Positions 1 to 64,000 of a stretch of 64,000 bases of DNA are shown piece by piece. The notes beneath the pieces are model-generated. The model was not told the DNA's origin. It saw only the letters and a list, made by a program, of their open reading frames with translations, and made no database searches. A program made the translations under genes and the position numbers. Origin of the DNA: Deltaproteobacteria bacterium. GTDB lineage: Bacteria; Desulfobacterota; Syntrophobacteria; Syntrophobacterales; Syntrophobacteraceae. The stretch covers positions 124,001-188,000 of the forward strand of contig JAAYVE010000024.1 of NCBI GenBank assembly GCA_012517315.1, read 5' to 3'. Numbering within the stretch: position 1 is the stretch's first letter; the number at the start of each line of letters is the position of its first letter.

Positions 1-17
1 GCCAGACGCCCTAGGGA

Positions 18-58
18 GTTGCGTCAACAGGCTTCGCCTGATTGAGGACGGTTGAAAC
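18..58 (+). repeat. candidate terminal CRISPR repeat (single copy)
   Basis: This short stretch ends in GATTGAGGACGGTTGAAAC and carries a 5-bp inverted repeat, CAGGC-TTC-GCCTG (29-41). A 36-41 nt length, a central palindrome and a 3' end of GTTGAAAC are typical of CRISPR repeats. Only one copy lies in the window, so an array cannot be shown. If real, the array lies to the left and this is its trailer end, which would fit the terminator directly after it. It could equally be part of another structured RNA or chance. Confidence 0.3.
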
Positions 59-60
59 CT

Positions 61-98
61 GCCCGCAGCGGCTTCACGCCCCTGCGGGCTTCTTTTTT
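61..98 (+). terminator. rho-independent terminator
   Basis: GCCCGCAG (61-68) pairs perfectly with CTGCGGGC (82-89) across a 13-nt loop and is followed by TTCTTTTTT (90-98). It would end plus-strand transcription coming from outside the left edge. Confidence 0.65.
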
Positions 99-865
99 CG
101 TCGGACATGGGGACGGCCGATGAAAAGGACAATCAGGGGGAAGTCCTCGCAAGCTGCAACGACATGGGCCTGGTGTGCGCCGACGGGTTCACGAGCAGTG
201 CGACGCCGGGGTTCAGTGGCAGCGGCACCAAAACAGGCGGGGTGCGGGGCCGGGCCCTGCCTTTTCATCTCCGTCCCAGCGTGCCCGCTCCAGGATGTCT
301 ATGGGCGGGACGGGCAAAGGGCGGGAAAGGGAGTTGTGACCCCCAGGGGTGAAGAGAGCCTCCTGATGCCGACCGATGGGGGATGCCGCCGAGCGTGTGG
401 GGCAACGCGGCACCCTCGATGGTCCTTTTCGGGAATGGGGGCATTGCGGACGGGTTGCGTTGTTTCTTTGCCGGCTCGGATATTTGACGAATGCTCCCGC
501 ATGGAGACGAATTCCCGTCCATGAACGGTGACGACGTCTTTTGGGATTTAAAATCGGCGCTGGGCCAAACGAGGTCGCGTTCAGGCAGGATCGGACCGGG
601 TTGCCGCGGCGCAAAGCCCGTCCTGGGCAACGAGCCGGGCGGCCGCCTCCTGAGAGGGGGGGCGATGGATGCTCCGGTCATGCCACGCCGGGAACGGGCA
701 GGACCGGGCCAAGGCTTTCGAGAAGTCCGTCTTCCCTTTGGGGAACTCTGGCTGGAAGGGGGCCGGAAATGTCTCCGTGACAAGAGGGGAAGCCCGGGAG
801 ACGAGCGGAGGATGCTGAAGCTCTTTTTGCGCGGGTAAGGGGGGGGCGGGAAACGCCGGTCGCCG
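99..865. other. gene-poor stretch, nothing recognised
   Basis: About 770 bases hold several short open frames on both strands, but their translations are rich in Arg, Pro, Gly and Ser, differ between frames without any domain-like pattern, and lack convincing ribosome binding sites. I see no gene, RNA gene or repeat here. Confidence 0.5.
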
Positions 866-1561
866 TCACTTTCCCGTTTTTTTCCGTTCCCTGGCGAGGC
901 GGATCTTTTCCTGGTCGATGCGCTCCCGGTAATCCTGCGCCATTTTTTCGATTTCCACCTTCTTGAGCTGGGTAAAGGGTTCCGCCTGGAGCACCGAGGT
1001 GACGACCCCTTTCTTTTCGTAGCGCTCCAGGAGTTCCTCCGCCACGACGCAAAGGCGGGCGTTGTGTTCCTGGCAACGCTCGAGGGTCTGTTGGGTGCGC
1101 TTGAGGTCCGAATCGAGTCCCTGCTTTTCCCCCATGAGGCGCTTCACTTCCTCGTTGCGATCCCGCAGCCCCTGGGCGAGTTCCACGGCCTTCCGTTCCA
1201 TCTCGTCCGTGGCGACCTTGTATGCGGCAAGGGACTCCGTGAGTTCCCTGATCTTGGCCTCCAGGGTGGGGACGGTCTCGGCGCCTTTCTTGATCTGTTC
1301 CTTGAGGGCGGCCATTTCCTTTTGGGTCTTGACCGATTCAGCCTGGACAGCGCGAAGCTTGCCGTCGAGAACGATCCTGCCGTTCCGTTCCTCGGTGTAC
1401 TTTTTCTGGGCCTGGGCCATTTTTCTGCCGGCGTCCTTCACCTTTTCCTCGGCGACGGCCCGTTCCTTCTTGATCTGCAAATAGGCCCAGCCGAAGCCGG
1501 CGGATGCGCCCACGGCGATGCCAATGAGAACGAGGACGATTTTCATGAGGTGCTTGGTCAT
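866..1561 (-). CDS. membrane-anchored coiled-coil protein
   Basis: A 231-residue protein with one N-terminal membrane segment (about residues 7-29) followed by a long charged region (about 30-225) dominated by Lys, Glu, Arg and Gln with heptad-like spacing, so a single long coiled coil. The likely topology is an inner-membrane anchor with the coil in the periplasm. AAGGA lies about 10 bases before the ATG. It is the last gene of the minus-strand adhesin/TonB operon, 88 bases after the porin. No enzyme motif is visible. A scaffold role for the upstream secretion or TonB parts is only a guess from position. Confidence 0.7.
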   Translation of the reverse strand: MTKHLMKIVLVLIGIAVGASAGFGWAYLQIKKERAVAEEKVKDAGRKMAQAQKKYTEERNGRIVLDGKLRAVQAESVKTQKEMAALKEQIKKGAETVPTLEAKIRELTESLAAYKVATDEMERKAVELAQGLRDRNEEVKRLMGEKQGLDSDLKRTQQTLERCQEHNARLCVVAEELLERYEKKGVVTSVLQAEPFTQLKKVEIEKMAQDYRERIDQEKIRLARERKKTGK

Positions 1562-1649
1562 GGGGTCGATCCTTCAGCAAAGGCGGGTGCGTCGCCCTGG
1601 GATCCCCATTCCGGGTGGCGGGGATCCCCTTTAGGGCATCTTCCCGCCG

Positions 1650-3338
1650 CTAGAATTTGGCGTTCAGGTCCACCTGGAGAACGTCGATGGCCAGGGGCGG
1701 CCCTGAAATCTCGTCGGCGGTCATCCATCGGGCCGTGAGCCACACGTTCTTGTACAGGGCGAAATCTCCCCCCAGGATCCACCCCTTGGTGTTGGTGCCT
1801 CCCAGGTGGAAGTCGGAATCGGTGAAGGCGTCGATGCAGGCGTCCGCCTCCAGGTGCCTGTAGGCGCAGAAGGCCCGCCAGTCGGCGAACTTCGTCATGT
1901 CCGAGTGGCCGACGCTCATGCCCACGTGCCAGCCTTCCGTCTCCTCTTTCACGTCGGGGTTGCCCGTGAGGAGGGCCACCTCTTCCCGGTCGAATCCCAG
2001 GTTGCGCACGTAATCGCCGAAGACGACGATCTTGACGGGGTTCCAGAAGGAGAGCTCCAGTTGGCCGTTGACGTTCAGTTCCCGGTAGTCGGCCGCCAAG
2101 GCCGTCTTGATGCTGGGGCCAGGGTCGATGTCAAACAGGGTGTTTCCCTTCTGCTGGTACAACGGGGCGGTGAAGTCCTTCTCCCCGGGGCGGAAGGGGT
2201 CGTTGGGCTCGCCCCGGGTGTTCTCGAAGCTGTAGTAGGCCCCGGCGAGGGTGAGCTTCACGTCGTCCACAGGCGAAAGATCAAAGCCCAGCTGTCCTCC
2301 GTAGAGCCACTTGTCGTGGTCCGATAGTTCCACTTCCTGGAGTGGAAAGAGGCCGCCTGTGACGAAGCCCTTGAGACGTTCCCCGATGAGGTTCATCTTG
2401 TAAGTGGCGGCGAGCCCTTCGAAGTTGAGATCGTGGTCCCACACGAGGTCTGTGTAGAACCAGGGGTTGGGAATTCTCCCCCCCGTGACGGTGAGGCCGG
2501 TGACGGGGGTGCACTTGAGGTAGGCCCGGTCGAGGACGATGCCGTCCTTGTTGAAATAGTCCCCGAGGGTGTCGTTGGTGGAAATGGGGTCCTGTTCGTT
2601 CCCAGTGGAAATGCGGACCCCGGCTTCCACCCTCTCGTGGACCTGAGCGGCCACATCGAGGCGCACCCGGATGCGGGCCCGCTGCCGGTCGTTCTTGGTG
2701 TTGAGAAGTTCGGTGGGCTTGTCGGGCTTGAGGAGGTCCGCGTTGTTCCTGTCGAAGGTGTCCTCCTGGTAACGGAGACGGATGTCCCCACCCCAACGGA
2801 CCCTCTGGACCCAGTCGGGGGAGTTGGACGGCCACTTGAGCCTGGACTTGGCGTCCTCCATGACGTCCTGCTGGATTTCCTCCTTCACCTGTTCCTTCAC
2901 GTCTCTTTTGATTTCCCGTGCCACGTTGCGGCTGAGCTGTTTCATCATTTCCGGGTTCACCGCCTCGGGGGCGAGGACTGTGATGATCCGCTCCTTGCCG
3001 GGTCCTGCGGGGATGCTGGCGGTTTGCTTCCGGGCGATCCCTTCTGCTTCCTCGGGGCTGAGCACCCCCTTTTCCTGCAGGAGGCCGACGAGGGCCTTCA
3101 TGCCCTCGGCGGAGGACGCCCCCGAATGCTTCCGGGTGAAGGCGGTGGCCTCTTCCGGGGTGAGGATCCCCTTGGCCTTGAGGATCTCCACCATGGCGTC
3201 GAGACTGGTTGCCGCCGTTTCCGGGGGCTTTTCTTCTACGACGGCGTGACAGGGGTTGACGGGCAGCAGAAGGAGCGCCCCCGTCAGGGCGAGGCTGTAA
3301 AGTCGGCGGGTGATGGGTGCAATGCTGAATAGACGCAC
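1650..3338 (-). CDS. putative outer-membrane porin
   Basis: A 562-residue protein with a GTG start behind a strong GAGGAGGAATT site. It has a signal peptide (about residues 1-33, ending near CHA), then two copies of a helix-turn-helix element of the form KAKGILTPEEA / QEKGVLSPEEA (about 45-100), a helical stretch, and from about residue 165 alternating strands with WVQRVRWGGDIRLRYQ and a C-terminal Phe (NAKF), as in outer-membrane barrels. The layout matches the family annotated as putative porin. It follows the TonB-like gene, so it may be the outer-membrane partner of that module or a separate passive channel. The substrate is unknown. Confidence 0.8.
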   Translation of the reverse strand: MRLFSIAPITRRLYSLALTGALLLLPVNPCHAVVEEKPPETAATSLDAMVEILKAKGILTPEEATAFTRKHSGASSAEGMKALVGLLQEKGVLSPEEAEGIARKQTASIPAGPGKERIITVLAPEAVNPEMMKQLSRNVAREIKRDVKEQVKEEIQQDVMEDAKSRLKWPSNSPDWVQRVRWGGDIRLRYQEDTFDRNNADLLKPDKPTELLNTKNDRQRARIRVRLDVAAQVHERVEAGVRISTGNEQDPISTNDTLGDYFNKDGIVLDRAYLKCTPVTGLTVTGGRIPNPWFYTDLVWDHDLNFEGLAATYKMNLIGERLKGFVTGGLFPLQEVELSDHDKWLYGGQLGFDLSPVDDVKLTLAGAYYSFENTRGEPNDPFRPGEKDFTAPLYQQKGNTLFDIDPGPSIKTALAADYRELNVNGQLELSFWNPVKIVVFGDYVRNLGFDREEVALLTGNPDVKEETEGWHVGMSVGHSDMTKFADWRAFCAYRHLEADACIDAFTDSDFHLGGTNTKGWILGGDFALYKNVWLTARWMTADEISGPPLAIDVLQVDLNAKF

Positions 3339-3512
3339 AATTCCTCCTCAACAAAACAAGGTTGTCTTCGGCGCAGTCACTCTTCTTCGGATTCCGATAC
3401 GTTACCGCTCACCACTGGGTACGCGGTGAAGAGGGTTTTTCAGGGCGAGAAGGCCGACCCGTGATGCCATCCCACCAACGTTTATCACAGCACACCTGGG
3501 AGCCATCCCCCA

Positions 3513-4199
3513 TCATCCCTGGGACGACACCCGGATGTTCATTGTGGAAGACCGGGGCATCCCGTCGGGCGGCTGCTGCGAGATGTGGATCTGCCCGAGG
3601 GCGGTCTTGAGGGCCTCGTCCAGCCTGGGGTTTCCCGAAGGGGAGCTGATCTGGTATTTGACGATCCGCCCTCCGTCGTTGAGAATGATCTTCACCGTGG
3701 CCTGGAGCTTCCCCTTGGGCATCCCTCCCTGTTCCTCCAGGATCTTGCGCACCTTCCGGTTGATTTCATCCTGGATGAGATTGGCGTACCATCCGTATTG
3801 GCCGAGAAGGGAGCCGCCCCCGATGAGTCCCCGGCCCCCCTTGTTGCCCACCAGGCCGAACCCGTCGGAACCCGGCCCCCCTTCCGCGTCGAGGCCCAGG
3901 TTTTTGCTCGCCGGCTTGTCCTCCTTCGCCTGCTGGGGATCCATCTTTTCCTGCTTGGGTTCCATGATTTCCTCTTTCTTCTTCACTTCCGGCTCAGGGG
4001 GAGGCTTCTCCTCGATTTTGGGAGGAGGCGGCAGTTTGACGAGGGTCACCATCTGGACGGCCCGCTTCTTTTTGGCCTCGTCTTCGCTGAGGAGTGCCCG
4101 GGTGACGAAAAACCCGCCGCTGAAGATGATCACCACGGCGGTGAAGGAAATGGTCCAGATGACTCCCTGGGAGAGTTGCTTTTTCTTTTTCTTGGCCAT
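3513..4199 (-). CDS. TonB-like energy transducer
   Basis: A 228-residue protein. After a short Lys-rich cytoplasmic start comes one membrane helix (about residues 10-36), a Pro/Glu/Lys-rich periplasmic linker containing KLPPPPKIEEKPPPEPE (about 54-70), a Gly-rich spacer, and a TonB/TolA-type C-terminal domain (about 140-225: QDEINRKVRKILEEQ, then VKIILNDGGRIVKYQ). The order TolQ-like, ExbD, TonB on the same strand marks a complete proton-driven transducer. TonB proteins carry inner-membrane energy to outer-membrane proteins. Here the candidate partners are the TpsA/TpsB pair upstream or the porin downstream. A TolA-like role is the alternative. Confidence 0.85.
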   Translation of the reverse strand: MAKKKKKQLSQGVIWTISFTAVVIIFSGGFFVTRALLSEDEAKKKRAVQMVTLVKLPPPPKIEEKPPPEPEVKKKEEIMEPKQEKMDPQQAKEDKPASKNLGLDAEGGPGSDGFGLVGNKGGRGLIGGGSLLGQYGWYANLIQDEINRKVRKILEEQGGMPKGKLQATVKIILNDGGRIVKYQISSPSGNPRLDEALKTALGQIHISQQPPDGMPRSSTMNIRVSSQG

Positions 4200-4244
4200 G
4201 ACCGTTCCCTCTCCAAAGTCCTTGTGTCCTGCGCCCGGTCCCCG

Positions 4245-4652
4245 CTATTTCACCAGCTTCTGGGTCACGAGTCCCAGTTGGGTGATCTCCAGCTTTTGCA
4301 TGAGATCCAGGACCTCGATCACCCGTTTGTAGTAGACCATCTCGTCCCCCTTCACCACGACGGGGAAGTTGGGGTCCACCGCCTTGAAGGCCCGCAGGCG
4401 CACTTCCAGTTCCTGCAGGGTCACGGGGTAGCTGTCGAGATAGATGAGGTTCTCCCCGGCGATGGTGATGGCCTTGGTGGTGGGTTTCACTTCCGCCGTG
4501 GCGGCGCTCGCCTTGGGGAGGTTCACCTTGATTCCCTGGACGGCGGCCGTGACGGCGATGATGAAGACGACCAGCAGGGTCCAGGCCAGGTCCAGCAGTG
4601 GGGTGACATTGATCTCGTCGTAGGGTTTTCCTTCTTCGATGTTTCGTCTCAT
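4245..4652 (-). CDS. exbD: ExbD/TolR-family biopolymer transport protein
   Basis: A 135-residue protein. The start is chosen at 4652 because its ATG overlaps the stop of the upstream TolQ fusion as ATGA; an in-frame start 18 bases further up would lengthen it by six residues. The family signature YDEINVTPLLDLAWTLLVVF (about residues 11-30) holds the membrane helix with the proton-carrying Asp, and a periplasmic domain follows (VPL-type strand VVVKGDEMVYYKRV near 98-111). It forms the ion-driven motor together with the TolQ fusion just upstream and the TonB-like protein just downstream. Confidence 0.9.
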   Translation of the reverse strand: MRRNIEEGKPYDEINVTPLLDLAWTLLVVFIIAVTAAVQGIKVNLPKASAATAEVKPTTKAITIAGENLIYLDSYPVTLQELEVRLRAFKAVDPNFPVVVKGDEMVYYKRVIEVLDLMQKLEITQLGLVTQKLVK

Positions 4653-6520
4653 CGGGGGTCTCCCGTGCATTCATCGAGCCTGGCGGAGAATTCGTCGAGG
4701 AAGTGGACCATGTTGCCGGTGAAGCTCTTCACCTTCACCACCAGGTAGTTGTAGGCAAAAAGGGAGGGGATGGCGACAATCAGGCCGAAGACGGTGGTGG
4801 CGAGGGCCGAGGCGACGCCGGGGGCGATGGCAGCAAGGTTGGCCTCCCCCGCCTCAGCCATGGCGGCGAAGGTGTTCATGACGCCCCAGACGGTCCCCAG
4901 GAGTCCCAGAAAGGGCCCGCCGCTGATGGTCATGGTGAGGACGATGAGGCCGGCGTTTAGCTTCTGGCTCTCCCGGGCGAAGGTCCGTTCCATGGCGGAT
5001 TTGGAGGACTTGACCGCCCGGCGGTTGAGGCACTGCCCTTCCAGGGGCTTTCGCGGCCCATTCCCCGTGCCGTTCAGCTGGAGCCACCCGGCCTGGTAGA
5101 TCTTGAAGATGGGGGAGTTTTCGAACTCTTCGGGCTCCTCTTCAGGGGCTACTTTCGTGATGCCCGTTTCCGCGTCGAACGAGTCGAGAAAGGCCTCGTC
5201 GTCTTTTCTCGCGAAGTAGAGCGTCATGGATTTCTTGAGAAAGATGAGGGTGGAGAAGAGGCCTAGAAGGAGGGTGAGCCCGATGATCATCCAGCCGTCG
5301 AGGCTGATGTTCTTCACGATGGTGCTCACGTAGAAGGTGGGGAGGGCGCCCCCCGATTCCCCCACTTCCTCTTCGGCGACGGCGGCGAATGGGCTCTCGG
5401 GCATCTGGGTGCGGTGGAGGGCCTTGAGCCATCCGGTTTTCCTCCCCACTTTGGCCAGGTGGATTTCGTCCAGGTCCCCCCCGAAGGGGAAATCCCCCTT
5501 GAGAGTGGCCCCGACGGCCAAGTCCGCAGCGGGTTCGGGCACTGTGGAGGGGAATTCCACACTGCCCGCTTCTGCCCCGTCCAGGAAGAGGGCCATGCGC
5601 TTGTTGGGTTCCACGGCGCAGGACACATGGTGCCACGTACCCGGGGTGAGGGCGGCGGACTTCTGGGTTGTCAGGGAGAGCTTTTCGGAAGCGTTGATCA
5701 CCCGGCAGTAGGGGGCGTCCTGGTCGATGCCCACGACGATGGAGCGCTCTTCGTCCTCCCAGGAGAGGATGCGGGCGTCCCCTCCCGGCCCGTGGATACG
5801 CACCCAGGCGGAGAAAGTGAAGCCCGTGGCGAGGTTCATGGCAGGGGTCCGGGGAATGACGATCTTTGCGCCGGAACCGGAGAGGGAAACGCCGCTTCCG
5901 ATGATGGAGGGAAGCCCGTGCCCCTCGGTGAGTTCCACCGGGTGGTGATTGTAGGCGGTGGAGTCCCTGGGGGCCCCTTCTTTTTCCTTGAGGTGGTAGA
6001 CGGCAAGCTGGTTGGCGTCGTAGGTGCCGCCGCTGTCCTGGGTCGACGGCGCGTTCCGGTTGCCGTAGTAAACCCAGATGAAATCCTGGGAAGAGCCGCC
6101 GGAAACCCGGGGGATCTTCACCCAGGCAAGAGCGATTTCATTGGCTCGGTCGTATTCGTCCCAGTGGAATTTGAGGGGGGTCTTGTCATCGAAGGAAATG
6201 AACCGGACGTCGGAACCGTCCTCCTTCGCTTTGGAAAAGTCGAAGTTGCCCATGTGGAGGCGCACCAGGACGGGGAAATCCGTGAGGTGCTCCTTCACGT
6301 CTGCCCCGCCGGGGGTCGTGTCGAAGCTGATTTTCTTGCGGAAGCCCCACTTGTCATCCCACCAGGCGGAAGCGTCCAAAACCCCCGCGAGGAGGAACGC
6401 CGTCACAAGCATAATCAGGATCGCCGGTTTCAATCGAATGCTCACGCTGCTTTCCTTTTGCCTTGTTTGTTTTCCCATGATGCCGGTGTCATCCTTCCTC
6501 ACATCCCACCGCCGGTTCAC
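4649..6520 (-). CDS. DUF2341-LamG-TolQ/ExbB fusion proton channel
   Basis: A 623-residue fusion. A signal-anchor-like segment (about residues 30-52, ending ASA) is followed by a DUF2341-like module (about 53-165, starting WWDDKWGFRKKISF), a LamG/concanavalin-like module (about 205-350, with FTFSAWVR, TPGTWHHVSC, FLDG and DEIHL), a membrane helix (about 409-428), an acidic cytoplasmic stretch, and a TolQ/ExbB domain (about 490-612, with SGGPFLGLLGTVWGVMNTF and a second pair of helices). So an extracytoplasmic sugar- or ligand-binding ectodomain is joined to a proton channel. The GTG at 6520 overlaps the stop of the adhesin tail (GTGA); an ATG 42 bases in is an alternative start. ExbD follows with an ATGA overlap. 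Confidence 0.88.
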   Translation of the reverse strand: MNRRWDVRKDDTGIMGKQTRQKESSVSIRLKPAILIMLVTAFLLAGVLDASAWWDDKWGFRKKISFDTTPGGADVKEHLTDFPVLVRLHMGNFDFSKAKEDGSDVRFISFDDKTPLKFHWDEYDRANEIALAWVKIPRVSGGSSQDFIWVYYGNRNAPSTQDSGGTYDANQLAVYHLKEKEGAPRDSTAYNHHPVELTEGHGLPSIIGSGVSLSGSGAKIVIPRTPAMNLATGFTFSAWVRIHGPGGDARILSWEDEERSIVVGIDQDAPYCRVINASEKLSLTTQKSAALTPGTWHHVSCAVEPNKRMALFLDGAEAGSVEFPSTVPEPAADLAVGATLKGDFPFGGDLDEIHLAKVGRKTGWLKALHRTQMPESPFAAVAEEEVGESGGALPTFYVSTIVKNISLDGWMIIGLTLLLGLFSTLIFLKKSMTLYFARKDDEAFLDSFDAETGITKVAPEEEPEEFENSPIFKIYQAGWLQLNGTGNGPRKPLEGQCLNRRAVKSSKSAMERTFARESQKLNAGLIVLTMTISGGPFLGLLGTVWGVMNTFAAMAEAGEANLAAIAPGVASALATTVFGLIVAIPSLFAYNYLVVKVKSFTGNMVHFLDEFSARLDECTGDPR

Positions 6521-7143
6521 TGCTCCTCATCCGAATCGGACGTTTCGTTTTCCACCCAGCTCACCACCCGCACGTCCAGCCAGGCCGCCACGAACTGTTC
6601 CCCCATCTGTCCCTGGGTCTGTTCCTTGGTGTTCGTCGCAGCTACCGAGGAGATGTCCTGGGTCTTCATTTCCTGGGTGACATTGCTGACCCCTCCCAGA
6701 GCACCGAGGCCCGCACTCCCCTCAGAGGAGGACGGAACCCCCACGGAGCCCACAGAGAAGCTGATGTTCTGGGCATTGAGAACCTCCGTGGCCCCCAGGA
6801 CGACCCGGCCCCCGGCGATTCCCGCTTCCCCTGCGTCGATGGCCCCATGGGGGGCGAAGAGGTAGATATCGCCAGCAGGGGGAGCCACCATCGGCCCTTC
6901 CGTCCCGTCCGGGTCGTAGGTGAGGGCACGGATGCCGCTTCCCACGGCGGGCGGTTCGAAGACGAGGACCTCCACATCCCCGATGAGCCTGCGTTTGGGC
7001 GGGTTGACGTTGACGGCGGTCCTGGAACCTCTGCCGGCGTTGATGTTTCCCCGGTCGCTCCAGGCCGTGATGTCGCCCCCTTTGAAGGACATGACGCGGG
7101 ATTCGTTCACGTTGATGTCCTGGAAGGAAAAGAGGTTGACGCT
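6517..7143 (-). CDS. C-terminal part of the TpsA adhesin, in a shifted frame
   Basis: This frame continues the giant adhesin after the poly-G tract. Read through with one extra G, the protein runs GIFTAGGG-SVNLFSFQDINVN and on to VGSGIRALTYDPDG, PAGDIYLFAPHGAID and NAQNISFSVGSVGV, which is the conserved end (DUF3739 type) of this adhesin family as I recall it. It is about 209 residues long and ends EEQ. A GTG at 7110 overlaps the stop of the longer frame as GTGA, so re-initiation is possible but has no strong ribosome binding site. Its own stop overlaps the GTG of the TolQ fusion. The conserved character argues that it is still translated in some cells, or that the base count in the tract is wrong. 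Confidence 0.8.
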   Translation of the reverse strand, partial: SVNLFSFQDINVNESRVMSFKGGDITAWSDRGNINAGRGSRTAVNVNPPKRRLIGDVEVLVFEPPAVGSGIRALTYDPDGTEGPMVAPPAGDIYLFAPHGAIDAGEAGIAGGRVVLGATEVLNAQNISFSVGSVGVPSSSEGSAGLGALGGVSNVTQEMKTQDISSVAATNTKEQTQGQMGEQFVAAWLDVRVVSWVENETSDSDEEQ

Positions 7144-10100
7144 CCCCCCCCCGCAGTGAAGATGCCCGTGTTCCTCCGTTGGGTCTCACTTTCGAAAAAC
7201 GTGCTCTTTCCCACGTTGATGTCGCCTCCCGTGAGAAGAAAGATGTTGTCCCGGTCGGACATGGTGCTGATCTGTGAGGTCACCATGTCGATGACGCCGG
7301 CCTCTTCCTTTCGGGATTCCCCGAGAAAGGGGGTGATCACCTCTTCACGGACCCGGGCGATGCGCGCCGCCGCTCCCTCCTTGTCCCCTGCGGCGAGAAG
7401 ATCGCTGTATTCGGTGCCTGCTTCCCTCAAGGCGTTGAAGAACGCTTCCACGGTAACGAGGTCCAGGGTCATGTCGAAGCCCGCGGCGACGATGATGTCG
7501 CTTCCCTTGAGAGGCAGTCCCCCGTTGAAAGAGTTCCCGTAGGTCTGTATGCCCCTGGAAGCGCCCAGGTCGATGGACCCGCCTGCCTGGACGATGAGGC
7601 GGCCCGGTCCCCCGTGTTCGATCCCGGCCAGAAAATCCGTCCCCAGGAGGGAGCCGAAGAAGATGTCTCCCCTGGCCTGGATGCAGGTCGTATCCCAGGG
7701 ATGGACGTTCTGACCCTTGTAGAAAATGTTCTCCACGTTCCCGACGGCGGAGATGACGGCGCTTTTGGCCAGGAAGAGCTGCAGGTTCCGGATGTCCCCG
7801 CCGGCGGAAACCTGCACGGATGTAGGATCCTCCTGGTGGACGGGGTGATCGGCGTGTTCGTCCCTGGAGAAGAGCTGCGTGTAGAAATTGGAGCGCCCGG
7901 CAAACGATTGGGGGCCGTACACCTCGGAGGGTTCCATGTCCGAGAGGATGAGGGTGGCCCAGCGGGTGCGGGTTTGGATCCCGTCGACGGCCCTGTATGC
8001 CCCGTCGATGTCTCGGCCGGCCGTGAGACTGAGGTTCCCCGAAGGAGAGGGGACGAGGGCCAGGTCTTTCTGGAGGCGGATGTCCCTTCCCGCGACGATT
8101 TCGAGGGTTGGGGGGAGGATCCGTTCCAAGGCGGAGGAAACTCCCTTGAGGTCGTAGAAGGGGCTGTCTCCGTAAAGAAAGACATCCCCCGACACGGCGT
8201 GGAGGAAAGCGCTGCTGTCGGGGGTGTAACCCAGATTCCACTGGGTGTTGGCGAACTGATTGCGGGCGACCGTGGGGTTGACGATCGTTCCCAGCTCGAT
8301 GTTGCCCTGCGCCGTGACGGAGATCTTCGCGTCGAACGCCTCGATCACCTGCGGCGCCTTGGAGGTCCCGAAGCTGCCGGATGCATGGAGGTCCGCGGAT
8401 CCCTCCTTCACCAGGAAGCGCCCTCCCAGGTTGCCTCCCGAGACTATTGTGAGGTCTCCTTTGCCGAAGGTGCCCGCCTGGCTGAAGAAGTCGCCCCCCG
8501 AGCGCACGGTGAGATCGCCCCCGGCCATGGTGGCCAGCCCCTCGGTGGCGTTGGCCCGGTCATAGCTGGCGGACCATTTCCGGGGGGGGCGGGTGCCGTA
8601 GGCGAAGTCCCACGCATTGGCGGCAAGATTCCCGGAGACGGCTCCCCACACGTCCAGATGGATGCTGCCTCCCCCCGAATATTCCCAGAAGCGGTTGAGG
8701 GATCCCGTGGGGGATTCCCCGGTGGTGCGGATGGATCCGAGACTGGTGAAAGAAGATCCTGAGCCGAAATCCTTGGCCGTCTGCAGGGTGAGGTCCCCGC
8801 CGATTTGAATGTCCACGTCCCCCGTGGCGGACTGAATGGCTCCGCCGCGGATCTGAAGGTTGCGGCCCGCCTTCCCGGTGATGCTCCCGTCGTACGTGGC
8901 GAGGCTGTAGCGGATGTCGTTTGCGATCATAAAACCCGCGGGCTTTCCGGGGTTGAGGAGCACATCCCGTCCCGAGGCGAAGGCGAGGGGGCCACTTTCC
9001 GTGTACACGACCTTGCCGTCGGCGATCTTGAGATCCCCGCTCCCTGCCGTGACCGCCAGGGGGGAGGGGGAGGCGAGGTCGCTCCCGGCCGATAGAGTGT
9101 ATCCCCAGGAATCCATACCGGGGAGCGTGACCAGGCTGCTCATGGCTGTGGGGTGGTCCACCAGGTCGTTGTTCACGTTGAGGTTTCCTCCGGCCCGAAG
9201 GGTCAGGAACCCGGGCTCATCCCCGTAGCGCCAGGTGGTCAGGTCCCAGTTGGTCCCGAGAGTGAGGTCTCCGGCGGCCTTCACCTCGATTCCCGGGACG
9301 AAGTGAAAGCTTTCGGGGAGCGTGTTTTCCAGGTTCAACCGAGTGAGAAGCCTGGATTGGACGGCCCCCGATACGTTCATGTAGTTTTGCGTATTGGTTT
9401 TCCAGGTGTTCAGGTCGGAGGTCCCGATGGTCTTGTTTCCCGTGAACGCATACACGCGGAAGGCCTCCGCGAGGATTTGAGAGGCCCCCGTGACGGTTCC
9501 CCCGATGTCCATCCGGACATCGTCCGCCGTTTGCCGTGCGCGGAAATGGACGCTGCCCCCGTTTTCGGAATCGGCGCCGGAAACATCGAGGAGGGAGGAG
9601 GAAGCCATGTATAAGGACCCGGCGTCGGCACCCATGAAGACACTTCCCCCTTGCGCGCCTCCTCCAGTACCCCTTGCTGCGAGAAGGCTCCCGTCGTTCA
9701 GGTTGCAGTCGAACCCGGCGAAGAGTTCGATGACACCTCCCTTCCCTTCCCGGGAGGCGTTGATGGTGCCGGATATGTCGATGGAGCCGCCATCGGCGGT
9801 GAGAGTGACATGTGCGGCCTTGAGAGTCTGGTCGTGAGACAGGACCAAGTCCCCGGAGCGGCTTCGGATTTCCAGTGTTTCGCCGAATCCCCCGGCCGCC
9901 AGTTTGAGAGCGAGGTTGTCCAGGTTACCCAGCCGGAGAGTGTCCAGAGTGAAGGAGCCCTCCAACCCTCCCCTGGAGCCCCCCAGGAGTTCCCCCGCAA
10001 GGAGGATTTCCGTCGATGGGGCGTTGAGGAGAATGCTGCCCGCGTCTCCCTGGGCCCCCGCCGAGACGTCGATGAGAGAACCCGCTTCCAGCACCAGGGT

Positions 10101-13100
10101 CCCGCTCTGGGCGACGAGGGCGACCCTGCCGCCGGGCCCGTACGTGCTTCCCCCTGAGAGGATCCGGGAGCCGGCTCTCAGGAAAATGCCGTCATCCGGA
10201 CCGGTTCCCGTGGCGGTGAAGAGGACGGTCGCCGACGGAGCGTCCAGAAAGGCCGAGTGATCGATGGTGCGAGCCGAAAACTGGAGCATGCCCCCCGGTG
10301 TGGAAGATCCTGCGGATGTGCCGCCGGTGCCGCTCAGGGTGAGGGATCCCGAGCCTGCATCGATCGTGAAGTTGACGGGGGAGTATTCGATGCCGTCTAC
10401 GAATCCCTCAGACCCCTTGGTCCCCCTGGGTACGCTTTCGGCATAAAGGGCCGTGCCGATGCGGGCGGCCGCGAGGTGGACATCTCCCTGCGCCGTCATG
10501 CTCCCTGTCCCCTGGAAGACGACATCGTCCTGAGCCAGCAGGTGCACGGCGCCGAAGCCGTCAAACCGGAGGCTTCCCTTGCCGAAGGCGATCCCATCAG
10601 CAGCCACGGTGAACGTCCCCCCATCCGGAAGGATGGAAGCACTGGAACCGGAACCCGCGTTGAGGAGGTGCACTGTGGAGGCGCTGAGGCTCACGGCCGC
10701 ACTCCCGTCCCCCTTTTCGTCGGAGCCGGCGATCCGTGCCGCGTCGATGGTGAGAGAGCCGGAGATGTTCAGGGAAAAGTCGCCGGAAAAGAAAAGGTCC
10801 GACCGGCTGAAAAGCTCGATGTTGTCAATAACACTCAGGCGGCTCCACAGGTGGGGGGTGATGGCAAGCCCCCCTGTCCCCTGCGAAGCGTCTTCCTTGG
10901 TGAAAAGGATTCGGTCGCTCTTGAGAGTGACCTTGCTCCGGTCCACCTGGAGGTCTCCTTCGAATGTGAGGTTGCGGGCGTCCACAAGAAGGGAATCGGA
11001 AGCGTGGATGGATGCCCCTTCCATGACGGTGACGCTCCCGGCCGGAGACAGGAGATTCAGAACGCCGTTTCCTTCGTCGCCGGTGGCCTCGATGCCGGCC
11101 CCCGACTGAATGGAGATTTCACGGGATGCGGCCAGGGTGATCTCTTCCGCCTGCAGCAGGCTTCCCGATTCGACGGCAACGCTCTCGGTGATGGACCTGT
11201 CCCCCAGGGTAAGATTCTTGAACCCCTTTCCCGATATGCCCGAGGCGTCCACCTGGAGGCGGCCGGCCAGTTGTGACGGGATGGGGGTGTCGATTTCGAT
11301 GCCGCTGGACAGGGCGGCCCCCGATGAGGCGACGGTCACGATGGTGCCGCTCAGGGAGAGGGAGCCCCCGTCAAACCCCTCAAGAGCCTGGGCCCTGATG
11401 ATCCCGTCGGCGATGGTGGTGGCGGCCTGGAAGGTGATGCTGCCCCCGTCGCCGGCCGTGAATTCCTGGAACTCGAAATGGCCCTCTTTGAGGACTTCCG
11501 ATGCAGGACGCACGGAGTAGGCCCGGTAGGTGTCGGAATGATAGGCGCTGCCCATGAGGGTTGCGTAACCGGCGATGACGTCGTGCCCCTCTGAGGAGAC
11601 GAAATCCATGCCGGGCGCCGTGTTCATCCCTAGGTCCGTGAGGATGACGGCCCCGGGAAGAAAGGCGTACTCAACGGGAAGAATGGAGTAGAATCCTGCC
11701 GCGATGCTGCCGCCTCCGGCGATGTAGAGGGCCGGGCCCGGGTAAGAGAAGGTCCCTTGTGGAATGATGACGTAGCGTCCTTTCTTGGTGAGAGGATTCT
11801 GGGAGCCCTCGATCCCCGCCAGCCACTGGTAGCCGAAAACGCCCCCTCCCCCCGACAGGTCAATGACGGCCCCTTCCTTGACGATGACCTCAGATGCCTT
11901 GAGGAGCAGGGATTTCTTCGGGGCATCCTCCACGTTGACGGCGCTTCGGGTGGACTTGTCCTCCCGGGTCCAAAAGATGTCCTGCAAGGCGCCGAAGTTG
12001 AGGTATTCCTTAGCCACCGTGGTGAGGCTGCTGCCGGGGGCGAGGAAGACCCGGGAATCCACCCCTGTCCCTTCAAGGGAGATCTCTCCTAGTGGTGCTG
12101 CAACAAAGCCCGTGTGATGGATGCGGTTGGCCCGCAGGGTGAGGCTGGCTCCTGCGGACATGACGGGAAGGTCCGTGCCGCCGTCCCCGGCGAGGGTCGT
12201 GAGGGTGCCCCCGCACTCGACGGTGAACCGGGAAAGGGTGGAGGGGTAGATCCGGTCTGCCTGGAGGGTGATGTCCTCCGGTGCCGAGAGGTTTCCCTTC
12301 CAGACATTGTCGTTGCTGTAGAAGTGATCCTGGAGAATCAGATCCCCGCGGGATGCAAGGGTGACGCTGTTGAAGCCGGAAAACGAGAGGGCCCCGTCCA
12401 CTTCCAACCAGTCCGCGGAGACACTCAGTTGCCCCGAACCCTTCTGGGGTGCAGGGTTGCCGAAAAGGGAGGCATTGACCAGGCGGACCCACGGCGCGTC
12501 AAGTTCAACGAACGCATCCTCCCCGCCGACGATCCGGGGGGCGTCGAGGGTGAGACTCCTCTGGGCGGAGAAGGACACCCCTTCTTCCATCCGGATGCCC
12601 TTGGCGCTGCCGAAGGTGAACGCGTCGAAGCCGTGCTCCTGGAAGGAGTTCAGGGGGAGAGAGTCGAGGGCCAGGTCCTTTTCCGTTCCCTTGCTCACAA
12701 TGGTGAGCGTCCCTCCGTCGAGGCCGTCCAAATGACTGAGGGCAAAGAGTTCCCCATCGAGGGTGAGGTCTTTGCCGAAAGCCAGGGAAACGCTCCCCGG
12801 TTTACCCGCCATGGCGGCTTCCGCCGGAATGCCGCTCGCGGTCAGGACCATGGCGGTTGCGGACTGGGAACCCGATACATCGATGGAGGAACCCGACTCG
12901 AGGATGAGGTCCCCCAGGGAAGCGGAGAGGGACACGGATCCCCCGGGGAGAGCGTTGTAACCTGTCGGGAAGCCGTTCATGAGGGATTTGGATACGGGTT
13001 TCACATAACCGCGGGCAACGAGCTGACCCGTATCCTGGATGACCAGGTCGTTGAACTTTGCTGTCAGACCGATTTTTCCCGAAAGGGCTTCCAGGCGCCC

Positions 13101-16100
13101 CCCCACTTCCACTGTGGGGCCGGAAAGGGAGATTTCTCCTCCCGGAGCGGTCTTGAGAGTCGCGCCGGGGGCGATGTTCAAGACGGCCGTCTGGTTGGGC
13201 GGGACTTCCTGCCGTTCGATGAAGTGCACTCCCGCACTGGCCTTGATGGAACTTCCCCCTGACCAGAGAGGGTCCGCGTTGTAAGGCTGGGTGCCGGCGA
13301 GTTTGGAGTCTCCAGCCTCGGCGAGGTGGTTGGTCACGGGAGAGGCGGCCCCGGTTTCGTCGACGGGCATGGGTGTCGCCAGTTTTTCCTGGGAGGGTGT
13401 GAGAAAAGTGTCCGCCTCCACCGTCAGATCCTCCGTGCTCCTCAGTTCGATGTGGGAAAAGCCTGAAGAGGCCAGGCGGTCCTCGTGGAGAAGGAGTCGG
13501 CCTTCCATGTTGGAGGGGATGGGGGAGTCTTGGCCGAAACCTTCGGGAAGGCTCGAACCTTCCCTGGAGACGATCACTTCAGCGGCGTGGAGAATGATCG
13601 CTCCCCCCTCGCTGCCGGTGATGGCGTGGCCCTTCAGATCGCCGTCCAGAGCGAGGGTGTTTCCCAGGATGGAGAGGGTCCCCCCCTTGCCGCCGGAGAC
13701 CTTCCCCTGCGGGGTGATCTCGTAGCCGCCGCTCACGTCGCAGAGGGAACCCTCTTTCAGGAAAACCCCTTCCCCGTCCATAGTGTAGTCGGCCAGGGAG
13801 ATGGATCCGCCGTCACGGTGTCCCGACTGGATGGAACGGCCGGGGGATTTCCCCGCATAGGCGTTCTCCACATGCTCTCCCGCCGCGATGACGGCCGCAC
13901 CCGTTTCCACGTAAAGCCTGCTCTCCATCTGCACGTAGCGGGGGTTTTCCTGCGGGGTTCCGTCGGGTCCGGCGATCTTTTCAAAGGCGGTGATGTTGTC
14001 CGTCAAGTTGAGATTGACCACTCCCGCCGGAACCTCGATGACGCCCCTGTGGGTGATGGCGCGGGAGGAGGCGGTGAAATTGCCTCCAGCAGCCAGTTGG
14101 ATGTGGGTCCCTTCGTCGATGGTGATGCCGTTGTTGGCGTAGATTTCCAGGCGGCTCAGCCCGGCGGAGTTCAGCGTATCGGCGTTGAGTTGAGTCAGGC
14201 TTGGTTGGTCCTTGGAATAGGGATTGTCTTCAAACCCTCCTATGAAACTGGGCACGCCGCCGGAGGTGACGAGGACGGAATCTGTGACGAGGTCCTGGAG
14301 TTGGGCGCTCTCATAGAAGAAGAGGGGTATGTCCCCGATGATGAGGGTCCCCCCTTTGGGTTCCTTCCAGCCCCGTGCGGACTGCTTGCCGTATTCGTCA
14401 GTGGGATCGGAGGGATCTGTTTGAAAGAAGCCCCGGGTTACCGACCCGTCCAGGGTGCCGTCCAACACCACGTGGCGGGCCATGAGCTTGAGTTGTCCGG
14501 CATCCGCGCCTTCCACGAATTCGTGCTTCAAGTCCTTGATGGGTGAATTGCCCCCGTAGTAGAGTCCGTTGTACTCCTCCACCACTCCGTACTTCCGATA
14601 GAGCCGCCTCTGAGAACCCATGATCTTGTCGTACAGGAGATAACCGGGGGCGCTGCCGATGTCGTAGACCTTCCCGCCGCACAAGAGCTTGGACGTTTCG
14701 ACGGTCCCCCGGCCGTAGCGGACCCCCCCTCCTGAGAACACGATGGAAGCCCCCTCCTTGACGATGAGGTCGCCCTGGACGGCCGCAATGAGGATCTCTC
14801 CCCCCTTGGTGCTGCGCTCTGCGGCGGAGAGTTCCTGGGACTGGAGGTAGCCGGAGATGTCCCCGATGGCCGATCCGTACTGGGAGTCGAAGTGTATGGT
14901 GGCCCCCTTGAGAATGCCGTCTTTTTGCCCGTATTCATCCCGGAGGTTGACGCTGTTGAGTTGGCCTTCCAGGGAACAGGAGGAGGCGCTTTTGTCCACC
15001 CAGACCCCGCCTGCGTCGATTCGGCTGCCCGACTCCAGGTAGACGCGCTCTTCCGCCTGGAGGCCCACGTTGCCGGCAGGGGCTTCAATGAGACCTCGAT
15101 GCTCGATGTGCTTCACCTGTTTTTCGGGGTTGAGGGGGTTATTGGGGTCCAGACCCCGCAGTTGGATACTGCCTCCATGGAAGGTGAAGGACTCATGGGC
15201 GGTTTCCGTAGAATCGGAAATGGGTGCCGCGGTGACACTGTTCGCTCCGGTCAGGATCTTTTCCGAGGCGTGAAGTTCGATCTGCCCGTTCTTCTTGATG
15301 GCGGTGACGGATCGGACCATTCCTTCCTGGTTCACAACCCGGCCGTACATGCCGACCATTCCCGTGTCGGCCGTCAGTTGCCCCCCCACGGTGTTGAAAA
15401 CATCCCCCGCCGCCTGACGCACGTTGACGATCTTTGCGGTGCGGGTGCTGTCCGGGGTGGGGTCGGCGTAGATGTCCACTTCGGACCCGGCTGCGAGACC
15501 GATCTGGCCTGCGGGGGCGGAAACGGCCCCGCTGTTGACCACGTCTCCCCCGATGAGAAAAACGTTCCCCAGTTCGTCCGTCTGAATCTTTCCCTCATTT
15601 GACACCAGGCCGTTTTCCGGAGGAGTCCCGGTGCCGCCCAGGTAATCCTCGGCCTTGAAGCGAGTCAGTCCCTCCAGGAAATCACCGTTGGTCATGTTGA
15701 GGGATGAGGCCACAAGGGTGTGGACGTTGGTCTGAGACTCAGGACCGAAGAGGATCCCGTTCTGGTTGATGAGGTAGACCTTGCCGTCGGCGCTGAGCTT
15801 GCCCCGGATCTGGCTGGGGCTCTTGTCGTGGATTCGGTTGAGGACAGCCCAGTCCTTGTTCTTCTGCTGGTCGAAATGGGTCCAGGCCTTCTGGCCGATG
15901 TTGAAGGACTCCCAATCGATGACGGCCTTGGACTGGTCCTGGTAAACCGTCAGTTTGCTGTTGGCCGCATCTTCCGTGACGGCCGAAACCCCCTGCTGGA
16001 TTGCTTTCAAAACGGGAAGGGCGTTGGCCGCCGGGGCGACGGTGACGGTGCCGTGAAAACCCGGGATCTGGGGACCTGCGTGGGTGATCGCCGGCAGAAC

Positions 16101-16145
16101 CACAAGGGTCGCACTGAGAATGGCTGCAACCGTTTTGTGCAACAT
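7107..16145 (-). CDS. TpsA filamentous haemagglutinin-type exoprotein (main frame)
   Basis: A 3,012-residue frame. Signal peptide 1-23 (ending THA), then the two-partner secretion domain (about 30-150) with the hallmark motif KVYLINQNGILFG (about residues 122-134) and LVASSLN. The rest is a very long right-handed beta-helix, seen as hundreds of short repeats alternating Gly, Asp, Ser, Val and Leu (for example GNVGLQAEERVYLESGSRID). The region before the break (about 2600-3000) belongs to the DUF3739-like conserved end. The frame ends early at residue 3001 because of the nine-G tract; the restored protein would be about 3,200 residues. It is secreted by the TpsB protein encoded 58 bases upstream and is probably an adhesin or biofilm matrix protein. 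No cell-wall anchor or toxin domain is visible. Confidence 0.92.
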   Translation of the reverse strand: MLHKTVAAILSATLVVLPAITHAGPQIPGFHGTVTVAPAANALPVLKAIQQGVSAVTEDAANSKLTVYQDQSKAVIDWESFNIGQKAWTHFDQQKNKDWAVLNRIHDKSPSQIRGKLSADGKVYLINQNGILFGPESQTNVHTLVASSLNMTNGDFLEGLTRFKAEDYLGGTGTPPENGLVSNEGKIQTDELGNVFLIGGDVVNSGAVSAPAGQIGLAAGSEVDIYADPTPDSTRTAKIVNVRQAAGDVFNTVGGQLTADTGMVGMYGRVVNQEGMVRSVTAIKKNGQIELHASEKILTGANSVTAAPISDSTETAHESFTFHGGSIQLRGLDPNNPLNPEKQVKHIEHRGLIEAPAGNVGLQAEERVYLESGSRIDAGGVWVDKSASSCSLEGQLNSVNLRDEYGQKDGILKGATIHFDSQYGSAIGDISGYLQSQELSAAERSTKGGEILIAAVQGDLIVKEGASIVFSGGGVRYGRGTVETSKLLCGGKVYDIGSAPGYLLYDKIMGSQRRLYRKYGVVEEYNGLYYGGNSPIKDLKHEFVEGADAGQLKLMARHVVLDGTLDGSVTRGFFQTDPSDPTDEYGKQSARGWKEPKGGTLIIGDIPLFFYESAQLQDLVTDSVLVTSGGVPSFIGGFEDNPYSKDQPSLTQLNADTLNSAGLSRLEIYANNGITIDEGTHIQLAAGGNFTASSRAITHRGVIEVPAGVVNLNLTDNITAFEKIAGPDGTPQENPRYVQMESRLYVETGAAVIAAGEHVENAYAGKSPGRSIQSGHRDGGSISLADYTMDGEGVFLKEGSLCDVSGGYEITPQGKVSGGKGGTLSILGNTLALDGDLKGHAITGSEGGAIILHAAEVIVSREGSSLPEGFGQDSPIPSNMEGRLLLHEDRLASSGFSHIELRSTEDLTVEADTFLTPSQEKLATPMPVDETGAASPVTNHLAEAGDSKLAGTQPYNADPLWSGGSSIKASAGVHFIERQEVPPNQTAVLNIAPGATLKTAPGGEISLSGPTVEVGGRLEALSGKIGLTAKFNDLVIQDTGQLVARGYVKPVSKSLMNGFPTGYNALPGGSVSLSASLGDLILESGSSIDVSGSQSATAMVLTASGIPAEAAMAGKPGSVSLAFGKDLTLDGELFALSHLDGLDGGTLTIVSKGTEKDLALDSLPLNSFQEHGFDAFTFGSAKGIRMEEGVSFSAQRSLTLDAPRIVGGEDAFVELDAPWVRLVNASLFGNPAPQKGSGQLSVSADWLEVDGALSFSGFNSVTLASRGDLILQDHFYSNDNVWKGNLSAPEDITLQADRIYPSTLSRFTVECGGTLTTLAGDGGTDLPVMSAGASLTLRANRIHHTGFVAAPLGEISLEGTGVDSRVFLAPGSSLTTVAKEYLNFGALQDIFWTREDKSTRSAVNVEDAPKKSLLLKASEVIVKEGAVIDLSGGGGVFGYQWLAGIEGSQNPLTKKGRYVIIPQGTFSYPGPALYIAGGGSIAAGFYSILPVEYAFLPGAVILTDLGMNTAPGMDFVSSEGHDVIAGYATLMGSAYHSDTYRAYSVRPASEVLKEGHFEFQEFTAGDGGSITFQAATTIADGIIRAQALEGFDGGSLSLSGTIVTVASSGAALSSGIEIDTPIPSQLAGRLQVDASGISGKGFKNLTLGDRSITESVAVESGSLLQAEEITLAASREISIQSGAGIEATGDEGNGVLNLLSPAGSVTVMEGASIHASDSLLVDARNLTFEGDLQVDRSKVTLKSDRILFTKEDASQGTGGLAITPHLWSRLSVIDNIELFSRSDLFFSGDFSLNISGSLTIDAARIAGSDEKGDGSAAVSLSASTVHLLNAGSGSSASILPDGGTFTVAADGIAFGKGSLRFDGFGAVHLLAQDDVVFQGTGSMTAQGDVHLAAARIGTALYAESVPRGTKGSEGFVDGIEYSPVNFTIDAGSGSLTLSGTGGTSAGSSTPGGMLQFSARTIDHSAFLDAPSATVLFTATGTGPDDGIFLRAGSRILSGGSTYGPGGRVALVAQSGTLVLEAGSLIDVSAGAQGDAGSILLNAPSTEILLAGELLGGSRGGLEGSFTLDTLRLGNLDNLALKLAAGGFGETLEIRSRSGDLVLSHDQTLKAAHVTLTADGGSIDISGTINASREGKGGVIELFAGFDCNLNDGSLLAARGTGGGAQGGSVFMGADAGSLYMASSSLLDVSGADSENGGSVHFRARQTADDVRMDIGGTVTGASQILAEAFRVYAFTGNKTIGTSDLNTWKTNTQNYMNVSGAVQSRLLTRLNLENTLPESFHFVPGIEVKAAGDLTLGTNWDLTTWRYGDEPGFLTLRAGGNLNVNNDLVDHPTAMSSLVTLPGMDSWGYTLSAGSDLASPSPLAVTAGSGDLKIADGKVVYTESGPLAFASGRDVLLNPGKPAGFMIANDIRYSLATYDGSITGKAGRNLQIRGGAIQSATGDVDIQIGGDLTLQTAKDFGSGSSFTSLGSIRTTGESPTGSLNRFWEYSGGGSIHLDVWGAVSGNLAANAWDFAYGTRPPRKWSASYDRANATEGLATMAGGDLTVRSGGDFFSQAGTFGKGDLTIVSGGNLGGRFLVKEGSADLHASGSFGTSKAPQVIEAFDAKISVTAQGNIELGTIVNPTVARNQFANTQWNLGYTPDSSAFLHAVSGDVFLYGDSPFYDLKGVSSALERILPPTLEIVAGRDIRLQKDLALVPSPSGNLSLTAGRDIDGAYRAVDGIQTRTRWATLILSDMEPSEVYGPQSFAGRSNFYTQLFSRDEHADHPVHQEDPTSVQVSAGGDIRNLQLFLAKSAVISAVGNVENIFYKGQNVHPWDTTCIQARGDIFFGSLLGTDFLAGIEHGGPGRLIVQAGGSIDLGASRGIQTYGNSFNGGLPLKGSDIIVAAGFDMTLDLVTVEAFFNALREAGTEYSDLLAAGDKEGAAARIARVREEVITPFLGESRKEEAGVIDMVTSQISTMSDRDNIFLLTGGDINVGKSTFFESETQRRNTGIFTAGGGASTSFPSRTST
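7144..7152 (-). repeat. nine-G homopolymer at the adhesin frame break
   Basis: The coding strand reads ACTGC, nine G, then AGC. Ten G would join the 3,012-residue frame to the 209-residue tail. Such tracts cause slipped-strand phase variation in surface proteins, and are also common places for sequencing errors. Confidence 0.9.
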
Positions 16146-16203
16146 GTTCTTCTTTTCCCCTCTCGTGGTAGTCTTCAGGAGTCGATGACCGGACCCCGCT
16201 TCC

Positions 16204-17868
16204 CTAGAACGTGTATTTCACCTGGAAATGGAAGAGGCTGTCTCCGGCCTCGGTCCGTTCCGTGTCGAGGAAGGCGAAACCCACCGACGTGTTGTATTCC
16301 ACTCGCTTGAAGAGACTGCCGCGGACCCCGAATCCCGCCCCCTGGAGTTCGAAAAAGGCGTTCTGCTCCGGCAGCGGCTCAAGGATCCGCAGGCTTGCAA
16401 AGTCGTAGAAGAGAAACGGGACACACACCCATTTATCCTTGGCGAGATCGGACCATCGGGTGATGTCGGGGCCGTGGAGTTCCACCGTGGCGTGAATGCC
16501 CCAGTCCCCCAGGACCTCCGTCTCCCTGTAACCCCGAACACTCTCCATGCCCCCCGCTGCAAACTGCTCGTTGTTGATGAGGGGTTGGTCGGCGATCTGT
16601 CCGTCCGCTTTGAGGAAAAGGGCCATATGCCCGGGAAGCGTCTGGGTCCTCTCCACGCCGAATGTGCCATAGAGGTAGTTGCCCCGGGCCTTGAACCGCT
16701 TCTCTTCGAATTCCCCCTGATCGGTCACGAGTCCACGGAACACCATGTTCAAGCCTCCGCTGAAAAAGGTGGTTCCCAGTGGATCCCGAAGGGACGCGCT
16801 GTAGGACACGGAGAGGGGGAAATAGGTGACCGGGCTGTTCACACCCGGTTCAGACGGGTTACTGAATCCCTGCACCTCTTCGAAGTCCTTGTAGTCGAAG
16901 CCGATGTTGAGGCTGTGGCCATAGGCCTTATAAGGAGGCAGGGGCATAATGTAGCGCCCTCCGACAATGCTTCCTTTCCCTACCGTCCGGAACCCTTCTC
17001 CAAAGGCGGTGTCGCTGTCGGACCAGACACCGTAGAGGACCATATGGTGGTCCTTGTTCCAGGGTGCCGGAAGGGCGTAGGACCCGGCGAAGACCTGGAC
17101 CTCCGAAGTGTCCAGCGGCGCGCTCTGGTACTGGAAAGAGACGGAATGCTGCCTTTGCCAGAGGTTGTCGTAGGATACGGATGCGTTGAGCCGCAGTTCG
17201 GTGGTGTCGTGGGTCGAGCGGTTGTTGATCTCCACGCCGCCGTGAATGGGCCGCCGGTCTTCCACCACGAGTTCCACATCCACCGTGCCCGGGTCTCTTC
17301 CCGGGCTGAGGGAGGGCTTCACCTTGATGTCCAGGTTGCGGTTGAGCCGGGTGATGTCTTCCTGCACCGACGGGCCGTGGATGATCTCACCCGGCTTCAG
17401 GGATGGAAGGCTCCCTAGGATGTGTTCCATGGTGTAGTAACGATTTCCGGTCACCTTCACCCTGCCGATCCGGCTTTCAATGACTTCAAGGCGGATGACG
17501 CCCCCTTCCACCATCTGCTCCGGAATGTTGACCAGCACGGTGGGATAGCCGACGTCGTGGTAATACTTTTCCAGGGCGTCCCTCGCCTTCTCCACATCCT
17601 GCACGGTCTTGCCGCTCCCCACGAAATCCTTCACCGCTTCCTTCACCTTGTCCACGTGGAGCAGGGTGCTTCCGTCGATCTCGAAACCGAGGATATCGAA
17701 TAGAGGAAGGGCTTCAGAAGCTGCAGCCCCCGGACCCGCAGCGGGTTCCCCCTGGGCCGGGGCGGTGCCTCGGGCATCCTGGGCGCGGCTGGAAGGCACC
17801 TGCAGCAGTTGTCCGCTCACCAGAAACAGCAGCAGCCACATGAGACAAAGGGACCGGTGTGACCTCAT
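16204..17868 (-). CDS. TpsB (FhaC/ShlB/HecB) outer-membrane transporter
   Basis: A 554-residue protein with a signal peptide (about 1-29, ending SRAQ), an Ala/Pro/Gly-rich linker, two POTRA domains (about 57-134, starting FDILGFEIDGSTLL, and about 135-210, starting IGRVKVTGNRYYT), and a C-terminal 16-strand-type barrel ending in Phe (FQVKYTF). The family motif VRGY is at 444-447 (GGMESVRGYRETE). It recognises the secretion domain of the cognate TpsA and moves it across the outer membrane without ATP. Its ATG overlaps the stop of the FKBP-thioredoxin gene (ATGA), and the adhesin gene follows after 58 bases. Confidence 0.93.
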   Translation of the reverse strand: MRSHRSLCLMWLLLFLVSGQLLQVPSSRAQDARGTAPAQGEPAAGPGAAASEALPLFDILGFEIDGSTLLHVDKVKEAVKDFVGSGKTVQDVEKARDALEKYYHDVGYPTVLVNIPEQMVEGGVIRLEVIESRIGRVKVTGNRYYTMEHILGSLPSLKPGEIIHGPSVQEDITRLNRNLDIKVKPSLSPGRDPGTVDVELVVEDRRPIHGGVEINNRSTHDTTELRLNASVSYDNLWQRQHSVSFQYQSAPLDTSEVQVFAGSYALPAPWNKDHHMVLYGVWSDSDTAFGEGFRTVGKGSIVGGRYIMPLPPYKAYGHSLNIGFDYKDFEEVQGFSNPSEPGVNSPVTYFPLSVSYSASLRDPLGTTFFSGGLNMVFRGLVTDQGEFEEKRFKARGNYLYGTFGVERTQTLPGHMALFLKADGQIADQPLINNEQFAAGGMESVRGYRETEVLGDWGIHATVELHGPDITRWSDLAKDKWVCVPFLFYDFASLRILEPLPEQNAFFELQGAGFGVRGSLFKRVEYNTSVGFAFLDTERTEAGDSLFHFQVKYTF

Positions 17869-19163
17869 GGGTTCGTGCCTTCCACATTCCGGTAACCGGC
17901 TTGGAGACCTGCGGAGAGGCGGGTCAGTTCCCCCCGCATGGCGCCGCCGCTCCTGTATCCGTCGATTTTTCGAGCAATGCGGCCGTCCCGGCCCAGAAGA
18001 ACGATGAGGGGGAACCCTTGTTGGCTGTAAAGCTCCTTGAAACGAGCCTCCTTATCGGAATTGACCCGAACCCACACGAAGACGTCCTTGAGGATCTTCA
18101 GGCGGGGGTCTTGGAACGTTTCATCGAAGAGGCGCTTGCTCCACCCGCACCAGTCGGCGTAAAGCACCAGGACCGCCGGCCTGTTCTCTCTTCTTGCCCG
18201 TGCCAGCGCCTCGTCGTGGTCTTCCGACCACTGGATCTGCATGTCCCTGAATTGGGACACCCTGGCGATGGACAGGACTTCCACCTGGGCGGTGAGTTGT
18301 TTCCCCGCCATCGGGTGATTGAAATCGACCGTGAACTCTTTCGAGTCGACGGCCTCGATGCGGCCCTCACCCCCCTGCATGGGGAAAACAGCACCCCGTT
18401 GCGGCGTCAGAGTGATGGTCACCTGCCGATCATCGACTTTGATCTCAACCGTTCCAAAGGATTCCTCCGCCCGTTGCCCGTCCTTTGCGAGCATCTCCAG
18501 GGACACGTCCGATTCCGTGACCTCCTGGATCCTGGCTTTGAAATATGGAACCAGTTCCACTTCCTTTCCCACGGTTGGAAACCTCTTGAACCGCCCCACG
18601 TATTCTTCCGCAGAGAGGCGCAATTTCCTGGGGATGGTCCTGACACAGGGGAAGGTGCTCTGTTTCCTGGGATCCCGCAGGCCGTAGCCTTTCTCCGGAG
18701 GGAGCGGGACGGTCTTCTTCTCCCCCTTTTTCATCCCCAGGACCACTTCACCCAGGGCGGGGGGGCCGGGAGGTTCCCCCCCGACGATTTCTTCCGGTTC
18801 AAAAACCGGTGGGTCCTGGTATGCGGCGGACCTGAGTTGCGCCATTTCTTTGGAGACGGCCTCCAGAGTCGTGAGCACCAGCTTGCCGTCTTCGTCCAGG
18901 AGCGTCACGTGGGCCGTGACGAGATCCCCTTTCTGCACCCCGTCGGGGTCCAGGTCCACGTCGATGTCCACGGAAGTCACGCCGTCCCTGTGCGCTTTAT
19001 CCAGAGCGTCCCGAAGCGTTGCCCGCATCCGTTGCCTGCAGGCCTCGTCACAATCTTCTCCCGCTGGGTCGCCGGCAAACGCCTTCGACGGGAGCGCAGC
19101 GAAGACAAGCACCGCCGCGAACAGCAGAAGGATGGCCCCCCAAAAACCCTCGCGATGCATCAT
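17865..19163 (-). CDS. exported FKBP-type isomerase fused to a thioredoxin-like domain
   Basis: A 432-residue protein. Signal peptide about 1-30 (ending KAFA), then SlyD-like FKBP folds: GDLVTAHVTLLDEDGK (about 78-93) opens the first, and FTVDFNHPMAGKQLTAQVEV near residue 290 is the typical closing strand of the flap-insert type. A thioredoxin-like domain follows (about 315-420) with YADWCGWSKR (active-site Cys at 339) and a Gly-Phe-Pro loop before the last strands. The active site is C-x-x-S rather than C-x-x-C, so a simple disulphide oxidase is unlikely; disulphide isomerase-like, mixed-disulphide trapping or a structural role are possible. It lies between a second FKBP and TpsB, which suggests help for folding or holding TpsA or TpsB in the periplasm. 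Confidence 0.82.
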   Translation of the reverse strand: MMHREGFWGAILLLFAAVLVFAALPSKAFAGDPAGEDCDEACRQRMRATLRDALDKAHRDGVTSVDIDVDLDPDGVQKGDLVTAHVTLLDEDGKLVLTTLEAVSKEMAQLRSAAYQDPPVFEPEEIVGGEPPGPPALGEVVLGMKKGEKKTVPLPPEKGYGLRDPRKQSTFPCVRTIPRKLRLSAEEYVGRFKRFPTVGKEVELVPYFKARIQEVTESDVSLEMLAKDGQRAEESFGTVEIKVDDRQVTITLTPQRGAVFPMQGGEGRIEAVDSKEFTVDFNHPMAGKQLTAQVEVLSIARVSQFRDMQIQWSEDHDEALARARRENRPAVLVLYADWCGWSKRLFDETFQDPRLKILKDVFVWVRVNSDKEARFKELYSQQGFPLIVLLGRDGRIARKIDGYRSGGAMRGELTRLSAGLQAGYRNVEGTNP

Positions 19164-19166
19164 GAT

Positions 19167-20048
19167 TCAACTGTCTCCCCTCGAGGGTGCCTCCACGTGG
19201 TGTGCCTTTTCGACGGATTCCAGACTCACTTGACAATCCAGAACCTCACCCCCGAAGGGATGTCCATAGTCGATGGTCATATTGTCCCCCTCCACTGTGG
19301 TGAGGCGGCCGACGAAGGGACCACTGCGGACGAGGCGGCCGATTTCCGCCTGAATCTCCAGGAGATATTCGGATTCGGCGTCTTTGACGATCGCCGGGCC
19401 GAAGGGAGTCTCCGCGCGTGAACCCGGTTCAGCCGAAAACCTGATGAGCACGCCACTTTCCGAGACGGAAGCCACCTTCCCCGGTATGGCAGGGTCGACG
19501 GTGTATGGCTGTCCCTCCTGGGGATCCCTGCCGGTGCGTGACTTGTATTCCTCAGGGGTCATGGTCAGTTCCTTCGGGCGCCTTCGGATTCTCGCCATGG
19601 AAAGAAAGTACTCGGATGGGGGCGCCACCCCATGGGGGCGGCCCTTGAGTTCCACTTCACGCCTCTCCCCCGCCCTCATGCCCACGACCACGTGGGCGAG
19701 GCCCGAGATGATCTCGGCCTCCAGGGACCTCTCCTTTCCCGGTTGATCGGCGCCCAGATCCTCACCGACCACGACGGACACCGGGTCATTGGTTTCCCGG
19801 GGAACGTAGATTGCTGATTTCACTGGGGGAGCGTCTTGAGGGAGGTCTTTGAGGGAGCTTGCCGCCAGTTCTCCACTCTTGAGCTTGCAGGTGAAGTGAA
19901 TGGTAGCCCTGTCCCCCTTGCGGGCTTCCTGGGCGAAAGAACAAGGAGGAGCGCCGCCCGCGACCGAAAGCGCAGAAACAACGACAAAGAAAATAACGGC
20001 TTTTTCAACTTTCTGTGGTTTCATTCCGATGAAGCTTTCCTTTTTCAA
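19167..20048 (-). CDS. exported SlyD-like FKBP peptidyl-prolyl isomerase
   Basis: A 293-residue protein with a signal peptide (about 1-40, ending SFAQ). EARKGDRATIHFTCKLKSG (about 41-59) is the FKBP start, a region about 105-130 (VVVGMRAGERREVELKGR) resembles the conserved post-loop strand, and NMTIDYGHPFGGEVLDCQV (about 259-277) matches the closing SlyD-type strand. It is longer than cytoplasmic SlyD and lacks its His-rich metal tail. It is the first gene of the adhesin operon, four bases ahead of the FKBP-thioredoxin gene. An outer-membrane or periplasmic folding helper is the likely job; prolyl isomerase activity is not proven because several active-site aromatics are hard to place. Confidence 0.78.
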   Translation of the reverse strand: MKKESFIGMKPQKVEKAVIFFVVVSALSVAGGAPPCSFAQEARKGDRATIHFTCKLKSGELAASSLKDLPQDAPPVKSAIYVPRETNDPVSVVVGEDLGADQPGKERSLEAEIISGLAHVVVGMRAGERREVELKGRPHGVAPPSEYFLSMARIRRRPKELTMTPEEYKSRTGRDPQEGQPYTVDPAIPGKVASVSESGVLIRFSAEPGSRAETPFGPAIVKDAESEYLLEIQAEIGRLVRSGPFVGRLTTVEGDNMTIDYGHPFGGEVLDCQVSLESVEKAHHVEAPSRGDS

Positions 20049-20855
20049 GCGAGGATTGCCGCGCCAAAGGCAACCAACCGGTGAACGACCGCCTCGTATT
20101 CAATTCCAAGACACATCCTTGTGGACGACACGACCCAACAGATGACTCTCCCTGGTGCCCTTCATCACCACCTGGAAGGAGGGCGGCTGCCTGGGCCCAA
20201 TCACCTTGGGTGACTCCCCGTTCTTGTCTGGAAACAGGTGGGGTCGACTCCGCCGGGAATCCACAGTATGCCGGGGGAGGCGGCGATCCCTCCCCGCAGC
20301 GACTCGTTTGCAAGGCTGGGCTCCGCAGCCCTGCCCAAAGCCGCGGAAGTCCCGACCGACATCAGTGCCGAACCGGAAGGTCCGCCCCCCATAGGGCCTT
20401 CCGGAACCGCCCCTATTCATCTGGCGCGGAGGGTAGCAGCGGATTGTTACAACCTTGTGGCGGGAGTGTTTCAGTTTGGTGGGATCAGAAAAGAGGTGTT
20501 TGGGGAGAAAACTTACTTTTTTGCGGGGAGGATCGCTGAAAGAGGAGGGAAAAAGGGGGTGGGGAAGACGGTGACGGAAGCCTGCCGGGCGCTGCACGCC
20601 TTGCCTCGCCCTACAGCCTCTCTAAGGGCAGGGTGCTCAAGATGCCCGTGTAGGCGGAACGAGCCTTGGAGCACGTGTGGCATGCGGACCCTGCCGCCGG
20701 CATGGTCAAGGTCTTTTGCCTGGAGTCGGGCTGCCGGCTCCCTCTCCACAGTCGGTGACACGGACCGAATGCGGGTGGAGCCCTTCGAGGCCGTCAGAAT
20801 CCAGCTCGAAAACCTCTGGATGAAAGCATGAAGGGGCGCTGGAGGGGATTCCCCC
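20049..20855. other. 800-base gap ahead of the adhesin operon
   Basis: This stretch separates the short Wza gene from the first FKBP gene and forms the leader of the adhesin operon on the minus strand. Open frames exist on both strands but their translations look like frame shadows without domains. I see no terminator with a clear U tract and no promoter I can defend. A GC-rich hairpin-prone patch lies around 20310-20360. Confidence 0.5.
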
Positions 20856-21425
20856 TCACGGCACGAGAACCACGTCCCCACGCTGGAGGGGGATGTTCTG
20901 TTCCAGCTTCTTCCCCTCCTTCACCTGGTCGTAGTTGAAGGGGAACTGCACCGTCGACGTCCCCTCGGAGCGGATGACGACGATCTCCTTTTCCTTGGCG
21001 AAGGGTGTGAGCCCTCCCGCCATGGAAAGGGCCTGGAGCACGTTCAAGCCCTTTCCCACGTTGTACATCCCCGGTCTCTGCACCTTCCCGAGGACATAGA
21101 ACTGCATGCTCCCCAACTGGGCCACGATGACCGTCACCGCCGCCTGGGGAACGTAAGGGCGCAAAGCGTTTTCAATGAGGTCCTTCACCTCAGCCGTCGT
21201 TTTCCCGGCCACTTCCACGTCTCCCGCCAGGGGGAAGGAAATTTTCCCGTCCGGGCGCACCACCAGTTCGTCCCGCCGCAACTCCTGTTCTCCCCAGACG
21301 GAGATGTCGAGCACATCCGCAGGGGCGATGAGGTACTCGTCCGCGCGGGCCAAGGGCGGGCAAGCGGCATGAAACAAGAGGGTGAAAAGGAGGGGAGAAA
21401 TAAAAAGAGCGAAAAGGTGTTTCAT
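20856..21425 (-). CDS. short Wza-type polysaccharide export protein
   Basis: A 189-residue protein with a signal peptide (about 1-28, cleavage near LARA-DEY). The Poly_export domain (about 29-105) begins YLIAPADVLDISVWGE and contains RPDGKISFPLAGDVEVAGKT, and one SLBB-type domain follows (about 110-170, FYVLGKVQRPGMYNVG). It lacks the long C-terminal helix of E. coli Wza and is the short form found with exosortase loci. Cys22 follows HAA, a poor lipobox, so lipid attachment is doubtful. It lies 116 bases after the initiating transferase gene and would form the periplasmic or outer-membrane part of the exopolysaccharide channel, together with the barrel and chain-length proteins encoded at 52.6-55.7 kb. 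Confidence 0.9.
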   Translation of the reverse strand: MKHLFALFISPLLFTLLFHAACPPLARADEYLIAPADVLDISVWGEQELRRDELVVRPDGKISFPLAGDVEVAGKTTAEVKDLIENALRPYVPQAAVTVIVAQLGSMQFYVLGKVQRPGMYNVGKGLNVLQALSMAGGLTPFAKEKEIVVIRSEGTSTVQFPFNYDQVKEGKKLEQNIPLQRGDVVLVP

Positions 21426-21541
21426 GGGTCATGTCCTCTTTGAGTTGCGGATGAATTCCCTCAATCCGGATGGGGAAGAGGGCGGTGCAGGGCGGGGACG
21501 GGCATGGCCCCGTCAACCCGAACATGGAAAACCGTCCCACC

Positions 21542-23185
21542 CTAAAGGCCGACGACGCCGCGGGCGGCCAGTAGGAGCAGGGTCGCCACCGTGAAGCGGG
21601 CGAGCTTCCCGTACTCGCCCCGCAGTTCTCCGTTGAGCACTTCGTAGCTGAAGAAAAAGGCGATCATCTTCGTCGCCACCAGCCCCAGGGCCTGCCCCTG
21701 GATGCGGGCGTCGGGGAGGTTGGGGACCACCAGGACCACAAAGAGGATGAGGAAGTCCATGGGGGTGGTCTTGAAGCCTTTCCTGCGCCGGGTGAACTTG
21801 AGGGTGAGGAGAACGGACGCCGCCATCACCGTGAAGAGCCCACAGTAAACATGTCCAAGCCCGTTCCCCATCCAGGAAAAGGGCTCGAGCTCCCCAAAGT
21901 AGACCACGTAGGGGATGAGGAGATACAGTGTGGTCCGCAGCACGGTCCCCAGCCACACGGGCCGAAATCGCCAGGCGAAGAGCACAGGGACCATGAATCC
22001 TGCGGCCATCCAGGGAACGAACGCAGGGAGACGGGCGGGGATCATGCAGGAAACCAGGAGCAGCAGCGGCAGACCGTTTTCCAACACCGCATGGGAAACC
22101 CGGATGACCAGCTGTTTTTCCCTGAGGGGGCGCAGCCGCGTCCGCACGAAGTGTTCGACGATATCATACCGGGGAACCTTCCACCCTTTCCTCTCCGCCA
22201 CGATGAAACCGGTGACGATGAGCCCGGAGAAGAGGGCGTAGAAACCTAGCAGGGCCCCGTCCGGGTGGTGCCGCAGGAGAAAGGCCGACGACACCAGAAG
22301 GGACTGGACCACGTAAATGACGAGGACCGCCTCCTTGTGGACGAACCCCAGGCGCATGAGTTTGTGGTGAAAGTGGTTTTTGTCCGCCACGAAGGGGGAT
22401 TTCCCCGCCGCCATGCGCTCCGTCATGACCGTGAGGGTGTCCAGGATGGGAAAGCCCAGGAGGAGCAGGGGGAGGAGGGGGCTCAAGCCCGTGAGCCCCT
22501 GGGTGAGCTTGATGGACAGGGTGACGGCAAGGAACCCCAGCATCTGGCTTCCCGCATCCCCCATGAAGAGGTCCGCCGGGTATGTGTTGAACCGGAGGAA
22601 CCCAAAAACGGCCCCGCTCACCGCCAGGGCGAAAAGGGCCACCTCCGTGTCGCCCACCCGGTGGGCCAGGTAGGCGATGCAAAGAAAGATGAGAATGGAG
22701 ATGCCCCCGGCGAGTCCGTCCAGGCCGTCGGATAGGTTGATGGCGTTGGTCGCTCCCACGATGACAACCACCGTGAGGGGCACTGCAAGCCAATGGGGGA
22801 GGGACAAACCCGGGGGAAGAAGGGTGCCCAGGGAAGAGATCTCCACGCCGCCCCAGAGGATCACCACCAGGGCCGCCGCCACCTGGCTCGCGAACTTGGG
22901 CTTGTAGGAGAGATTCACGAAGTCGTCCACGGCACCGAACACCACCACGATGGCGCTCCCCAGGAGAACCGCCCGTACGAAATGGTCCATGGGGAGCCAC
23001 AGGAGCACGGGGATCACCGCCCCACATGCCATGGCAATGCCCCCGCTCTTAGGCATGGGACAGGTGTGCACCTTCCGGGGGTCCGGTGCGTCCACCGCAT
23101 TGAGGCGGATGGCCAGGCTCCGGACGATGGGGATCAGGATGATGGAGGTGAAGAGGGAGATGAAGAGGGTGGCCAGGAAAACCAT
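21542..23185 (-). CDS. WecA/MraY-family undecaprenyl-phosphate sugar-1-phosphate transferase with C-terminal extension
   Basis: A 547-residue integral membrane protein. The family motifs are present in order: DAPDPRKVHTCPMPKSGG (about 32-49), GAVDDF (84-89, the catalytic Asp pair), NAINLSDGLDGLAGG (147-161), LFMGDAGSQMLGF (206-218) and NHFHHKLMRLG (270-280). It would load the first sugar phosphate, probably GlcNAc-1-P, onto undecaprenyl phosphate. Usual WecA-like proteins end near 350 residues; here a further 200 residues form several more hydrophobic helices. It is followed by the Wza gene and preceded by a broken toxin-antitoxin remnant on the other strand. Confidence 0.9.
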   Translation of the reverse strand: MVFLATLFISLFTSIILIPIVRSLAIRLNAVDAPDPRKVHTCPMPKSGGIAMACGAVIPVLLWLPMDHFVRAVLLGSAIVVVFGAVDDFVNLSYKPKFASQVAAALVVILWGGVEISSLGTLLPPGLSLPHWLAVPLTVVVIVGATNAINLSDGLDGLAGGISILIFLCIAYLAHRVGDTEVALFALAVSGAVFGFLRFNTYPADLFMGDAGSQMLGFLAVTLSIKLTQGLTGLSPLLPLLLLGFPILDTLTVMTERMAAGKSPFVADKNHFHHKLMRLGFVHKEAVLVIYVVQSLLVSSAFLLRHHPDGALLGFYALFSGLIVTGFIVAERKGWKVPRYDIVEHFVRTRLRPLREKQLVIRVSHAVLENGLPLLLLVSCMIPARLPAFVPWMAAGFMVPVLFAWRFRPVWLGTVLRTTLYLLIPYVVYFGELEPFSWMGNGLGHVYCGLFTVMAASVLLTLKFTRRRKGFKTTPMDFLILFVVLVVPNLPDARIQGQALGLVATKMIAFFFSYEVLNGELRGEYGKLARFTVATLLLLAARGVVGL

Positions 23186-23381
23186 GTGGGTGTCTTGTGA
23201 TTCCCTTGCTGCAAGATGAGGAGAACATTACAGGCCGGGCGCGAGATCCGTGGAGCGGTGTCCGCCGACCGGGCGGGCGTGTCCTTGAAACGGCTCCCGG
23301 CCTGTGCTGGTGTTCAAATGAGAAGTGAAGGCCACCGTTCGGCTTTTCAGCGCAGACGTCTCAACCTGATGAACAGCCATC

Positions 23382-23978
23382 ATGCCCAGGCTCATTCATT
23401 CTCCCCGGTACATGGAAAAAATGCGGGGCCGGCATCGATTGGCCCTCGCGCGAGCGGAACAGGTGTGTCTCTATGTCATCTCCCTGGGAGCCCAGGAAGT
23501 GTATCTCTTTGGATCGGGCCTCACGGATGATTTCGGGGAGCATTCGGATATCGGTTTTGCCGTAAGGGGTCTTTCCAGCCGCCACATGTATGCGGTGGAG
23601 GCTCAAATCGAGGTGCATCTTCATGGAATGCCGTCCACCTGTTGTACCTGGAGACGGCTCCCGAACATCCTCAGGACTGTCGTCAGGTATTTCGACGGTG
23701 AAATTCCAACGGGTGAAGAATGGCGTGTTCGATTGCTCCTGAGGGCCCGAAACCCCAATGCCGGAATCCGGCCTTCCATTCTGACCCCGGGCACTCTTTC
23801 CCTCCTCAAAGGCCTCCGGGGCTTCCGACATGTTTTCCGTGGCGCCTAACGCACCATTTTGATCCCTGAATTGACCATGGCAAGGGCTCAGGAGATGATG
23901 GAAGCATTCGAGGCTTTCTCACAAGACCTTGTCCAATTCCAGAAGGCGATGGAACAATCTCCTGCCGGGGATGCCTGA
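23382..23978 (+). pseudogene. broken MNT-HepT (nucleotidyltransferase/HEPN) toxin-antitoxin remnant
   Basis: The first part (to about 23610) encodes an MNT-type nucleotidyltransferase start, EVYLFGSGLTDDFGEHSDIG, with the G-S motif but with the second catalytic Asp of D-x-D changed to Gly. The middle reads better in another frame (LYLETAPEH) and hits stops. The original frame then resumes as the C-terminal half of a HepT-like HEPN protein: GIRPSILTPGTLSLLKGLRG, FRHVFRGA, an in-frame TAA at 23847 where these proteins often have Tyr, then a helical tail to TGA at 23978. The whole remnant has about 199 codons, short for two genes, so a deletion is likely as well. Confidence 0.6.
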
Positions 23979-24029
23979 CTCGGTCCGCCGATTCTGTATT
24001 CACATCACTTCCCCCTTGCGCCTCCCCCC

Positions 24030-25127
24030 TTACCCCGATGCCCCGTTGCCCAGGGCCTCCCAGATGCGCTGGGATGCCTTCCCGTCCCAGAGGGGAGGGA
24101 CGGCCCGGGGCAGGTTCCGGCGCTCCAGGGTCTTGCGGTAGGCATCCAGGATCGACTCCCTCCGGGTCCCCGCCAGGATGTTCGTCCCCATCTCCAAGGT
24201 GATGGGGCGCTCCGTGTTCTCCCGAAGCGTCATGCAGGGGACCCCCAGCGCCGTGGTTTCCTCCTGCAGACCGCCGCTGTCCGTCAGCACCACCGTTGCG
24301 TCCTTCCACAGGTAGAGGGATTCCATGAAACCGAGAGGGGGCAGGCGGTTGATGCGGGGGGAGAGCTTCAGGCCGAAGGACTCCATCCGCTGCCGGGTGC
24401 GGGGATGGACGGGAAAGAGGATTGGGCGGTCCTCGGCGATGGCGTCGAGGGCCGAGGCGATCTCCCGGAGCCGCTCCGGCGTGTCCACGTTGCCGGGGCG
24501 GTGGAGGGTGAGAAAGGCGTAGTCCCCCAGAGTCTCCTTCAGGCGGTGCACGGGGAACTCCCGCACGTCCGTCTCCTCGAGGCGTTTCAGCTGGTGAAGG
24601 AGATTGTCGATCATGACGTGTCCCACGAAGTGAACGGCCTCCCGCTTTTTTCCTTCCCTCAGAAGGTTTTCCACCCCGCTCTCCTCGGTGACGAAGAACC
24701 AGTCGGAAATGGAATCGGTCACCATGCGGTTGATTTCCTCGGGCATGGAAAGATCGAAGCTCCGGAGCCCCGCCTCCACGTGGGCCACGGGGATACCCAG
24801 TTTCTTGGCCGTGACACTGCAGGCGAGAGTGGAGTTCACATCCCCCACGACCATCACTAGGTCCGGGTGCTCCTCCAGGCATGCCGCCTCGAAACCCACC
24901 ATGATGCGGGCCGTCTGGACGGAGTGGGTGCCCGACCCGGAATTGAGGAAGTGGTGGGGCTGAGGGATTTCCAGTTCCTCGATAAAGGTCTGGGACATGA
25001 GGTGGTCGTAGTGCTGTCCCGTGTGGACGATGCGGCAGTTCACCCCACTCCGGTTGAGAGACTCCCGGTAGATGGGGGCGATTTTCATGAAGTTGGGTCT
25101 CGCTCCGGCCACAAGAAAGACTCTCAT
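24030..25127 (-). CDS. wecB: UDP-N-acetylglucosamine 2-epimerase (non-hydrolysing)
   Basis: A 365-residue enzyme that interconverts UDP-GlcNAc and UDP-ManNAc. The start is set at 25127 because the family sequence begins MRVFLVAGARPNFMK and AGGGAGC lies before this ATG; the frame is open further upstream but that part is not conserved-looking. Visible motifs are HTGQHYDHLMSQ, HVEAGLRSFDLSMPEEINR, LTLHRPGNVD and TDSGGLQEE, covering both halves of the GT-B-like fold and the catalytic Asp/Glu/His set. It lies 68 bases after the exosortase gene. Together with the WbpA-type dehydrogenase at 49.8 kb it could supply a ManNAc or ManNAc-uronic acid precursor. Confidence 0.94.
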   Translation of the reverse strand: MRVFLVAGARPNFMKIAPIYRESLNRSGVNCRIVHTGQHYDHLMSQTFIEELEIPQPHHFLNSGSGTHSVQTARIMVGFEAACLEEHPDLVMVVGDVNSTLACSVTAKKLGIPVAHVEAGLRSFDLSMPEEINRMVTDSISDWFFVTEESGVENLLREGKKREAVHFVGHVMIDNLLHQLKRLEETDVREFPVHRLKETLGDYAFLTLHRPGNVDTPERLREIASALDAIAEDRPILFPVHPRTRQRMESFGLKLSPRINRLPPLGFMESLYLWKDATVVLTDSGGLQEETTALGVPCMTLRENTERPITLEMGTNILAGTRRESILDAYRKTLERRNLPRAVPPLWDGKASQRIWEALGNGASG

Positions 25128-25195
25128 TCTTTTGCTCCCTTCGATTTCCACTTGTTCACTTGATGGGACGTCACCAAATGAGGATTCGTTCGCCG

Positions 25196-26845
25196 TCAGA
25201 GGTTCGCCCCCGGGATGAACTCGTCCAGAAGGGGAACGACCTGGGAAAGGAACCCCTGGAGGCGCGACTCGGCCTCCTGGATGCTTTCCCCGCTCCCCAC
25301 GGGGGTGAGGACGCGGACCAGAGCCCCGTCCGTTCGTCGTCGGGTGAGGGCGTCCCAGAAGTTGAAGAGCTTCAGCTGATAGGCGTTGTGCAGGATGCGG
25401 CCCCGCATGGGAAACCAGAAATAGGCCAGCGACTTCTGCCCGATCTTTTCCATGACCACCCGGTTGACCGTCAGGGACCCGTTGCCGTGTGCACCCACGG
25501 GAAGGGTGGACGCACCGGCTTCCCGGAAGACCCAGCCTCCCCCGATGAGGCACGTCTCAGGGGAATGGATGGATTCCCCCTTGCGCTGGTTTTCGTAGTA
25601 GGCCACGTAGAAGTTGACGCTCTCCCCCTTGCCGTTCATATAATCGATGAGGGTGTAGTCGCTCACGTCCAGTTCCCGGACGAACTTCGCTTCAATAAAG
25701 TCCCGGCTGCCCCGCCACTGGGAGACTTCCAGGGGAAAGGCGGCAAGGGTCCGGTGGATGGGAATCCTGGGGCTGAAGTCCACCGTCCGGTAGACGGCGA
25801 AGGTGCATCCAAGGAGGGCGAGGGCCGCCGCAACGCGGGCGAACTGACCCCTTTGGCCAAGGAAAGTCAGGGGGCTGCCGGCCGGGGTGTCGCCGGGGTC
25901 TTTCCCCTTTTCCTCTATCGGGCTTTCATCCTCGGGCGCCTGCCCAGCCTGCGGGGAGGCCGCCCGGGAGCCTTTTCCGGGCGGTGATCCATTCCTTCCC
26001 ATTTTCCCCAGGAGCCACATTTCCCCCAGGAGCACCCCGAAGGAGACGACGAAGATGACCCAACCCGAGAAATCGTGGAAGAAACCTTCCGCCACCTGTG
26101 GCCCCCAGTCGATCCAGAAATATCCCGTGAGGGCGATGCGCATGCTGTTCCAGAGGATGGTGAGGGGAATGGTGGACAGGACCAGGAGGGCGCGCTTCCA
26201 CAGGGAGGCGCGGAAGAAATAAGCGAGAATGAGCCCCAGGACCAGCAGGGGGATCACGTACCGCAGGCCGCTGCAGGCTTCCACCACCTGGAGCTGGGTG
26301 TAGCCGATGTCGATGACGTTTCCCTCCCGGTAGGCGGTGACCCCTAGGGCTCGCAGGAAAAGGGCCCCGATCTGAGAGGATACGAGCTGTAGCTTCAGGG
26401 TGATCTGCCGGTGGAGAAAGTCGGGCAGCGGGATGGCCGTGAGGAAGAGAAACAGGGGAAAGGCCAGGATCCGTGTGCGGGTCCGGCCCATGTGCAGCCA
26501 CAGAAGCCCTACCACGACGAACCACGCGGAGATGTGGAGGAGCGTGTATTCCCCCCCTAGTTCCCCCAGCCAGAACAGAAAGATCCCCGCCAGAAGCGGC
26601 GCCGTGCCCAGCCAGGGGGCATCCAGGGGGGCGGAGGAAAGGGCGTCCCGGTTTTCCCTTGCAATGTAGAGCATGACCAGGGGGATGAGCCAGGCGTAGG
26701 AGTAGTCCCCCCCGTTCCAGGCGGCGAAGACCCGGGGGAGGGAGGCTGCGTAGAGCCCCCAGAGGACGGCCCCGTAGAGGGCCGTGAAGATGAACCATGG
26801 GGCCAGGGCCATCGCCTGGAGCCGGGAGGTTTGGGTTTCATCCAT
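25196..26845 (-). CDS. xrtD: exosortase XrtD fused to an EpsI domain
   Basis: A 549-residue protein. Residues about 14-285 form a multi-helix exosortase with the catalytic triad seen as EACSGLRY (Cys191), NSMRIAL (Arg236) and FFHDFSGW (His257). After a hydrophilic linker and another membrane helix (about 335-352) comes an EpsI-like periplasmic domain (about 355-545) with HSPETCLIGGGW (427-438) and FWFPMRGR. This joined architecture is typical of the VPLPA-CTERM exosortase, XrtD. It would cut exported proteins at their C-terminal sorting signal and hand them to the cell surface or polysaccharide. A matching substrate is encoded at 51407-52039. Confidence 0.92.
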   Translation of the reverse strand: MDETQTSRLQAMALAPWFIFTALYGAVLWGLYAASLPRVFAAWNGGDYSYAWLIPLVMLYIARENRDALSSAPLDAPWLGTAPLLAGIFLFWLGELGGEYTLLHISAWFVVVGLLWLHMGRTRTRILAFPLFLFLTAIPLPDFLHRQITLKLQLVSSQIGALFLRALGVTAYREGNVIDIGYTQLQVVEACSGLRYVIPLLVLGLILAYFFRASLWKRALLVLSTIPLTILWNSMRIALTGYFWIDWGPQVAEGFFHDFSGWVIFVVSFGVLLGEMWLLGKMGRNGSPPGKGSRAASPQAGQAPEDESPIEEKGKDPGDTPAGSPLTFLGQRGQFARVAAALALLGCTFAVYRTVDFSPRIPIHRTLAAFPLEVSQWRGSRDFIEAKFVRELDVSDYTLIDYMNGKGESVNFYVAYYENQRKGESIHSPETCLIGGGWVFREAGASTLPVGAHGNGSLTVNRVVMEKIGQKSLAYFWFPMRGRILHNAYQLKLFNFWDALTRRRTDGALVRVLTPVGSGESIQEAESRLQGFLSQVVPLLDEFIPGANL

Positions 26846-26899
26846 GGAAATGCGCGACTCCTTTCGTTCCCGTGTTCGCGGAATCCGTGAGAGAGCGGT

Positions 26900-28138
26900 T
26901 CATGATTCCATGACGGTGGCCTGTATGATCTCCAGGTACCGCTGCGCCAGCATGTCCCGGTCGAACCGCTCCCGGACGAACGCCCGTCCGTTCTCCCCGA
27001 GGCTCCGGGCGAGGGCCGGGTCCCGGTGGAGGCGGACCACGGTCCGGGCCAGTTCTCCAGCGTCTTCCGGTTCAATGAAAAGGCCGCAGCGGCCCTCCTC
27101 CACGATGCCACGGCTTTCCCCCTCCACCCCGAGGATGATGGGGCGTGCCATGGCCATGGCTTCGAAGATCTTGGACGGGATGACCGTCTTGAACACGTCT
27201 CTTTTGCGCAGAAGGACCATGCAGGCGTCGGAGGCGGCGAGAAAGGCGGGCATTTCCTCCTTGGGCTGCTGTGGCAGCATGAGAACGTTGTCCAGCCGAA
27301 GCCGCTCCCGTTCCGCCTCGAGCCGCTCCCGTTCCGCCCCGTCCCCCACCAGGAGAAAGCGGATCTCCCGTTCACGGCGCAGCAGTTCCGCCGCCTTGAG
27401 GACCGTCTCCAGCCCGTGAGCCATGCCGTGGGTGCCGATGTAGGATGCGACGAAGGTCCCCCGGAGTCCCAACTGCTCCCTCACGCCGTTTTCCCTGTCC
27501 ATGGGATGGTAGCGGGAGAGGTCCGCCCCGTTGGTGAGAACGGAAATCCGGTGCGGCGGCACCCGTCTCTTCTCGATGTGCCCCTTGAAGGAACGGGTGA
27601 CGGAGACGATGTGGTCCGCCCGCTGGTAGAGAAACGTCTCCATGGATTCCAGGAAGCGGATGACCCTCCGGTTTTGCATGGCCCCCACGGCGATGATACT
27701 CTCGGGCCACAGGTCCCGGATTTCCAGGACCCACGGGCGCCTCTTGAGGCGGGCGACCCAGAGGCCCGCCATGCCACAGAAGAACTGGGGGGAGGTGGAC
27801 ACGACCACGTCCACGTCCCGGGCCGCTCCGCTCTGGATCGTGGCCGAAACCATGTACGAGAGGTAGTTGGCCGTACGCCGCAGAAACCCCTTGTTGGCAC
27901 TGAGGTAGGTCCTGACCCGCAGCACCCGGATCCCCTCCATGGTTTCCCATCCGCGGAGGCGGTTGGGGTAACCGGGATAAAGGACCCCCGCCGGGTGGCT
28001 GGGATTGCAGGTGAGGACCGTGACCCGGTGGCCTGCCCGCACCCACCTGCGGGCGTTCTCAAAGGTGCGGGAGGCGGGGGCGTTCACCTCGGGGGGGAAG
28101 TAGTGGGTCAGAAAAAGAATGTGCACGGGTTGCTCCAT
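26900..28138 (-). CDS. glycosyltransferase family 4 (WbuB-like)
   Basis: A GT-B fold transferase of 412 residues when started at the ATG at 28138 (MEQPVHILFLTHYFPPE). A TTG at 28180 with a G-rich upstream patch would add 14 residues. The N-terminal half has the nucleotide-free Rossmann start and VLEIRDLWPESI, typical of the WbuB/WcaI-type group; the C-terminal half has NGADLSRYHP, FVASYIGTHGMAHGLE and PSKIFEAMAMARPII, the E-x7-E region that binds the donor sugar nucleotide. It follows the lyase gene after 55 bases and precedes the exosortase gene. Donor and acceptor are unknown. Confidence 0.9.
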   Translation of the reverse strand: MEQPVHILFLTHYFPPEVNAPASRTFENARRWVRAGHRVTVLTCNPSHPAGVLYPGYPNRLRGWETMEGIRVLRVRTYLSANKGFLRRTANYLSYMVSATIQSGAARDVDVVVSTSPQFFCGMAGLWVARLKRRPWVLEIRDLWPESIIAVGAMQNRRVIRFLESMETFLYQRADHIVSVTRSFKGHIEKRRVPPHRISVLTNGADLSRYHPMDRENGVREQLGLRGTFVASYIGTHGMAHGLETVLKAAELLRREREIRFLLVGDGAERERLEAERERLRLDNVLMLPQQPKEEMPAFLAASDACMVLLRKRDVFKTVIPSKIFEAMAMARPIILGVEGESRGIVEEGRCGLFIEPEDAGELARTVVRLHRDPALARSLGENGRAFVRERFDRDMLAQRYLEIIQATVMES

Positions 28139-28193
28139 TTGAGGAGGCCGTCGAAACGCAGCGATTCCGCGGCGCTTCAAGCCCCCGCGCCCC

Positions 28194-29930
28194 TCACCTC
28201 AGGGCGATGGTCCAGCGGAACCTGCGGGGGAGCGTCGCTGCCGGGTGCGACACGGTGAGAACGGTGCATCCCTGCCGTACGCCGAAACGGGGACAGTACC
28301 ACCCCCGGTGGCATTCGATGCGCCGGTCCCCGTCGGTGGAAAACAGGACGGAAACGCCGTGGTCCGCCGCGACCCGCACCACCCCCGCCTGAGACTCCAC
28401 AGCGCAGTCGGGGTGGAGATGGATGCGGGATTCCACGTGGTGCGTTCCCGATCCTTCCAGGAAGTCCTCCACCGTGATCCCTTCGGAAGCCCAGACAATC
28501 CTACGATGATGGACGGGACTGCCGTTCAGGAGCCTGTAGCCGTCGTGTGCCCCCTCGAAGACCAGGGCGCCGTCGTCCCGCCGAGTGAGGTTCCCGTAGA
28601 GGGGCCTGGCCCGGTTCCCGCACCGGTGGGCCCCCCACACCTCCGACTGGTCCCTGTGGTCCACGGTCACCCCGTTGTGGCCGCGGTTTCCCCGGTTGTA
28701 GCGGCGCATCGCCCCGTCTTCGTACTGACAGCACCCGGAATCCACCACCACGCGCCGCCCCCCTAAAGACAGCTCGAAGCTCAGGGTGTCGCAGTGGGCG
28801 TGGCCCGGCTGGTAGTCCGGCCCGACGGGCCCGCAGTCGACGATGAGTTGGTCGCCCTCCCGGGGTGCCATCACAAAATAGCCCGAGTGGGGAAAGGACC
28901 GCAGGGTAGGGGGAAGGTCGGCTGAACCGTTCACCCCCAGCATCCCGCCGAAGCGGAACAGGTGGTCGGGCGGTGCTTCGATCCCGAAGGCCGCGTCATT
29001 GAAAAGGGGGATCTCTCCGTCGGGGTGCACGACGCCGCGGAGAAAACCGATCATCCGGCGTGCCGTCTCGTGCAGACGGGCTTCGAAGAGGGCCCGGATG
29101 CGGGGCTCCCCCGGAGCCTCCTTGCCCGCGTCCGGCGAGCCCCGCAGGAGGTTCAGGAGGTCCAGGCAATCTTCCAGGATCATGGAATGGTACATGGGAC
29201 TCCGTTCGAAGTGACCCCCGTCGGGCAGGACCTGTTCCGACAGCTCCCGGTGGAGGATTTCCAGGCCCAGGGCGAGCCACCGTGCGGCGTCTTTCCCGCG
29301 GAAGAATAGACCGGCGAAAATCAGGGCCTTGGCGTTCTTGAAGAGGTGGTTGGCCAGGAGGTGATACTCGAGGGAGTCCTCCAGCCAGAGGGCCTGGTGG
29401 TACGCCGACCGGAGCACGAAATCAACGCGAGGGCCGCACGTGTCGCAGGCGCTCAGGTACTTGACCCAGTTGACGAGCCTGAGGGAGATGGGAAACGGGT
29501 CCCAGGCGTCGGGCGTTCCGGGCGGGTTCTCCCGGACCCAGTGTTCCATGAGCCGGAGGGCCCGCTCCCGGTCAGGGCGTCCCCCTTCATTGAGATATTG
29601 GAAGTAGTGGAGGTTGTACCGCCACAGGCGGCTCTTCCCCGGTGCCGCCCATCGGGGAAGACCTCCGAAGTCCACGGTGTCGTTGAGGAATCGGAATCGG
29701 CCCCGATCGATGTCCGTCGGGGATGCGGGGGGCCTTGAAGGAAAGGGGATGACCGGACAAAGGGGCGTGAAGCGGAGGGGGCCCCACGCGACACAGCCCC
29801 TCCACCACAGGGACACCGGCAGTCTGCGGCGCACGGCGTACCACAGTCGGTACACGATCTGCTCCCGCCTGAGGTGGGAGACGGTCCTGAGAGTGCGGGG
29901 GAGTTGCGGAAACAAGGGATATTGCTTCAC
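28194..29930 (-). CDS. heparinase II/III-like polysaccharide lyase
   Basis: A 578-residue protein. The GTG at 29930 is chosen because it overlaps the stop of the upstream oxidoreductase (GTGA); the frame remains open further upstream inside that gene but is only its shadow. The N-terminal part (about 1-320) looks like the helical alpha/alpha toroid; the heparinase II/III part (about 325-560) has GHAHCDTLSFEL, VVVDSGCCQYEDG and RRYNRGNRGHNGVTVD, where the His/Tyr residues of these lyases lie. Such genes occur in many exopolysaccharide loci beside a two-domain oxidoreductase. No signal peptide is obvious, so it may act in the cytoplasm or leave by another route. It probably trims uronic acid-containing polymer. 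Confidence 0.88.
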   Translation of the reverse strand: MKQYPLFPQLPRTLRTVSHLRREQIVYRLWYAVRRRLPVSLWWRGCVAWGPLRFTPLCPVIPFPSRPPASPTDIDRGRFRFLNDTVDFGGLPRWAAPGKSRLWRYNLHYFQYLNEGGRPDRERALRLMEHWVRENPPGTPDAWDPFPISLRLVNWVKYLSACDTCGPRVDFVLRSAYHQALWLEDSLEYHLLANHLFKNAKALIFAGLFFRGKDAARWLALGLEILHRELSEQVLPDGGHFERSPMYHSMILEDCLDLLNLLRGSPDAGKEAPGEPRIRALFEARLHETARRMIGFLRGVVHPDGEIPLFNDAAFGIEAPPDHLFRFGGMLGVNGSADLPPTLRSFPHSGYFVMAPREGDQLIVDCGPVGPDYQPGHAHCDTLSFELSLGGRRVVVDSGCCQYEDGAMRRYNRGNRGHNGVTVDHRDQSEVWGAHRCGNRARPLYGNLTRRDDGALVFEGAHDGYRLLNGSPVHHRRIVWASEGITVEDFLEGSGTHHVESRIHLHPDCAVESQAGVVRVAADHGVSVLFSTDGDRRIECHRGWYCPRFGVRQGCTVLTVSHPAATLPRRFRWTIALR

Positions 29931-32164
29931 GAATCGTCGGCGGGAAGGGTCGGACAGCCCTGCAGAACCCCTTCTTCCTCCCCCTCCTCCAGGGAAACTG
30001 TCCGGCCGCTGTTGAGAGCCTCGTGGATGGCGAAGGTCACCCGGGTGGTCTCGAAAATCTCCTCCACCGGGATGGGGGGCGGCCCCCCGTCGAGAACCGC
30101 CCCCATGAACGCCTCCATCTCCCGCTGGAACCCCTTGTCCTGCTTTCCCCTCCCCCCGACGTTCCGGCTCCCCCCGTAGACTTCCAGGTTCCGGTAGTCG
30201 TCCAGGACCAGGACTTTTCCGTCCGCCGCAGCCTCCAGCCGTTCCTTGGGGCAGTCGGGGCTTCCCAGGGCATGGTAGAGGACGGTGCCCAGAGAGCCGT
30301 CTTCGTAGGTGAGGGTCACCGCCACCGAATCCCGGCCGGTGTGACGCACGTCGTCGGTATGGACACAGGCCGCCTGAACGGTCCTGACGGGGGCTCCCAC
30401 CAGGAAGCGGAGGAGGTCCACGAAGTGGCACACCTCCCCCAGGATGCGGCCTCCCCCTTCCACCGGATCCTGGACCCAGGAATCCCTGGGAACGAAGCCT
30501 GCGTTCACCCGGTAGGAAAGGACAAGGGGGGTGGACCTTCCGGCGAGGGTGTTTCGCAGCCGTTCCGCGAGAGGGGAAAAACGCCGGTTGAAGCCCGTCA
30601 TGAGAACCGGGGGTGTGTCCCTGGAGAGGTCCTGCCAGGTCTTTCGGATGGCCGCCAATTCCTCGGCGTTTAGGCACAGGGGCTTTTCCACGAAGACGTG
30701 CTTTCCGGCCCGCAGGGCGTCCAGGACCAGGGGCCCGTGGAGATTGTGGCGGGTGGCCACCACCACGGCTTTCACCGCATCGTCGGCCAGGATCTCCCCC
30801 GGGTTCTCCGTGCACCAGGCGAAGCCGAACTGCTCGGCCACAGCCCTGGCGTTCATGCCCCGGGCCGTGGCGACGCCGACGAAACGGGCCCGGGGATGCC
30901 GTTTCAGGGCGGGAAGGAGCACGCCCCTGGCGAAGCTCCCGGCCCCGATGACCCCGATCCCCAAAGTGCTCTCCTTTTGGGGTTCCCGGGCCGCGGATAC
31001 GGGAATCCGTCGGGGTTCCGGTAGGGTGGCATATCGGAGGACCACCCCCAGATAGGGTTCCGTGCCTCCGAGGATCATGCGGTAGGCCTGGAGGGACTCT
31101 TCAAAGGAAAACCGGTGGGTGACAAGAGGGCGCACGTCCACCCGCCCCGCCGCCACGAGTTCCAGGAAGGCCTGCATGTTCCGCTGTTCCGTCCATCGGA
31201 CGTAGGGGAGGGGATAGTCGTGGCCCCGCTCCTCGTATTGCTCGTCGTAACGCCCGGGGCCGTAGGAGAGGGAGAGGCGCACGTCCAGTTCCTTCCGGTA
31301 ATAGTCGTCCCGGGGGATCTCCATGCCCACCTGGCCCACCACCACAACGCGGCCCTTCAGCCGTGAGATCTCGCCGGCGATCTGCATGCAGCTGCTGTCC
31401 CGGGAGGATGCCGTGACGAGAACCGCGTCCACGCCGATTCCCCGGGTGAACGCCAGGGCCGTTCGTTCCAGGTCACCGCTTGTCACCGCGGCGTCGGCCC
31501 CCAGCTTCAGGGCCAGTTCGATTTTGGCCGGGTCGAGGTCCGCCCCCAGGACACGGCATCCGCAGGCCTTGCAGAGTTGGACGGCGAGTTGGCCGATGAG
31601 GCCGAGTCCGATGACGGCGACGCTCTCCCCGAGGGTCAAGGCCGCCTGCCTCACCCCCTGGAGGGCGATGGCCCCCACCGTCGTGAACGCCGCCTCCTCG
31701 AAGGAGACGGGATCGCCGTTTCGCCCGTTCCCCGGCCTGGGGATCTTCACGCAGAGGTTCCTGGGCACTACGTTCCAGTGGGCGTGGTTTGCATAGCCGG
31801 CACCGCCGCACGCCACGGGGTCGCCGGGGTGCAGCCCCTCTGTTTCGTCCCCCGTCTCCCGGACGATCCCGGCACAGGCGTACCCCAGGGGAATGGGGGT
31901 GTCCAGCTTGCTCCGCACCTTCTGAAGGGTGTTGACCAGGCCCTCCCGCCGGGCGGTGGCCACGACCTTGCGCACGAGGTCCGGCCGGGCCCGGGCCTTT
32001 CCCAGGAGAGACTTTCTTGCCAGGTCCACGAGCATCTTCTCGGTCCCGGCGGAGATGACGGAGACCGCCGTTTCCACCAGCACCGTCCCCCGTGTCACCT
32101 GGGGCCGGGGCACCTCCTCCAGGGCCATCTCCCCCGTCTTGTACGACTGGATGATCTGTTTCAT
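29927..32164 (-). CDS. two-domain oxidoreductase: zinc-type dehydrogenase plus Gfo/Idh/MocA
   Basis: A 745-residue fusion. Residues about 1-355 are a medium-chain alcohol dehydrogenase-like domain (PLGYACAGIVRETG, then VAVIGLGLIGQLAVQLCKA for NAD(P) binding). Residues about 385-720 are a Gfo/Idh/MocA oxidoreductase (LGIGVIGAGSFARG, then AGKHVFVEKPLCL). AAGGAA sits before the ATG. This fused protein is frequent next to heparinase-like genes in surface polysaccharide clusters. It probably oxidises or reduces a sugar nucleotide or sugar residue, but the substrate is not known. It is the first gene of a tight run to the lyase (GTGA overlap). Confidence 0.9.
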   Translation of the reverse strand: MKQIIQSYKTGEMALEEVPRPQVTRGTVLVETAVSVISAGTEKMLVDLARKSLLGKARARPDLVRKVVATARREGLVNTLQKVRSKLDTPIPLGYACAGIVRETGDETEGLHPGDPVACGGAGYANHAHWNVVPRNLCVKIPRPGNGRNGDPVSFEEAAFTTVGAIALQGVRQAALTLGESVAVIGLGLIGQLAVQLCKACGCRVLGADLDPAKIELALKLGADAAVTSGDLERTALAFTRGIGVDAVLVTASSRDSSCMQIAGEISRLKGRVVVVGQVGMEIPRDDYYRKELDVRLSLSYGPGRYDEQYEERGHDYPLPYVRWTEQRNMQAFLELVAAGRVDVRPLVTHRFSFEESLQAYRMILGGTEPYLGVVLRYATLPEPRRIPVSAAREPQKESTLGIGVIGAGSFARGVLLPALKRHPRARFVGVATARGMNARAVAEQFGFAWCTENPGEILADDAVKAVVVATRHNLHGPLVLDALRAGKHVFVEKPLCLNAEELAAIRKTWQDLSRDTPPVLMTGFNRRFSPLAERLRNTLAGRSTPLVLSYRVNAGFVPRDSWVQDPVEGGGRILGEVCHFVDLLRFLVGAPVRTVQAACVHTDDVRHTGRDSVAVTLTYEDGSLGTVLYHALGSPDCPKERLEAAADGKVLVLDDYRNLEVYGGSRNVGGRGKQDKGFQREMEAFMGAVLDGGPPPIPVEEIFETTRVTFAIHEALNSGRTVSLEEGEEEGVLQGCPTLPADDS

Positions 32165-32236
32165 GGTTCCTTACTCGGTTTACCTGCCCGGGAACAGAGG
32201 CCCTCATGATCCTGAAGATCGCCGCACGAGGCTGAA

Positions 32237-32563
32237 ATGGCTGGAATGACCGTTACTGGGGCGGATGCCGGAAGGCGGCTTTCGGACCTGGTGGGCGTCT
32301 TGGCTCAGGGAAAAGAGCGGATCGTCATCACCAAGCGGGGTAACCCCACGTCTGGGCCGGTGCACCCTGAAGGAGAGTCAGGACACCTTGCGAAAGCCCC
32401 GGCATGGCTGGACCAATCGGATGAATTCACTGAGAAAATAGGAACCCTTCTCGGGAATCGAGCCGCGCATGTACCTGGGTTCAATGCTCTGATGAAGCGA
32501 TCGGTCCCGGTTTTGTTAAAAGACCGCTCATATCGATCTTCTCAGGACGCGGCCCGTCGATAA
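32237..32563 (+). pseudogene. degraded Phd/YefM-type antitoxin
   Basis: The first 45 residues match the DNA-binding half of prevent-host-death antitoxins: VTGADAGRRLSDLVGVLAQG then ERIVITKRGNP. After this the usual V-A-A-L-V pattern is lost (TSGPVHPEG) and the C-terminal part, which would bind a toxin, is only faintly recognisable (EFTEKIGTLLGNRAAHVPGF). The last 83 bases overlap the 3' end of asnB on the other strand. No toxin gene follows. It is probably a decaying orphan, 72 bases from the divergently transcribed oxidoreductase gene. Confidence 0.5.
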
Positions 32564-34451
32564 AGGTGCGGCACCAAAGCTCGACACAAATGAGGGCGAA
32601 GATGGCATATGCCCCGTCCACCCGTCCCTTTCGATCCCTATCGATGAGTTCCCATACCGTTTTGGAATCAAAAATCCCGCGGGATTCCAGGGACTGTGGC
32701 GCAAGCAGTTCATCAACTGCAGGTCGGAGCTCGCGGCGGAGCCACTGCCTCAATGGCGCTCCAAAGCCCGTTTTGGGCCGGTAGATGACCTCTCGGGGCA
32801 GAAAGGGCTCCGCGGCTTTCTTGAAAATCCATTTGCCAACGGGACCGCGTTGTTTGTAATCAATAGGAAGAGTGGCGGCCAATTTGACCACTTCCGGATC
32901 CAGCAGGGGGACTCGCACTTCGACGCCGACGGACATACTCATTTTGTCCGTGTAGTTGAGATTGTGGTCGGTAAGGAAGAACTTGCCTTCAAGGTAGAGC
33001 ATCCGGTTGAGGGGGTGTGTGTCCTCGGGGAGTCGCTGCAACGCACCCAGGAGAGGGCTCAGGCATGTATCGGGTGACACCTCCATGTGCAGTTCTGGAG
33101 AGAGCAATCCGTGGGCGAGACCTTCGTTCAGCCAGAGAAAGTAGCTTGCCACCGCCGCATCGCCATCCAGGGGGGCGTGTTGAAGAGCTTTTCTCAAACG
33201 CCTGGCCGATGGATAAGTCGTGGGGATTTCCCGTGCGGCCCTGGCGACGCGTTGGCGAATGCCAGCGGGCAACCAGTCCCAGTACCTGCGGTCCAGGAGT
33301 GCCCGGTGTCTGCGATATCCTGTGAAGATGTCGTCTCCCCCTGCCCCTGAGAGCAGCACGGTGATGCCCTGCGTTCTGGCCAGTCTGCTGATGAAAAGGG
33401 CGTTCAGAGGTGCGGGGTCACCTTGGGGTTCGTCCAAGTGGTAGATCATGGTGCCCAGTTCCTCGATCATTTCCGCCCCGACCTGGATCGTGTGAAGGTC
33501 GATGTCCAGCTCTTGGGCCACCCTTCGCGCATACGGCAGGTCCTCGGCCATGCCTTCAACGCGCGCGGCATCGGAGGCCATCCCGATGGTGAAACACTGC
33601 ATCCTGCCATTGTTTGAAAGGCCGCACGCCATGGCGACCACCGTGCTGGAATCCAGACCCCCAGAGAGAAAAGCCCCGACGGGCACATCGGAAACCATCT
33701 GGCGCTCGACCGCCCGGGCGACCGTTGTTCTTACGGCCTCTACAGCCTCATGGGGGGGCATTGCGCCCACCGGCAGATGATAGGGAAGATCGTAGAACTC
33801 CCACGCACGCTCGATTTTCCCATGGTGAACCAGAAGCGCTTCACCGGGCTTTACCTTGCGGATGCTTTTCAAAGGCGTGCGGGGCGAAGGGCACCAGAGC
33901 AGGGTCAGGTAATGGAGAACCGCGCGGGGATCCAATTCTCGATCTACGGTGGGTTCTTCCAGGATTGACTTCATTTCGCTGGCAAAGAGGAACCCCTTTT
34001 CCGTCTGTGCCACGTAAAGCGGTTTGATCCCGATGCCGTCCCTTGCCAGGAAAAGCGTTTCACTCTGGGTATCGTACAAGGCGAAGGCGAACATCCCGTT
34101 GAGACTGGCCAACATTGCTGCTCCGTCCCGCCGGTAGAGAGCGAGCAGAACCTCGGTATCCGAACGGCTCCTGAAGGGGTAACCCTCTGCCTCCAATTCG
34201 CGACGCAATTCCAAGTAGTTGAAAATTTCCCCGTTGAAAACGATGACGCACCGATGTTCGCTGTCCCACATGGGTTGATGCCCGAGAGGCGAGAGATCGA
34301 TGATGGCGAGCCGCCGATGAACCAGCCCGACGGCTTTCTTCGGGTCATGGAAGGCGCCTGAATCGTCCGGCCCCCGATGGGCCATCCGGCCGCTCATCCT
34401 GTCGAGCAACTCCGGCGCAAAAGAACCGCTGAACCCTGCTATGCCGCACAT
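32481..34451 (-). CDS. asnB: asparagine synthase-type glutamine amidotransferase
   Basis: A 656-residue two-domain enzyme. Cys2 (MCGIAGFSG) is the glutaminase nucleophile; the N-terminal domain (about 1-215) has RGPDDSG, VFNGEIFNY and RSDTEVLLALY; the synthetase domain (about 240-620) has the ATP-pyrophosphatase motif FLSGGLDSST (261-270). In free metabolism it makes asparagine. In surface-polysaccharide clusters relatives such as WbpS are thought to turn a uronic acid into its amide, which is the more likely role here. It overlaps the upstream glycosyltransferase by 13 bases and is the last gene of the block that begins at 48 kb. Confidence 0.92.
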   Translation of the reverse strand: MCGIAGFSGSFAPELLDRMSGRMAHRGPDDSGAFHDPKKAVGLVHRRLAIIDLSPLGHQPMWDSEHRCVIVFNGEIFNYLELRRELEAEGYPFRSRSDTEVLLALYRRDGAAMLASLNGMFAFALYDTQSETLFLARDGIGIKPLYVAQTEKGFLFASEMKSILEEPTVDRELDPRAVLHYLTLLWCPSPRTPLKSIRKVKPGEALLVHHGKIERAWEFYDLPYHLPVGAMPPHEAVEAVRTTVARAVERQMVSDVPVGAFLSGGLDSSTVVAMACGLSNNGRMQCFTIGMASDAARVEGMAEDLPYARRVAQELDIDLHTIQVGAEMIEELGTMIYHLDEPQGDPAPLNALFISRLARTQGITVLLSGAGGDDIFTGYRRHRALLDRRYWDWLPAGIRQRVARAAREIPTTYPSARRLRKALQHAPLDGDAAVASYFLWLNEGLAHGLLSPELHMEVSPDTCLSPLLGALQRLPEDTHPLNRMLYLEGKFFLTDHNLNYTDKMSMSVGVEVRVPLLDPEVVKLAATLPIDYKQRGPVGKWIFKKAAEPFLPREVIYRPKTGFGAPLRQWLRRELRPAVDELLAPQSLESRGIFDSKTVWELIDRDRKGRVDGAYAIFALICVELWCRTFIDGPRPEKIDMSGLLTKPGPIASSEH

Positions 34452-35614
34452 CGCTTTGCAGCCTTGCTCCGGCAGGCCCCGCTCATGGCCGCCACTTCCG
34501 CAAGGAAAGAGAAGGTCTCCCGGGCACAGCCGTCCCAGGTGTATTCCTTTGCGTATTCATAAGCCCTGGCTGCCCATTCGGCCCGCATTTCCCGGTCCAG
34601 CATGAGCTCTTTCATCGCCCTCGCGATATCCCAAGGCGATTCGGGGTCGAAATAGACTCCGGCGTCTCTGAGCACCTCGGGCATCGGCCCGCGGTTCGAA
34701 CAGGCGATGGGAAGGCCTGCTGCCATGGCCTCCATGAGGATGATGGGCATGTTCTCGCAGCTTGAGGCGAATACAAAGCCGTCGGCTGCACGGTATGCAT
34801 CAACCAGGGATTCATGGGCCATGGGGCCGCGGTAGTGCACTGCGCTGTTCAAAGCTTTGTTCCGGGAGAGCTGTCCCTGTAATCGAGCCAATGCGGGAGC
34901 GTAAGCCGGTCCGATGAACTCAACCTCCACCGGGAGTCCCTCATCGAGCAGCTGTTGTACCCCTGCGGCCACGTTCCACTGGTGTTTGTAGACGTCCACA
35001 ATGGAGACGTAGAGCCAGCGGAAGAGGCGCGTGCCATTGTTGCCATCCAGATGCGCTTGTGCGCGGGGCGGCATTCGAAACATGGGGTTGATTCCGTGGG
35101 GGATGACCTTGGAATTAGAGAGGGGACCGGTCGCCTGCTCCACCGTTTTCTTGGCTGTGGCGGTGAGAAAGATCATCCCGTCCGCCCATCGAAAGGTCCT
35201 GGCCTGCCCCATCCTCAGAAGCAAGAGACGGAACCGCATCCACGACAGACCATAGCGTGCCCTTTCAACCCTGTCGAAGGGAAGAATGTTCTGGGACATG
35301 GTGACAAAGGGGTGGAAGCGACCCGGATTGTTGCCCCCCGGGACAAACAGAATGTCGCACTCTTCCTTTGCCAGTTTTGGCAGATGAAAGCGTTGCCACC
35401 TGAGCTGATGCAAAAGGCTTTTGTTCAGAGCAGGGACCGGAGCCACCTGAAGCCAAGTCTTGTTTGGCAATGTTGCGGCAGTGGCTTCGTTGGTCCATAC
35501 TGTCACCCTTTGGATGCCATGTGCATGCGGATGTGCGGCGTTGAGTAATTCCCGCAGGTGGGTGACTCCCCCACCCCGCTTGATGTTGGAGGCATCGATG
35601 CCGACGCGGATCAT
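34439..35614 (-). CDS. glycosyltransferase family 4
   Basis: A 391-residue GT-B transferase. The ATG at 35614 overlaps the stop of the upstream transferase (ATGA) and begins the family strand MIRVGIDASNIKRGGGVTHL. The C-terminal half has FRWLYVSIVDVYKHQWN, HYRGPMAHESLVDAYRAADG and SSCENMPIILMEAMAAGLPI with the E-x7-E motif. It belongs to the RfaB/mannosyl-type GT4 group. Its place in the cluster suggests one linkage of the repeating unit; donor and acceptor are unknown. The last 13 bases overlap the asnB start. Confidence 0.9.
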   Translation of the reverse strand: MIRVGIDASNIKRGGGVTHLRELLNAAHPHAHGIQRVTVWTNEATAATLPNKTWLQVAPVPALNKSLLHQLRWQRFHLPKLAKEECDILFVPGGNNPGRFHPFVTMSQNILPFDRVERARYGLSWMRFRLLLLRMGQARTFRWADGMIFLTATAKKTVEQATGPLSNSKVIPHGINPMFRMPPRAQAHLDGNNGTRLFRWLYVSIVDVYKHQWNVAAGVQQLLDEGLPVEVEFIGPAYAPALARLQGQLSRNKALNSAVHYRGPMAHESLVDAYRAADGFVFASSCENMPIILMEAMAAGLPIACSNRGPMPEVLRDAGVYFDPESPWDIARAMKELMLDREMRAEWAARAYEYAKEYTWDGCARETFSFLAEVAAMSGACRSKAAKRCAA

Positions 35615-36852
35615 GGGGGCTGCCGTCCTGCCGGATTGGAGAAGCCAACCTTCTGAAGGATTGCCGAAAGCCTCTTGGTATTGGCTTCCGGGGTATGGTC
35701 GTAGAAAACCTGCAGGGAATGACGCCCGTGGACTTCGGCGAGTTGCGGAACCCGGGCGTATCTTTCCATGCGATCGGCAAGGGCGTTCACTTCGCCGGCA
35801 GGGACTCTGAAACCGTTTTGTCCCTCCTGGATGAGGTGGTGGGCGGAACCGCAACGATCCGTGGCGATGAGGGCCTTGGCGAGGGACGCCCCCTCATTGA
35901 GGGGCATCCCCCAACCGTCGAATCGGGAAGGGAGCACCAGAACCGATGCAGGTCGAACAGCGGGTCCGATTTGGTTTGCCGGAAGCGCACCACGAAAGAG
36001 GACCTTTTCCCCGATTCCCAACTCGGCGGCCAATCCTCGATAATCCAGGTCTCCTGAATCGCTGCCCACCAGAGCGAGCCCCACATTCGGAAACCGTCGT
36101 GCCACCATGGAGAAAGACTCAAGCAGCAGGTCGATTCCTTTACGGTGCGACAGCATGCCGACGTAAACGAAGCATGGCCGGTGCAGTTCAGCAAATTGAG
36201 CAACCGTCGCATCAGCATCGCCGGATACCGGAAAGCCTTCGACCGCATAAGGGAGGAGATCGATCTTGTTCCTGCGGATCCCCCATTGGACAAAATCTCT
36301 CCTGGCCATTTCCCCGATGGCAAGGGCAGTGACGGCGTGGTTGTTGACCAAGCGGGCATACCAGCGCTTCAATGGCAGACTCACCCACCAGCGGAGACCC
36401 GGACGCGCCGGTTCACTCCAGTGCGCCCATGTAGCGCCTTGTGCGCTCAGCCTGCAAACGAGCCGACGAAGAAAAGGGTTGCCGTACCCCGGAACGATAT
36501 GAAGACGCTTGCGCCAGTCCGGACAAGCTTCCAGTGATGAAATGCAGGCGGGCACGAACCGCTCTCCCTCAGGCAATTCACGAGAGTCTGCCCAACCAAG
36601 CCCGCGTCGTGCCGCACTCACTGACCCGTAATAGTGAACGTGCAGGTCGTGGCCGGCTTCACGGAGCGCCCGAAAGAAACCGGTCTGATGATGACTCGGC
36701 ATGTTCATCCAGATCAGTAAAGGATGCAAACGGAGTTTGCTTTTACTTGTCGAGTCAGCTTTCTTGTCTGACCATGGACGATGGTTTTCGCCATTCAAGC
36801 TTTGTTTTCTCAGCTTTTTGGATGCAGCTGACCCGTGACCAATCCTCTGCAA
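35611..36852 (-). CDS. glycosyltransferase family 4
   Basis: Up to 413 residues. The GT-B fold begins at LRLHPLLIWMNMPSHHQTGF; the donor half has RPCFVYVGMLSHRKGIDLLL, VGLALVGSDSGDLDY and PSRFDGWGMPLNEGASLAKA, the last being the E-containing donor motif. The ATG at 36852 would overlap the upstream gene by 98 bases. The first strand needs residues from about 40, so the true start may lie between 36852 and about 36730, possibly at a rare codon. It is followed by another transferase with an ATGA overlap. Confidence 0.85.
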   Translation of the reverse strand: MQRIGHGSAASKKLRKQSLNGENHRPWSDKKADSTSKSKLRLHPLLIWMNMPSHHQTGFFRALREAGHDLHVHYYGSVSAARRGLGWADSRELPEGERFVPACISSLEACPDWRKRLHIVPGYGNPFLRRLVCRLSAQGATWAHWSEPARPGLRWWVSLPLKRWYARLVNNHAVTALAIGEMARRDFVQWGIRRNKIDLLPYAVEGFPVSGDADATVAQFAELHRPCFVYVGMLSHRKGIDLLLESFSMVARRFPNVGLALVGSDSGDLDYRGLAAELGIGEKVLFRGALPANQIGPAVRPASVLVLPSRFDGWGMPLNEGASLAKALIATDRCGSAHHLIQEGQNGFRVPAGEVNALADRMERYARVPQLAEVHGRHSLQVFYDHTPEANTKRLSAILQKVGFSNPAGRQPP

Positions 36853-38098
36853 GCTCCAAGTAGGCGTCGCCCCATTGGGAAGTACTGCAATGCCTTGAGT
36901 TCAGGTCCGGTTTTTCCTCCGCCAGTGTGCAAAAAAGGCGAAAGACATATGCATTCCAGCGCGTACAACATACGAGCCGCTCCCATGCATGCCAGCCGGT
37001 GATCCACGGCCCGATGCAGTTGGGTACCCCCCCATGTGGGAGCTGCTTTCTTGCGATCAACCGAACCACCTCTTCTCTAATACCTGAAATAGGCTCTTCG
37101 ATACAGTCCTCGACCTGGATGAGGGCAAAAGCCAAATCTGCAAGGCGTGCAAGCCACACTGGTCCGATTGAGGTCGCCTCTTGGCAGCTTGTTTTGAGCA
37201 GTCCCCTCCTGGCCCTCTCCAGTAAAACTCCCCCGTCCGGCCAAGGAAGCCTTCGCAAGGCGGCGGTCGTATATCGGATCACCGAACCGAGGAAACCGTT
37301 AGAGTAATCTCGATGGCTCAAAAACACACCGTTGCCGCAATATAGGGTGTCAACGATTCCTTTCACGATCCTGTTGATGGCGGTGAGTGCCCATTCCTTT
37401 TCGATGTCCCCATCAGCCAACGCCTTGAGTCCATGTAGGCATTTCGCCTCGTACACCGTCATCAGCATGGAGGAGTAAACCGACTGATCCAGGAGGGCGC
37501 CTCTTGCCGCGGGTTGCGTGAGGTGGTCAAGGTGCTGTCTAAATTCATGCAACTTTGGCATGAACACTAAGAAATCTTCTGGTGAAAGCTTTTTTAGTTT
37601 CACAACCGCTTGCACATACTTCAATGCTTGATTTGCAACTCCGTTCAGCAGCGGTGATGGCCAATGGTCATTGGTGCTCTTGAGACTTTCGACAGCGATG
37701 CTCAAATACCGATCTTCAGAGGTCAGTGAATACAGGTCGAGCAGAGCGCCTGCAGAAGCCGACTGATGTACCGGTCCCGTATTCTTGCCTGGAAGATCCC
37801 CCCAGGCGTTTCGAAAGAGCTTGGAGGATCGATCATAGGATTCTGAGAGGAACTCGCCGTAGTCCACTGCGAGTGAAATGTATTTTGCACACCCGAAGCG
37901 ATCATATAGGATCTTGAGCCCCTCAATGACCGGGAAATGATTCATCACATGCGGGTCGGTACAGTCTGGGCTGCTGTCCCAGTACGTGGCGATGATGCCG
38001 TGGAGGCGCTTTTGCCCATCGGACCAGGACTGCAGGTAATTCCAGCTCAGGGCGGCACGCTGGGCCATTGTCAGTGGGCTGTCAGTGAATTCATCCAT
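36755..38098 (-). CDS. unknown helical protein, six-hairpin glycosidase-like
   Basis: A 447-residue protein without signal peptide or membrane segment. The sequence is almost wholly helical and has the rhythm of an alpha/alpha toroid: QSASAGALLDLYSLTSEDRY, VANQALKYVQAVVKLKK, SVYSSMLMTVYEAKCLHGLK and, near the end, PWITGWHAWERL. The pattern of Trp, Tyr and His on helix ends recalls six-hairpin glycosidases and epimerases, but I do not recognise a family. It lies among glycosyltransferases with overlaps of 28 bases upstream and up to 98 bases downstream, so it probably works on the same polymer. Confidence 0.7.
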   Translation of the reverse strand: MDEFTDSPLTMAQRAALSWNYLQSWSDGQKRLHGIIATYWDSSPDCTDPHVMNHFPVIEGLKILYDRFGCAKYISLAVDYGEFLSESYDRSSKLFRNAWGDLPGKNTGPVHQSASAGALLDLYSLTSEDRYLSIAVESLKSTNDHWPSPLLNGVANQALKYVQAVVKLKKLSPEDFLVFMPKLHEFRQHLDHLTQPAARGALLDQSVYSSMLMTVYEAKCLHGLKALADGDIEKEWALTAINRIVKGIVDTLYCGNGVFLSHRDYSNGFLGSVIRYTTAALRRLPWPDGGVLLERARRGLLKTSCQEATSIGPVWLARLADLAFALIQVEDCIEEPISGIREEVVRLIARKQLPHGGVPNCIGPWITGWHAWERLVCCTRWNAYVFRLFCTLAEEKPDLNSRHCSTSQWGDAYLELAEDWSRVSCIQKAEKTKLEWRKPSSMVRQES

Positions 38099-39279
38099 TC
38101 CGTCAAGCTTCCGTAAAGCATCAGCTGGTTAAAACGCTCCACACAATTCACACCGCTGATGCGCCCATTGGCGTGAGCGTCGCGAAGGGCATCGACCATA
38201 GCCACAACATCTTCGTCACACGAATCTCGAATCACGTGCCCGCCCGCTGCTTGAAGATAGTCTTTTGCCTCTCCGTCAGGGACGAGGGCGAGTATTGGTA
38301 GTCCCGTTGCCATGTAAGAATAGAGTTTCTGGGGTACCCATCCCAAATAATTCGCTGAGGGGGGAAGCAACAGCAGCAGAGCATGACTCCCATGCCAGTA
38401 TTGTGACAAAGCTTTCTGGCTGCAAAAGTCTACGGCTTCGAGAACACCTTCGCTCCCTTTTGCGGTCTCTCGGAAGATTTCCGCTCCGTTACCGATGAAA
38501 CGAAAGCGGACCCGCTTTCTTGCAAGCGCTTGGGCGTTCCGGGTCAAAAGTTGGACAAAACGTCTCTCGTTTGCATCACCCCTCAACCCACCGATGTAGG
38601 AAACGACAAGCGGCTCCGGTCTTGTTGCCCGTTGAACAGGGGTTATGTCGTCCGGATCAAAACCGTTCTGACAGACGAAGAACCGCCTGTCCTTTTCCTG
38701 CAGCCCGAAGGCTGCAATGCTTTCTCTCCTGTTCCAATTCGTATTGAACACCACCCCATCGGCTGTCTCGTATATGTGTTTCTCGAAACAGCGGTCCAGG
38801 ATACGGCTCAGAGGTACCTTTTTGCGATAATGGTAGTTCAGCGTGTAGGGATCGCGAAAATCTGCAATCCACCTGAAACCGAACCGTCGCTTCAAGAACC
38901 ATCCGACAAGATGGACCTCGTAAGGGGCACTGGTGGTGAAGACCAGGTCGGGGATCCAACCTATTTGTGTTTTCATCAAGGCATTGATCAAATTATAGGC
39001 AAGCAGGTATTTCCCATCTGCAATCAACGAGTGGCGGAAGATCCTCTCGATCAGCTGCACACGACCCGCGTACTCGTAATGACATCTCACCACGTGCAGC
39101 CTTGACTCTTCTACGCCGTCCAGGAGGGAGGGATCAGGGTCAGTGCGACTGTCTGCACAAAGAACTGCGACCCGATGCCCGCTTCGAGTCCAGTATTTCA
39201 CGAGTTTTGCCGCACGGTATGACCGTCCACCCCCTGCTTGGGGTGGGAAGAATTGAGCTACGAGGAGAATGCGCAGCAT
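38071..39279 (-). CDS. glycosyltransferase family 4
   Basis: A 402-residue GT-B transferase. The ATG at 39279 is chosen because the fold begins MLRILLVAQFFPPQAGGGRS; an in-frame start 60 bases up lies within the previous gene. Motifs include WIADFRDPYTLNY, VVSYIGGLRGDANERRF, FRFIGNGAEIFRE and WVPQKLYSYMATGLPILALV, close to the WbuB-type group. It overlaps the next gene by 28 bases and the previous one by 22. Donor and acceptor are unknown. Confidence 0.88.
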   Translation of the reverse strand: MLRILLVAQFFPPQAGGGRSYRAAKLVKYWTRSGHRVAVLCADSRTDPDPSLLDGVEESRLHVVRCHYEYAGRVQLIERIFRHSLIADGKYLLAYNLINALMKTQIGWIPDLVFTTSAPYEVHLVGWFLKRRFGFRWIADFRDPYTLNYHYRKKVPLSRILDRCFEKHIYETADGVVFNTNWNRRESIAAFGLQEKDRRFFVCQNGFDPDDITPVQRATRPEPLVVSYIGGLRGDANERRFVQLLTRNAQALARKRVRFRFIGNGAEIFRETAKGSEGVLEAVDFCSQKALSQYWHGSHALLLLLPPSANYLGWVPQKLYSYMATGLPILALVPDGEAKDYLQAAGGHVIRDSCDEDVVAMVDALRDAHANGRISGVNCVERFNQLMLYGSLTEWMNSLTAH

Positions 39280-40145
39280 CGCTCGATACAATGCTTCAGG
39301 GTGATGCTCGTGCCCCTGGGAAATCGGCTGGCAGCGCACAACTGAAAATTGGGGAGACGCCGCGGTGCTTTCCGCTCAATCCGATAAAGCCAGCGGGAGA
39401 TGGAAGGTGGCGCTGGACCGATTTCCATACAGCTCAAAGCACCTCGCATACGGACCATGAGGCGGCTGTTCTTTCCACCCGTACAAAGTCCCCTCGTATG
39501 ATAGCGGATTCGACCGTCGGGGAGCGGGCAAGCATACGGAATGAGTTCCAGATCCACCACCGGCTGGGGTGCCACCAATCCGGCGCTGACAGCGAGGTGC
39601 GGAGCGCCTTGAAATGCCAGGCGATTGAAAGGGCTTGTCGAGTATATGTAGCGGCCTGGGCGGGTCAAGGGAACTCCGTTGAAAGAGGCAGGGCCGGCCA
39701 CTTGAAAGGTCGAATGCAGCACCACATCCCCCAGCAGACTGTCTTTTGCGCTCAGGAGTGTCAACTCCGTGAGGCACTGCGAGCCATCCTGCCAAGTTCG
39801 GTAATTAAATGCTGCACTGAGTCTCGGCATCAAGACACGCCCATTGAACTGAACGTGATCCTTCCCTGCGACAAACGATTGGACCTCCACAAAACTGCTC
39901 GATCCCGTGCCCATAGGGATTCCCGCGAAACCCAGCCAATTGCCGATTTCGATGCCCCAGCTTTTGATCCTGGCAGAATTGACAAATTCCTGAAGAAAGC
40001 ATTCGCCCGAGATCCAATGCTCGAAAAAATACTGCGGGGAATCGGCGGGGGCATTCTGGCGTAAACGGTTCTCAGAGACATCGGTGCCCATGGACGGTGT
40101 GAGCCTTGTGGGATGTATCACCCGTGAGTTTTCCTCACAGTGCAT
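39258..40145 (-). CDS. unknown protein in the glycosyltransferase block
   Basis: A 295-residue protein without membrane segment or signal peptide. The ATG at 40145 is preferred because it shares a base with the stop of the upstream GT2 gene (TGATG). The sequence is strand-rich with many Phe, Tyr and Trp (FEHWISGECFLQEFV, WGIEIGNWLGFAGIP, RPGRYIYSTSPFNRLAFQ). I do not recognise a family or catalytic motif. Placement suggests a sugar-modifying or polymer-binding role, which is inference only. Confidence 0.6.
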   Translation of the reverse strand: MHCEENSRVIHPTRLTPSMGTDVSENRLRQNAPADSPQYFFEHWISGECFLQEFVNSARIKSWGIEIGNWLGFAGIPMGTGSSSFVEVQSFVAGKDHVQFNGRVLMPRLSAAFNYRTWQDGSQCLTELTLLSAKDSLLGDVVLHSTFQVAGPASFNGVPLTRPGRYIYSTSPFNRLAFQGAPHLAVSAGLVAPQPVVDLELIPYACPLPDGRIRYHTRGLCTGGKNSRLMVRMRGALSCMEIGPAPPSISRWLYRIERKAPRRLPNFQLCAASRFPRGTSITLKHCIERCCAFSS

Positions 40146-41215
40146 CAACCGCTCCGGCTCCGAATGATTGCCTTCAAATAATCCGTCAAAGATACTTTTT
40201 CCGGATATGGCAACGGAGAGTCAGGATAGGAGCCGTTGAGGCGGAGCCGGTAAACCATGGTCGACCGTCTGACGGGCCGACGCTCCCTGATTGCCTTAAA
40301 AATCCGCCCACATCTGCGCGGGGAATCCGTGAGCCAGGGCTGTAACCAGCCCTGCCGCCAAGCGCGTCTCCCCTGTGCCAGGCTTCCGGTCAATGTGTAA
40401 GCGACTGCCAGTTCGATTGGCCAGAGCCGCCATGCCGTGGTAAGGGCGTTGCAGCACAGGTGGAGGAACTCTCTCGATCGATCCCGGGCTGTGTTCAGGA
40501 CCTTGTGATACATGATCACTTCGGGAGCGTATTGGATGAAATATCCATGGTCGAGCAACCGCAAAGCAAGGTCTGCTTCTTCTCCTCCATACATATAATC
40601 GTCGGGGTAAATGCCAACTTCGCCATAAACCGCTGCTCGATGGAGCGATGCGCCACCGCTGAAACGATTGCTGAAGAAAGGTTGATTGATTTTTGTGGCC
40701 TCTTTGCCGAAAAGGAAACTCTCTTCGCCGGTTTGATAATAGACCGTCTTTGCAGAGACCACCGCTATACGGGGGTGTGCGAGAATCCTCTTTACCGCGT
40801 GTTCTATTGCCCTTTCGTGCAAGACACCGTCGTTATCTAGAAAGAATATAAACTCTCCCCGTGCCTCCGCGATCCCGCGGTTTCTGCCGCCCGGGCATCC
40901 GTAATTTCGGTTGAGTCGTACCAGGCGGGCTTCGGGGTATTCTCCCTCCACCGCCTCCGCGGAACCGTCCTTCGAGCCATTGTCGACGACGAGCATTTCG
41001 ATGGGACGATAGGTTTGGCGGCGCACACTTGCCAAGGCTTCCAGCAGATCCGCCTTGCGGTTCCAATTGAGGACGAACACCGTGACCAGGGGGCCGAGGG
41101 GTTGCTCACCGTCGGCCGGCTCACCGGGCTTCTGCCGGCCTCTTTGCGCTTTGGTCTCGGTTGATTCGGCGAACGCCTCGGAATCAAAAGGATTTTTTGG
41201 ATCTCTATCGGCCAT
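40145..41215 (-). CDS. glycosyltransferase family 2
   Basis: A 356-residue GT-A transferase. The start at 41215 (MADRDPKNPF) is preferred over one 57 bases up, which lies deeper in the upstream gene. After a hydrophilic N-terminal tail the fold begins LVTVFVLNWNRKADLLEALA, then MLVVDNGSKDGSAEAV, GCPGGRNRGIAEARG and FFLDNDG, the D-x-D-type metal site. YMYGGEEADLALRLLDHGY is the usual acceptor-side Glu-Asp motif of rhamnosyl- and galactosyl-type GT2 enzymes. It overlaps the upstream transferase by 11 bases. Confidence 0.92.
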   Translation of the reverse strand: MADRDPKNPFDSEAFAESTETKAQRGRQKPGEPADGEQPLGPLVTVFVLNWNRKADLLEALASVRRQTYRPIEMLVVDNGSKDGSAEAVEGEYPEARLVRLNRNYGCPGGRNRGIAEARGEFIFFLDNDGVLHERAIEHAVKRILAHPRIAVVSAKTVYYQTGEESFLFGKEATKINQPFFSNRFSGGASLHRAAVYGEVGIYPDDYMYGGEEADLALRLLDHGYFIQYAPEVIMYHKVLNTARDRSREFLHLCCNALTTAWRLWPIELAVAYTLTGSLAQGRRAWRQGWLQPWLTDSPRRCGRIFKAIRERRPVRRSTMVYRLRLNGSYPDSPLPYPEKVSLTDYLKAIIRSRSG

Positions 41216-42446
41216 GAGGAAGCCCCAGCAGGTTGAGGTATAGACGTTCGTGTTCTGCAACCTGCCTCTCAACAGAGAAGAGGCGGCAGGCTCTTTGTCT
41301 TGCGGCTTTGCCTAAACGCTCTCGCAATGCGTCGTCCTTCAGGAGACAGACGATCGCCTTCGCAAGTTCGTCTGGATGCTTCGGCGGAAAGAGGATCCCG
41401 GCTTCCTCGTCACCGATGACCTCCCGCAGCGGCCCGATATCTGAGGCCACTACCGGAAGACCCATGCTCATCATCTCAATGGGGGCGACCGGGAGTCCTT
41501 CGAAGAGGGACGGAAAGACGCCAAGGCTGCAACAAGCCAGAATTGCGGGCACATCATCCCGAAGCCCCATGAATCGCACGCTCTCGACTGCACCAAGTGC
41601 GTCGGCAAGTCGCTGCATTTCCCCTTTCAAGGGACCGTCTCCAACAAGAAGCAGCCGGGCTTCCGGCACCTCTGCCACCACTTTGGGCCATGCCTGCAAA
41701 AGATACCGATGACCCTTAACTTCGTAGAATCTGGCTATGTGAACAACAAATAAATTCTTATAGTCTTTATCTAAGGTACTGCCATATTTAAACACTAATG
41801 ACTCTTTGTACAAAAAACATTGTGTATTGATTCCATTATAAATTGTTTTGATTTTTGACGACTGAAATAAAGAAATTTGGCTTAAAACCGCACGAACAGA
41901 ATTTGAGACACTAATCACATAAGCATTCGATAGCTTAACATTTAACTTTTCACATAAACGAAAGACTTTTGAAGGCCAATGGTCATGCTTCGAATAATGA
42001 TATCCAACTGAATGGATAGTGACAAAATGTTTACATTTCAATCCTAGGCTGCCAAGCCACTGAAGCGGAGCGTTGAAGCTGTAGAGGTGAGAGTGGACGA
42101 TGTCTGGCTCGAACCGTATGATCACTTTGCGCAGATTCCATGCTGTCTTGATAAAATTCCTCAGCGGAGGGATCCCGGGCAGGCGTCCGCAGGTGTAGAC
42201 CGGCACCTTTTCACGTTGTATGAGCCGCTCGGCCATGGGGATATCGTCAGAGAGGGAGACGACGGCCACATCGAACACATCCCGGTTCAGATGGTTGCAA
42301 AGGTTGATCACAACCTGCTCAGCCCCCCCACGGTTGAGCGCGCCGATCAAGTGGAGGACCCGGATTCTTTTCGGACTCCGAAGGGGAGGGATATCTTCCG
42401 TGGTGCCGGGGTGTCCTGTCAGGTCAGTGAGTTGAACTGGTTTCAT
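41205..42446 (-). CDS. glycosyltransferase family 4
   Basis: A 413-residue transferase when started at the ATG at 42446; a TTG at 42476 overlapping the wzx stop would add ten residues. Motifs are VLHLIGALNRGGAEQVVINL, FEPDIVHSHLYSFNA, VVHIARFYEVKGHRYLLQAW, LLLVGDGPLKGEMQRL and PSLFEGLPVAPIEMMSMGLP. The DNA from about 41740 to 42040 (residues about 135-235) is strikingly AT-rich with Lys, Asn, Ile and Ser, while both ends have the GC-rich codon use of the neighbours. This may be a mosaic gene. Confidence 0.9.
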   Translation of the reverse strand: MKPVQLTDLTGHPGTTEDIPPLRSPKRIRVLHLIGALNRGGAEQVVINLCNHLNRDVFDVAVVSLSDDIPMAERLIQREKVPVYTCGRLPGIPPLRNFIKTAWNLRKVIIRFEPDIVHSHLYSFNAPLQWLGSLGLKCKHFVTIHSVGYHYSKHDHWPSKVFRLCEKLNVKLSNAYVISVSNSVRAVLSQISLFQSSKIKTIYNGINTQCFLYKESLVFKYGSTLDKDYKNLFVVHIARFYEVKGHRYLLQAWPKVVAEVPEARLLLVGDGPLKGEMQRLADALGAVESVRFMGLRDDVPAILACCSLGVFPSLFEGLPVAPIEMMSMGLPVVASDIGPLREVIGDEEAGILFPPKHPDELAKAIVCLLKDDALRERLGKAARQRACRLFSVERQVAEHERLYLNLLGLPHGR

Positions 42447-42472
42447 TTCCAGGGAGTTCTGAAGGTGGCTTT

Positions 42473-43945
42473 TCAACCGGAAGACTCAGCCATTATTGCT
42501 TCATCGCCCCTACCCCGGCTCTCGGAGCCCCTTGCGAGCGTCTTCAGGTCTCTAGCGGCGGTGTGCAGAATCAAAACCGAAAAAGCAAGATAAGTGAGCG
42601 ATCCCGTTGTGACCTTTAAGAACCAGTGAGTGATGAGCATGTTGGCCGATATGAAGGCAATGGTACCGGCTATCATACAAACGAGGATTCCGGAGATTAT
42701 GGGAAGCAGGAAAAAGGAGCGACGTAAAAGCCATGAATAGAGAAAATACTGAATGGTAAAGGGAATACTTGAGGCCATTGCGGCCCCTGTCCCCCCCAAT
42801 GATGGAATCAGCAGAAAATTCATGGCTACGCTGAGGAGGCTCGACGCACATGAAATCACCATGATCCCCGCAGTCTTCTTCAATGCTATGGCAGTGTTCC
42901 ACATCAGTCCCGTTCCCGCGGCAAACGGGACGGAAACGCACAGGATCATCATGACCAGTTCGTTGACCTTTCCATATTTGTCCTCTGTGAGAGAGTCGAT
43001 CACGGGAGACCATGCGAGGAGTATGGCCAAAGGCAGAACCACAGAGAGTGACACCATGAGGCGATGGAGAAGGGTGAGCCTGTGTCGGCTCTCATAGGCA
43101 ACGTCTCCACTTCGGAGAGCAGAACTGAGCTTTGGAAGCAGGACGGTCCCCAGGATGGCATGGGGTAGCCAGGAAAGCTCGAAGATCCTGTATGCGAAGG
43201 CGTACTCTCCCGTCTCCTCCGCCGAGCGCATGGCTCCCATCATGATCCAGTCCGCTCGAGCCAGCGCTTGGTTGAAAAGCACGAGGCCAACCAGCGGAAA
43301 GCCCTCCTTCAAGAGCGCCTTCAATTCCGGCAGGTCGATCCTGGGAAGCAGTGAGAACCCCAGCGTCTTGGACGCGATGAACCCTGCCATGAGGGCGTCC
43401 AAAAGGTAACCCATCAGGAGTCCCACGATCAGCCCTGCCGCTCCATGACCCATGAGTACAAGCAGCAGACCCGCCGCGACCCTGAAAATCAGTCCTGCCT
43501 GCTCCGTCCATGTGTAATGCCAGAACTTTTGTTGAGCGACGAATAGCTGCTTGATGAAACCGGCGATCTGACCCACTGCGCAGGCTGCAAACGCTAGAAG
43601 AAGTAGCCCCGGATGGTCGATCTGTACCGGAGCCAAAATCAAAACAGGTGAAACAATGAATGCCAATGCGAGGGGGAAGGTCAACCGTTGAAACAGCGCC
43701 GTGCCGCTAGTGATGCCCAAAGTGGAGGACTCGGAGGCAATACGGCGCACGATGACAGGGTTTGTCCCAAAGGTGGTGACCTCTGAAGCCAGCTGGCCGG
43801 CAGCCAGGCAGAACGCATAAACACCGAGGTCGGATTTGGGAAGCCAGATGGCGATGACGAGAAAATAGGCGGCGTTGATCCCCAGTGAGAGGACCTTGCT
43901 GACCGCCGAGGCGGAGACCTGGGACAGAATGCGCTTCAGTTTCAC
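42473..43945 (-). CDS. wzx: Wzx-like polysaccharide flippase
   Basis: A 490-residue protein with about 12-14 hydrophobic helices along its whole length and the MATE-like repeat halves of lipid-linked sugar flippases. The GTG at 43945 overlaps the wzy stop (GTGA) and begins with a basic amphipathic start (KLKRILSQVSASAVSKVLSL). The central stretch LARADWIMMGAMRSAEETGEY is the typical conserved loop of these exporters. It would move the finished undecaprenyl-linked repeat unit across the inner membrane for the Wzy polymerase encoded just upstream. Confidence 0.9.
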   Translation of the reverse strand: MKLKRILSQVSASAVSKVLSLGINAAYFLVIAIWLPKSDLGVYAFCLAAGQLASEVTTFGTNPVIVRRIASESSTLGITSGTALFQRLTFPLALAFIVSPVLILAPVQIDHPGLLLLAFAACAVGQIAGFIKQLFVAQQKFWHYTWTEQAGLIFRVAAGLLLVLMGHGAAGLIVGLLMGYLLDALMAGFIASKTLGFSLLPRIDLPELKALLKEGFPLVGLVLFNQALARADWIMMGAMRSAEETGEYAFAYRIFELSWLPHAILGTVLLPKLSSALRSGDVAYESRHRLTLLHRLMVSLSVVLPLAILLAWSPVIDSLTEDKYGKVNELVMMILCVSVPFAAGTGLMWNTAIALKKTAGIMVISCASSLLSVAMNFLLIPSLGGTGAAMASSIPFTIQYFLYSWLLRRSFFLLPIISGILVCMIAGTIAFISANMLITHWFLKVTTGSLTYLAFSVLILHTAARDLKTLARGSESRGRGDEAIMAESSG

Positions 43946-45294
43946 TTTTCGGTCGATTCCAAAGCCGGTTTCAAAGCGCCACCGCTCGCTTGCGGCCATG
44001 CAGAAGGATGATTCAGCCGCCCCATGATCAGTCCCATTGTGTACATCACCAGAGCCATGCAGGAGATCTGTGTAACGGTCGGGTAAAGCAGTTCGGCGGT
44101 GATGCTCCCGACAAGAAGGGCGATGAGGAGCGCAAGCGACAGTTGACCGATGGGTTCGGCATCTCCCCCTGATCCCCGTGCGCGGTTCAATCGCAAGAGG
44201 AGACGAAAAAAGAACATCAGATAGATGATCCCCCCCAGCAGACCAAGTTCCCCTAACACGTGAAGGTAGAGATTGTGCCCAGCACTCTGGCCTCCAGCCC
44301 TGTAGATGGTATAGCCCCAGCAGTCGAAACCCACGCCCAGGATGGCATCGATGGGATGGTGAAACAGGTACTTGACGGCTACCGTCCATCCCGTCAGTCT
44401 ACCGGTCGACTCCAGAGTCTGCTCGACCTCGCTGCCTCCTGAAATGCTGGCAAGTCGCTCTGAAACAGCGGGCAAGATCGTCGCCAAGGCAATCAAGACC
44501 CCACCGAGAACCACCAAGAGAAGGAGGTTGGCAACTCTCTTCCCCTTGGCGAAAACGCTCATGAGAGTAAGGAAGACAATGACCGACAGGACGTTGCTCC
44601 GGGAGAAGGATGCCAGAGTCAACCAAAGAAAGGCTCCAGAGACAGGCGCTCCCAGGTAATATGGCAGCCTACGCGAACGCATGAGAAGGATCGAAAAGAA
44701 GAGTCCGAACTGAGCGTAAGTACCCAGACTCGCACGGTTCAACCACAGGATGCCGTACTGGACCGTACCCAATGCGGCTTCATGACCATAGTAAGAGGGT
44801 AAAGTAATGATCCTGCCGACATGGAGGGCGCTTGCCAGAACCAGGAGGCACAAGCCTGTGCAGGTCCATCGGACTATGCCGTCAAAATCCTTTTGCTCCA
44901 GCGGAATTGAACTCGCCATCAGGAAAATAAGGACGAGGGCCCCTGAACGCAGGCCGGCGAGTGACGAACGGAGAATGACTTCGTCCATCTTTTCGAGTCT
45001 GAGGTAGCCGAAAGCAGTGCAAACGACGATGTAGAGCGTGAGGATGCACAGGTGGACCCACATGTTCTTGAAATGCCGCTTGATGTGAATGCGGCCCAGC
45101 CGTATCGCCCATGGAATGAAGCCCGCGGCAACGACAATTTCCTGTAGGTATATCCAGGATCTCTGGCCCTCTGTTGCCTGGTAGGCCGGTGCGGTGATGA
45201 TCAAAGAGGCCAGGATCGCGAGGAGTAAGGATTTCTGTCCGCGGACACCGGCAGCGGCCAAAACGAAGGCCAATACTGCGAGGATGTCACGCAT
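43942..45294 (-). CDS. wzy: Wzy-like O-antigen polymerase/ligase family protein
   Basis: A 450-residue protein with about 11-12 membrane helices and the family's large periplasmic loop. That loop (about 290-360) holds STGRLTGWTVAVKYLFHHP and GQSAGHNLYLHVLGELGLLG, the conserved R...H-N-x-Y-L motif of the WaaL/Wzy group. Polymerase rather than ligase is preferred because wzx follows with a GTGA overlap and chain-length genes are nearby. No clear ribosome binding site precedes the ATG. Confidence 0.88.
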   Translation of the reverse strand: MRDILAVLAFVLAAAGVRGQKSLLLAILASLIITAPAYQATEGQRSWIYLQEIVVAAGFIPWAIRLGRIHIKRHFKNMWVHLCILTLYIVVCTAFGYLRLEKMDEVILRSSLAGLRSGALVLIFLMASSIPLEQKDFDGIVRWTCTGLCLLVLASALHVGRIITLPSYYGHEAALGTVQYGILWLNRASLGTYAQFGLFFSILLMRSRRLPYYLGAPVSGAFLWLTLASFSRSNVLSVIVFLTLMSVFAKGKRVANLLLLVVLGGVLIALATILPAVSERLASISGGSEVEQTLESTGRLTGWTVAVKYLFHHPIDAILGVGFDCWGYTIYRAGGQSAGHNLYLHVLGELGLLGGIIYLMFFFRLLLRLNRARGSGGDAEPIGQLSLALLIALLVGSITAELLYPTVTQISCMALVMYTMGLIMGRLNHPSAWPQASGGALKPALESTEK

Positions 45295-45385
45295 TCAGAA
45301 TCATCAGAGGTTGGTCCGTGCGCCTGCTCATGCGGGAGTTCCATCACACAGACTGTCGGGGTAAGGGAGCCTGAATGCCCATGGG

Positions 45386-48013
45386 TCAGTCCTGATCATT
45401 GCCCAGGAGGTGAATTCTCGCGGGAGAGAGAGGTTTTTCAGGGGAGAGTATCCGCTTGACCACCTCGTCTCTCACGTTGCCCATGTTTGATTCCTTCCTC
45501 ACCATGGGACACAACCAAGATTTGAGCACCTTTTCATCGAGTCGGCCCTTTGAGACGAGCGTTGTCAGATATCTTACGTCGTCGATCGCCTCTCGATACC
45601 CTTCCCACTGAACGGTATCGATGACGCCGTTGCTGGTCGGGTAAGCAAAAACATGGTCTCGATAGGTCGGATGATCGAAATCGTTCCAGATATGGCCGAA
45701 ACCATGCTGATAGGCGTAGTTCATTGCCCCGTCATAGTCTGCACAATAAAGCCCATAACCGTAATTTTTTCGGTAAATGGCAGCGTCCTCGATCCCCACT
45801 TGGGGGTTTCCATATGAATAGACTTTTTTCCCATGCCGATGCCATTTCTCTATTTCTTCATGCCTCGGGGGGCCTGAAAACACTGCCACGCTCAGGAGAT
45901 CTCCGACAATATCCGCGGCACCGGCATAGCAGGCAGCAAATACCCCTGCTCCACCTTTGCGAACACTTTGCCAGGCTGTTCTCTGGGTTTTGAGGAGATC
46001 ACCTTTGGCCTCGTCTATGCCATAGATGTACACGTTGCCGTATCCGTAACGTGAAACAATACTCATCCATTGTCTCACCTCCCGTTCCAATCTTTCCAAT
46101 CCAGCGGGATCGCTGGTCCCGCCCGTGTTGGTCCCCAGGATGAAGAGCTGGTCGGTGGGAAGGACGGCGTCGCGCCTCAGTGCGAGAGCAAGTTCAAGGT
46201 CTTCGTCCATCTTTTGATAAAGGGTGGGATAGGTCACACCGTGTTGCTTCATGTTGAGAAGTTCTGCCAGGTATTGCTTGCCTGATTTCCATTCAGAATG
46301 GAGACCTTCCTCTCTGCGCGAGGCGAGCTGCCCTCGGTAATAAAGCGAGTAGAGGAGTGAAGGCTTCTCGAGCTGAAAGGGTAAGACGGTGACTTTGAGT
46401 TCCAGTGTCAGGGGCGATATGTCGTCGGCGCTTATGATGATCGACCCACTGTACTCATCAGGGGGGGCGTCCTCAGGAACCTGTAGGGTGACCCAAACCT
46501 GCTGATTTGTGCCGGCATCCATATGAAAGGGCAGCAGGGATTCGGCATCTTGTATCCTTGCGGCTTTAGGAATCATCGAGTCTGGGGAGCTGATATCGAT
46601 GTACCTGTTCTGAGATTCGTGGGAGACTCTTAAGAAATTCCTCTTCTGTTTGTGATCTGTCTTGACAAGCTCTGCATCATATATCAATAGCTCGGGCAGC
46701 AGAATTCTCTCATCCGTTTTGTGGATCGTTCCGTCACCGGCCTGGTACCAACACTTTAGAAGCTTGATGTCCACAGCATCTTCAGGAATCCGGTACTGGC
46801 CTTTGCCGTGGATTGGGGTGGAGTAAACCCGGATATTTTTCACGCGTCGAATAGCTCGAATCACAAATGATGCAGGCTCATATTCTCCTTTGCAGGCTTT
46901 GAGATTGATCGTTTGGCCCGTTTGAAGCCTTGATGAAATATCCTCACTGGGAGAGATTCTTTCTCCATGACTCGTGGATGCAATAGGATCGACAGGAAAA
47001 AGAACTAGTGCAGTATCGGGGTTGATTGTCAAAAGAGAAACGTACTGGGTGCTTAAGGAGAATTGCCTGAAAAGGGACGTGATCTCTGCGTACTCTTGGG
47101 GTGTGGGGTACCCACGGTTCTGAAAAGTCGACCAAAGGTCGTTTGCCGCCGATTTGGCCCTGCGGATGAACTCTTCATCATCCGGACGAGCGGTCATAGT
47201 CGGCGTATAATCGAGAATTGCTTTGGTCTTCGTCTGGACCTCCGCCGAAACCCGTTCCAAATAACTCTGCCAGACGGTCTTCGCATAGGACTCGTATGCC
47301 GACTCTTCAGGGACAACACCGTGAACGCGCACATTTTTCACACGAACGACGATCCTCCCGCCACGGGGTGCGAAAACGAAAAGTCCGATGCGATCGGTCC
47401 AATTTCCATGGTTTGCTGTGGACGCGCCGCCAAGGTATTGGGAATTGAGTTGATCTGAGATTTTCTTGCCCGCCGCCACGAGATCGCCCACGGTGGAGGT
47501 CCAACGCCTGCTAGGGTGATCAATCCTTTTCAATACATTGATTCCCGAGACGGGTGCGGGCCAGAGACTCACATTGGTTCCCAACGCCGCTGAACATCCT
47601 GCGGTTTTCTCCACCCGAATGTCCGCCGTAATCCTGAGTTGTCCGATATTTGGCACTCGCAGCGGAATCATCCAGTAGGCATATGTGGCATTCCCGAAGG
47701 TGACATCAAGTTCGAATGATCTTCCGCCAGGTGTGAGACTGTCGCTAGAAATACCCTTGTGATTCACTGTATAGCTTCCGTCGCTTGTCCAAAACAGAAA
47801 GGGGTCTAGGGAGTCTAGTTTCTGAGAGTACTCGAGTTTGCGCATAGGAAGGCCCAAGGGATCGGAATCCAATGCAAACGAAGGGGCAGGGGAAGATGCT
47901 GCCTGCGAGACCAGGATAAGTGAAAACCAGATAGGCAGCCATCTTCCCCTGGATGTGTACCTGTCCCGTCCACAGTCGAGTGAAAGGTTTTTAGGCTCAA
48001 GATTCATTCGCAT
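45386..48013 (-). CDS. large secreted GH123/DUF4091-like glycosidase
   Basis: An 875-residue protein if started at the ATG at 48013 (a GTG 18 bases earlier is possible). The signal peptide covers about residues 24-48 (LPIWFSLILVSQAASSPAPS). About 50-230 is strand-rich (carbohydrate-binding-like), about 230-320 helical, about 330-550 again strand-rich (LLTINPDTALVLFPVD, PDEYSGSIIISADD), and about 560-850 resembles the TIM-barrel of GH123 ending in the DUF4091-like motif WEGYREAIDDVRYLTTL. YIYGIDEAKGD may hold the acidic active-site pair. A glycosidase acting on the secreted polymer is likely. It is transcribed ahead of wzy. Confidence 0.72.
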   Translation of the reverse strand: MRMNLEPKNLSLDCGRDRYTSRGRWLPIWFSLILVSQAASSPAPSFALDSDPLGLPMRKLEYSQKLDSLDPFLFWTSDGSYTVNHKGISSDSLTPGGRSFELDVTFGNATYAYWMIPLRVPNIGQLRITADIRVEKTAGCSAALGTNVSLWPAPVSGINVLKRIDHPSRRWTSTVGDLVAAGKKISDQLNSQYLGGASTANHGNWTDRIGLFVFAPRGGRIVVRVKNVRVHGVVPEESAYESYAKTVWQSYLERVSAEVQTKTKAILDYTPTMTARPDDEEFIRRAKSAANDLWSTFQNRGYPTPQEYAEITSLFRQFSLSTQYVSLLTINPDTALVLFPVDPIASTSHGERISPSEDISSRLQTGQTINLKACKGEYEPASFVIRAIRRVKNIRVYSTPIHGKGQYRIPEDAVDIKLLKCWYQAGDGTIHKTDERILLPELLIYDAELVKTDHKQKRNFLRVSHESQNRYIDISSPDSMIPKAARIQDAESLLPFHMDAGTNQQVWVTLQVPEDAPPDEYSGSIIISADDISPLTLELKVTVLPFQLEKPSLLYSLYYRGQLASRREEGLHSEWKSGKQYLAELLNMKQHGVTYPTLYQKMDEDLELALALRRDAVLPTDQLFILGTNTGGTSDPAGLERLEREVRQWMSIVSRYGYGNVYIYGIDEAKGDLLKTQRTAWQSVRKGGAGVFAACYAGAADIVGDLLSVAVFSGPPRHEEIEKWHRHGKKVYSYGNPQVGIEDAAIYRKNYGYGLYCADYDGAMNYAYQHGFGHIWNDFDHPTYRDHVFAYPTSNGVIDTVQWEGYREAIDDVRYLTTLVSKGRLDEKVLKSWLCPMVRKESNMGNVRDEVVKRILSPEKPLSPARIHLLGNDQD

Positions 48014-48077
48014 GGAACCACAATGCAACACCTTCTAATATATAGGAGACTTAAAGGCAAAACCGGGTTCAAAGCTA

Positions 48078-48320
48078 TCAATGCCGCAGTTTCGTCACAT
48101 TTTGCCAAACATCCTCAAGAGTTGATGGTGTTTGTTTTTGTTCTGCAGAAAGTGCTGCCCATAAGGGATCCATGAAGGAAGCCTCGAGACAGCTAAGCCA
48201 TTGCTTTCCTTGGATATCTGCTAGCAGATGTTCATCATATGAGGAGTTGGAGCGGTTTTTCCGTTCCGCCGCTCCGTCAAGACAAAGCTCCGCCAACTCG
48301 GTTCCAGTCCCCCTCATCAA
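48078..48320 (-). CDS. small hypothetical protein
   Basis: An 80-residue frame with ordinary amino-acid use and no low complexity, ending LEDVWQNVTKLRH. The stretch GKQWLSCLEASFMDPLWAAL looks helical. No family is recognised. It sits just upstream of the DUF4091 gene and next to toxin-antitoxin remnants, so it may be a small accessory protein or another decaying gene. Confidence 0.4.
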   Translation of the reverse strand: MMRGTGTELAELCLDGAAERKNRSNSSYDEHLLADIQGKQWLSCLEASFMDPLWAALSAEQKQTPSTLEDVWQNVTKLRH

Positions 48321-48654
48321 CCGGATGGAGTCTCCTAAACCGTTGTTGCGCCAAGGTGCAGCCGTTTCATGGGCATGAGCGGTCCATTCTTTGCCCCGTT
48401 TTATACTGGAACGGTCAGGGGGGATGTGTTTCGGAACTGGGGAGATTGTGTTACGAATTGGAGAAGGTGGGGAAAAGGGGTCAAGAGGCGATGAGCCCGG
48501 GCCGAAAGAGGTTGGAGTTCTGGGTGGCGGCGGGCATGAAAACCTGCTTGTTTGGCGAAAAGGCCAAAGACCTCAAGAGGAGGGCCTCCTCCCGTGAAGC
48601 AGGGAAGGGGAGGTGAAAAGGACAGTCCGGACCGTTTTCATCGCTTCTCGCCCC
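48321..48654. other. no gene seen
   Basis: About 330 bases between the small hypothetical gene and the HepT remnant hold only short, unconvincing frames. An inverted repeat of the form GAGGAGGGCCTCCTC lies near 48579-48593. Nothing else is recognised. Confidence 0.5.
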
Positions 48655-49085
48655 TCAATCGTTGCCCGTTTCCCGTGTGAGAAAAGCCGCTACGCATTCC
48701 ACAAACAGGTCGAAGTCCCCGAGCTTCTTCATGAACACATGTAGACGACATCATCTTCGATCCCCTTATAATCATGATCAAGCAAGGTGCGGAAGGCGGC
48801 CATCTGCCCTAACCGGGGGAGGTCGTCGGGGTGGAGGGTCCCTTCCTCGGCGAGGACCACGGACGTGTCCCGGTAGGATGAGGATTCCCGGAAACCCTTG
48901 TCGGCGATGATGTGCTGCGCGGCATCGATAGAGGCCTCGATGAGGATGTGCAAAGTGCACTCCTCAAAGCGCCGCAGACGGTTGTCCACCCGGTATGCGT
49001 GCCACGTGATGTCACGGACCTTCCTCGGTTCAGCCACGTTGGAGGCGATATCCGGGAGTATCCTTTCCAGGAGGAACCTGTCAAT
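48655..49085 (-). pseudogene. HepT-like HEPN toxin remnant with frameshift
   Basis: The frame reads DRFLLERILPDIASNVAEP, VDNRLRRFEECTLHILIEAS, AAQHIIADKGFRE and QMAAFRTLLDHDY, which is the HepT (DUF86) layout including its R-x4-H active-site motif (normally R-N-x-x-V-H). After DDVVY the frame breaks at 48731-48740; two bases on it continues FMKKLGDFDLFVECVAAFL to a stop at 48655, the usual HepT end. No clean start codon remains (position about 49085). It is the partner of the nucleotidyltransferase remnant immediately upstream. Confidence 0.68.
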
Positions 49086-49494
49086 CGTCGTTCCCTGTCC
49101 TTGTAAAGGACCTTCCTCACATGCCGGCGGAGAAGGTGCAGGAAATCTTCGAAGGATTCGCGCCCCGCCATATGGAAAGCCTTCCGCTTGGCGGTGTCTC
49201 GGTCGCACAGGGGGCGGCCGTGGCGCTGCACTTCGTATTTGAGCTGTTCGCCGGCCCGGTTCAACACCACCAGATCTAAAGGACGGCCGGATCGACGTTG
49301 CAGAGAGGCGGTGAATGCCGGGAGAGGAAAACCGTCCGCGCCCTCCGAGTCCAGGAGGATCGCCACGTCCATATCGCTGGACGGACCCACCGGCTCAGAT
49401 GCCTGCGACCGAAGAGGTAAACCGGAAGGATGGACTCACGGGATCGGCAGCATTCCACGATGCGGTCCGCGCATTCCTGATCAACTCTTTTCAC
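49086..49494 (-). pseudogene. MNT-like nucleotidyltransferase remnant with a one-base deletion
   Basis: The first frame begins MKRVDQECADRIVECC and runs to PVYLFG. One base appears missing at about 49410; in the next frame it continues SQASEPVGPSSDMDVAILLD, giving the G-S and D-x-D motifs of minimal nucleotidyltransferases, then RSGRPLDLVVLNRAGEQLKY and a C-terminal helix FEDFLHLLRRHVRKVLY. With one base restored it would be about 135 residues. The HepT remnant follows directly, so this was an MNT/HepT toxin-antitoxin pair. Confidence 0.7.
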
Positions 49495-49811
49495 GGAGTC
49501 TCCACTTGAGCCCGGCTGTTCGCCGTGAAGCGGTCCGGCGAACGGTCGTCATGGTTCAAGGGGATATCCTTCGTCATTCTTCGCCTTTCGCACAATGCGC
49601 AGCGATGGCTAGCCCTCTGCTTCGGTTGAAGTCGGCAGACCCCGCCAGGACGCGCATGGCGAGGGAGAAGGAGCACCACATCCATGTCGCTGTCCCTATG
49701 GGCATTTCCTGGTTCCATGGAGCCGTGGAGATAGAGCGCCACAAGCCCGGGGCGATCGGTCAGGGTGTCCACGAGCGTCTGCGCCTGTGAAGGTTCGACC
49801 ATGGACTTCAT
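49491..49811 (-). pseudogene. second MNT-like nucleotidyltransferase fragment
   Basis: A 106-residue frame starting MKSMVEPSQAQTLVDTL with LVALYLHGSMEPGNAHRDSD then MDVVLLLP, keeping G-S and D-x-D. After this the family pattern is lost; the tail is rich in Arg, Cys and His and looks frame-shifted. It lies 15 bases downstream of the nucleotide-sugar dehydrogenase gene's stop and overlaps the next remnant by four bases. It is probably the front of a second MNT gene fused by decay to the first. Confidence 0.6.
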
Positions 49812-49826
49812 GCCCCGCCCTATCGT

Positions 49827-51119
49827 TCACGCCGAATAGCACAGGGCGTTCTTGTTGCGGACGATGTTCCGGGTGTCCACGACAGGGATGCCGAAGGCCG
49901 TGAAGTCCATTTCCCGGTAGGCGTCGTGGGGGGTGGCGATGAGGAGCAGATCGTAGTCGCCGCTCACCTCCGCGCACTTTCTCCCGGCGAACCGGGCGTA
50001 CTGGCGGGAGGGCCGGATGACGGGAATAAAGGGGTCATGGTAGTCCACCCGGGCCCCTTCCGCCTCCAGCTTTTCCATGAGGCGGTACGAGGGGGATTCC
50101 CGGTCGTCGTCCACGTTGGCCTTGTAGGCGAGGCCCAAGAGAAGGATCCGGGAACCCTTGAGGTGCTTCCCGTTGTCGTTCAGGGCCTTCATGACCTTCA
50201 AAACCACATAGTCGGGCATGGACGTGTTGATGTCCCCCGCCAGTTCGATGAACCGGGTGTGGAAGTCGTATTCCCTGGCCTTCCACGTGAGATAGAAGGG
50301 GTCGATGGGGATGCAGTGCCCCCCCAGCCCTGGGCCGGGGTAAAACGCCTGGAAACCGAACGGCTTGGTCTTGGCCGCCTCGATCACCTCCCAGACGTCG
50401 ATGCCCATGCGGTCGAAGAGCATTTTCAATTCGTTCACCAACGCGATGTTCACGGAGCGGTAGATGTTTTCCAGCAGCTTCGTCGCTTCCGCCACCCTGG
50501 TGGAAGACACGGGCACGGTGCGCTCCACCACGTGGCCGTAGAGGGCCAGGGCCGCTTCCAGGCACCGGGGGGTGTAGCCGCCGATGACCTTGGGGATGGT
50601 CCGCAGGCCGAATTCCTTGTTGTTGGGGTCCTCCCGCTCGGGGGAGAAAGCCAGGTGGAAATCGGTGCCCGCCCGGAGCCCCGTTTCCTCCAAGATCCTG
50701 CGCATGTCCTCGTCGGTGGTGCCAGGGTAGGTGGTGGACTCCAGGACGATGAGCTGCCCCGGGCGCAGGTGGGAAGCGATAGAGCGGGTGGTGGCGAAGA
50801 CGTAGCTCATGTTGGGTTCCCGGTTCCGGTTGAGGGGGGTGGGAACGCAAACGATGATGCAGTCGACCCCGGCGAGATGGGAGAAATCCCCCGTGGGAAG
50901 GAAGCGCTCCGCCAGCACCCTGGCGTGGGGGGCAAGATCCAGGTGAGCGATGTAGCTCTTTCCCTGAAGGAGCGCATCCACTTTCCCGGCATCGGAATCG
51001 AAGCCGGTCACCGGGAAACCCGCCCTACAGAATTCCAGGACCAGGGGCAGCCCCACGTAACCCAGGCCGATGACCCCGACCCGGGCTTCCTTGGCGTGAA
51101 TCTTTTCAATGAGACTCAT
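49827..51119 (-). CDS. WbpA-type UDP-HexNAc 6-dehydrogenase
   Basis: A 430-residue NAD-dependent enzyme that oxidises C6 of a UDP-N-acetylhexosamine to the uronic acid. The start at 51119 (MSLIEKIHAKEARVGVIGLG) places the Rossmann motif GLGYVGLP near residues 18-25. The catalytic Cys lies in YPGPGLGGHCIPIDPFYLTW, a form usual in WbpA/TviB-type enzymes rather than glucose dehydrogenases. ESTTYPGTTDEDMR and LGLAYKANVDDDRESPS are also typical. With WecB this could give UDP-ManNAcA; UDP-GlcNAcA is the alternative. It is separated from the rest of the sugar genes by the toxin-antitoxin remnants. Confidence 0.92.
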   Translation of the reverse strand: MSLIEKIHAKEARVGVIGLGYVGLPLVLEFCRAGFPVTGFDSDAGKVDALLQGKSYIAHLDLAPHARVLAERFLPTGDFSHLAGVDCIIVCVPTPLNRNREPNMSYVFATTRSIASHLRPGQLIVLESTTYPGTTDEDMRRILEETGLRAGTDFHLAFSPEREDPNNKEFGLRTIPKVIGGYTPRCLEAALALYGHVVERTVPVSSTRVAEATKLLENIYRSVNIALVNELKMLFDRMGIDVWEVIEAAKTKPFGFQAFYPGPGLGGHCIPIDPFYLTWKAREYDFHTRFIELAGDINTSMPDYVVLKVMKALNDNGKHLKGSRILLLGLAYKANVDDDRESPSYRLMEKLEAEGARVDYHDPFIPVIRPSRQYARFAGRKCAEVSGDYDLLLIATPHDAYREMDFTAFGIPVVDTRNIVRNKNALCYSA

Positions 51120-51263
51120 GGGTGGAAAAACCTCGCAGGTTGTCGTCACTTGGGCCTCAGATAGCCCTTATCGCGACTTATGGCACGAATCTAAGGGAGT
51201 GTCAAAAGGCTCGTTGGGGGAGCGGGCCGTCCGCCGCCCAGTGGAAAAAGAGGAGGCGCGGGT

Positions 51264-51294
51264 GTTTCTCCCCCGGAAGTCCAGGGGGAGAAAC
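51264..51294. repeat. perfect 11-bp inverted repeat
   Basis: GTTTCTCCCCC (51264-51274) is exactly complementary to GGGGGAGAAAC (51284-51294) across a 9-base loop. It lies between the stop of the exosortase substrate gene and the dehydrogenase start. Neither strand has a U tract after it, so a classical terminator is not supported; an RNA processing or stabilising hairpin or a protein site are alternatives. Confidence 0.75.
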
Positions 51295-51406
51295 AATGCC
51301 TTTCCCGCGCGCTGCGCATTGACGCCTCTTGAGTATCATTGCACGGCGAGATGGCCGTCAGTGGGCAAGAGAACGACCGACCCCTGGGGGCGCCGGCAAG
51401 AGACCC

Positions 51407-52039
51407 TTACAGGACAATGCGCCTCACACCGGCGAGGCCGGCCACGGCGGAACCGAAGAACCAGATGCTGCCGGGCAGGGGCGCGTGGCTCCCATTGGAG
51501 GAAGAAGACGGGGCAGCGTCCCCCCACACCTGGATTTCCCGGATGCGGGAGTGCCTGGCGCCGTCGGCCAGCGCGACCTTCACGTACTGCACCGCCGGGG
51601 TTTCGTCGTCCACGAGGGCGAGAAACGAGGAGGTCCACCAGGAGAAGCTCCCCTTGAGCCATTCCACCGGGGTCCAGCTCTTCCCGTCCACACTGGTGCT
51701 GAGTAGAAGGGAAAAGGTATCCCGCCTTCTCCTGCTGTCGGCGAAAACCTGGATGGCATCCAGTTCATGGCATTCCCCCAAGTCCAGCACCAACCAGCTG
51801 AAGTCGCTCCCATTGCCCTTTTTGCCGGGGTTCCACCAAGTGGTGATGTCTCCGTCCACTGCGTATTCCCCGGCAAAGGTCCAGTCCCCGACAGTCTTTT
51901 CCCCCGAGACCGAAACGGTCGTCGTGGACAATTGGGAAAGATTGACACCTGAATAGGAGGCCCAGGCCATGGAGGTGGTGAAGAGGGCCCCGAGAATGAT
52001 TAATGTAAGAATGCAAAAAGTCTTCATTCCACTGCTCAT
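51407..52039 (-). CDS. VPLPA-CTERM sorted protein with discoidin-like domain
   Basis: A 210-residue exported protein. The ATG at 52039 has AAGGAG six bases upstream. Signal peptide about residues 5-27 (ending AWAS). Residues about 30-170 look like a discoidin/F5-8 type C sugar-binding domain: VDGDITTWW, FSWLVLDLGECHELDAIQVF, WTPVEW and a closing strand HSRIREIQVWG. After a Ser-rich linker comes the sorting signal APLPGSIWFFGSAVAGL (186-202) and a basic end (AGVRR), matching the VPLPA-CTERM pattern: motif, membrane helix, Arg pair. It is the expected substrate of the XrtD exosortase at 25.2 kb. Confidence 0.88.
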   Translation of the reverse strand: MSSGMKTFCILTLIILGALFTTSMAWASYSGVNLSQLSTTTVSVSGEKTVGDWTFAGEYAVDGDITTWWNPGKKGNGSDFSWLVLDLGECHELDAIQVFADSRRRRDTFSLLLSTSVDGKSWTPVEWLKGSFSWWTSSFLALVDDETPAVQYVKVALADGARHSRIREIQVWGDAAPSSSSNGSHAPLPGSIWFFGSAVAGLAGVRRIVL

Positions 52040-52589
52040 GATTTCTCCTTTCATCTTCCCGTTTGAATGTGCCGAATCACAAGTTTGTAACGCTTTTCAA
52101 CCCCATTGCATGCTGGAAATCATTCATTACCGACACGAGAACGTCCCCTTGAACGGAATCCCACCTCCTTTTTTTGTTCATTCAGATCCGTCAGCAAATC
52201 CCCTCACAACTCCTATTTAGATCATATTTAAAGCAAAAACTTTTATTATATGCCGAGAAAGTATCATTCTGCAATAACCATTTCAAGGTATTTTTTCATC
52301 ACTTACCTCTATCAGTATATTGATTTTATTGGTAAATTCTTTGTAACAGATTCTTAACAAAAGTGACACAGAAATGCCATGGGGCACCGGGATCATGAAA
52401 CGCTCATCGTTGAGGGTGAGGGGGAGGTCGGGGTCCGGACCGGGGGCAGCCCTTCGGGGCCGGTTGACGGCGCAGGAAGAAGGCAGGGCTGGATGGTTTG
52501 GCCCCTGAGGACGATCTTAAGCAGGCCATCCCGGAGGATTCCAGGATGATGGGATTCTACCACCGGTGCGGCGTTGGAGGCAAATCAAT
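52040..52589. other. AT-rich divergent promoter region
   Basis: About 550 bases separate the minus-strand sorted-protein gene from the plus-strand export operon. The stretch 52215-52370 is much richer in A and T than anything around it (for example TTTTATTATATGCC), as expected for promoters in both directions. I cannot fix a sigma site by eye. No gene is seen; the part from 52380 to 52560 is again GC-rich and non-coding. Confidence 0.55.
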
Positions 52590-53816
52590 ATGGGACGTGG
52601 AGGGTGGGCGTGGGGGCTGGTCTGCTGGGTTTTCCTCAAGGCCTTCTCCGCCTGGGCCGCAGACTGGACGGTGTCTCCCTCCCTGGACGTCTCCCAGGAA
52701 TTCAACAGCAATGTCTTTCTCCGGTCGGAGGATGTGGTGGAGGACGCCATCACCCGGTTCAAACCCGCCGTGCAGGTTGCCGGACGCACGGAGCGGAGCC
52801 GTGTCACCCTGGATGGGGCGCTGAACGGTGAGCTCTACTGGAAGGATTCCTCTCTCGACACGGTGGAGGCCGAGGTGTCGTCGGGGTTCGCCCATGAGTG
52901 GACGGAACGGCTCACCACCACCCTTGGGGCCAGGTTTGCCAAGGACGAAACCCTCGAATCCGAACTGGAGGCTACGGGGCTCGTGACCCGTCGGGTGGAG
53001 CGCCGCCGGGTCTGGGGGAGTATGGGGGCCACGGTGTCCCTTTCGGAGCGTTTCCTGCTGGATGTGGGAGGGGATGTGAGCTGCAGCCGATACCCCGATG
53101 GGACCTTTCCCGATGCGAATTTGTACCAGCTCTCCGTCAACCCCGGCTGGCGCCTGAGCCAGAGGGACACGGCGGGGGTTTTCGCCAGCGGATCGGTGAC
53201 CGACTACGAGGACAGTCTGAACAACATTATAAGGAATATATCGGGGGGCCTCTTTTGGAAGAGGGACCTGAGTGAGGGGAGCCGTTTCAGCCTGCAGGGA
53301 GGGTACCGGGTCACATGGCAGGAGCAGGACGTTCTGCGGGGGCGCATCCTGGTGAACCCCGACGGATCGTTCGGGGGCGTCGCCTTGGAACGGTCCAGGA
53401 GAAGATCCAGGGACGACGGGTTCGTCTTCAGTGGGACCCTCCAAAGGCAATGGACCGAGCGTGTCTCCACGTCCTTTTCCGCGGGACGGGAACAGGTGAG
53501 CAGCGTCACATCGGAGAGCACCGAGCGCACGTACCTTCGGGCGGGCGCCGGTTGGCAGCTGACGGAGCGCTTGTCCGCGGGACTGGACGTGGGGTACGAC
53601 CTGAATACGAGACAATTGGGGAGCCAGGTGGACGCGCACACGCTCAGGGTTTCGCCCGCACTGCGTTGGAGGATTTCGGAGAATCTCCTGCTGCGGGCGG
53701 GGGGATCCTATGAGACGGCCACGGACGATGTAGGCGGCGATACAAACGATCGGAGGCGGTTTCGCGCCTGGGTCGGGCTCACCTGGCAGCTGCCGCGCCG
53801 GCTGGAGAACCCCTGA
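52590..53816 (+). CDS. outer-membrane beta-barrel protein of the exopolysaccharide locus
   Basis: A 408-residue protein. The ATG at 52590 follows GGAGG at 52576 by nine bases; a GTG at 52566 is less likely. Signal peptide about 1-23 (ending AWA-ADW). The remainder alternates short strands with polar turns, each ending in aromatic or Val/Leu pairs (WTVSPSLDVSQEFNSNVFLR, ATGL...WGSMGATVSLSERFLL), and it ends with RAWVGLTWQLP, all typical of a large barrel. Similar proteins accompany PEP-CTERM/exosortase loci. It is the first gene of the plus-strand operon and probably the outer-membrane pore for the polymer. Confidence 0.82.
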   Translation: MGRGGWAWGLVCWVFLKAFSAWAADWTVSPSLDVSQEFNSNVFLRSEDVVEDAITRFKPAVQVAGRTERSRVTLDGALNGELYWKDSSLDTVEAEVSSGFAHEWTERLTTTLGARFAKDETLESELEATGLVTRRVERRRVWGSMGATVSLSERFLLDVGGDVSCSRYPDGTFPDANLYQLSVNPGWRLSQRDTAGVFASGSVTDYEDSLNNIIRNISGGLFWKRDLSEGSRFSLQGGYRVTWQEQDVLRGRILVNPDGSFGGVALERSRRRSRDDGFVFSGTLQRQWTERVSTSFSAGREQVSSVTSESTERTYLRAGAGWQLTERLSAGLDVGYDLNTRQLGSQVDAHTLRVSPALRWRISENLLLRAGGSYETATDDVGGDTNDRRRFRAWVGLTWQLPRRLENP

Positions 53817-53931
53817 GAGACGGGCAAGTGAGGGGCATGTGAGCGTTTGCGGGCTGCACCCCACAGGGGACGGGCGACCTCCCGGCTGCGGGTGGCGGAT
53901 CCGGAGCCGTTCAGTCGCCGAGTGAGGAAAC

Positions 53932-55677
53932 GTGGAAGAGAACCTGGAACTGGGAAAAGTCGCGGGGATCCTTCTCAAGCGGAAGTGGTGGTTCATCCTT
54001 CCCTTTGCGGGTTCCGTCATCCTGGCAGGGGTCATCGCCCTGGTGCTGCCGAACATCTTCAAATCCACGGCGACGATTCTCATTCAGAACCAGCAGATCC
54101 CCAGCACCTTTGTCCCGTCCACCATTACCAGTTATGCCCAGGAGCGCATCCAGTCGATCCTCCAGGAAGTCATGTCCCGTTCCAGGATCCTGGGGCTCGT
54201 GGAAAAATACAATCTGTTTGCGGACAAAAGGGAGAAGTTCACGACGGAAGAGCTGGTGGAAAGGATTCGAAAGCGCATCTCCCTCGAGACCATCAGCGCG
54301 GAAGTGACCAAGGAAACCCAGGCGCAGCCCATACGCCTCGCCATCGCCTTTTCCCTCTCCTACCAGGACGAGAATGCCCGGACGGCCCAGGCGGTGACCA
54401 ATGAGGTGGCGTCCTTTTATCTGGAAAAGAATGCGGAGGCCCGCCAGAAGATGGCCCGCGGCACCGCGGATTTCCTTGAGGAGCAGATACGCCAGGAAAA
54501 GGGGAGGATCGACGACCTGCAGACGCGTCTTGCGGAATTCCAGCGGGAGCACCTGGAGGAGCTCCCCGAGTATTCGGCCTTCAACATGCAAAAGCTGGAA
54601 AAGCTCAACGCAACCATCAGCGACCTCAGCATGCAGATCCGGTCCCTTGAGGAGCAGGGGACGACGCTCCGGGGGAACCTGACCCAGCTGGATCCATACG
54701 CCGGGGGCGCAGGAAGGGTGCTCAGCCCCGCAGAGCGCCTGCAGCAGGCCCAGATGGAGCGGGCTCAGCTCCTTTCCCGCTATTCGGAACAGCACCCCGC
54801 CGTAATGGCCAAGAACCAGGAAATCGCTCTGCTGCAAGAGGAGGGGGCCCTGGAGGGGGGAGCGGGTCAGGGGTCGGAGCGCCTCCGTGAGCTGGAGGGG
54901 AAGCTCGCTTCCCTGAAGGCCCGTTATGGGGAGAAACACCCCGATGTGGTCAAGACGGCAAAGGAAATGGAACGGGTGAGACGGGAGATGGATGCGGGGG
55001 GGAACAATCCCGCGTATCGAATCACGGGCAAGCGGGGTGACGCCACCAACCCCGCCTACCTGAGCCTCCAATCGGAACTGGACCGGATCGCCGTTTCCGT
55101 CAAATCCCTCAAAGGGGAGAAAAAGCGGCTGGAGGAGCAGATGCAGCAGGTGTATCGAAAGCTCCACGCCATGCCCCAGGTGGCCAAGGAGTTCAATGAC
55201 CTGGACACGGAGTTCAAGCTGGCCAAGGCCCATTATGCGGAGCTGCAGCAGAAACTTGCGGCGGCCAGGGTGTCCCAGGGGATGGAAGAGGGACAGCTGG
55301 GGGAGGCCTTTCTGGTGGTAGAGCCGGCCTTTCTGCCCGAGAAGCCTTTCAAGCCCAACAGGCTGGCGATCCTCCTCATCGGGGTCGTTCTTGGAGGCGG
55401 GTTTTCCGTGGGTATGGTCGCCCTTAGGGAGTTCACGGACAGGAGTGTCCGGGATGCGGAAGGATTGGAGAAGCTTGCCGGGATTCCTGTTATCTCCGTG
55501 ATTCCCAGGATCCTCACGGAGGGGGACCGGTCCCGGAGCCGGCGAAGACGGATCGTCGCAGCCGCCTCCGCGGCGTGCGGGATCCTGGTGGCCGTTCTCG
55601 TGTTTCACCTCGTGGTGATGGACCTGGACGTCTTCTATGCCAAGGTGGAGCGCTATATCAACCGGAAGATCCCTTGA
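53932..55677 (+). CDS. Wzz/GNVR-type chain-length determinant
   Basis: A 581-residue protein with a GTG start after GAGTGAGGAAAC. Helix one at about 19-43 (WWFILPFAGSVILAGVIALV); a Wzz domain; long coiled coils (about 165-240 and 300-440); the GNVR-like segment near 430-460; the conserved VEPAFLPEKPFKPNRLAI (about 464-481) before helix two (about 479-500). An extra hydrophobic helix lies at about 545-566 near the C-terminus. It would set polymer length and dock the CpsD-like ATPase encoded next. Confidence 0.92.
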   Translation: MEENLELGKVAGILLKRKWWFILPFAGSVILAGVIALVLPNIFKSTATILIQNQQIPSTFVPSTITSYAQERIQSILQEVMSRSRILGLVEKYNLFADKREKFTTEELVERIRKRISLETISAEVTKETQAQPIRLAIAFSLSYQDENARTAQAVTNEVASFYLEKNAEARQKMARGTADFLEEQIRQEKGRIDDLQTRLAEFQREHLEELPEYSAFNMQKLEKLNATISDLSMQIRSLEEQGTTLRGNLTQLDPYAGGAGRVLSPAERLQQAQMERAQLLSRYSEQHPAVMAKNQEIALLQEEGALEGGAGQGSERLRELEGKLASLKARYGEKHPDVVKTAKEMERVRREMDAGGNNPAYRITGKRGDATNPAYLSLQSELDRIAVSVKSLKGEKKRLEEQMQQVYRKLHAMPQVAKEFNDLDTEFKLAKAHYAELQQKLAAARVSQGMEEGQLGEAFLVVEPAFLPEKPFKPNRLAILLIGVVLGGGFSVGMVALREFTDRSVRDAEGLEKLAGIPVISVIPRILTEGDRSRSRRRRIVAAASAACGILVAVLVFHLVVMDLDVFYAKVERYINRKIP

Positions 55678-55861
55678 AGACCCCGCGTGAAGGTTTGCCC
55701 TCCCTGCGGCGTTCCGCGTCCGAGGCATAAGGATTCCCCAATACCTAATGCGTCGCGGCCTTCTCCTTCTTCATTATCTCCGGGAGAGAGTGGGGGCGGG
55801 AAGGAAGCCCTCCCGCCCGGGGGAAGGGGTGCCGGGGTCTCCGGGATTGACAAGGATCAAG

Positions 55862-56797
55862 ATGAGCTGGATCAAGAAGGCCCTGGAGAGGGCCAGAAGC
55901 GAAAGGAGCGCCGGGGAAGGGGCGGAGGGGGGATTGTCGTCCGCCGCCGGAGGCGCTTGTGCGTTAGAGGGGAAGCCCGTCCCGAAGCCCATCTATTCCA
56001 GGACCCGCGTCTTGCCGGTGCCGGAGGCGGTGCTGCTGGAAAACCGCATCGTGGCCGCGGACGAAAGCCATGCCGCCGCCGAGCAGTTCAAACTGCTGCG
56101 CACGAGGATCTTTCAGCAGATGCGTCCCCTCGGTCTCAACACGCTTCAGGTGACAGGGTTTCGCTCCCGGGAGGGGAAGAGCACGGTCGCCGTGAACCTC
56201 GCCATCAGCATCGCCAGGGACGTGCGCCAGACGACGCTGCTGGTGGACCTGGACTTCCGCAGGCCGGCCGTCCATCGCCTTCTGGCCCTCGGCGATTCCC
56301 TGCCGGGCCTCAAATCCTTTTTCCTGGACGGCATGCCGCTCCAGGAGGTCTTCGTGAGCCCGGGCATCGAGAAACTCACCGTCCTCCCCGCCGGGGGGCG
56401 TGTCGTCAACCCTACGGAAATGATCGGGTCCCCGGGGATGGAGGCCCTCGTCAAGGAACTCAAGGGACGGTACCCCGACCGGTTCATCGTGTTCGACACG
56501 CCACCCGTCACCGAATGCCCCGACCCCCTCGTCTTTTCCGATTATGTGGACGCGGTGCTTCTGGTGGCGAGGGCGGACCACACCCAGACGGACCAGGTGA
56601 AGGCGGCCATGGACCTGCTGCCCCGGGAGAAGCTACTGGGTGTTGTTCTCAATGACGCCTCGATCCCTGACTTGGACGAATCCGCCGACGGGAAAGAGAC
56701 GCTCTTCTGGAAAAGGCGCTGGAGACGGTGGTTCCATGGGGGGATGGCCCGTGCCGGGCGGTGGAAGGGAAACGGGGAGAGAGGGGGAGGGCCCTGA
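55862..56797 (+). CDS. CpsD/CapB-like polysaccharide ATPase, tyrosine-poor tail
   Basis: A 311-residue cytoplasmic ATPase. The ATG at 55862 (MSWIKKALERARSERS) is chosen; the same start motif opens the exosortase-locus autokinases. ATP-binding motifs are FRSREGKSTVAVNLA (Walker A, 100-114), LLVDLDFRRP (Walker A', about 126-135) and FIVFDTPPV (Walker B, 208-216). AAEQFKLLRTRIF (72-84) matches the family's interaction helix. Bacterial tyrosine kinases end in a cluster of Tyr; this tail (about 285-311) has Trp, Arg and Gly but no Tyr. It follows the chain-length gene and precedes the AAA ATPase. Confidence 0.88.
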   Translation: MSWIKKALERARSERSAGEGAEGGLSSAAGGACALEGKPVPKPIYSRTRVLPVPEAVLLENRIVAADESHAAAEQFKLLRTRIFQQMRPLGLNTLQVTGFRSREGKSTVAVNLAISIARDVRQTTLLVDLDFRRPAVHRLLALGDSLPGLKSFFLDGMPLQEVFVSPGIEKLTVLPAGGRVVNPTEMIGSPGMEALVKELKGRYPDRFIVFDTPPVTECPDPLVFSDYVDAVLLVARADHTQTDQVKAAMDLLPREKLLGVVLNDASIPDLDESADGKETLFWKRRWRRWFHGGMARAGRWKGNGERGGGP

Positions 56798-56872
56798 TGC
56801 GGAAGGAAGGATCGCCAGCCTCCGGGATGAACGAATGTTTTCGCCGCGAGCGTTAGATCAAAAGGCACATGC

Positions 56873-58093
56873 ATGCACACTCAATTCTTCGGCTTGAAAA
56901 GACGCCCGTTCGGCCTCACTTCTGACCCGGAGTTCCTTTTCCTGAGTCGTGTGCACGACCTGGCCCTCACGCACCTGGAGTACGGGCTGGCACACAATCT
57001 CGGTTTCATGGCCCTCACGGGGGGGGTGGGTACGGGAAAGACCATCCTCGTCAAGCACCTGCTGGAAAAGGTAAGGGATTCCTTCCATGTGGCCATGATT
57101 TTCAACACCTTCCTCGATGCCGAGACACTCCTGGCCGTTTTGGTGCGGGAGTTCGAGCTCACCCCGCGGTCCCAAAGGAAGAGCGATCTCTTTGAGGCCT
57201 TGTTCCGGCATTTCATGGACCTTTATGCCGCCGGAATGCGGTGCGCCATCGTGGTGGACGAGGCGCAGAACCTTTCGGGGGAAGCCTTCGAGGAGTTGAG
57301 GATGCTGTCCAACCTGGAGGTCGGCCAGGATTTTCTCCTGCAGATCATCCTGGCGGGACAACCTCAGCTCAGGACGAGGCTCTCCGATCCCTCGCTGGTG
57401 CAGCTGGCCCAGAGGATTTCCGTTCACTTCCACCTGGTTCCCCTTTCGCAGGCGGAAGTGGGGGATTACATCCGCCACCGCATGCGGGTTGCGGGATATG
57501 GGGATGAGGAACCGCCGGTCTTTGGGGAGGATGCGGTGCAGGCCGTCTTCAGGATGTCCCGGGGTATCCCCCGCTTGATCAACTCCGTCTGCGATGCCGC
57601 CCTCTCTTTCGCGTACGCCGAAGGGGTGCGGCGGGTGGATGGGGAAACGGTGGACGCGGTTTCGGCGGAAGGAGGGTTTTCAGGGACGGGAGCGGCCGCC
57701 GCTGAAGAGGCTGCGGAGGGCGGTTCCGGCGGACTGCCGGGCTGGCTCCCCGTTACGGTGGCGGCGGATGGGACTCCCCCGTGGGGGGAAGCGGCTCTCC
57801 TTCGGGACATGGAACGGCGTCTGTCCGCCCTGGAGAAGCGACTTGCTTCCCTGGGAGCCAACGGTTCAGGAGTCAGGGGGGGTGAAGACACCGATGGGGG
57901 GAGGGTCTCCTCCGTTCCCGAGGTGCAAGGGGAGACCATGGAGCGAGGCGGCTGGGAAGATGCCCTGAAAGCCCTGCGGCTCGATTACATGGAATTGAAC
58001 GCCCAACTGGAAGCCCTTCGGGGAACCCTGGCGTCCAGGGAGTCCCGGGGCAGGTTCAAGAGATTGTGGAGGTTGATCAATGGGGGCCAATAG
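56873..58093 (+). CDS. ExeA-like AAA ATPase of the exosortase/exopolysaccharide locus
   Basis: A 406-residue protein. FFGLKRRPFGLTSDPEFLFL (5-24) is the family start; Walker A is TGGVGTGKT (49-57) and Walker B is CAIVVDEAQN (124-133), followed by LRMLSNLE and sensor-like ILAGQPQLRTRL. After about residue 270 comes a Gly/Ala-rich linker, then a coiled segment (about 310-400) with MERRLSALEKRLASLG. This is the ATPase regularly found with PEP-CTERM systems; its exact task is not known. It overlaps the next gene by 14 bases. Confidence 0.9.
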   Translation: MHTQFFGLKRRPFGLTSDPEFLFLSRVHDLALTHLEYGLAHNLGFMALTGGVGTGKTILVKHLLEKVRDSFHVAMIFNTFLDAETLLAVLVREFELTPRSQRKSDLFEALFRHFMDLYAAGMRCAIVVDEAQNLSGEAFEELRMLSNLEVGQDFLLQIILAGQPQLRTRLSDPSLVQLAQRISVHFHLVPLSQAEVGDYIRHRMRVAGYGDEEPPVFGEDAVQAVFRMSRGIPRLINSVCDAALSFAYAEGVRRVDGETVDAVSAEGGFSGTGAAAAEEAAEGGSGGLPGWLPVTVAADGTPPWGEAALLRDMERRLSALEKRLASLGANGSGVRGGEDTDGGRVSSVPEVQGETMERGGWEDALKALRLDYMELNAQLEALRGTLASRESRGRFKRLWRLINGGQ

Positions 58094-60467
58094 AGTCGTG
58101 AGAACCGTGTTTCCGGTGTGTCTTCTTGCCGTGTCGCTCCTTTTTTCCGGATGCGGCAGCAAGGAGGAGAAGGTCGCCAAGTTCATCGCGCGGGGGGATC
58201 AGTTAATGGAGAAGGGCGACCCGGTGAAGGCCGTCCTGGAGTACAAGAATGCCCTGCAGATCGACCCCAAGAACGCGCGAGGCAAGTTTGCACTGGGAAA
58301 GGCTTATTTGAAGCAGAAGGAGATGTGGCAGGCTTTCGCATCGTTCCGGGGAGCACTGGAGCTGGACCCCGGCCTGGATGAGGCCAGGCTGGAAGTGGCC
58401 TCCCTCCTGGCCCTCTCGGGTCAGGGGCAGAGGGTTCTGAACGAACTGGGGCAGCTGAGGGAGCCCCAGAAGTACCAGCCCCGTGTGGAAATCATTCGCG
58501 CCCAGGCCTACCACAGTCTGAAACAGCCCCAGGCGGGCATCGACGTCTTGAAGGGAATCCCCGGGGGGGAGAAGCTGGCCGAAGTGCAGGCTCTTCTCGC
58601 CGTCCTTCACCGCGAGATGGGAGATGCGGCCGCCATGGAAGAGGCGGCCGGCCGTTGGCGCAGCCTGGACCCCAAGAACCCGTCCTCTTATATCCTGCTG
58701 GCGCAACATGCGGCCAGGAGCGGCAATAAGGAGCGGGTGGCGAGGGAACTGAACGCCATGGTGGAGGCCAACCCCGGGGAATCCAAAGTCGCGCTGCTGC
58801 GGGCCCAGATGCTGGAGGGGTTCAAGATGCCGGAGGAAGCGGCGGAGGCGTTCGACCAGCTTCCGGGGGATCCGGATCTGCAGAAGGCCCGTGCGGTTTT
58901 CCTCCAGCAGCGGGGGGACCTGGCCGGGGCCAGGAAAACCCTGGAGACGGTCCTGGCGGCAAAGCCGTCGGACACCGACGCGGTGCTCCAGCTTGTGCGG
59001 GTCATGGTGGCGGGAAATGAGACCCAGCCGGCCGTGGATTTCCTGGACAAGACCCTGAAGCTGGATCTCAAGGGGGTCGAGCGGGAGCGGATCCTTCTCG
59101 CCAAGGCATCCCTCAAGGCGGACCTTTCGGAAATGGAGAGCGCCAAAACCATCTGCCAAGAAGTCCTCAAGCAGAACCAAGGGAACATGGACGCCCACCT
59201 CCTCTTGGGGACCATCCTCCTCAGCCAGGGGAAGTCGGAGGAAGCGGAAATCCACCTCAACCAGGTGGCCAAGGCCCAGCCCGACAACGCCAACGCACAG
59301 ATTTACCTCGCAAGAAGCCAGCTCCAGAACAAGAAAGACGCCCTCGCCGTGGAAACCCTGAGAAACGCCCTCGCAGTGTCACCCGCCTCCCGGGAGGTGC
59401 GCTTCGAACTGGTGCGTGTACACCTTGTGCAGAAGGACCCCGAGCAGGCGGTGAGAGTCCTGGACCAGGGACTGGAACAGTCGCCGGGGGACTTGATGTT
59501 TCTCAGGGCCCGTGGGGAGATCCAGACATCGAGGAAGGAGTTCGGCAAGGCGGAGCAGGATTTTCGCCAGATGGTCCGCACGGCCCCCCAGGATGCCCTG
59601 GGATACATGGAAATGGGATACCTGATGCTCGCCCAGTCCCGCCATGACGAGGCCCTCAAGTGGTTCCGGGAGGTACTGGAAAAGGAAAAAGGTTGGGAAG
59701 CGGCCCTGCCGGCCCTCATCCGTGCATTCGCTGCCAAGGGCGACCCCGGAGGGGCTCTGGCGGCGGTGGAGGCGGAGGCCGCCAGGAAGCCGGAGTCCGG
59801 CCTTCTGCAATTCTACCTGGGGAAGCTGCAGGCGCAGCAAAACGCGTTGGACAAGGCGGAGAGAGCCTATCTTCGGGCCACGGAAATCGCTCCTGACTGG
59901 TTCGAACCTTACCGGGCTCTGGCGGAGCTCTACACGAGACAGGGGAAAAAGGACGAGGCCCTGGCGAAGATGGAGGAGATCTACAGGAAGAACCCTACAC
60001 CGGCGGTCGTCATGAACCTTGCCGTTCTCTACGAAAACCGGGGCAGGCGGGATGAAGCGACACGGCTGTTCGACGAGGTGATCCAGAAGTCCAACCGTGC
60101 CCCGTCGGTCCTAAACGATCTCGCCTACCTCTTCGCCGAAACGCGCCAGGATGCGAAAGACCTTGCCAGGGCTGCGGAAATGGCGGCGCAGGCCCTTGCT
60201 CGGGAACCGGAAAACCCGGCCATCAAAGACACGGTCGCCTGGGTCGCCTTCAAGCAGGGGAACCTGGATGCCGCCTGGTTTCACCTCCAGGAAGCCCTCG
60301 TCAAACAGCCCGACGTGGGGATTCTCAATCTCCATGCGGCCATCGTGGCCAAGGCGAAGGGGGACAAGCAGTTGGCCATGGATTTGCTGGAAAAGGCGAT
60401 CAACCAGAAATCGGATCTCATCTCCCACCAGAGGGCCATGGAATTGAAAAAGGAATGGGAGGGATGA
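58080..60467 (+). CDS. PrsT-like TPR-repeat lipoprotein
   Basis: A 795-residue protein with a lipoprotein signal (LLFSGC, Cys25). The rest is a superhelix of about twenty TPR units of 34 residues, for example GDPVKAVLEYKNALQIDPKN (about 46-65) and NPTPAVVMNLAVLYENRGRR. It resembles the TPR lipoprotein PrsT of exosortase loci. It should be anchored in the outer membrane, facing the periplasm, and may hold the export parts together as AlgK/BcsC-type TPRs do. It starts inside the end of the AAA ATPase gene (14-base overlap). Confidence 0.9.
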   Translation: MGANRVVRTVFPVCLLAVSLLFSGCGSKEEKVAKFIARGDQLMEKGDPVKAVLEYKNALQIDPKNARGKFALGKAYLKQKEMWQAFASFRGALELDPGLDEARLEVASLLALSGQGQRVLNELGQLREPQKYQPRVEIIRAQAYHSLKQPQAGIDVLKGIPGGEKLAEVQALLAVLHREMGDAAAMEEAAGRWRSLDPKNPSSYILLAQHAARSGNKERVARELNAMVEANPGESKVALLRAQMLEGFKMPEEAAEAFDQLPGDPDLQKARAVFLQQRGDLAGARKTLETVLAAKPSDTDAVLQLVRVMVAGNETQPAVDFLDKTLKLDLKGVERERILLAKASLKADLSEMESAKTICQEVLKQNQGNMDAHLLLGTILLSQGKSEEAEIHLNQVAKAQPDNANAQIYLARSQLQNKKDALAVETLRNALAVSPASREVRFELVRVHLVQKDPEQAVRVLDQGLEQSPGDLMFLRARGEIQTSRKEFGKAEQDFRQMVRTAPQDALGYMEMGYLMLAQSRHDEALKWFREVLEKEKGWEAALPALIRAFAAKGDPGGALAAVEAEAARKPESGLLQFYLGKLQAQQNALDKAERAYLRATEIAPDWFEPYRALAELYTRQGKKDEALAKMEEIYRKNPTPAVVMNLAVLYENRGRRDEATRLFDEVIQKSNRAPSVLNDLAYLFAETRQDAKDLARAAEMAAQALAREPENPAIKDTVAWVAFKQGNLDAAWFHLQEALVKQPDVGILNLHAAIVAKAKGDKQLAMDLLEKAINQKSDLISHQRAMELKKEWEG

Positions 60468-60655
60468 TCTCCTACCCATGAAGCGTCACGCTCCTCAGGG
60501 TGGAGGTCATCACCCTGAATGGGCGTAGACAAAACGGCGTCGGGCTTGCCTGTTGCCCCCCGGGGGCGGCGGCTTTCGACCCTTCAGAAAGACAATTGAC
60601 GGATCACCAGACCAACAGAACTGACACGAACCCTTCTAGCGTGGAGTGGATTTGG

Positions 60656-61243
60656 ATGCAGGGGAGATTGGCAACGGGATGGCTTGTGGCATGCTCCGTG
60701 GCTTGCGTTCTGCTGGCCGGTTGGACGATTCGGATCTCCCTGCGCCACCATGAACAGATCGAATCCATCAAGGGGGAGATGGAGAAGCTCGTCAACCGGT
60801 TGACTGTGGATTCTTACCTGCTCCAGAAATCGGAGGTCGGATACGTTCTTCACCTGGCCTTCAAGGGGACACGCCCCGAACCCCTGGGGAAGATGGCTTT
60901 CGAATTCTATCTCCCTAAGGCCACGCGGGCGAGGATCCTGGAAGCGAAACCCACCAGGGATGGCGGTACGTTCGAATATTCGAAGGATTCCCTCTGGATT
61001 TCCAGGGACGGAACGGAAGCTTCGCTCATTTATAACCTGTGGAGCAATACCGCGACCCTCCAGGTCACCCTGACGGAGCCCTCGCCCCTATACCTGGTGG
61101 GAAACCATGGCATCCCCTTCCTGGCCATCCGCATGGATGATGTAAAAATAGGCCGCAGCGCAGGGATTGACGCATTCGCCCGTGCAAACGGAAAAGAACA
61201 GAGCAATTCACCCCAACAACAGTTGAGCCCTTTTCCCAGATGA
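60656..61243 (+). CDS. membrane-anchored hypothetical protein
   Basis: A 195-residue protein when started at the ATG at 60656 with GGAG nine bases upstream; the frame is open for another 52 codons before it. One N-terminal membrane helix (about 8-25, GWLVACSVACVLLAGWTIRI) and a short coiled stretch (about 30-50) precede a strand-rich domain (about 55-165). No family recognised. It is the last gene of the plus-strand export operon, so a role in the exopolysaccharide machinery is likely but unproven. Confidence 0.65.
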   Translation: MQGRLATGWLVACSVACVLLAGWTIRISLRHHEQIESIKGEMEKLVNRLTVDSYLLQKSEVGYVLHLAFKGTRPEPLGKMAFEFYLPKATRARILEAKPTRDGGTFEYSKDSLWISRDGTEASLIYNLWSNTATLQVTLTEPSPLYLVGNHGIPFLAIRMDDVKIGRSAGIDAFARANGKEQSNSPQQQLSPFPR

Positions 61244-61267
61244 TTCTGAACGGGGGCAATGCCTAGG

Positions 61268-61298
61268 GGGAGGAAAGACCCTGTGGGGGGTTCCTCCC
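61268..61298. repeat. 8-bp hairpin between converging genes
   Basis: GGGAGGAA (61268-61275) and TTCCTCCC (61291-61298) can pair across a 15-base loop. It lies between the stops of two convergent genes and may end transcription, but no U tract follows on either strand. Confidence 0.4.
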
Positions 61299-61364
61299 TC
61301 CACCCTTTCCTCATTCCCCGGGGCTTCACGCATGCACGGCGTTGCGCCTCGCAGTCCCTGGAAC

Positions 61365-61922
61365 TCAGTCATGCCAGCTGGAACGCATCCGATCACCACG
61401 GTCGCGCTCGAATTCGAAATATATGTCTCCGAGCTTATTGGCCAGAGCGGGGCGCCATTTCTCAGGCAAGGCTTCCCGGGTTGGAATCCCCACGTCTACC
61501 TGGTGAGTTCGTTTTTCGCTGTAATAGCCGTCTGCATCCTTGATCCGGATTTCAGCGCGGACGGTCTGCCAGCCGAAAATACGGAACGGCATGTGGATGG
61601 CCACGTAGCCCGAGAACCCGCGCCTGTTTTGACCCCGAAGGGTGATGATCTCCGTGGAATTCCTTCCCCCAAGCTGCGTCACCTCGAACCAGAGGATCTG
61701 CATGTCTCCTCTAGGGTCGGTTCCTTCGACGAAAACCAGCCAAGGCCCCCCCTGGATGGAACTGACGGCAAAGGAATCGGAGATGACGGGGCCGTCGGCG
61801 AAAAGGTCCCCCGGGGCGGGCGGCGCCGCGATCACAAGAGCCGGAAGAAGGATGAAACCCAGGAGAGCTTCGGCAAGGACCCTCCACCGGGAACCCGGAA
61901 CAGCGTTATTCAATGTCTTCAT
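61365..61922 (-). CDS. secreted hypothetical protein
   Basis: A 185-residue protein with AGGAGG before the ATG at 61922. The signal peptide spans about residues 1-33 (VLAEALLGFILLPALVIA). The mature part is strand-rich (GGPWLVFVEGTDPRGDMQIL, NRRGFSGYVAIHMPFRI) and looks like a small Ig-like or beta-sandwich fold, ending in a charged helix. No known motif. It is convergent with the export operon and upstream of nothing on its strand for 150 bases; the YitT gene may be co-transcribed ahead of it. Confidence 0.7.
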   Translation of the reverse strand: MKTLNNAVPGSRWRVLAEALLGFILLPALVIAAPPAPGDLFADGPVISDSFAVSSIQGGPWLVFVEGTDPRGDMQILWFEVTQLGGRNSTEIITLRGQNRRGFSGYVAIHMPFRIFGWQTVRAEIRIKDADGYYSEKRTHQVDVGIPTREALPEKWRPALANKLGDIYFEFERDRGDRMRSSWHD

Positions 61923-62078
61923 TTTGTCCTCCTGACAGGGAACCTGAAAGGTGTAATGAGACGCATCTCTCACTTTTCAATTATAACCACAATGGATTGC
62001 TCATTCATACGACCTTGTCCATCAATGCTTCCGTGCCAGCGGGATCGAGGGGTCCCGTCCCCCATCCAATCGCGGTCC

Positions 62079-62975
62079 TCAATAGGTGCGCATGGTCCCG
62101 TGGCGTTTGCCGAGCACTTCCAGTGTATCGTTGATCACCACGAAGGCGTGGGGGTCGATATCGAAAACCATCTCCTTCATGCGGGGCAGTTCCGTGAGGG
62201 TGATGATACTGAGGATCACTTCTTTTTCTTCCCCCGTATAGGCTCCGGAGCCGTGGAGAAAAGTCACCCCGCGATTGAGCCTGACCAGAATCTGGTCGGC
62301 GATGAGCCGGGCCTGGTCGGACACGATGAGGATGGATTTCCTCTGGTTGAACCCCGTGAGAACGGAGTCCATGGCCTTGGAGCTGGTGTATACGTAGATG
62401 AGGGAATAGAGGGTTCTTTCCAGATCCACGAAGTAGGCGCCGGCGGCGAGGACAAGGGCATTGGCGAGAAAAAAGGTGAATCCCATCCGGAAGCCGAATT
62501 TCTTGTTCACGGCTACCGCCAGGATATCCACGCCGCCGCCCGACCCCTGGGACCGCAGGATGATGCCCACACCGATGCCGCAGACGATGCCCCCGAGGAT
62601 TGCCGCCAGGATGGCGTTCTGGATGTGGATGGGCGGCGTGCGCATGAGCCAGGCCGCGAGGGAGAAAGAGGTCATGCCGAAGGCTGTGTAAAGGAGGAAA
62701 CGGCGGCTTACCCCGAACCAACCGAGAAGCACGAGGGGGATGTTGAGGAAGAAATAATAGATGCCGGTGTTGACAACGGGAAAGAGGTAATGGAGCACAA
62801 GGGCGACTCCGATGAGCCCTCCGCTGAGAAGCTGGGATGGAAGGAGAATGCTGTTCAGTCCTGCGGCGAAGACGCAGCTGCCTGCGCACATGAGAAAGAG
62901 GTTCCAAAGGATATTTATCCAACCTCTGCGTTTCACAGGCAGTGAACCCGGGGCGGCCTTTTCCCTCTTTTCCAT
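62079..62975 (-). CDS. YitT-family membrane protein
   Basis: A 298-residue protein with five to six helices (about 20-205) and a soluble C-terminal DUF2179 domain (about 220-290). Typical motifs are ILLPSQLLSGGLIGVAL, GSGGGVDILAVAVNKKF and GVTFLHGSGAYTGEEKEVI. YitT proteins are widespread and their transport role is not established. It is about 280 bases from the next gene on the other strand and shows no link with the polysaccharide locus. Confidence 0.92.
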   Translation of the reverse strand: MEKREKAAPGSLPVKRRGWINILWNLFLMCAGSCVFAAGLNSILLPSQLLSGGLIGVALVLHYLFPVVNTGIYYFFLNIPLVLLGWFGVSRRFLLYTAFGMTSFSLAAWLMRTPPIHIQNAILAAILGGIVCGIGVGIILRSQGSGGGVDILAVAVNKKFGFRMGFTFFLANALVLAAGAYFVDLERTLYSLIYVYTSSKAMDSVLTGFNQRKSILIVSDQARLIADQILVRLNRGVTFLHGSGAYTGEEKEVILSIITLTELPRMKEMVFDIDPHAFVVINDTLEVLGKRHGTMRTY

Positions 62976-63251
62976 CCCTGGACCTAGTCCTTTCCCTTTC
63001 CTCGTTTACAGCGAATGCTAGAAAAAAAACCGAAGGCGGGTCAAGGACTAAACAGACTGTGTTCGGTTTCCGTCGCCCCTTTGTCCTCCCCGATGGGTAG
63101 GAAGGGATTCGATCCCGTGGACGGACGGTTTTTTCGTGTCTGCGGCTGAAGGTTCTGGTATAAGAATGGATTGTGTGAATCACAGGGTACCGGCGAAGGA
63201 GAAAGGCGGGTTCAGGACGGACATTGGAACAGCCCGGAGCAAAGGAGTGCC

Positions 63252-63641
63252 ATGGAGGAGAGATTCGAGTTGAAAGGGACCCAGGTGGTTTTGGATCGTC
63301 AGACGGGGTTGGTCTGGCAGCGAGGGGCTTCCCGGGACCGAATGGTCTGGAAGGACGGTTTCGCGTACGTGGACGAAATGAATCGGATCCGCTACGGTGG
63401 ATACAACGACTGGCGCTATCCGTCCAAAGATGAACTGTGCAGCCTCATCCAATCGGAGGAAGACCGCACCACGGGCCTCTTTATCGATTCTCTGTTCGAA
63501 AGGCAAAGAAACTGCTGGACTTCGAGCCCCGCAGGTCATCACCGGGCTGTTTACGTGGATTTCTATTACGGGGATGCCTACATCATCGAGGAAAACTATG
63601 CCAACCATTTCGTCCGCGCTGTCCGGTCGGAAGAGGGATGA
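63252..63641 (+). CDS. DUF1566-type protein
   Basis: A 129-residue protein with AAGGAG six bases before the ATG at 63252; the frame is open for 27 more codons upstream. It shows the DUF1566 pattern: VLDRQTGLVWQRG, then WKDGFAYVDEMN, GGYNDWRYPSKDEL and a closing aromatic strand (VRAVRSEEG). Such domains resemble C-type lectin/formylglycine-enzyme folds. There is no signal peptide. Function unknown. Confidence 0.75.
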   Translation: MEERFELKGTQVVLDRQTGLVWQRGASRDRMVWKDGFAYVDEMNRIRYGGYNDWRYPSKDELCSLIQSEEDRTTGLFIDSLFERQRNCWTSSPAGHHRAVYVDFYYGDAYIIEENYANHFVRAVRSEEG

Positions 63642-63774
63642 GAGGGGCTGACGCGGTGCTTGCACATAGGGGGCCGGTGATCCTACCCATTGGGAAAAGG
63701 GGAGTGAGGAGTGCGGTGAGCGGGCGGCGTGAGCGCTCAGCGCCTGAAACGGTCTGTCTCCCGGGGAACGATTC

Positions 63775-64000
63775 ATGATACAGGTGGTTCTAATTGAACC
63801 TGAAATTCCCCAGAACACCGGGAATATTGCTCGAACGTGCGCGGCCACCCACACTCCCCTGCACCTTGTGGAACCCTTGGGGTTCAGGATCACGGACCGG
63901 CATCTGAAGAGGGCGGGCCTGGATTACTGGCAACATGTCAGGTTGAGTGTCCATGCGGGCATCCGGGCTCTGCGCGAGGCACTGGGAAGCTTTCGGTGGG
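63775..64000 (+). CDS. trmL: TrmL-like tRNA (cytidine34-2'-O)-methyltransferase, cut by window end
   Basis: The first 75 codons of a SPOUT methyltransferase. [20 protein letters not shown] and [20 protein letters not shown], then [11 protein letters not shown], are the N-terminal hallmarks of TrmL (YibK), which methylates the wobble base of leucine tRNAs. The knot motifs would lie beyond the window. A second SpoU-family member cannot be excluded from the fragment. Confidence 0.9.

Follow-up and report, generated by a model that had tools for sequence, protein, structure and literature searches.

The window, a 64,000-nucleotide stretch (C51:124001-188000) of a Deltaproteobacteria bacterium genome of 61 contigs and 4.43 Mb that is 99.36% complete, contains genes for exopolysaccharide (EPS) biosynthesis and export together with a gene for the exosortase XrtD (Table 1). 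The exosortase gene lies in a minus-strand run that also encodes glycosyltransferases, a flippase, a polymerase, dehydrogenases, an amidotransferase and an export protein. On the plus strand, an EPS export operon (52521-60467) encodes a TIGR03016-like outer membrane protein (OMP), a chain-length determinant, a tyrosine autokinase, an ATPase and PrsT. Between the minus-strand run and this operon, 25 kb from xrtD and divergent from the OMP gene, sits the gene for P0001, a candidate exosortase substrate. Since EPS genes lie on both sides of P0001, it stands inside the locus and not at its boundary. The original prediction had the exosortase enclosed by the EPS genes and by its substrate, an arrangement that was not confirmed: the export operon runs on past P0001.

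Table 1. Features of the XrtD and EPS locus, in window positions
Feature	Position	Strand	Basis
Polysaccharide export protein (Wza-like, SLBB)	20856..21425	(-)	PF02563, TIGR03027 136.6 bits
WecA-like initiating sugar-phosphate transferase	21542..23185	(-)	PF00953, TIGR02380 189 bits
xrtD, VPLPA-CTERM-specific exosortase XrtD, 549 aa (P0002)	25196..26845	(-)	TIGR04152, PF09721
EpsI domain fused at XrtD C-terminus, residues 340-543	25217..25828	(-)	PF11984 189 bits, TIGR02914 147 bits
XrtD His257	26075-26077	(-)	residue read directly
XrtD Arg236	26138-26140	(-)	residue read directly
XrtD Cys191	26273-26275	(-)	residue read directly
Transmembrane exosortase (EpsH) domain of XrtD, residues 27-279	26009..26767	(-)	PF09721 range
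GT4 glycosyltransferase	26900..28180	(-)	profile matches
Heparinase II/III-like protein (ORF as listed; true start probably later)	28194..30815	(-)	PF07940 196 bits
Bi-domain dehydrogenase (ADH + GFO/IDH)	29927..32164	(-)	profile matches; relatives on XrtD contigs of G011, G028
Asparagine-synthase-type amidotransferase of PEP-CTERM loci	32481..34451	(-)	TIGR03108 475 bits, below cut-off
Polysaccharide flippase (start uncertain, overlaps next ORF)	42473..44389	(-)	PF01943
O-antigen ligase/polymerase-like (Wzy_C)	43942..45294	(-)	PF04932
UDP-glucose/GDP-mannose dehydrogenase	49827..51149	(-)	PF03721, PF00984, PF03720
P0001, VPLPA-type candidate substrate: signal peptide, F5/8C (CBM32-like) domain, Ser-rich linker, C-terminal sorting tail	51407..52054	(-)	PF00754, 5zu6, G016 homolog
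Putative sorting signal APLPG-helix-RR of P0001, C-terminal	51419..51481	(-)	TIGR03370, custom tail HMM
F5/8 type C / CBM32-like domain core of P0001, residues 49-127	51659..51895	(-)	PF00754
TIGR03016-like PEP-CTERM-system OMP (frame as scanned; probable start near 52566)	52521..53816	(+)	TIGR03016 63.5 bits, below cut-off 90.85; relatives in 11 other genomes
EPS chain length determinant	53932..55677	(+)	TIGR03007 276.9 bits, cut-off 278.85
Exosortase-associated tyrosine autokinase	55748..56797	(+)	TIGR03018 175 bits
PEP-CTERM-system-associated ATPase	56873..58093	(+)	TIGR03015 280.7 bits
PrsT-like TPR lipoprotein	58080..60467	(+)	TIGR02917 279.9 bits

The exosortase is an ordinary, full XrtD within an ordinary EPS locus. 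The whole protein matches TIGR04152 at 537.6 bits against a cut-off of 400, covering model positions 2-486 of 486, and this score far exceeds that of every other exosortase subtype; PF09721 matches at 221 bits. The original description of a complete XrtD with Cys191, Arg236 and His257 and a fused EpsI domain was borne out in every part, the three residues reading exactly C, R and H and the EpsI domain being recognized by two models (Table 1). An alignment of XrtD and seven XrtD-like proteins of related genomes shows Arg236 and His257 to be invariant and Cys191 to be kept in seven of the eight; the exception, from genome G017, has AGEG in place of the ACSG or ACNG of the others. This G017 protein (L118, G017:C10, 9415-10878, minus strand) scores above the curated cut-off. 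Other exosortases are also present in G017, and a scan of that genome for VPLPA tails found none. Within the EpsI domain of XrtD, the motif His427-x-Pro-x-x-Cys432-x-x-Gly-x-Gly (residues 427-437, window 25535-25567) is invariant in all eight aligned proteins, and on this conservation the His427/Cys432 motif could be a second functional site. A search of solved structures by sequence found no relatives of XrtD. Contig searches returned 0 relatives with P0002 as the lone query and 470 with an alignment as query.

P0001 combines a signal-peptide-like start, judged by eye, with a tripartite C-terminal tail consisting of a P-x-P motif, a helix and a basic end. Its C-terminus reads HAPLPGSIWFFGSAVAGLAGVRRIVL, and the sorting tail itself is APLPGSIWFFGSAVAGLAGVRRIVL. 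PF00754 scores 32.8 bits on the protein, above the gathering score of 28.2, and by sequence the solved structures nearest to it are sugar-binding modules of the CBM32 type (PDB 5zu6, E 4.8e-6). The single-sequence fold consists mostly of strands, but its pLDDT of 49 is too low to base a fold search on. When ORFs of at least 70 codons in all six frames were scanned for the motif, the P0001 tail proved to be the sole such tail in the window, just as had been claimed for its APLPG-helix-Arg signal. With the curated TIGR03370 model the tail scores 16.3-20.1 bits, under the cut-off of 25.35 (20.1 bits and E 0.0047 in the genome-wide search). A homolog in related genome G016, 28-30% identical, carries the same domain (PF00754, 54 bits).

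P0001 had been presented as the substrate of this exosortase, with a whole-genome search for VPLPA-CTERM signals as the check. The TIGR03370 search did find such signals, and the assignment of the P0001 tail to XrtD is supported, but the pairing is not unique. Five further VPLPA-type proteins lie outside the window, at C51:122562, on C3 (three close together) and on C7; the one at C51:122562, at 31.6 bits, is located only 1.4 kb beyond the window's left edge. Half of the six exceed the 25.35 cut-off, and the other three, P0001 among them, carry the motif. P0001 as the sole XrtD substrate was therefore rejected. Likewise, the compact one-enzyme/one-substrate unit of the original prediction is unsupported, because at least six VPLPA-type proteins would share XrtD. 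Judged from sequence, these proteins are the likely clients of XrtD, and P0001 is likely a substrate in a non-exclusive pairing. The genome encodes two exosortases, the second being an XrtA on contig C44 (TIGR03109, 218 bits against a cut-off of 208) with a separate EpsI. A TIGR02595 search recovered one clear PEP-type protein in the genome (VPEPGTMLLMGSGLLGLAVFQRVRRR, on C20), whose tail would fit XrtA. Having both XrtA and XrtD, each with a signal class of its own, the genome offers a natural test of specificity.

The explanation that we favor, and consider probable, is an EPS biosynthesis and export locus carrying the genome's XrtD, which would process secreted VPLPA-tailed proteins; P0001 most likely belongs to a group of six or more substrates and most likely helps to hold EPS at the cell surface. 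The identity and active-site residues of XrtD, the P0001 tail, the co-occurrence and the recurring gene order are observed; cleavage, the anchor, sugar binding and tethering are what we infer in this explanation. Exosortase substrates cross the inner membrane by Sec while the tail stays held in the membrane, and the exosortase Cys/Arg/His site presumably makes its cut close to P-x-P. Here, secreted proteins that carry both a signal peptide and a VPLPA-type tail would pause in the inner membrane, the Cys/Arg/His site of XrtD would probably cut at or near the P-x-P motif, and the cleaved mature protein would be passed toward the outer surface. The CBM32-like domain of P0001 would then most likely hold the exopolysaccharide to the cell surface. 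Exosortase genes are located in EPS loci (PMC1569441), the association of EPS with cells requires the exosortase or PEP-CTERM proteins (PMC12188702), and a role of the exosortase system in EPS association or retention is backed by several studies (PMC1569441, PMC9850573, PMC12188702). It is still largely unsettled how exosortases act on a substrate and to what the product becomes attached. This locus brings the exosortase and the polysaccharide machinery together with a candidate substrate bearing a recognizable sugar-binding-type domain, which leads to a concrete, testable tether hypothesis, and the "glycan-attachment system" of the original prediction is taken here as a hypothesis only. Counting against the favored explanation are the sub-cut-off P0001 tail, the 25-kb gap between XrtD and P0001 and the low pLDDT, together with three comparative results given below: the rarity of VPLPA tails near XrtD, two related genomes in which XrtD was not found, and the exceptional genome G020.

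A less likely but serious alternative is that XrtD sorts proteins in general and lies near P0001 only incidentally; P0001 would then be processed without any special link to EPS. The dispersal of at least five other candidate substrates over C3, C7 and C51 fits this alternative, as do the mostly single-gene operons described by Haft et al. (PMC1569441). Moreover, when flanks of up to 10 kb were fetched for 79 named XrtD loci, a VPLPA tail turned up at only 5 of them, and a VPLPA gene close to XrtD was rejected as a general rule on that count. However, across a set of 59 related genomes that counts the window's own, the tails track the EPS OMP subfamily, which occurs in 9/9 genomes bearing P-[V/I/L]-P tails versus 3/50 of the rest (Fisher p 1.8e-8, ignoring relatedness).

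A second point against incidental proximity is that the divergent arrangement of a VPLPA-tailed gene and the OMP gene recurs across four genera, counting four genomes in which the tail is seen (the window's, G016, G024 and G011) and a truncated case in G010. In G016 the P0001 homolog is divergent from the OMP gene, which is followed by the chain-length, kinase and PrsT genes. The G010 contig ends within the P0001 homolog, before the tail, leaving an N-terminal part divergent from the same operon. The slot is filled in G024 by a VPLPA-tailed gene with a proline-rich ectodomain and in G011 by one with an ectodomain other than that of P0001, and in both genomes XrtD lies about 1.4-3 kb away. XrtD was not found in the G010 and G016 assemblies, which carry the discoidin/OMP pair. 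The 28 OMP-bearing entries scanned represent 26 distinct loci (L162/L112 and L192/L113 are duplicates), and the slot is without a detected VPLPA tail at 21 of these, so the arrangement is local to the window's group.

This slot for a substrate gene, next to the OMP gene and divergent from it, is the new point and the part worth following; apart from it, the XrtD locus is mostly ordinary. We tentatively suggest, as a possibility on the doubtful side, that Syntrophobacteria-type genomes have a fixed slot, divergent from the gene for the EPS OMP, that holds the polysaccharide's dedicated XrtD substrate, serving as a cell-to-EPS tether. From genus to genus, the binding ectodomain of this substrate may be exchanged (CBM32-like in the window, proline-rich or different in other genomes), with tail and position staying constant.

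It is unlikely that the P0001 tail is degenerate or non-functional, with P0001 merely membrane-anchored through its C-terminal helix. The tail is a variant, with a short basic end (RR then IVL) and an Ala-rich GSAVAGLAG replacing GSGLLGL, and these features, like its sub-threshold TIGR03370 score, would agree with decay. Yet a custom tail HMM, built from 19 seed tails that excluded the P0001 tail and included that of its G016 homolog, gave P0001 31.6 bits, whereas the best of 8,767 ORFs from reversed sequence reached 11.2. In addition, the tail of the G016 homolog, whose gene occupies the equivalent position, ranks among the strongest VPLPA tails of the set (32.9-35.5 bits, above the TIGR03370 cut-off), and aligning the two homologs shows that both the motif and the basic end are kept.

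The distribution of tails among the 59 genomes bears on which enzyme P0001 would meet. XrtD scores above cut-off in eight genomes, and P-[V/I/L]-P tails occur in nine, comprising 5/8 with XrtD versus 4/51 without (one-sided Fisher p 0.001, ignoring relatedness); the four XrtD-less genomes with such tails (G010, G016, G043 and G045) are all fragmented, and three are <90% complete. PEP-type tails are found in relatives whose exosortases miss the XrtD cut-off (for example G014, G023, G025, G026, G030, G038 and G055), P-[V/I/L]-P tails in XrtD-bearing G011, G021 and G024, and both exosortase kinds with both tail kinds in G028 and the window's genome. G020 is an exception, with XrtD and ten PEP-type matches, and a scan of it for P-[V/I/L]-P tails found none; thus, the specificity of XrtD for these tails is not absolute. 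The original prediction named a second exosortase better matching the signal as its refutation, and XrtA does not provide one. Processing of P0001 by the C44 XrtA, or by both enzymes, could draw on the presence of XrtA with its separate EpsI, on the partial overlap of the curated PEP-CTERM and VPLPA models (the C51:122562 protein exceeds both cut-offs) and on G020, but it is improbable given that a PEP-CTERM search of the genome at E<=10 reported no match to the P0001 tail and that PEP-type tails go with non-XrtD relatives and P-[V/I/L]-P tails with XrtD-bearing ones.

An XrtD with a CBM32-type surface substrate is a kind of system already known. The likeness to the XrtD/VPLPA-CTERM system (TIGR04152/TIGR03370) lies in the full-length, above-cut-off XrtD-EpsI fusion and the six VPLPA-type proteins, three of them above cut-off; the differences are the variant, sub-cut-off tail of the window's substrate (APLPG, Ala-rich helix) and the additional XrtA and PEP-type protein. 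As in the PEP-CTERM/EpsH (XrtA) EPS loci (Haft et al. 2006, PMC1569441), relatives of PrsT, TIGR03015, TIGR03018, TIGR03007, the TIGR03016-type OMP, TIGR03027 and TIGR03108 surround the exosortase, but here the exosortase is XrtD and the accessory proteins fall below the XrtA-trained cut-offs. A sigma-54 site has been reported upstream of PEP-CTERM genes (PMC1569441), whereas upstream of P0001 no sigma-54-type site stands out, the best score being no better than in random 450-mers. P0001 also resembles the flocculation PEP-CTERM protein PepA (NF033554; PMC9850573), an exosortase-type secreted protein tied to EPS for which the same EPS-holding role is proposed. It differs in its CBM32-like ectodomain and has no PepA match; on the G016 homolog, the PepA model matches the tail only (30.8 bits against a cut-off of 80).

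Several further observations concern the VPLPA proteins and the window's other genes. The VPLPA protein just outside the window (C51:121872-122639; L016:17872-18639) has a 63% identical relative in G010 (L122:8362-9282), and the gene that follows it is conserved, at 75% identity, in both genomes. The three VPLPA-tailed proteins on contig C3 (L017:7403-11441) have differing ectodomains, one being DUF4465 (PF14717, 188 bits). Within the EPS cluster, 45386-48031 (minus strand) encodes an 881-aa protein with only a short GH123 match at its N-terminus. The gene at 17865-19163 (minus) joins an FKBP-type domain and a thioredoxin-like domain in one protein. It adjoins a second FKBP-like gene at 19167-20048 (minus), a relative of which sits between VPLPA genes in G010 (L122:10696-11589). 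A two-partner secretion system occupies 6517-17868 (minus), with a TpsB-like transporter at 16204-17868 and a filamentous-haemagglutinin-type protein of 3012 aa at 7107-16145. Its DUF3739 domain is a separate, overlapping ORF (6517-7110), and this split of the C-terminal part of the adhesin looks unusual. Adjoining the adhesin genes, a single ORF at 4649-6520 (minus) combines DUF2341, a LamG/concanavalin-like domain and a MotA/TolQ/ExbB proton-channel domain.
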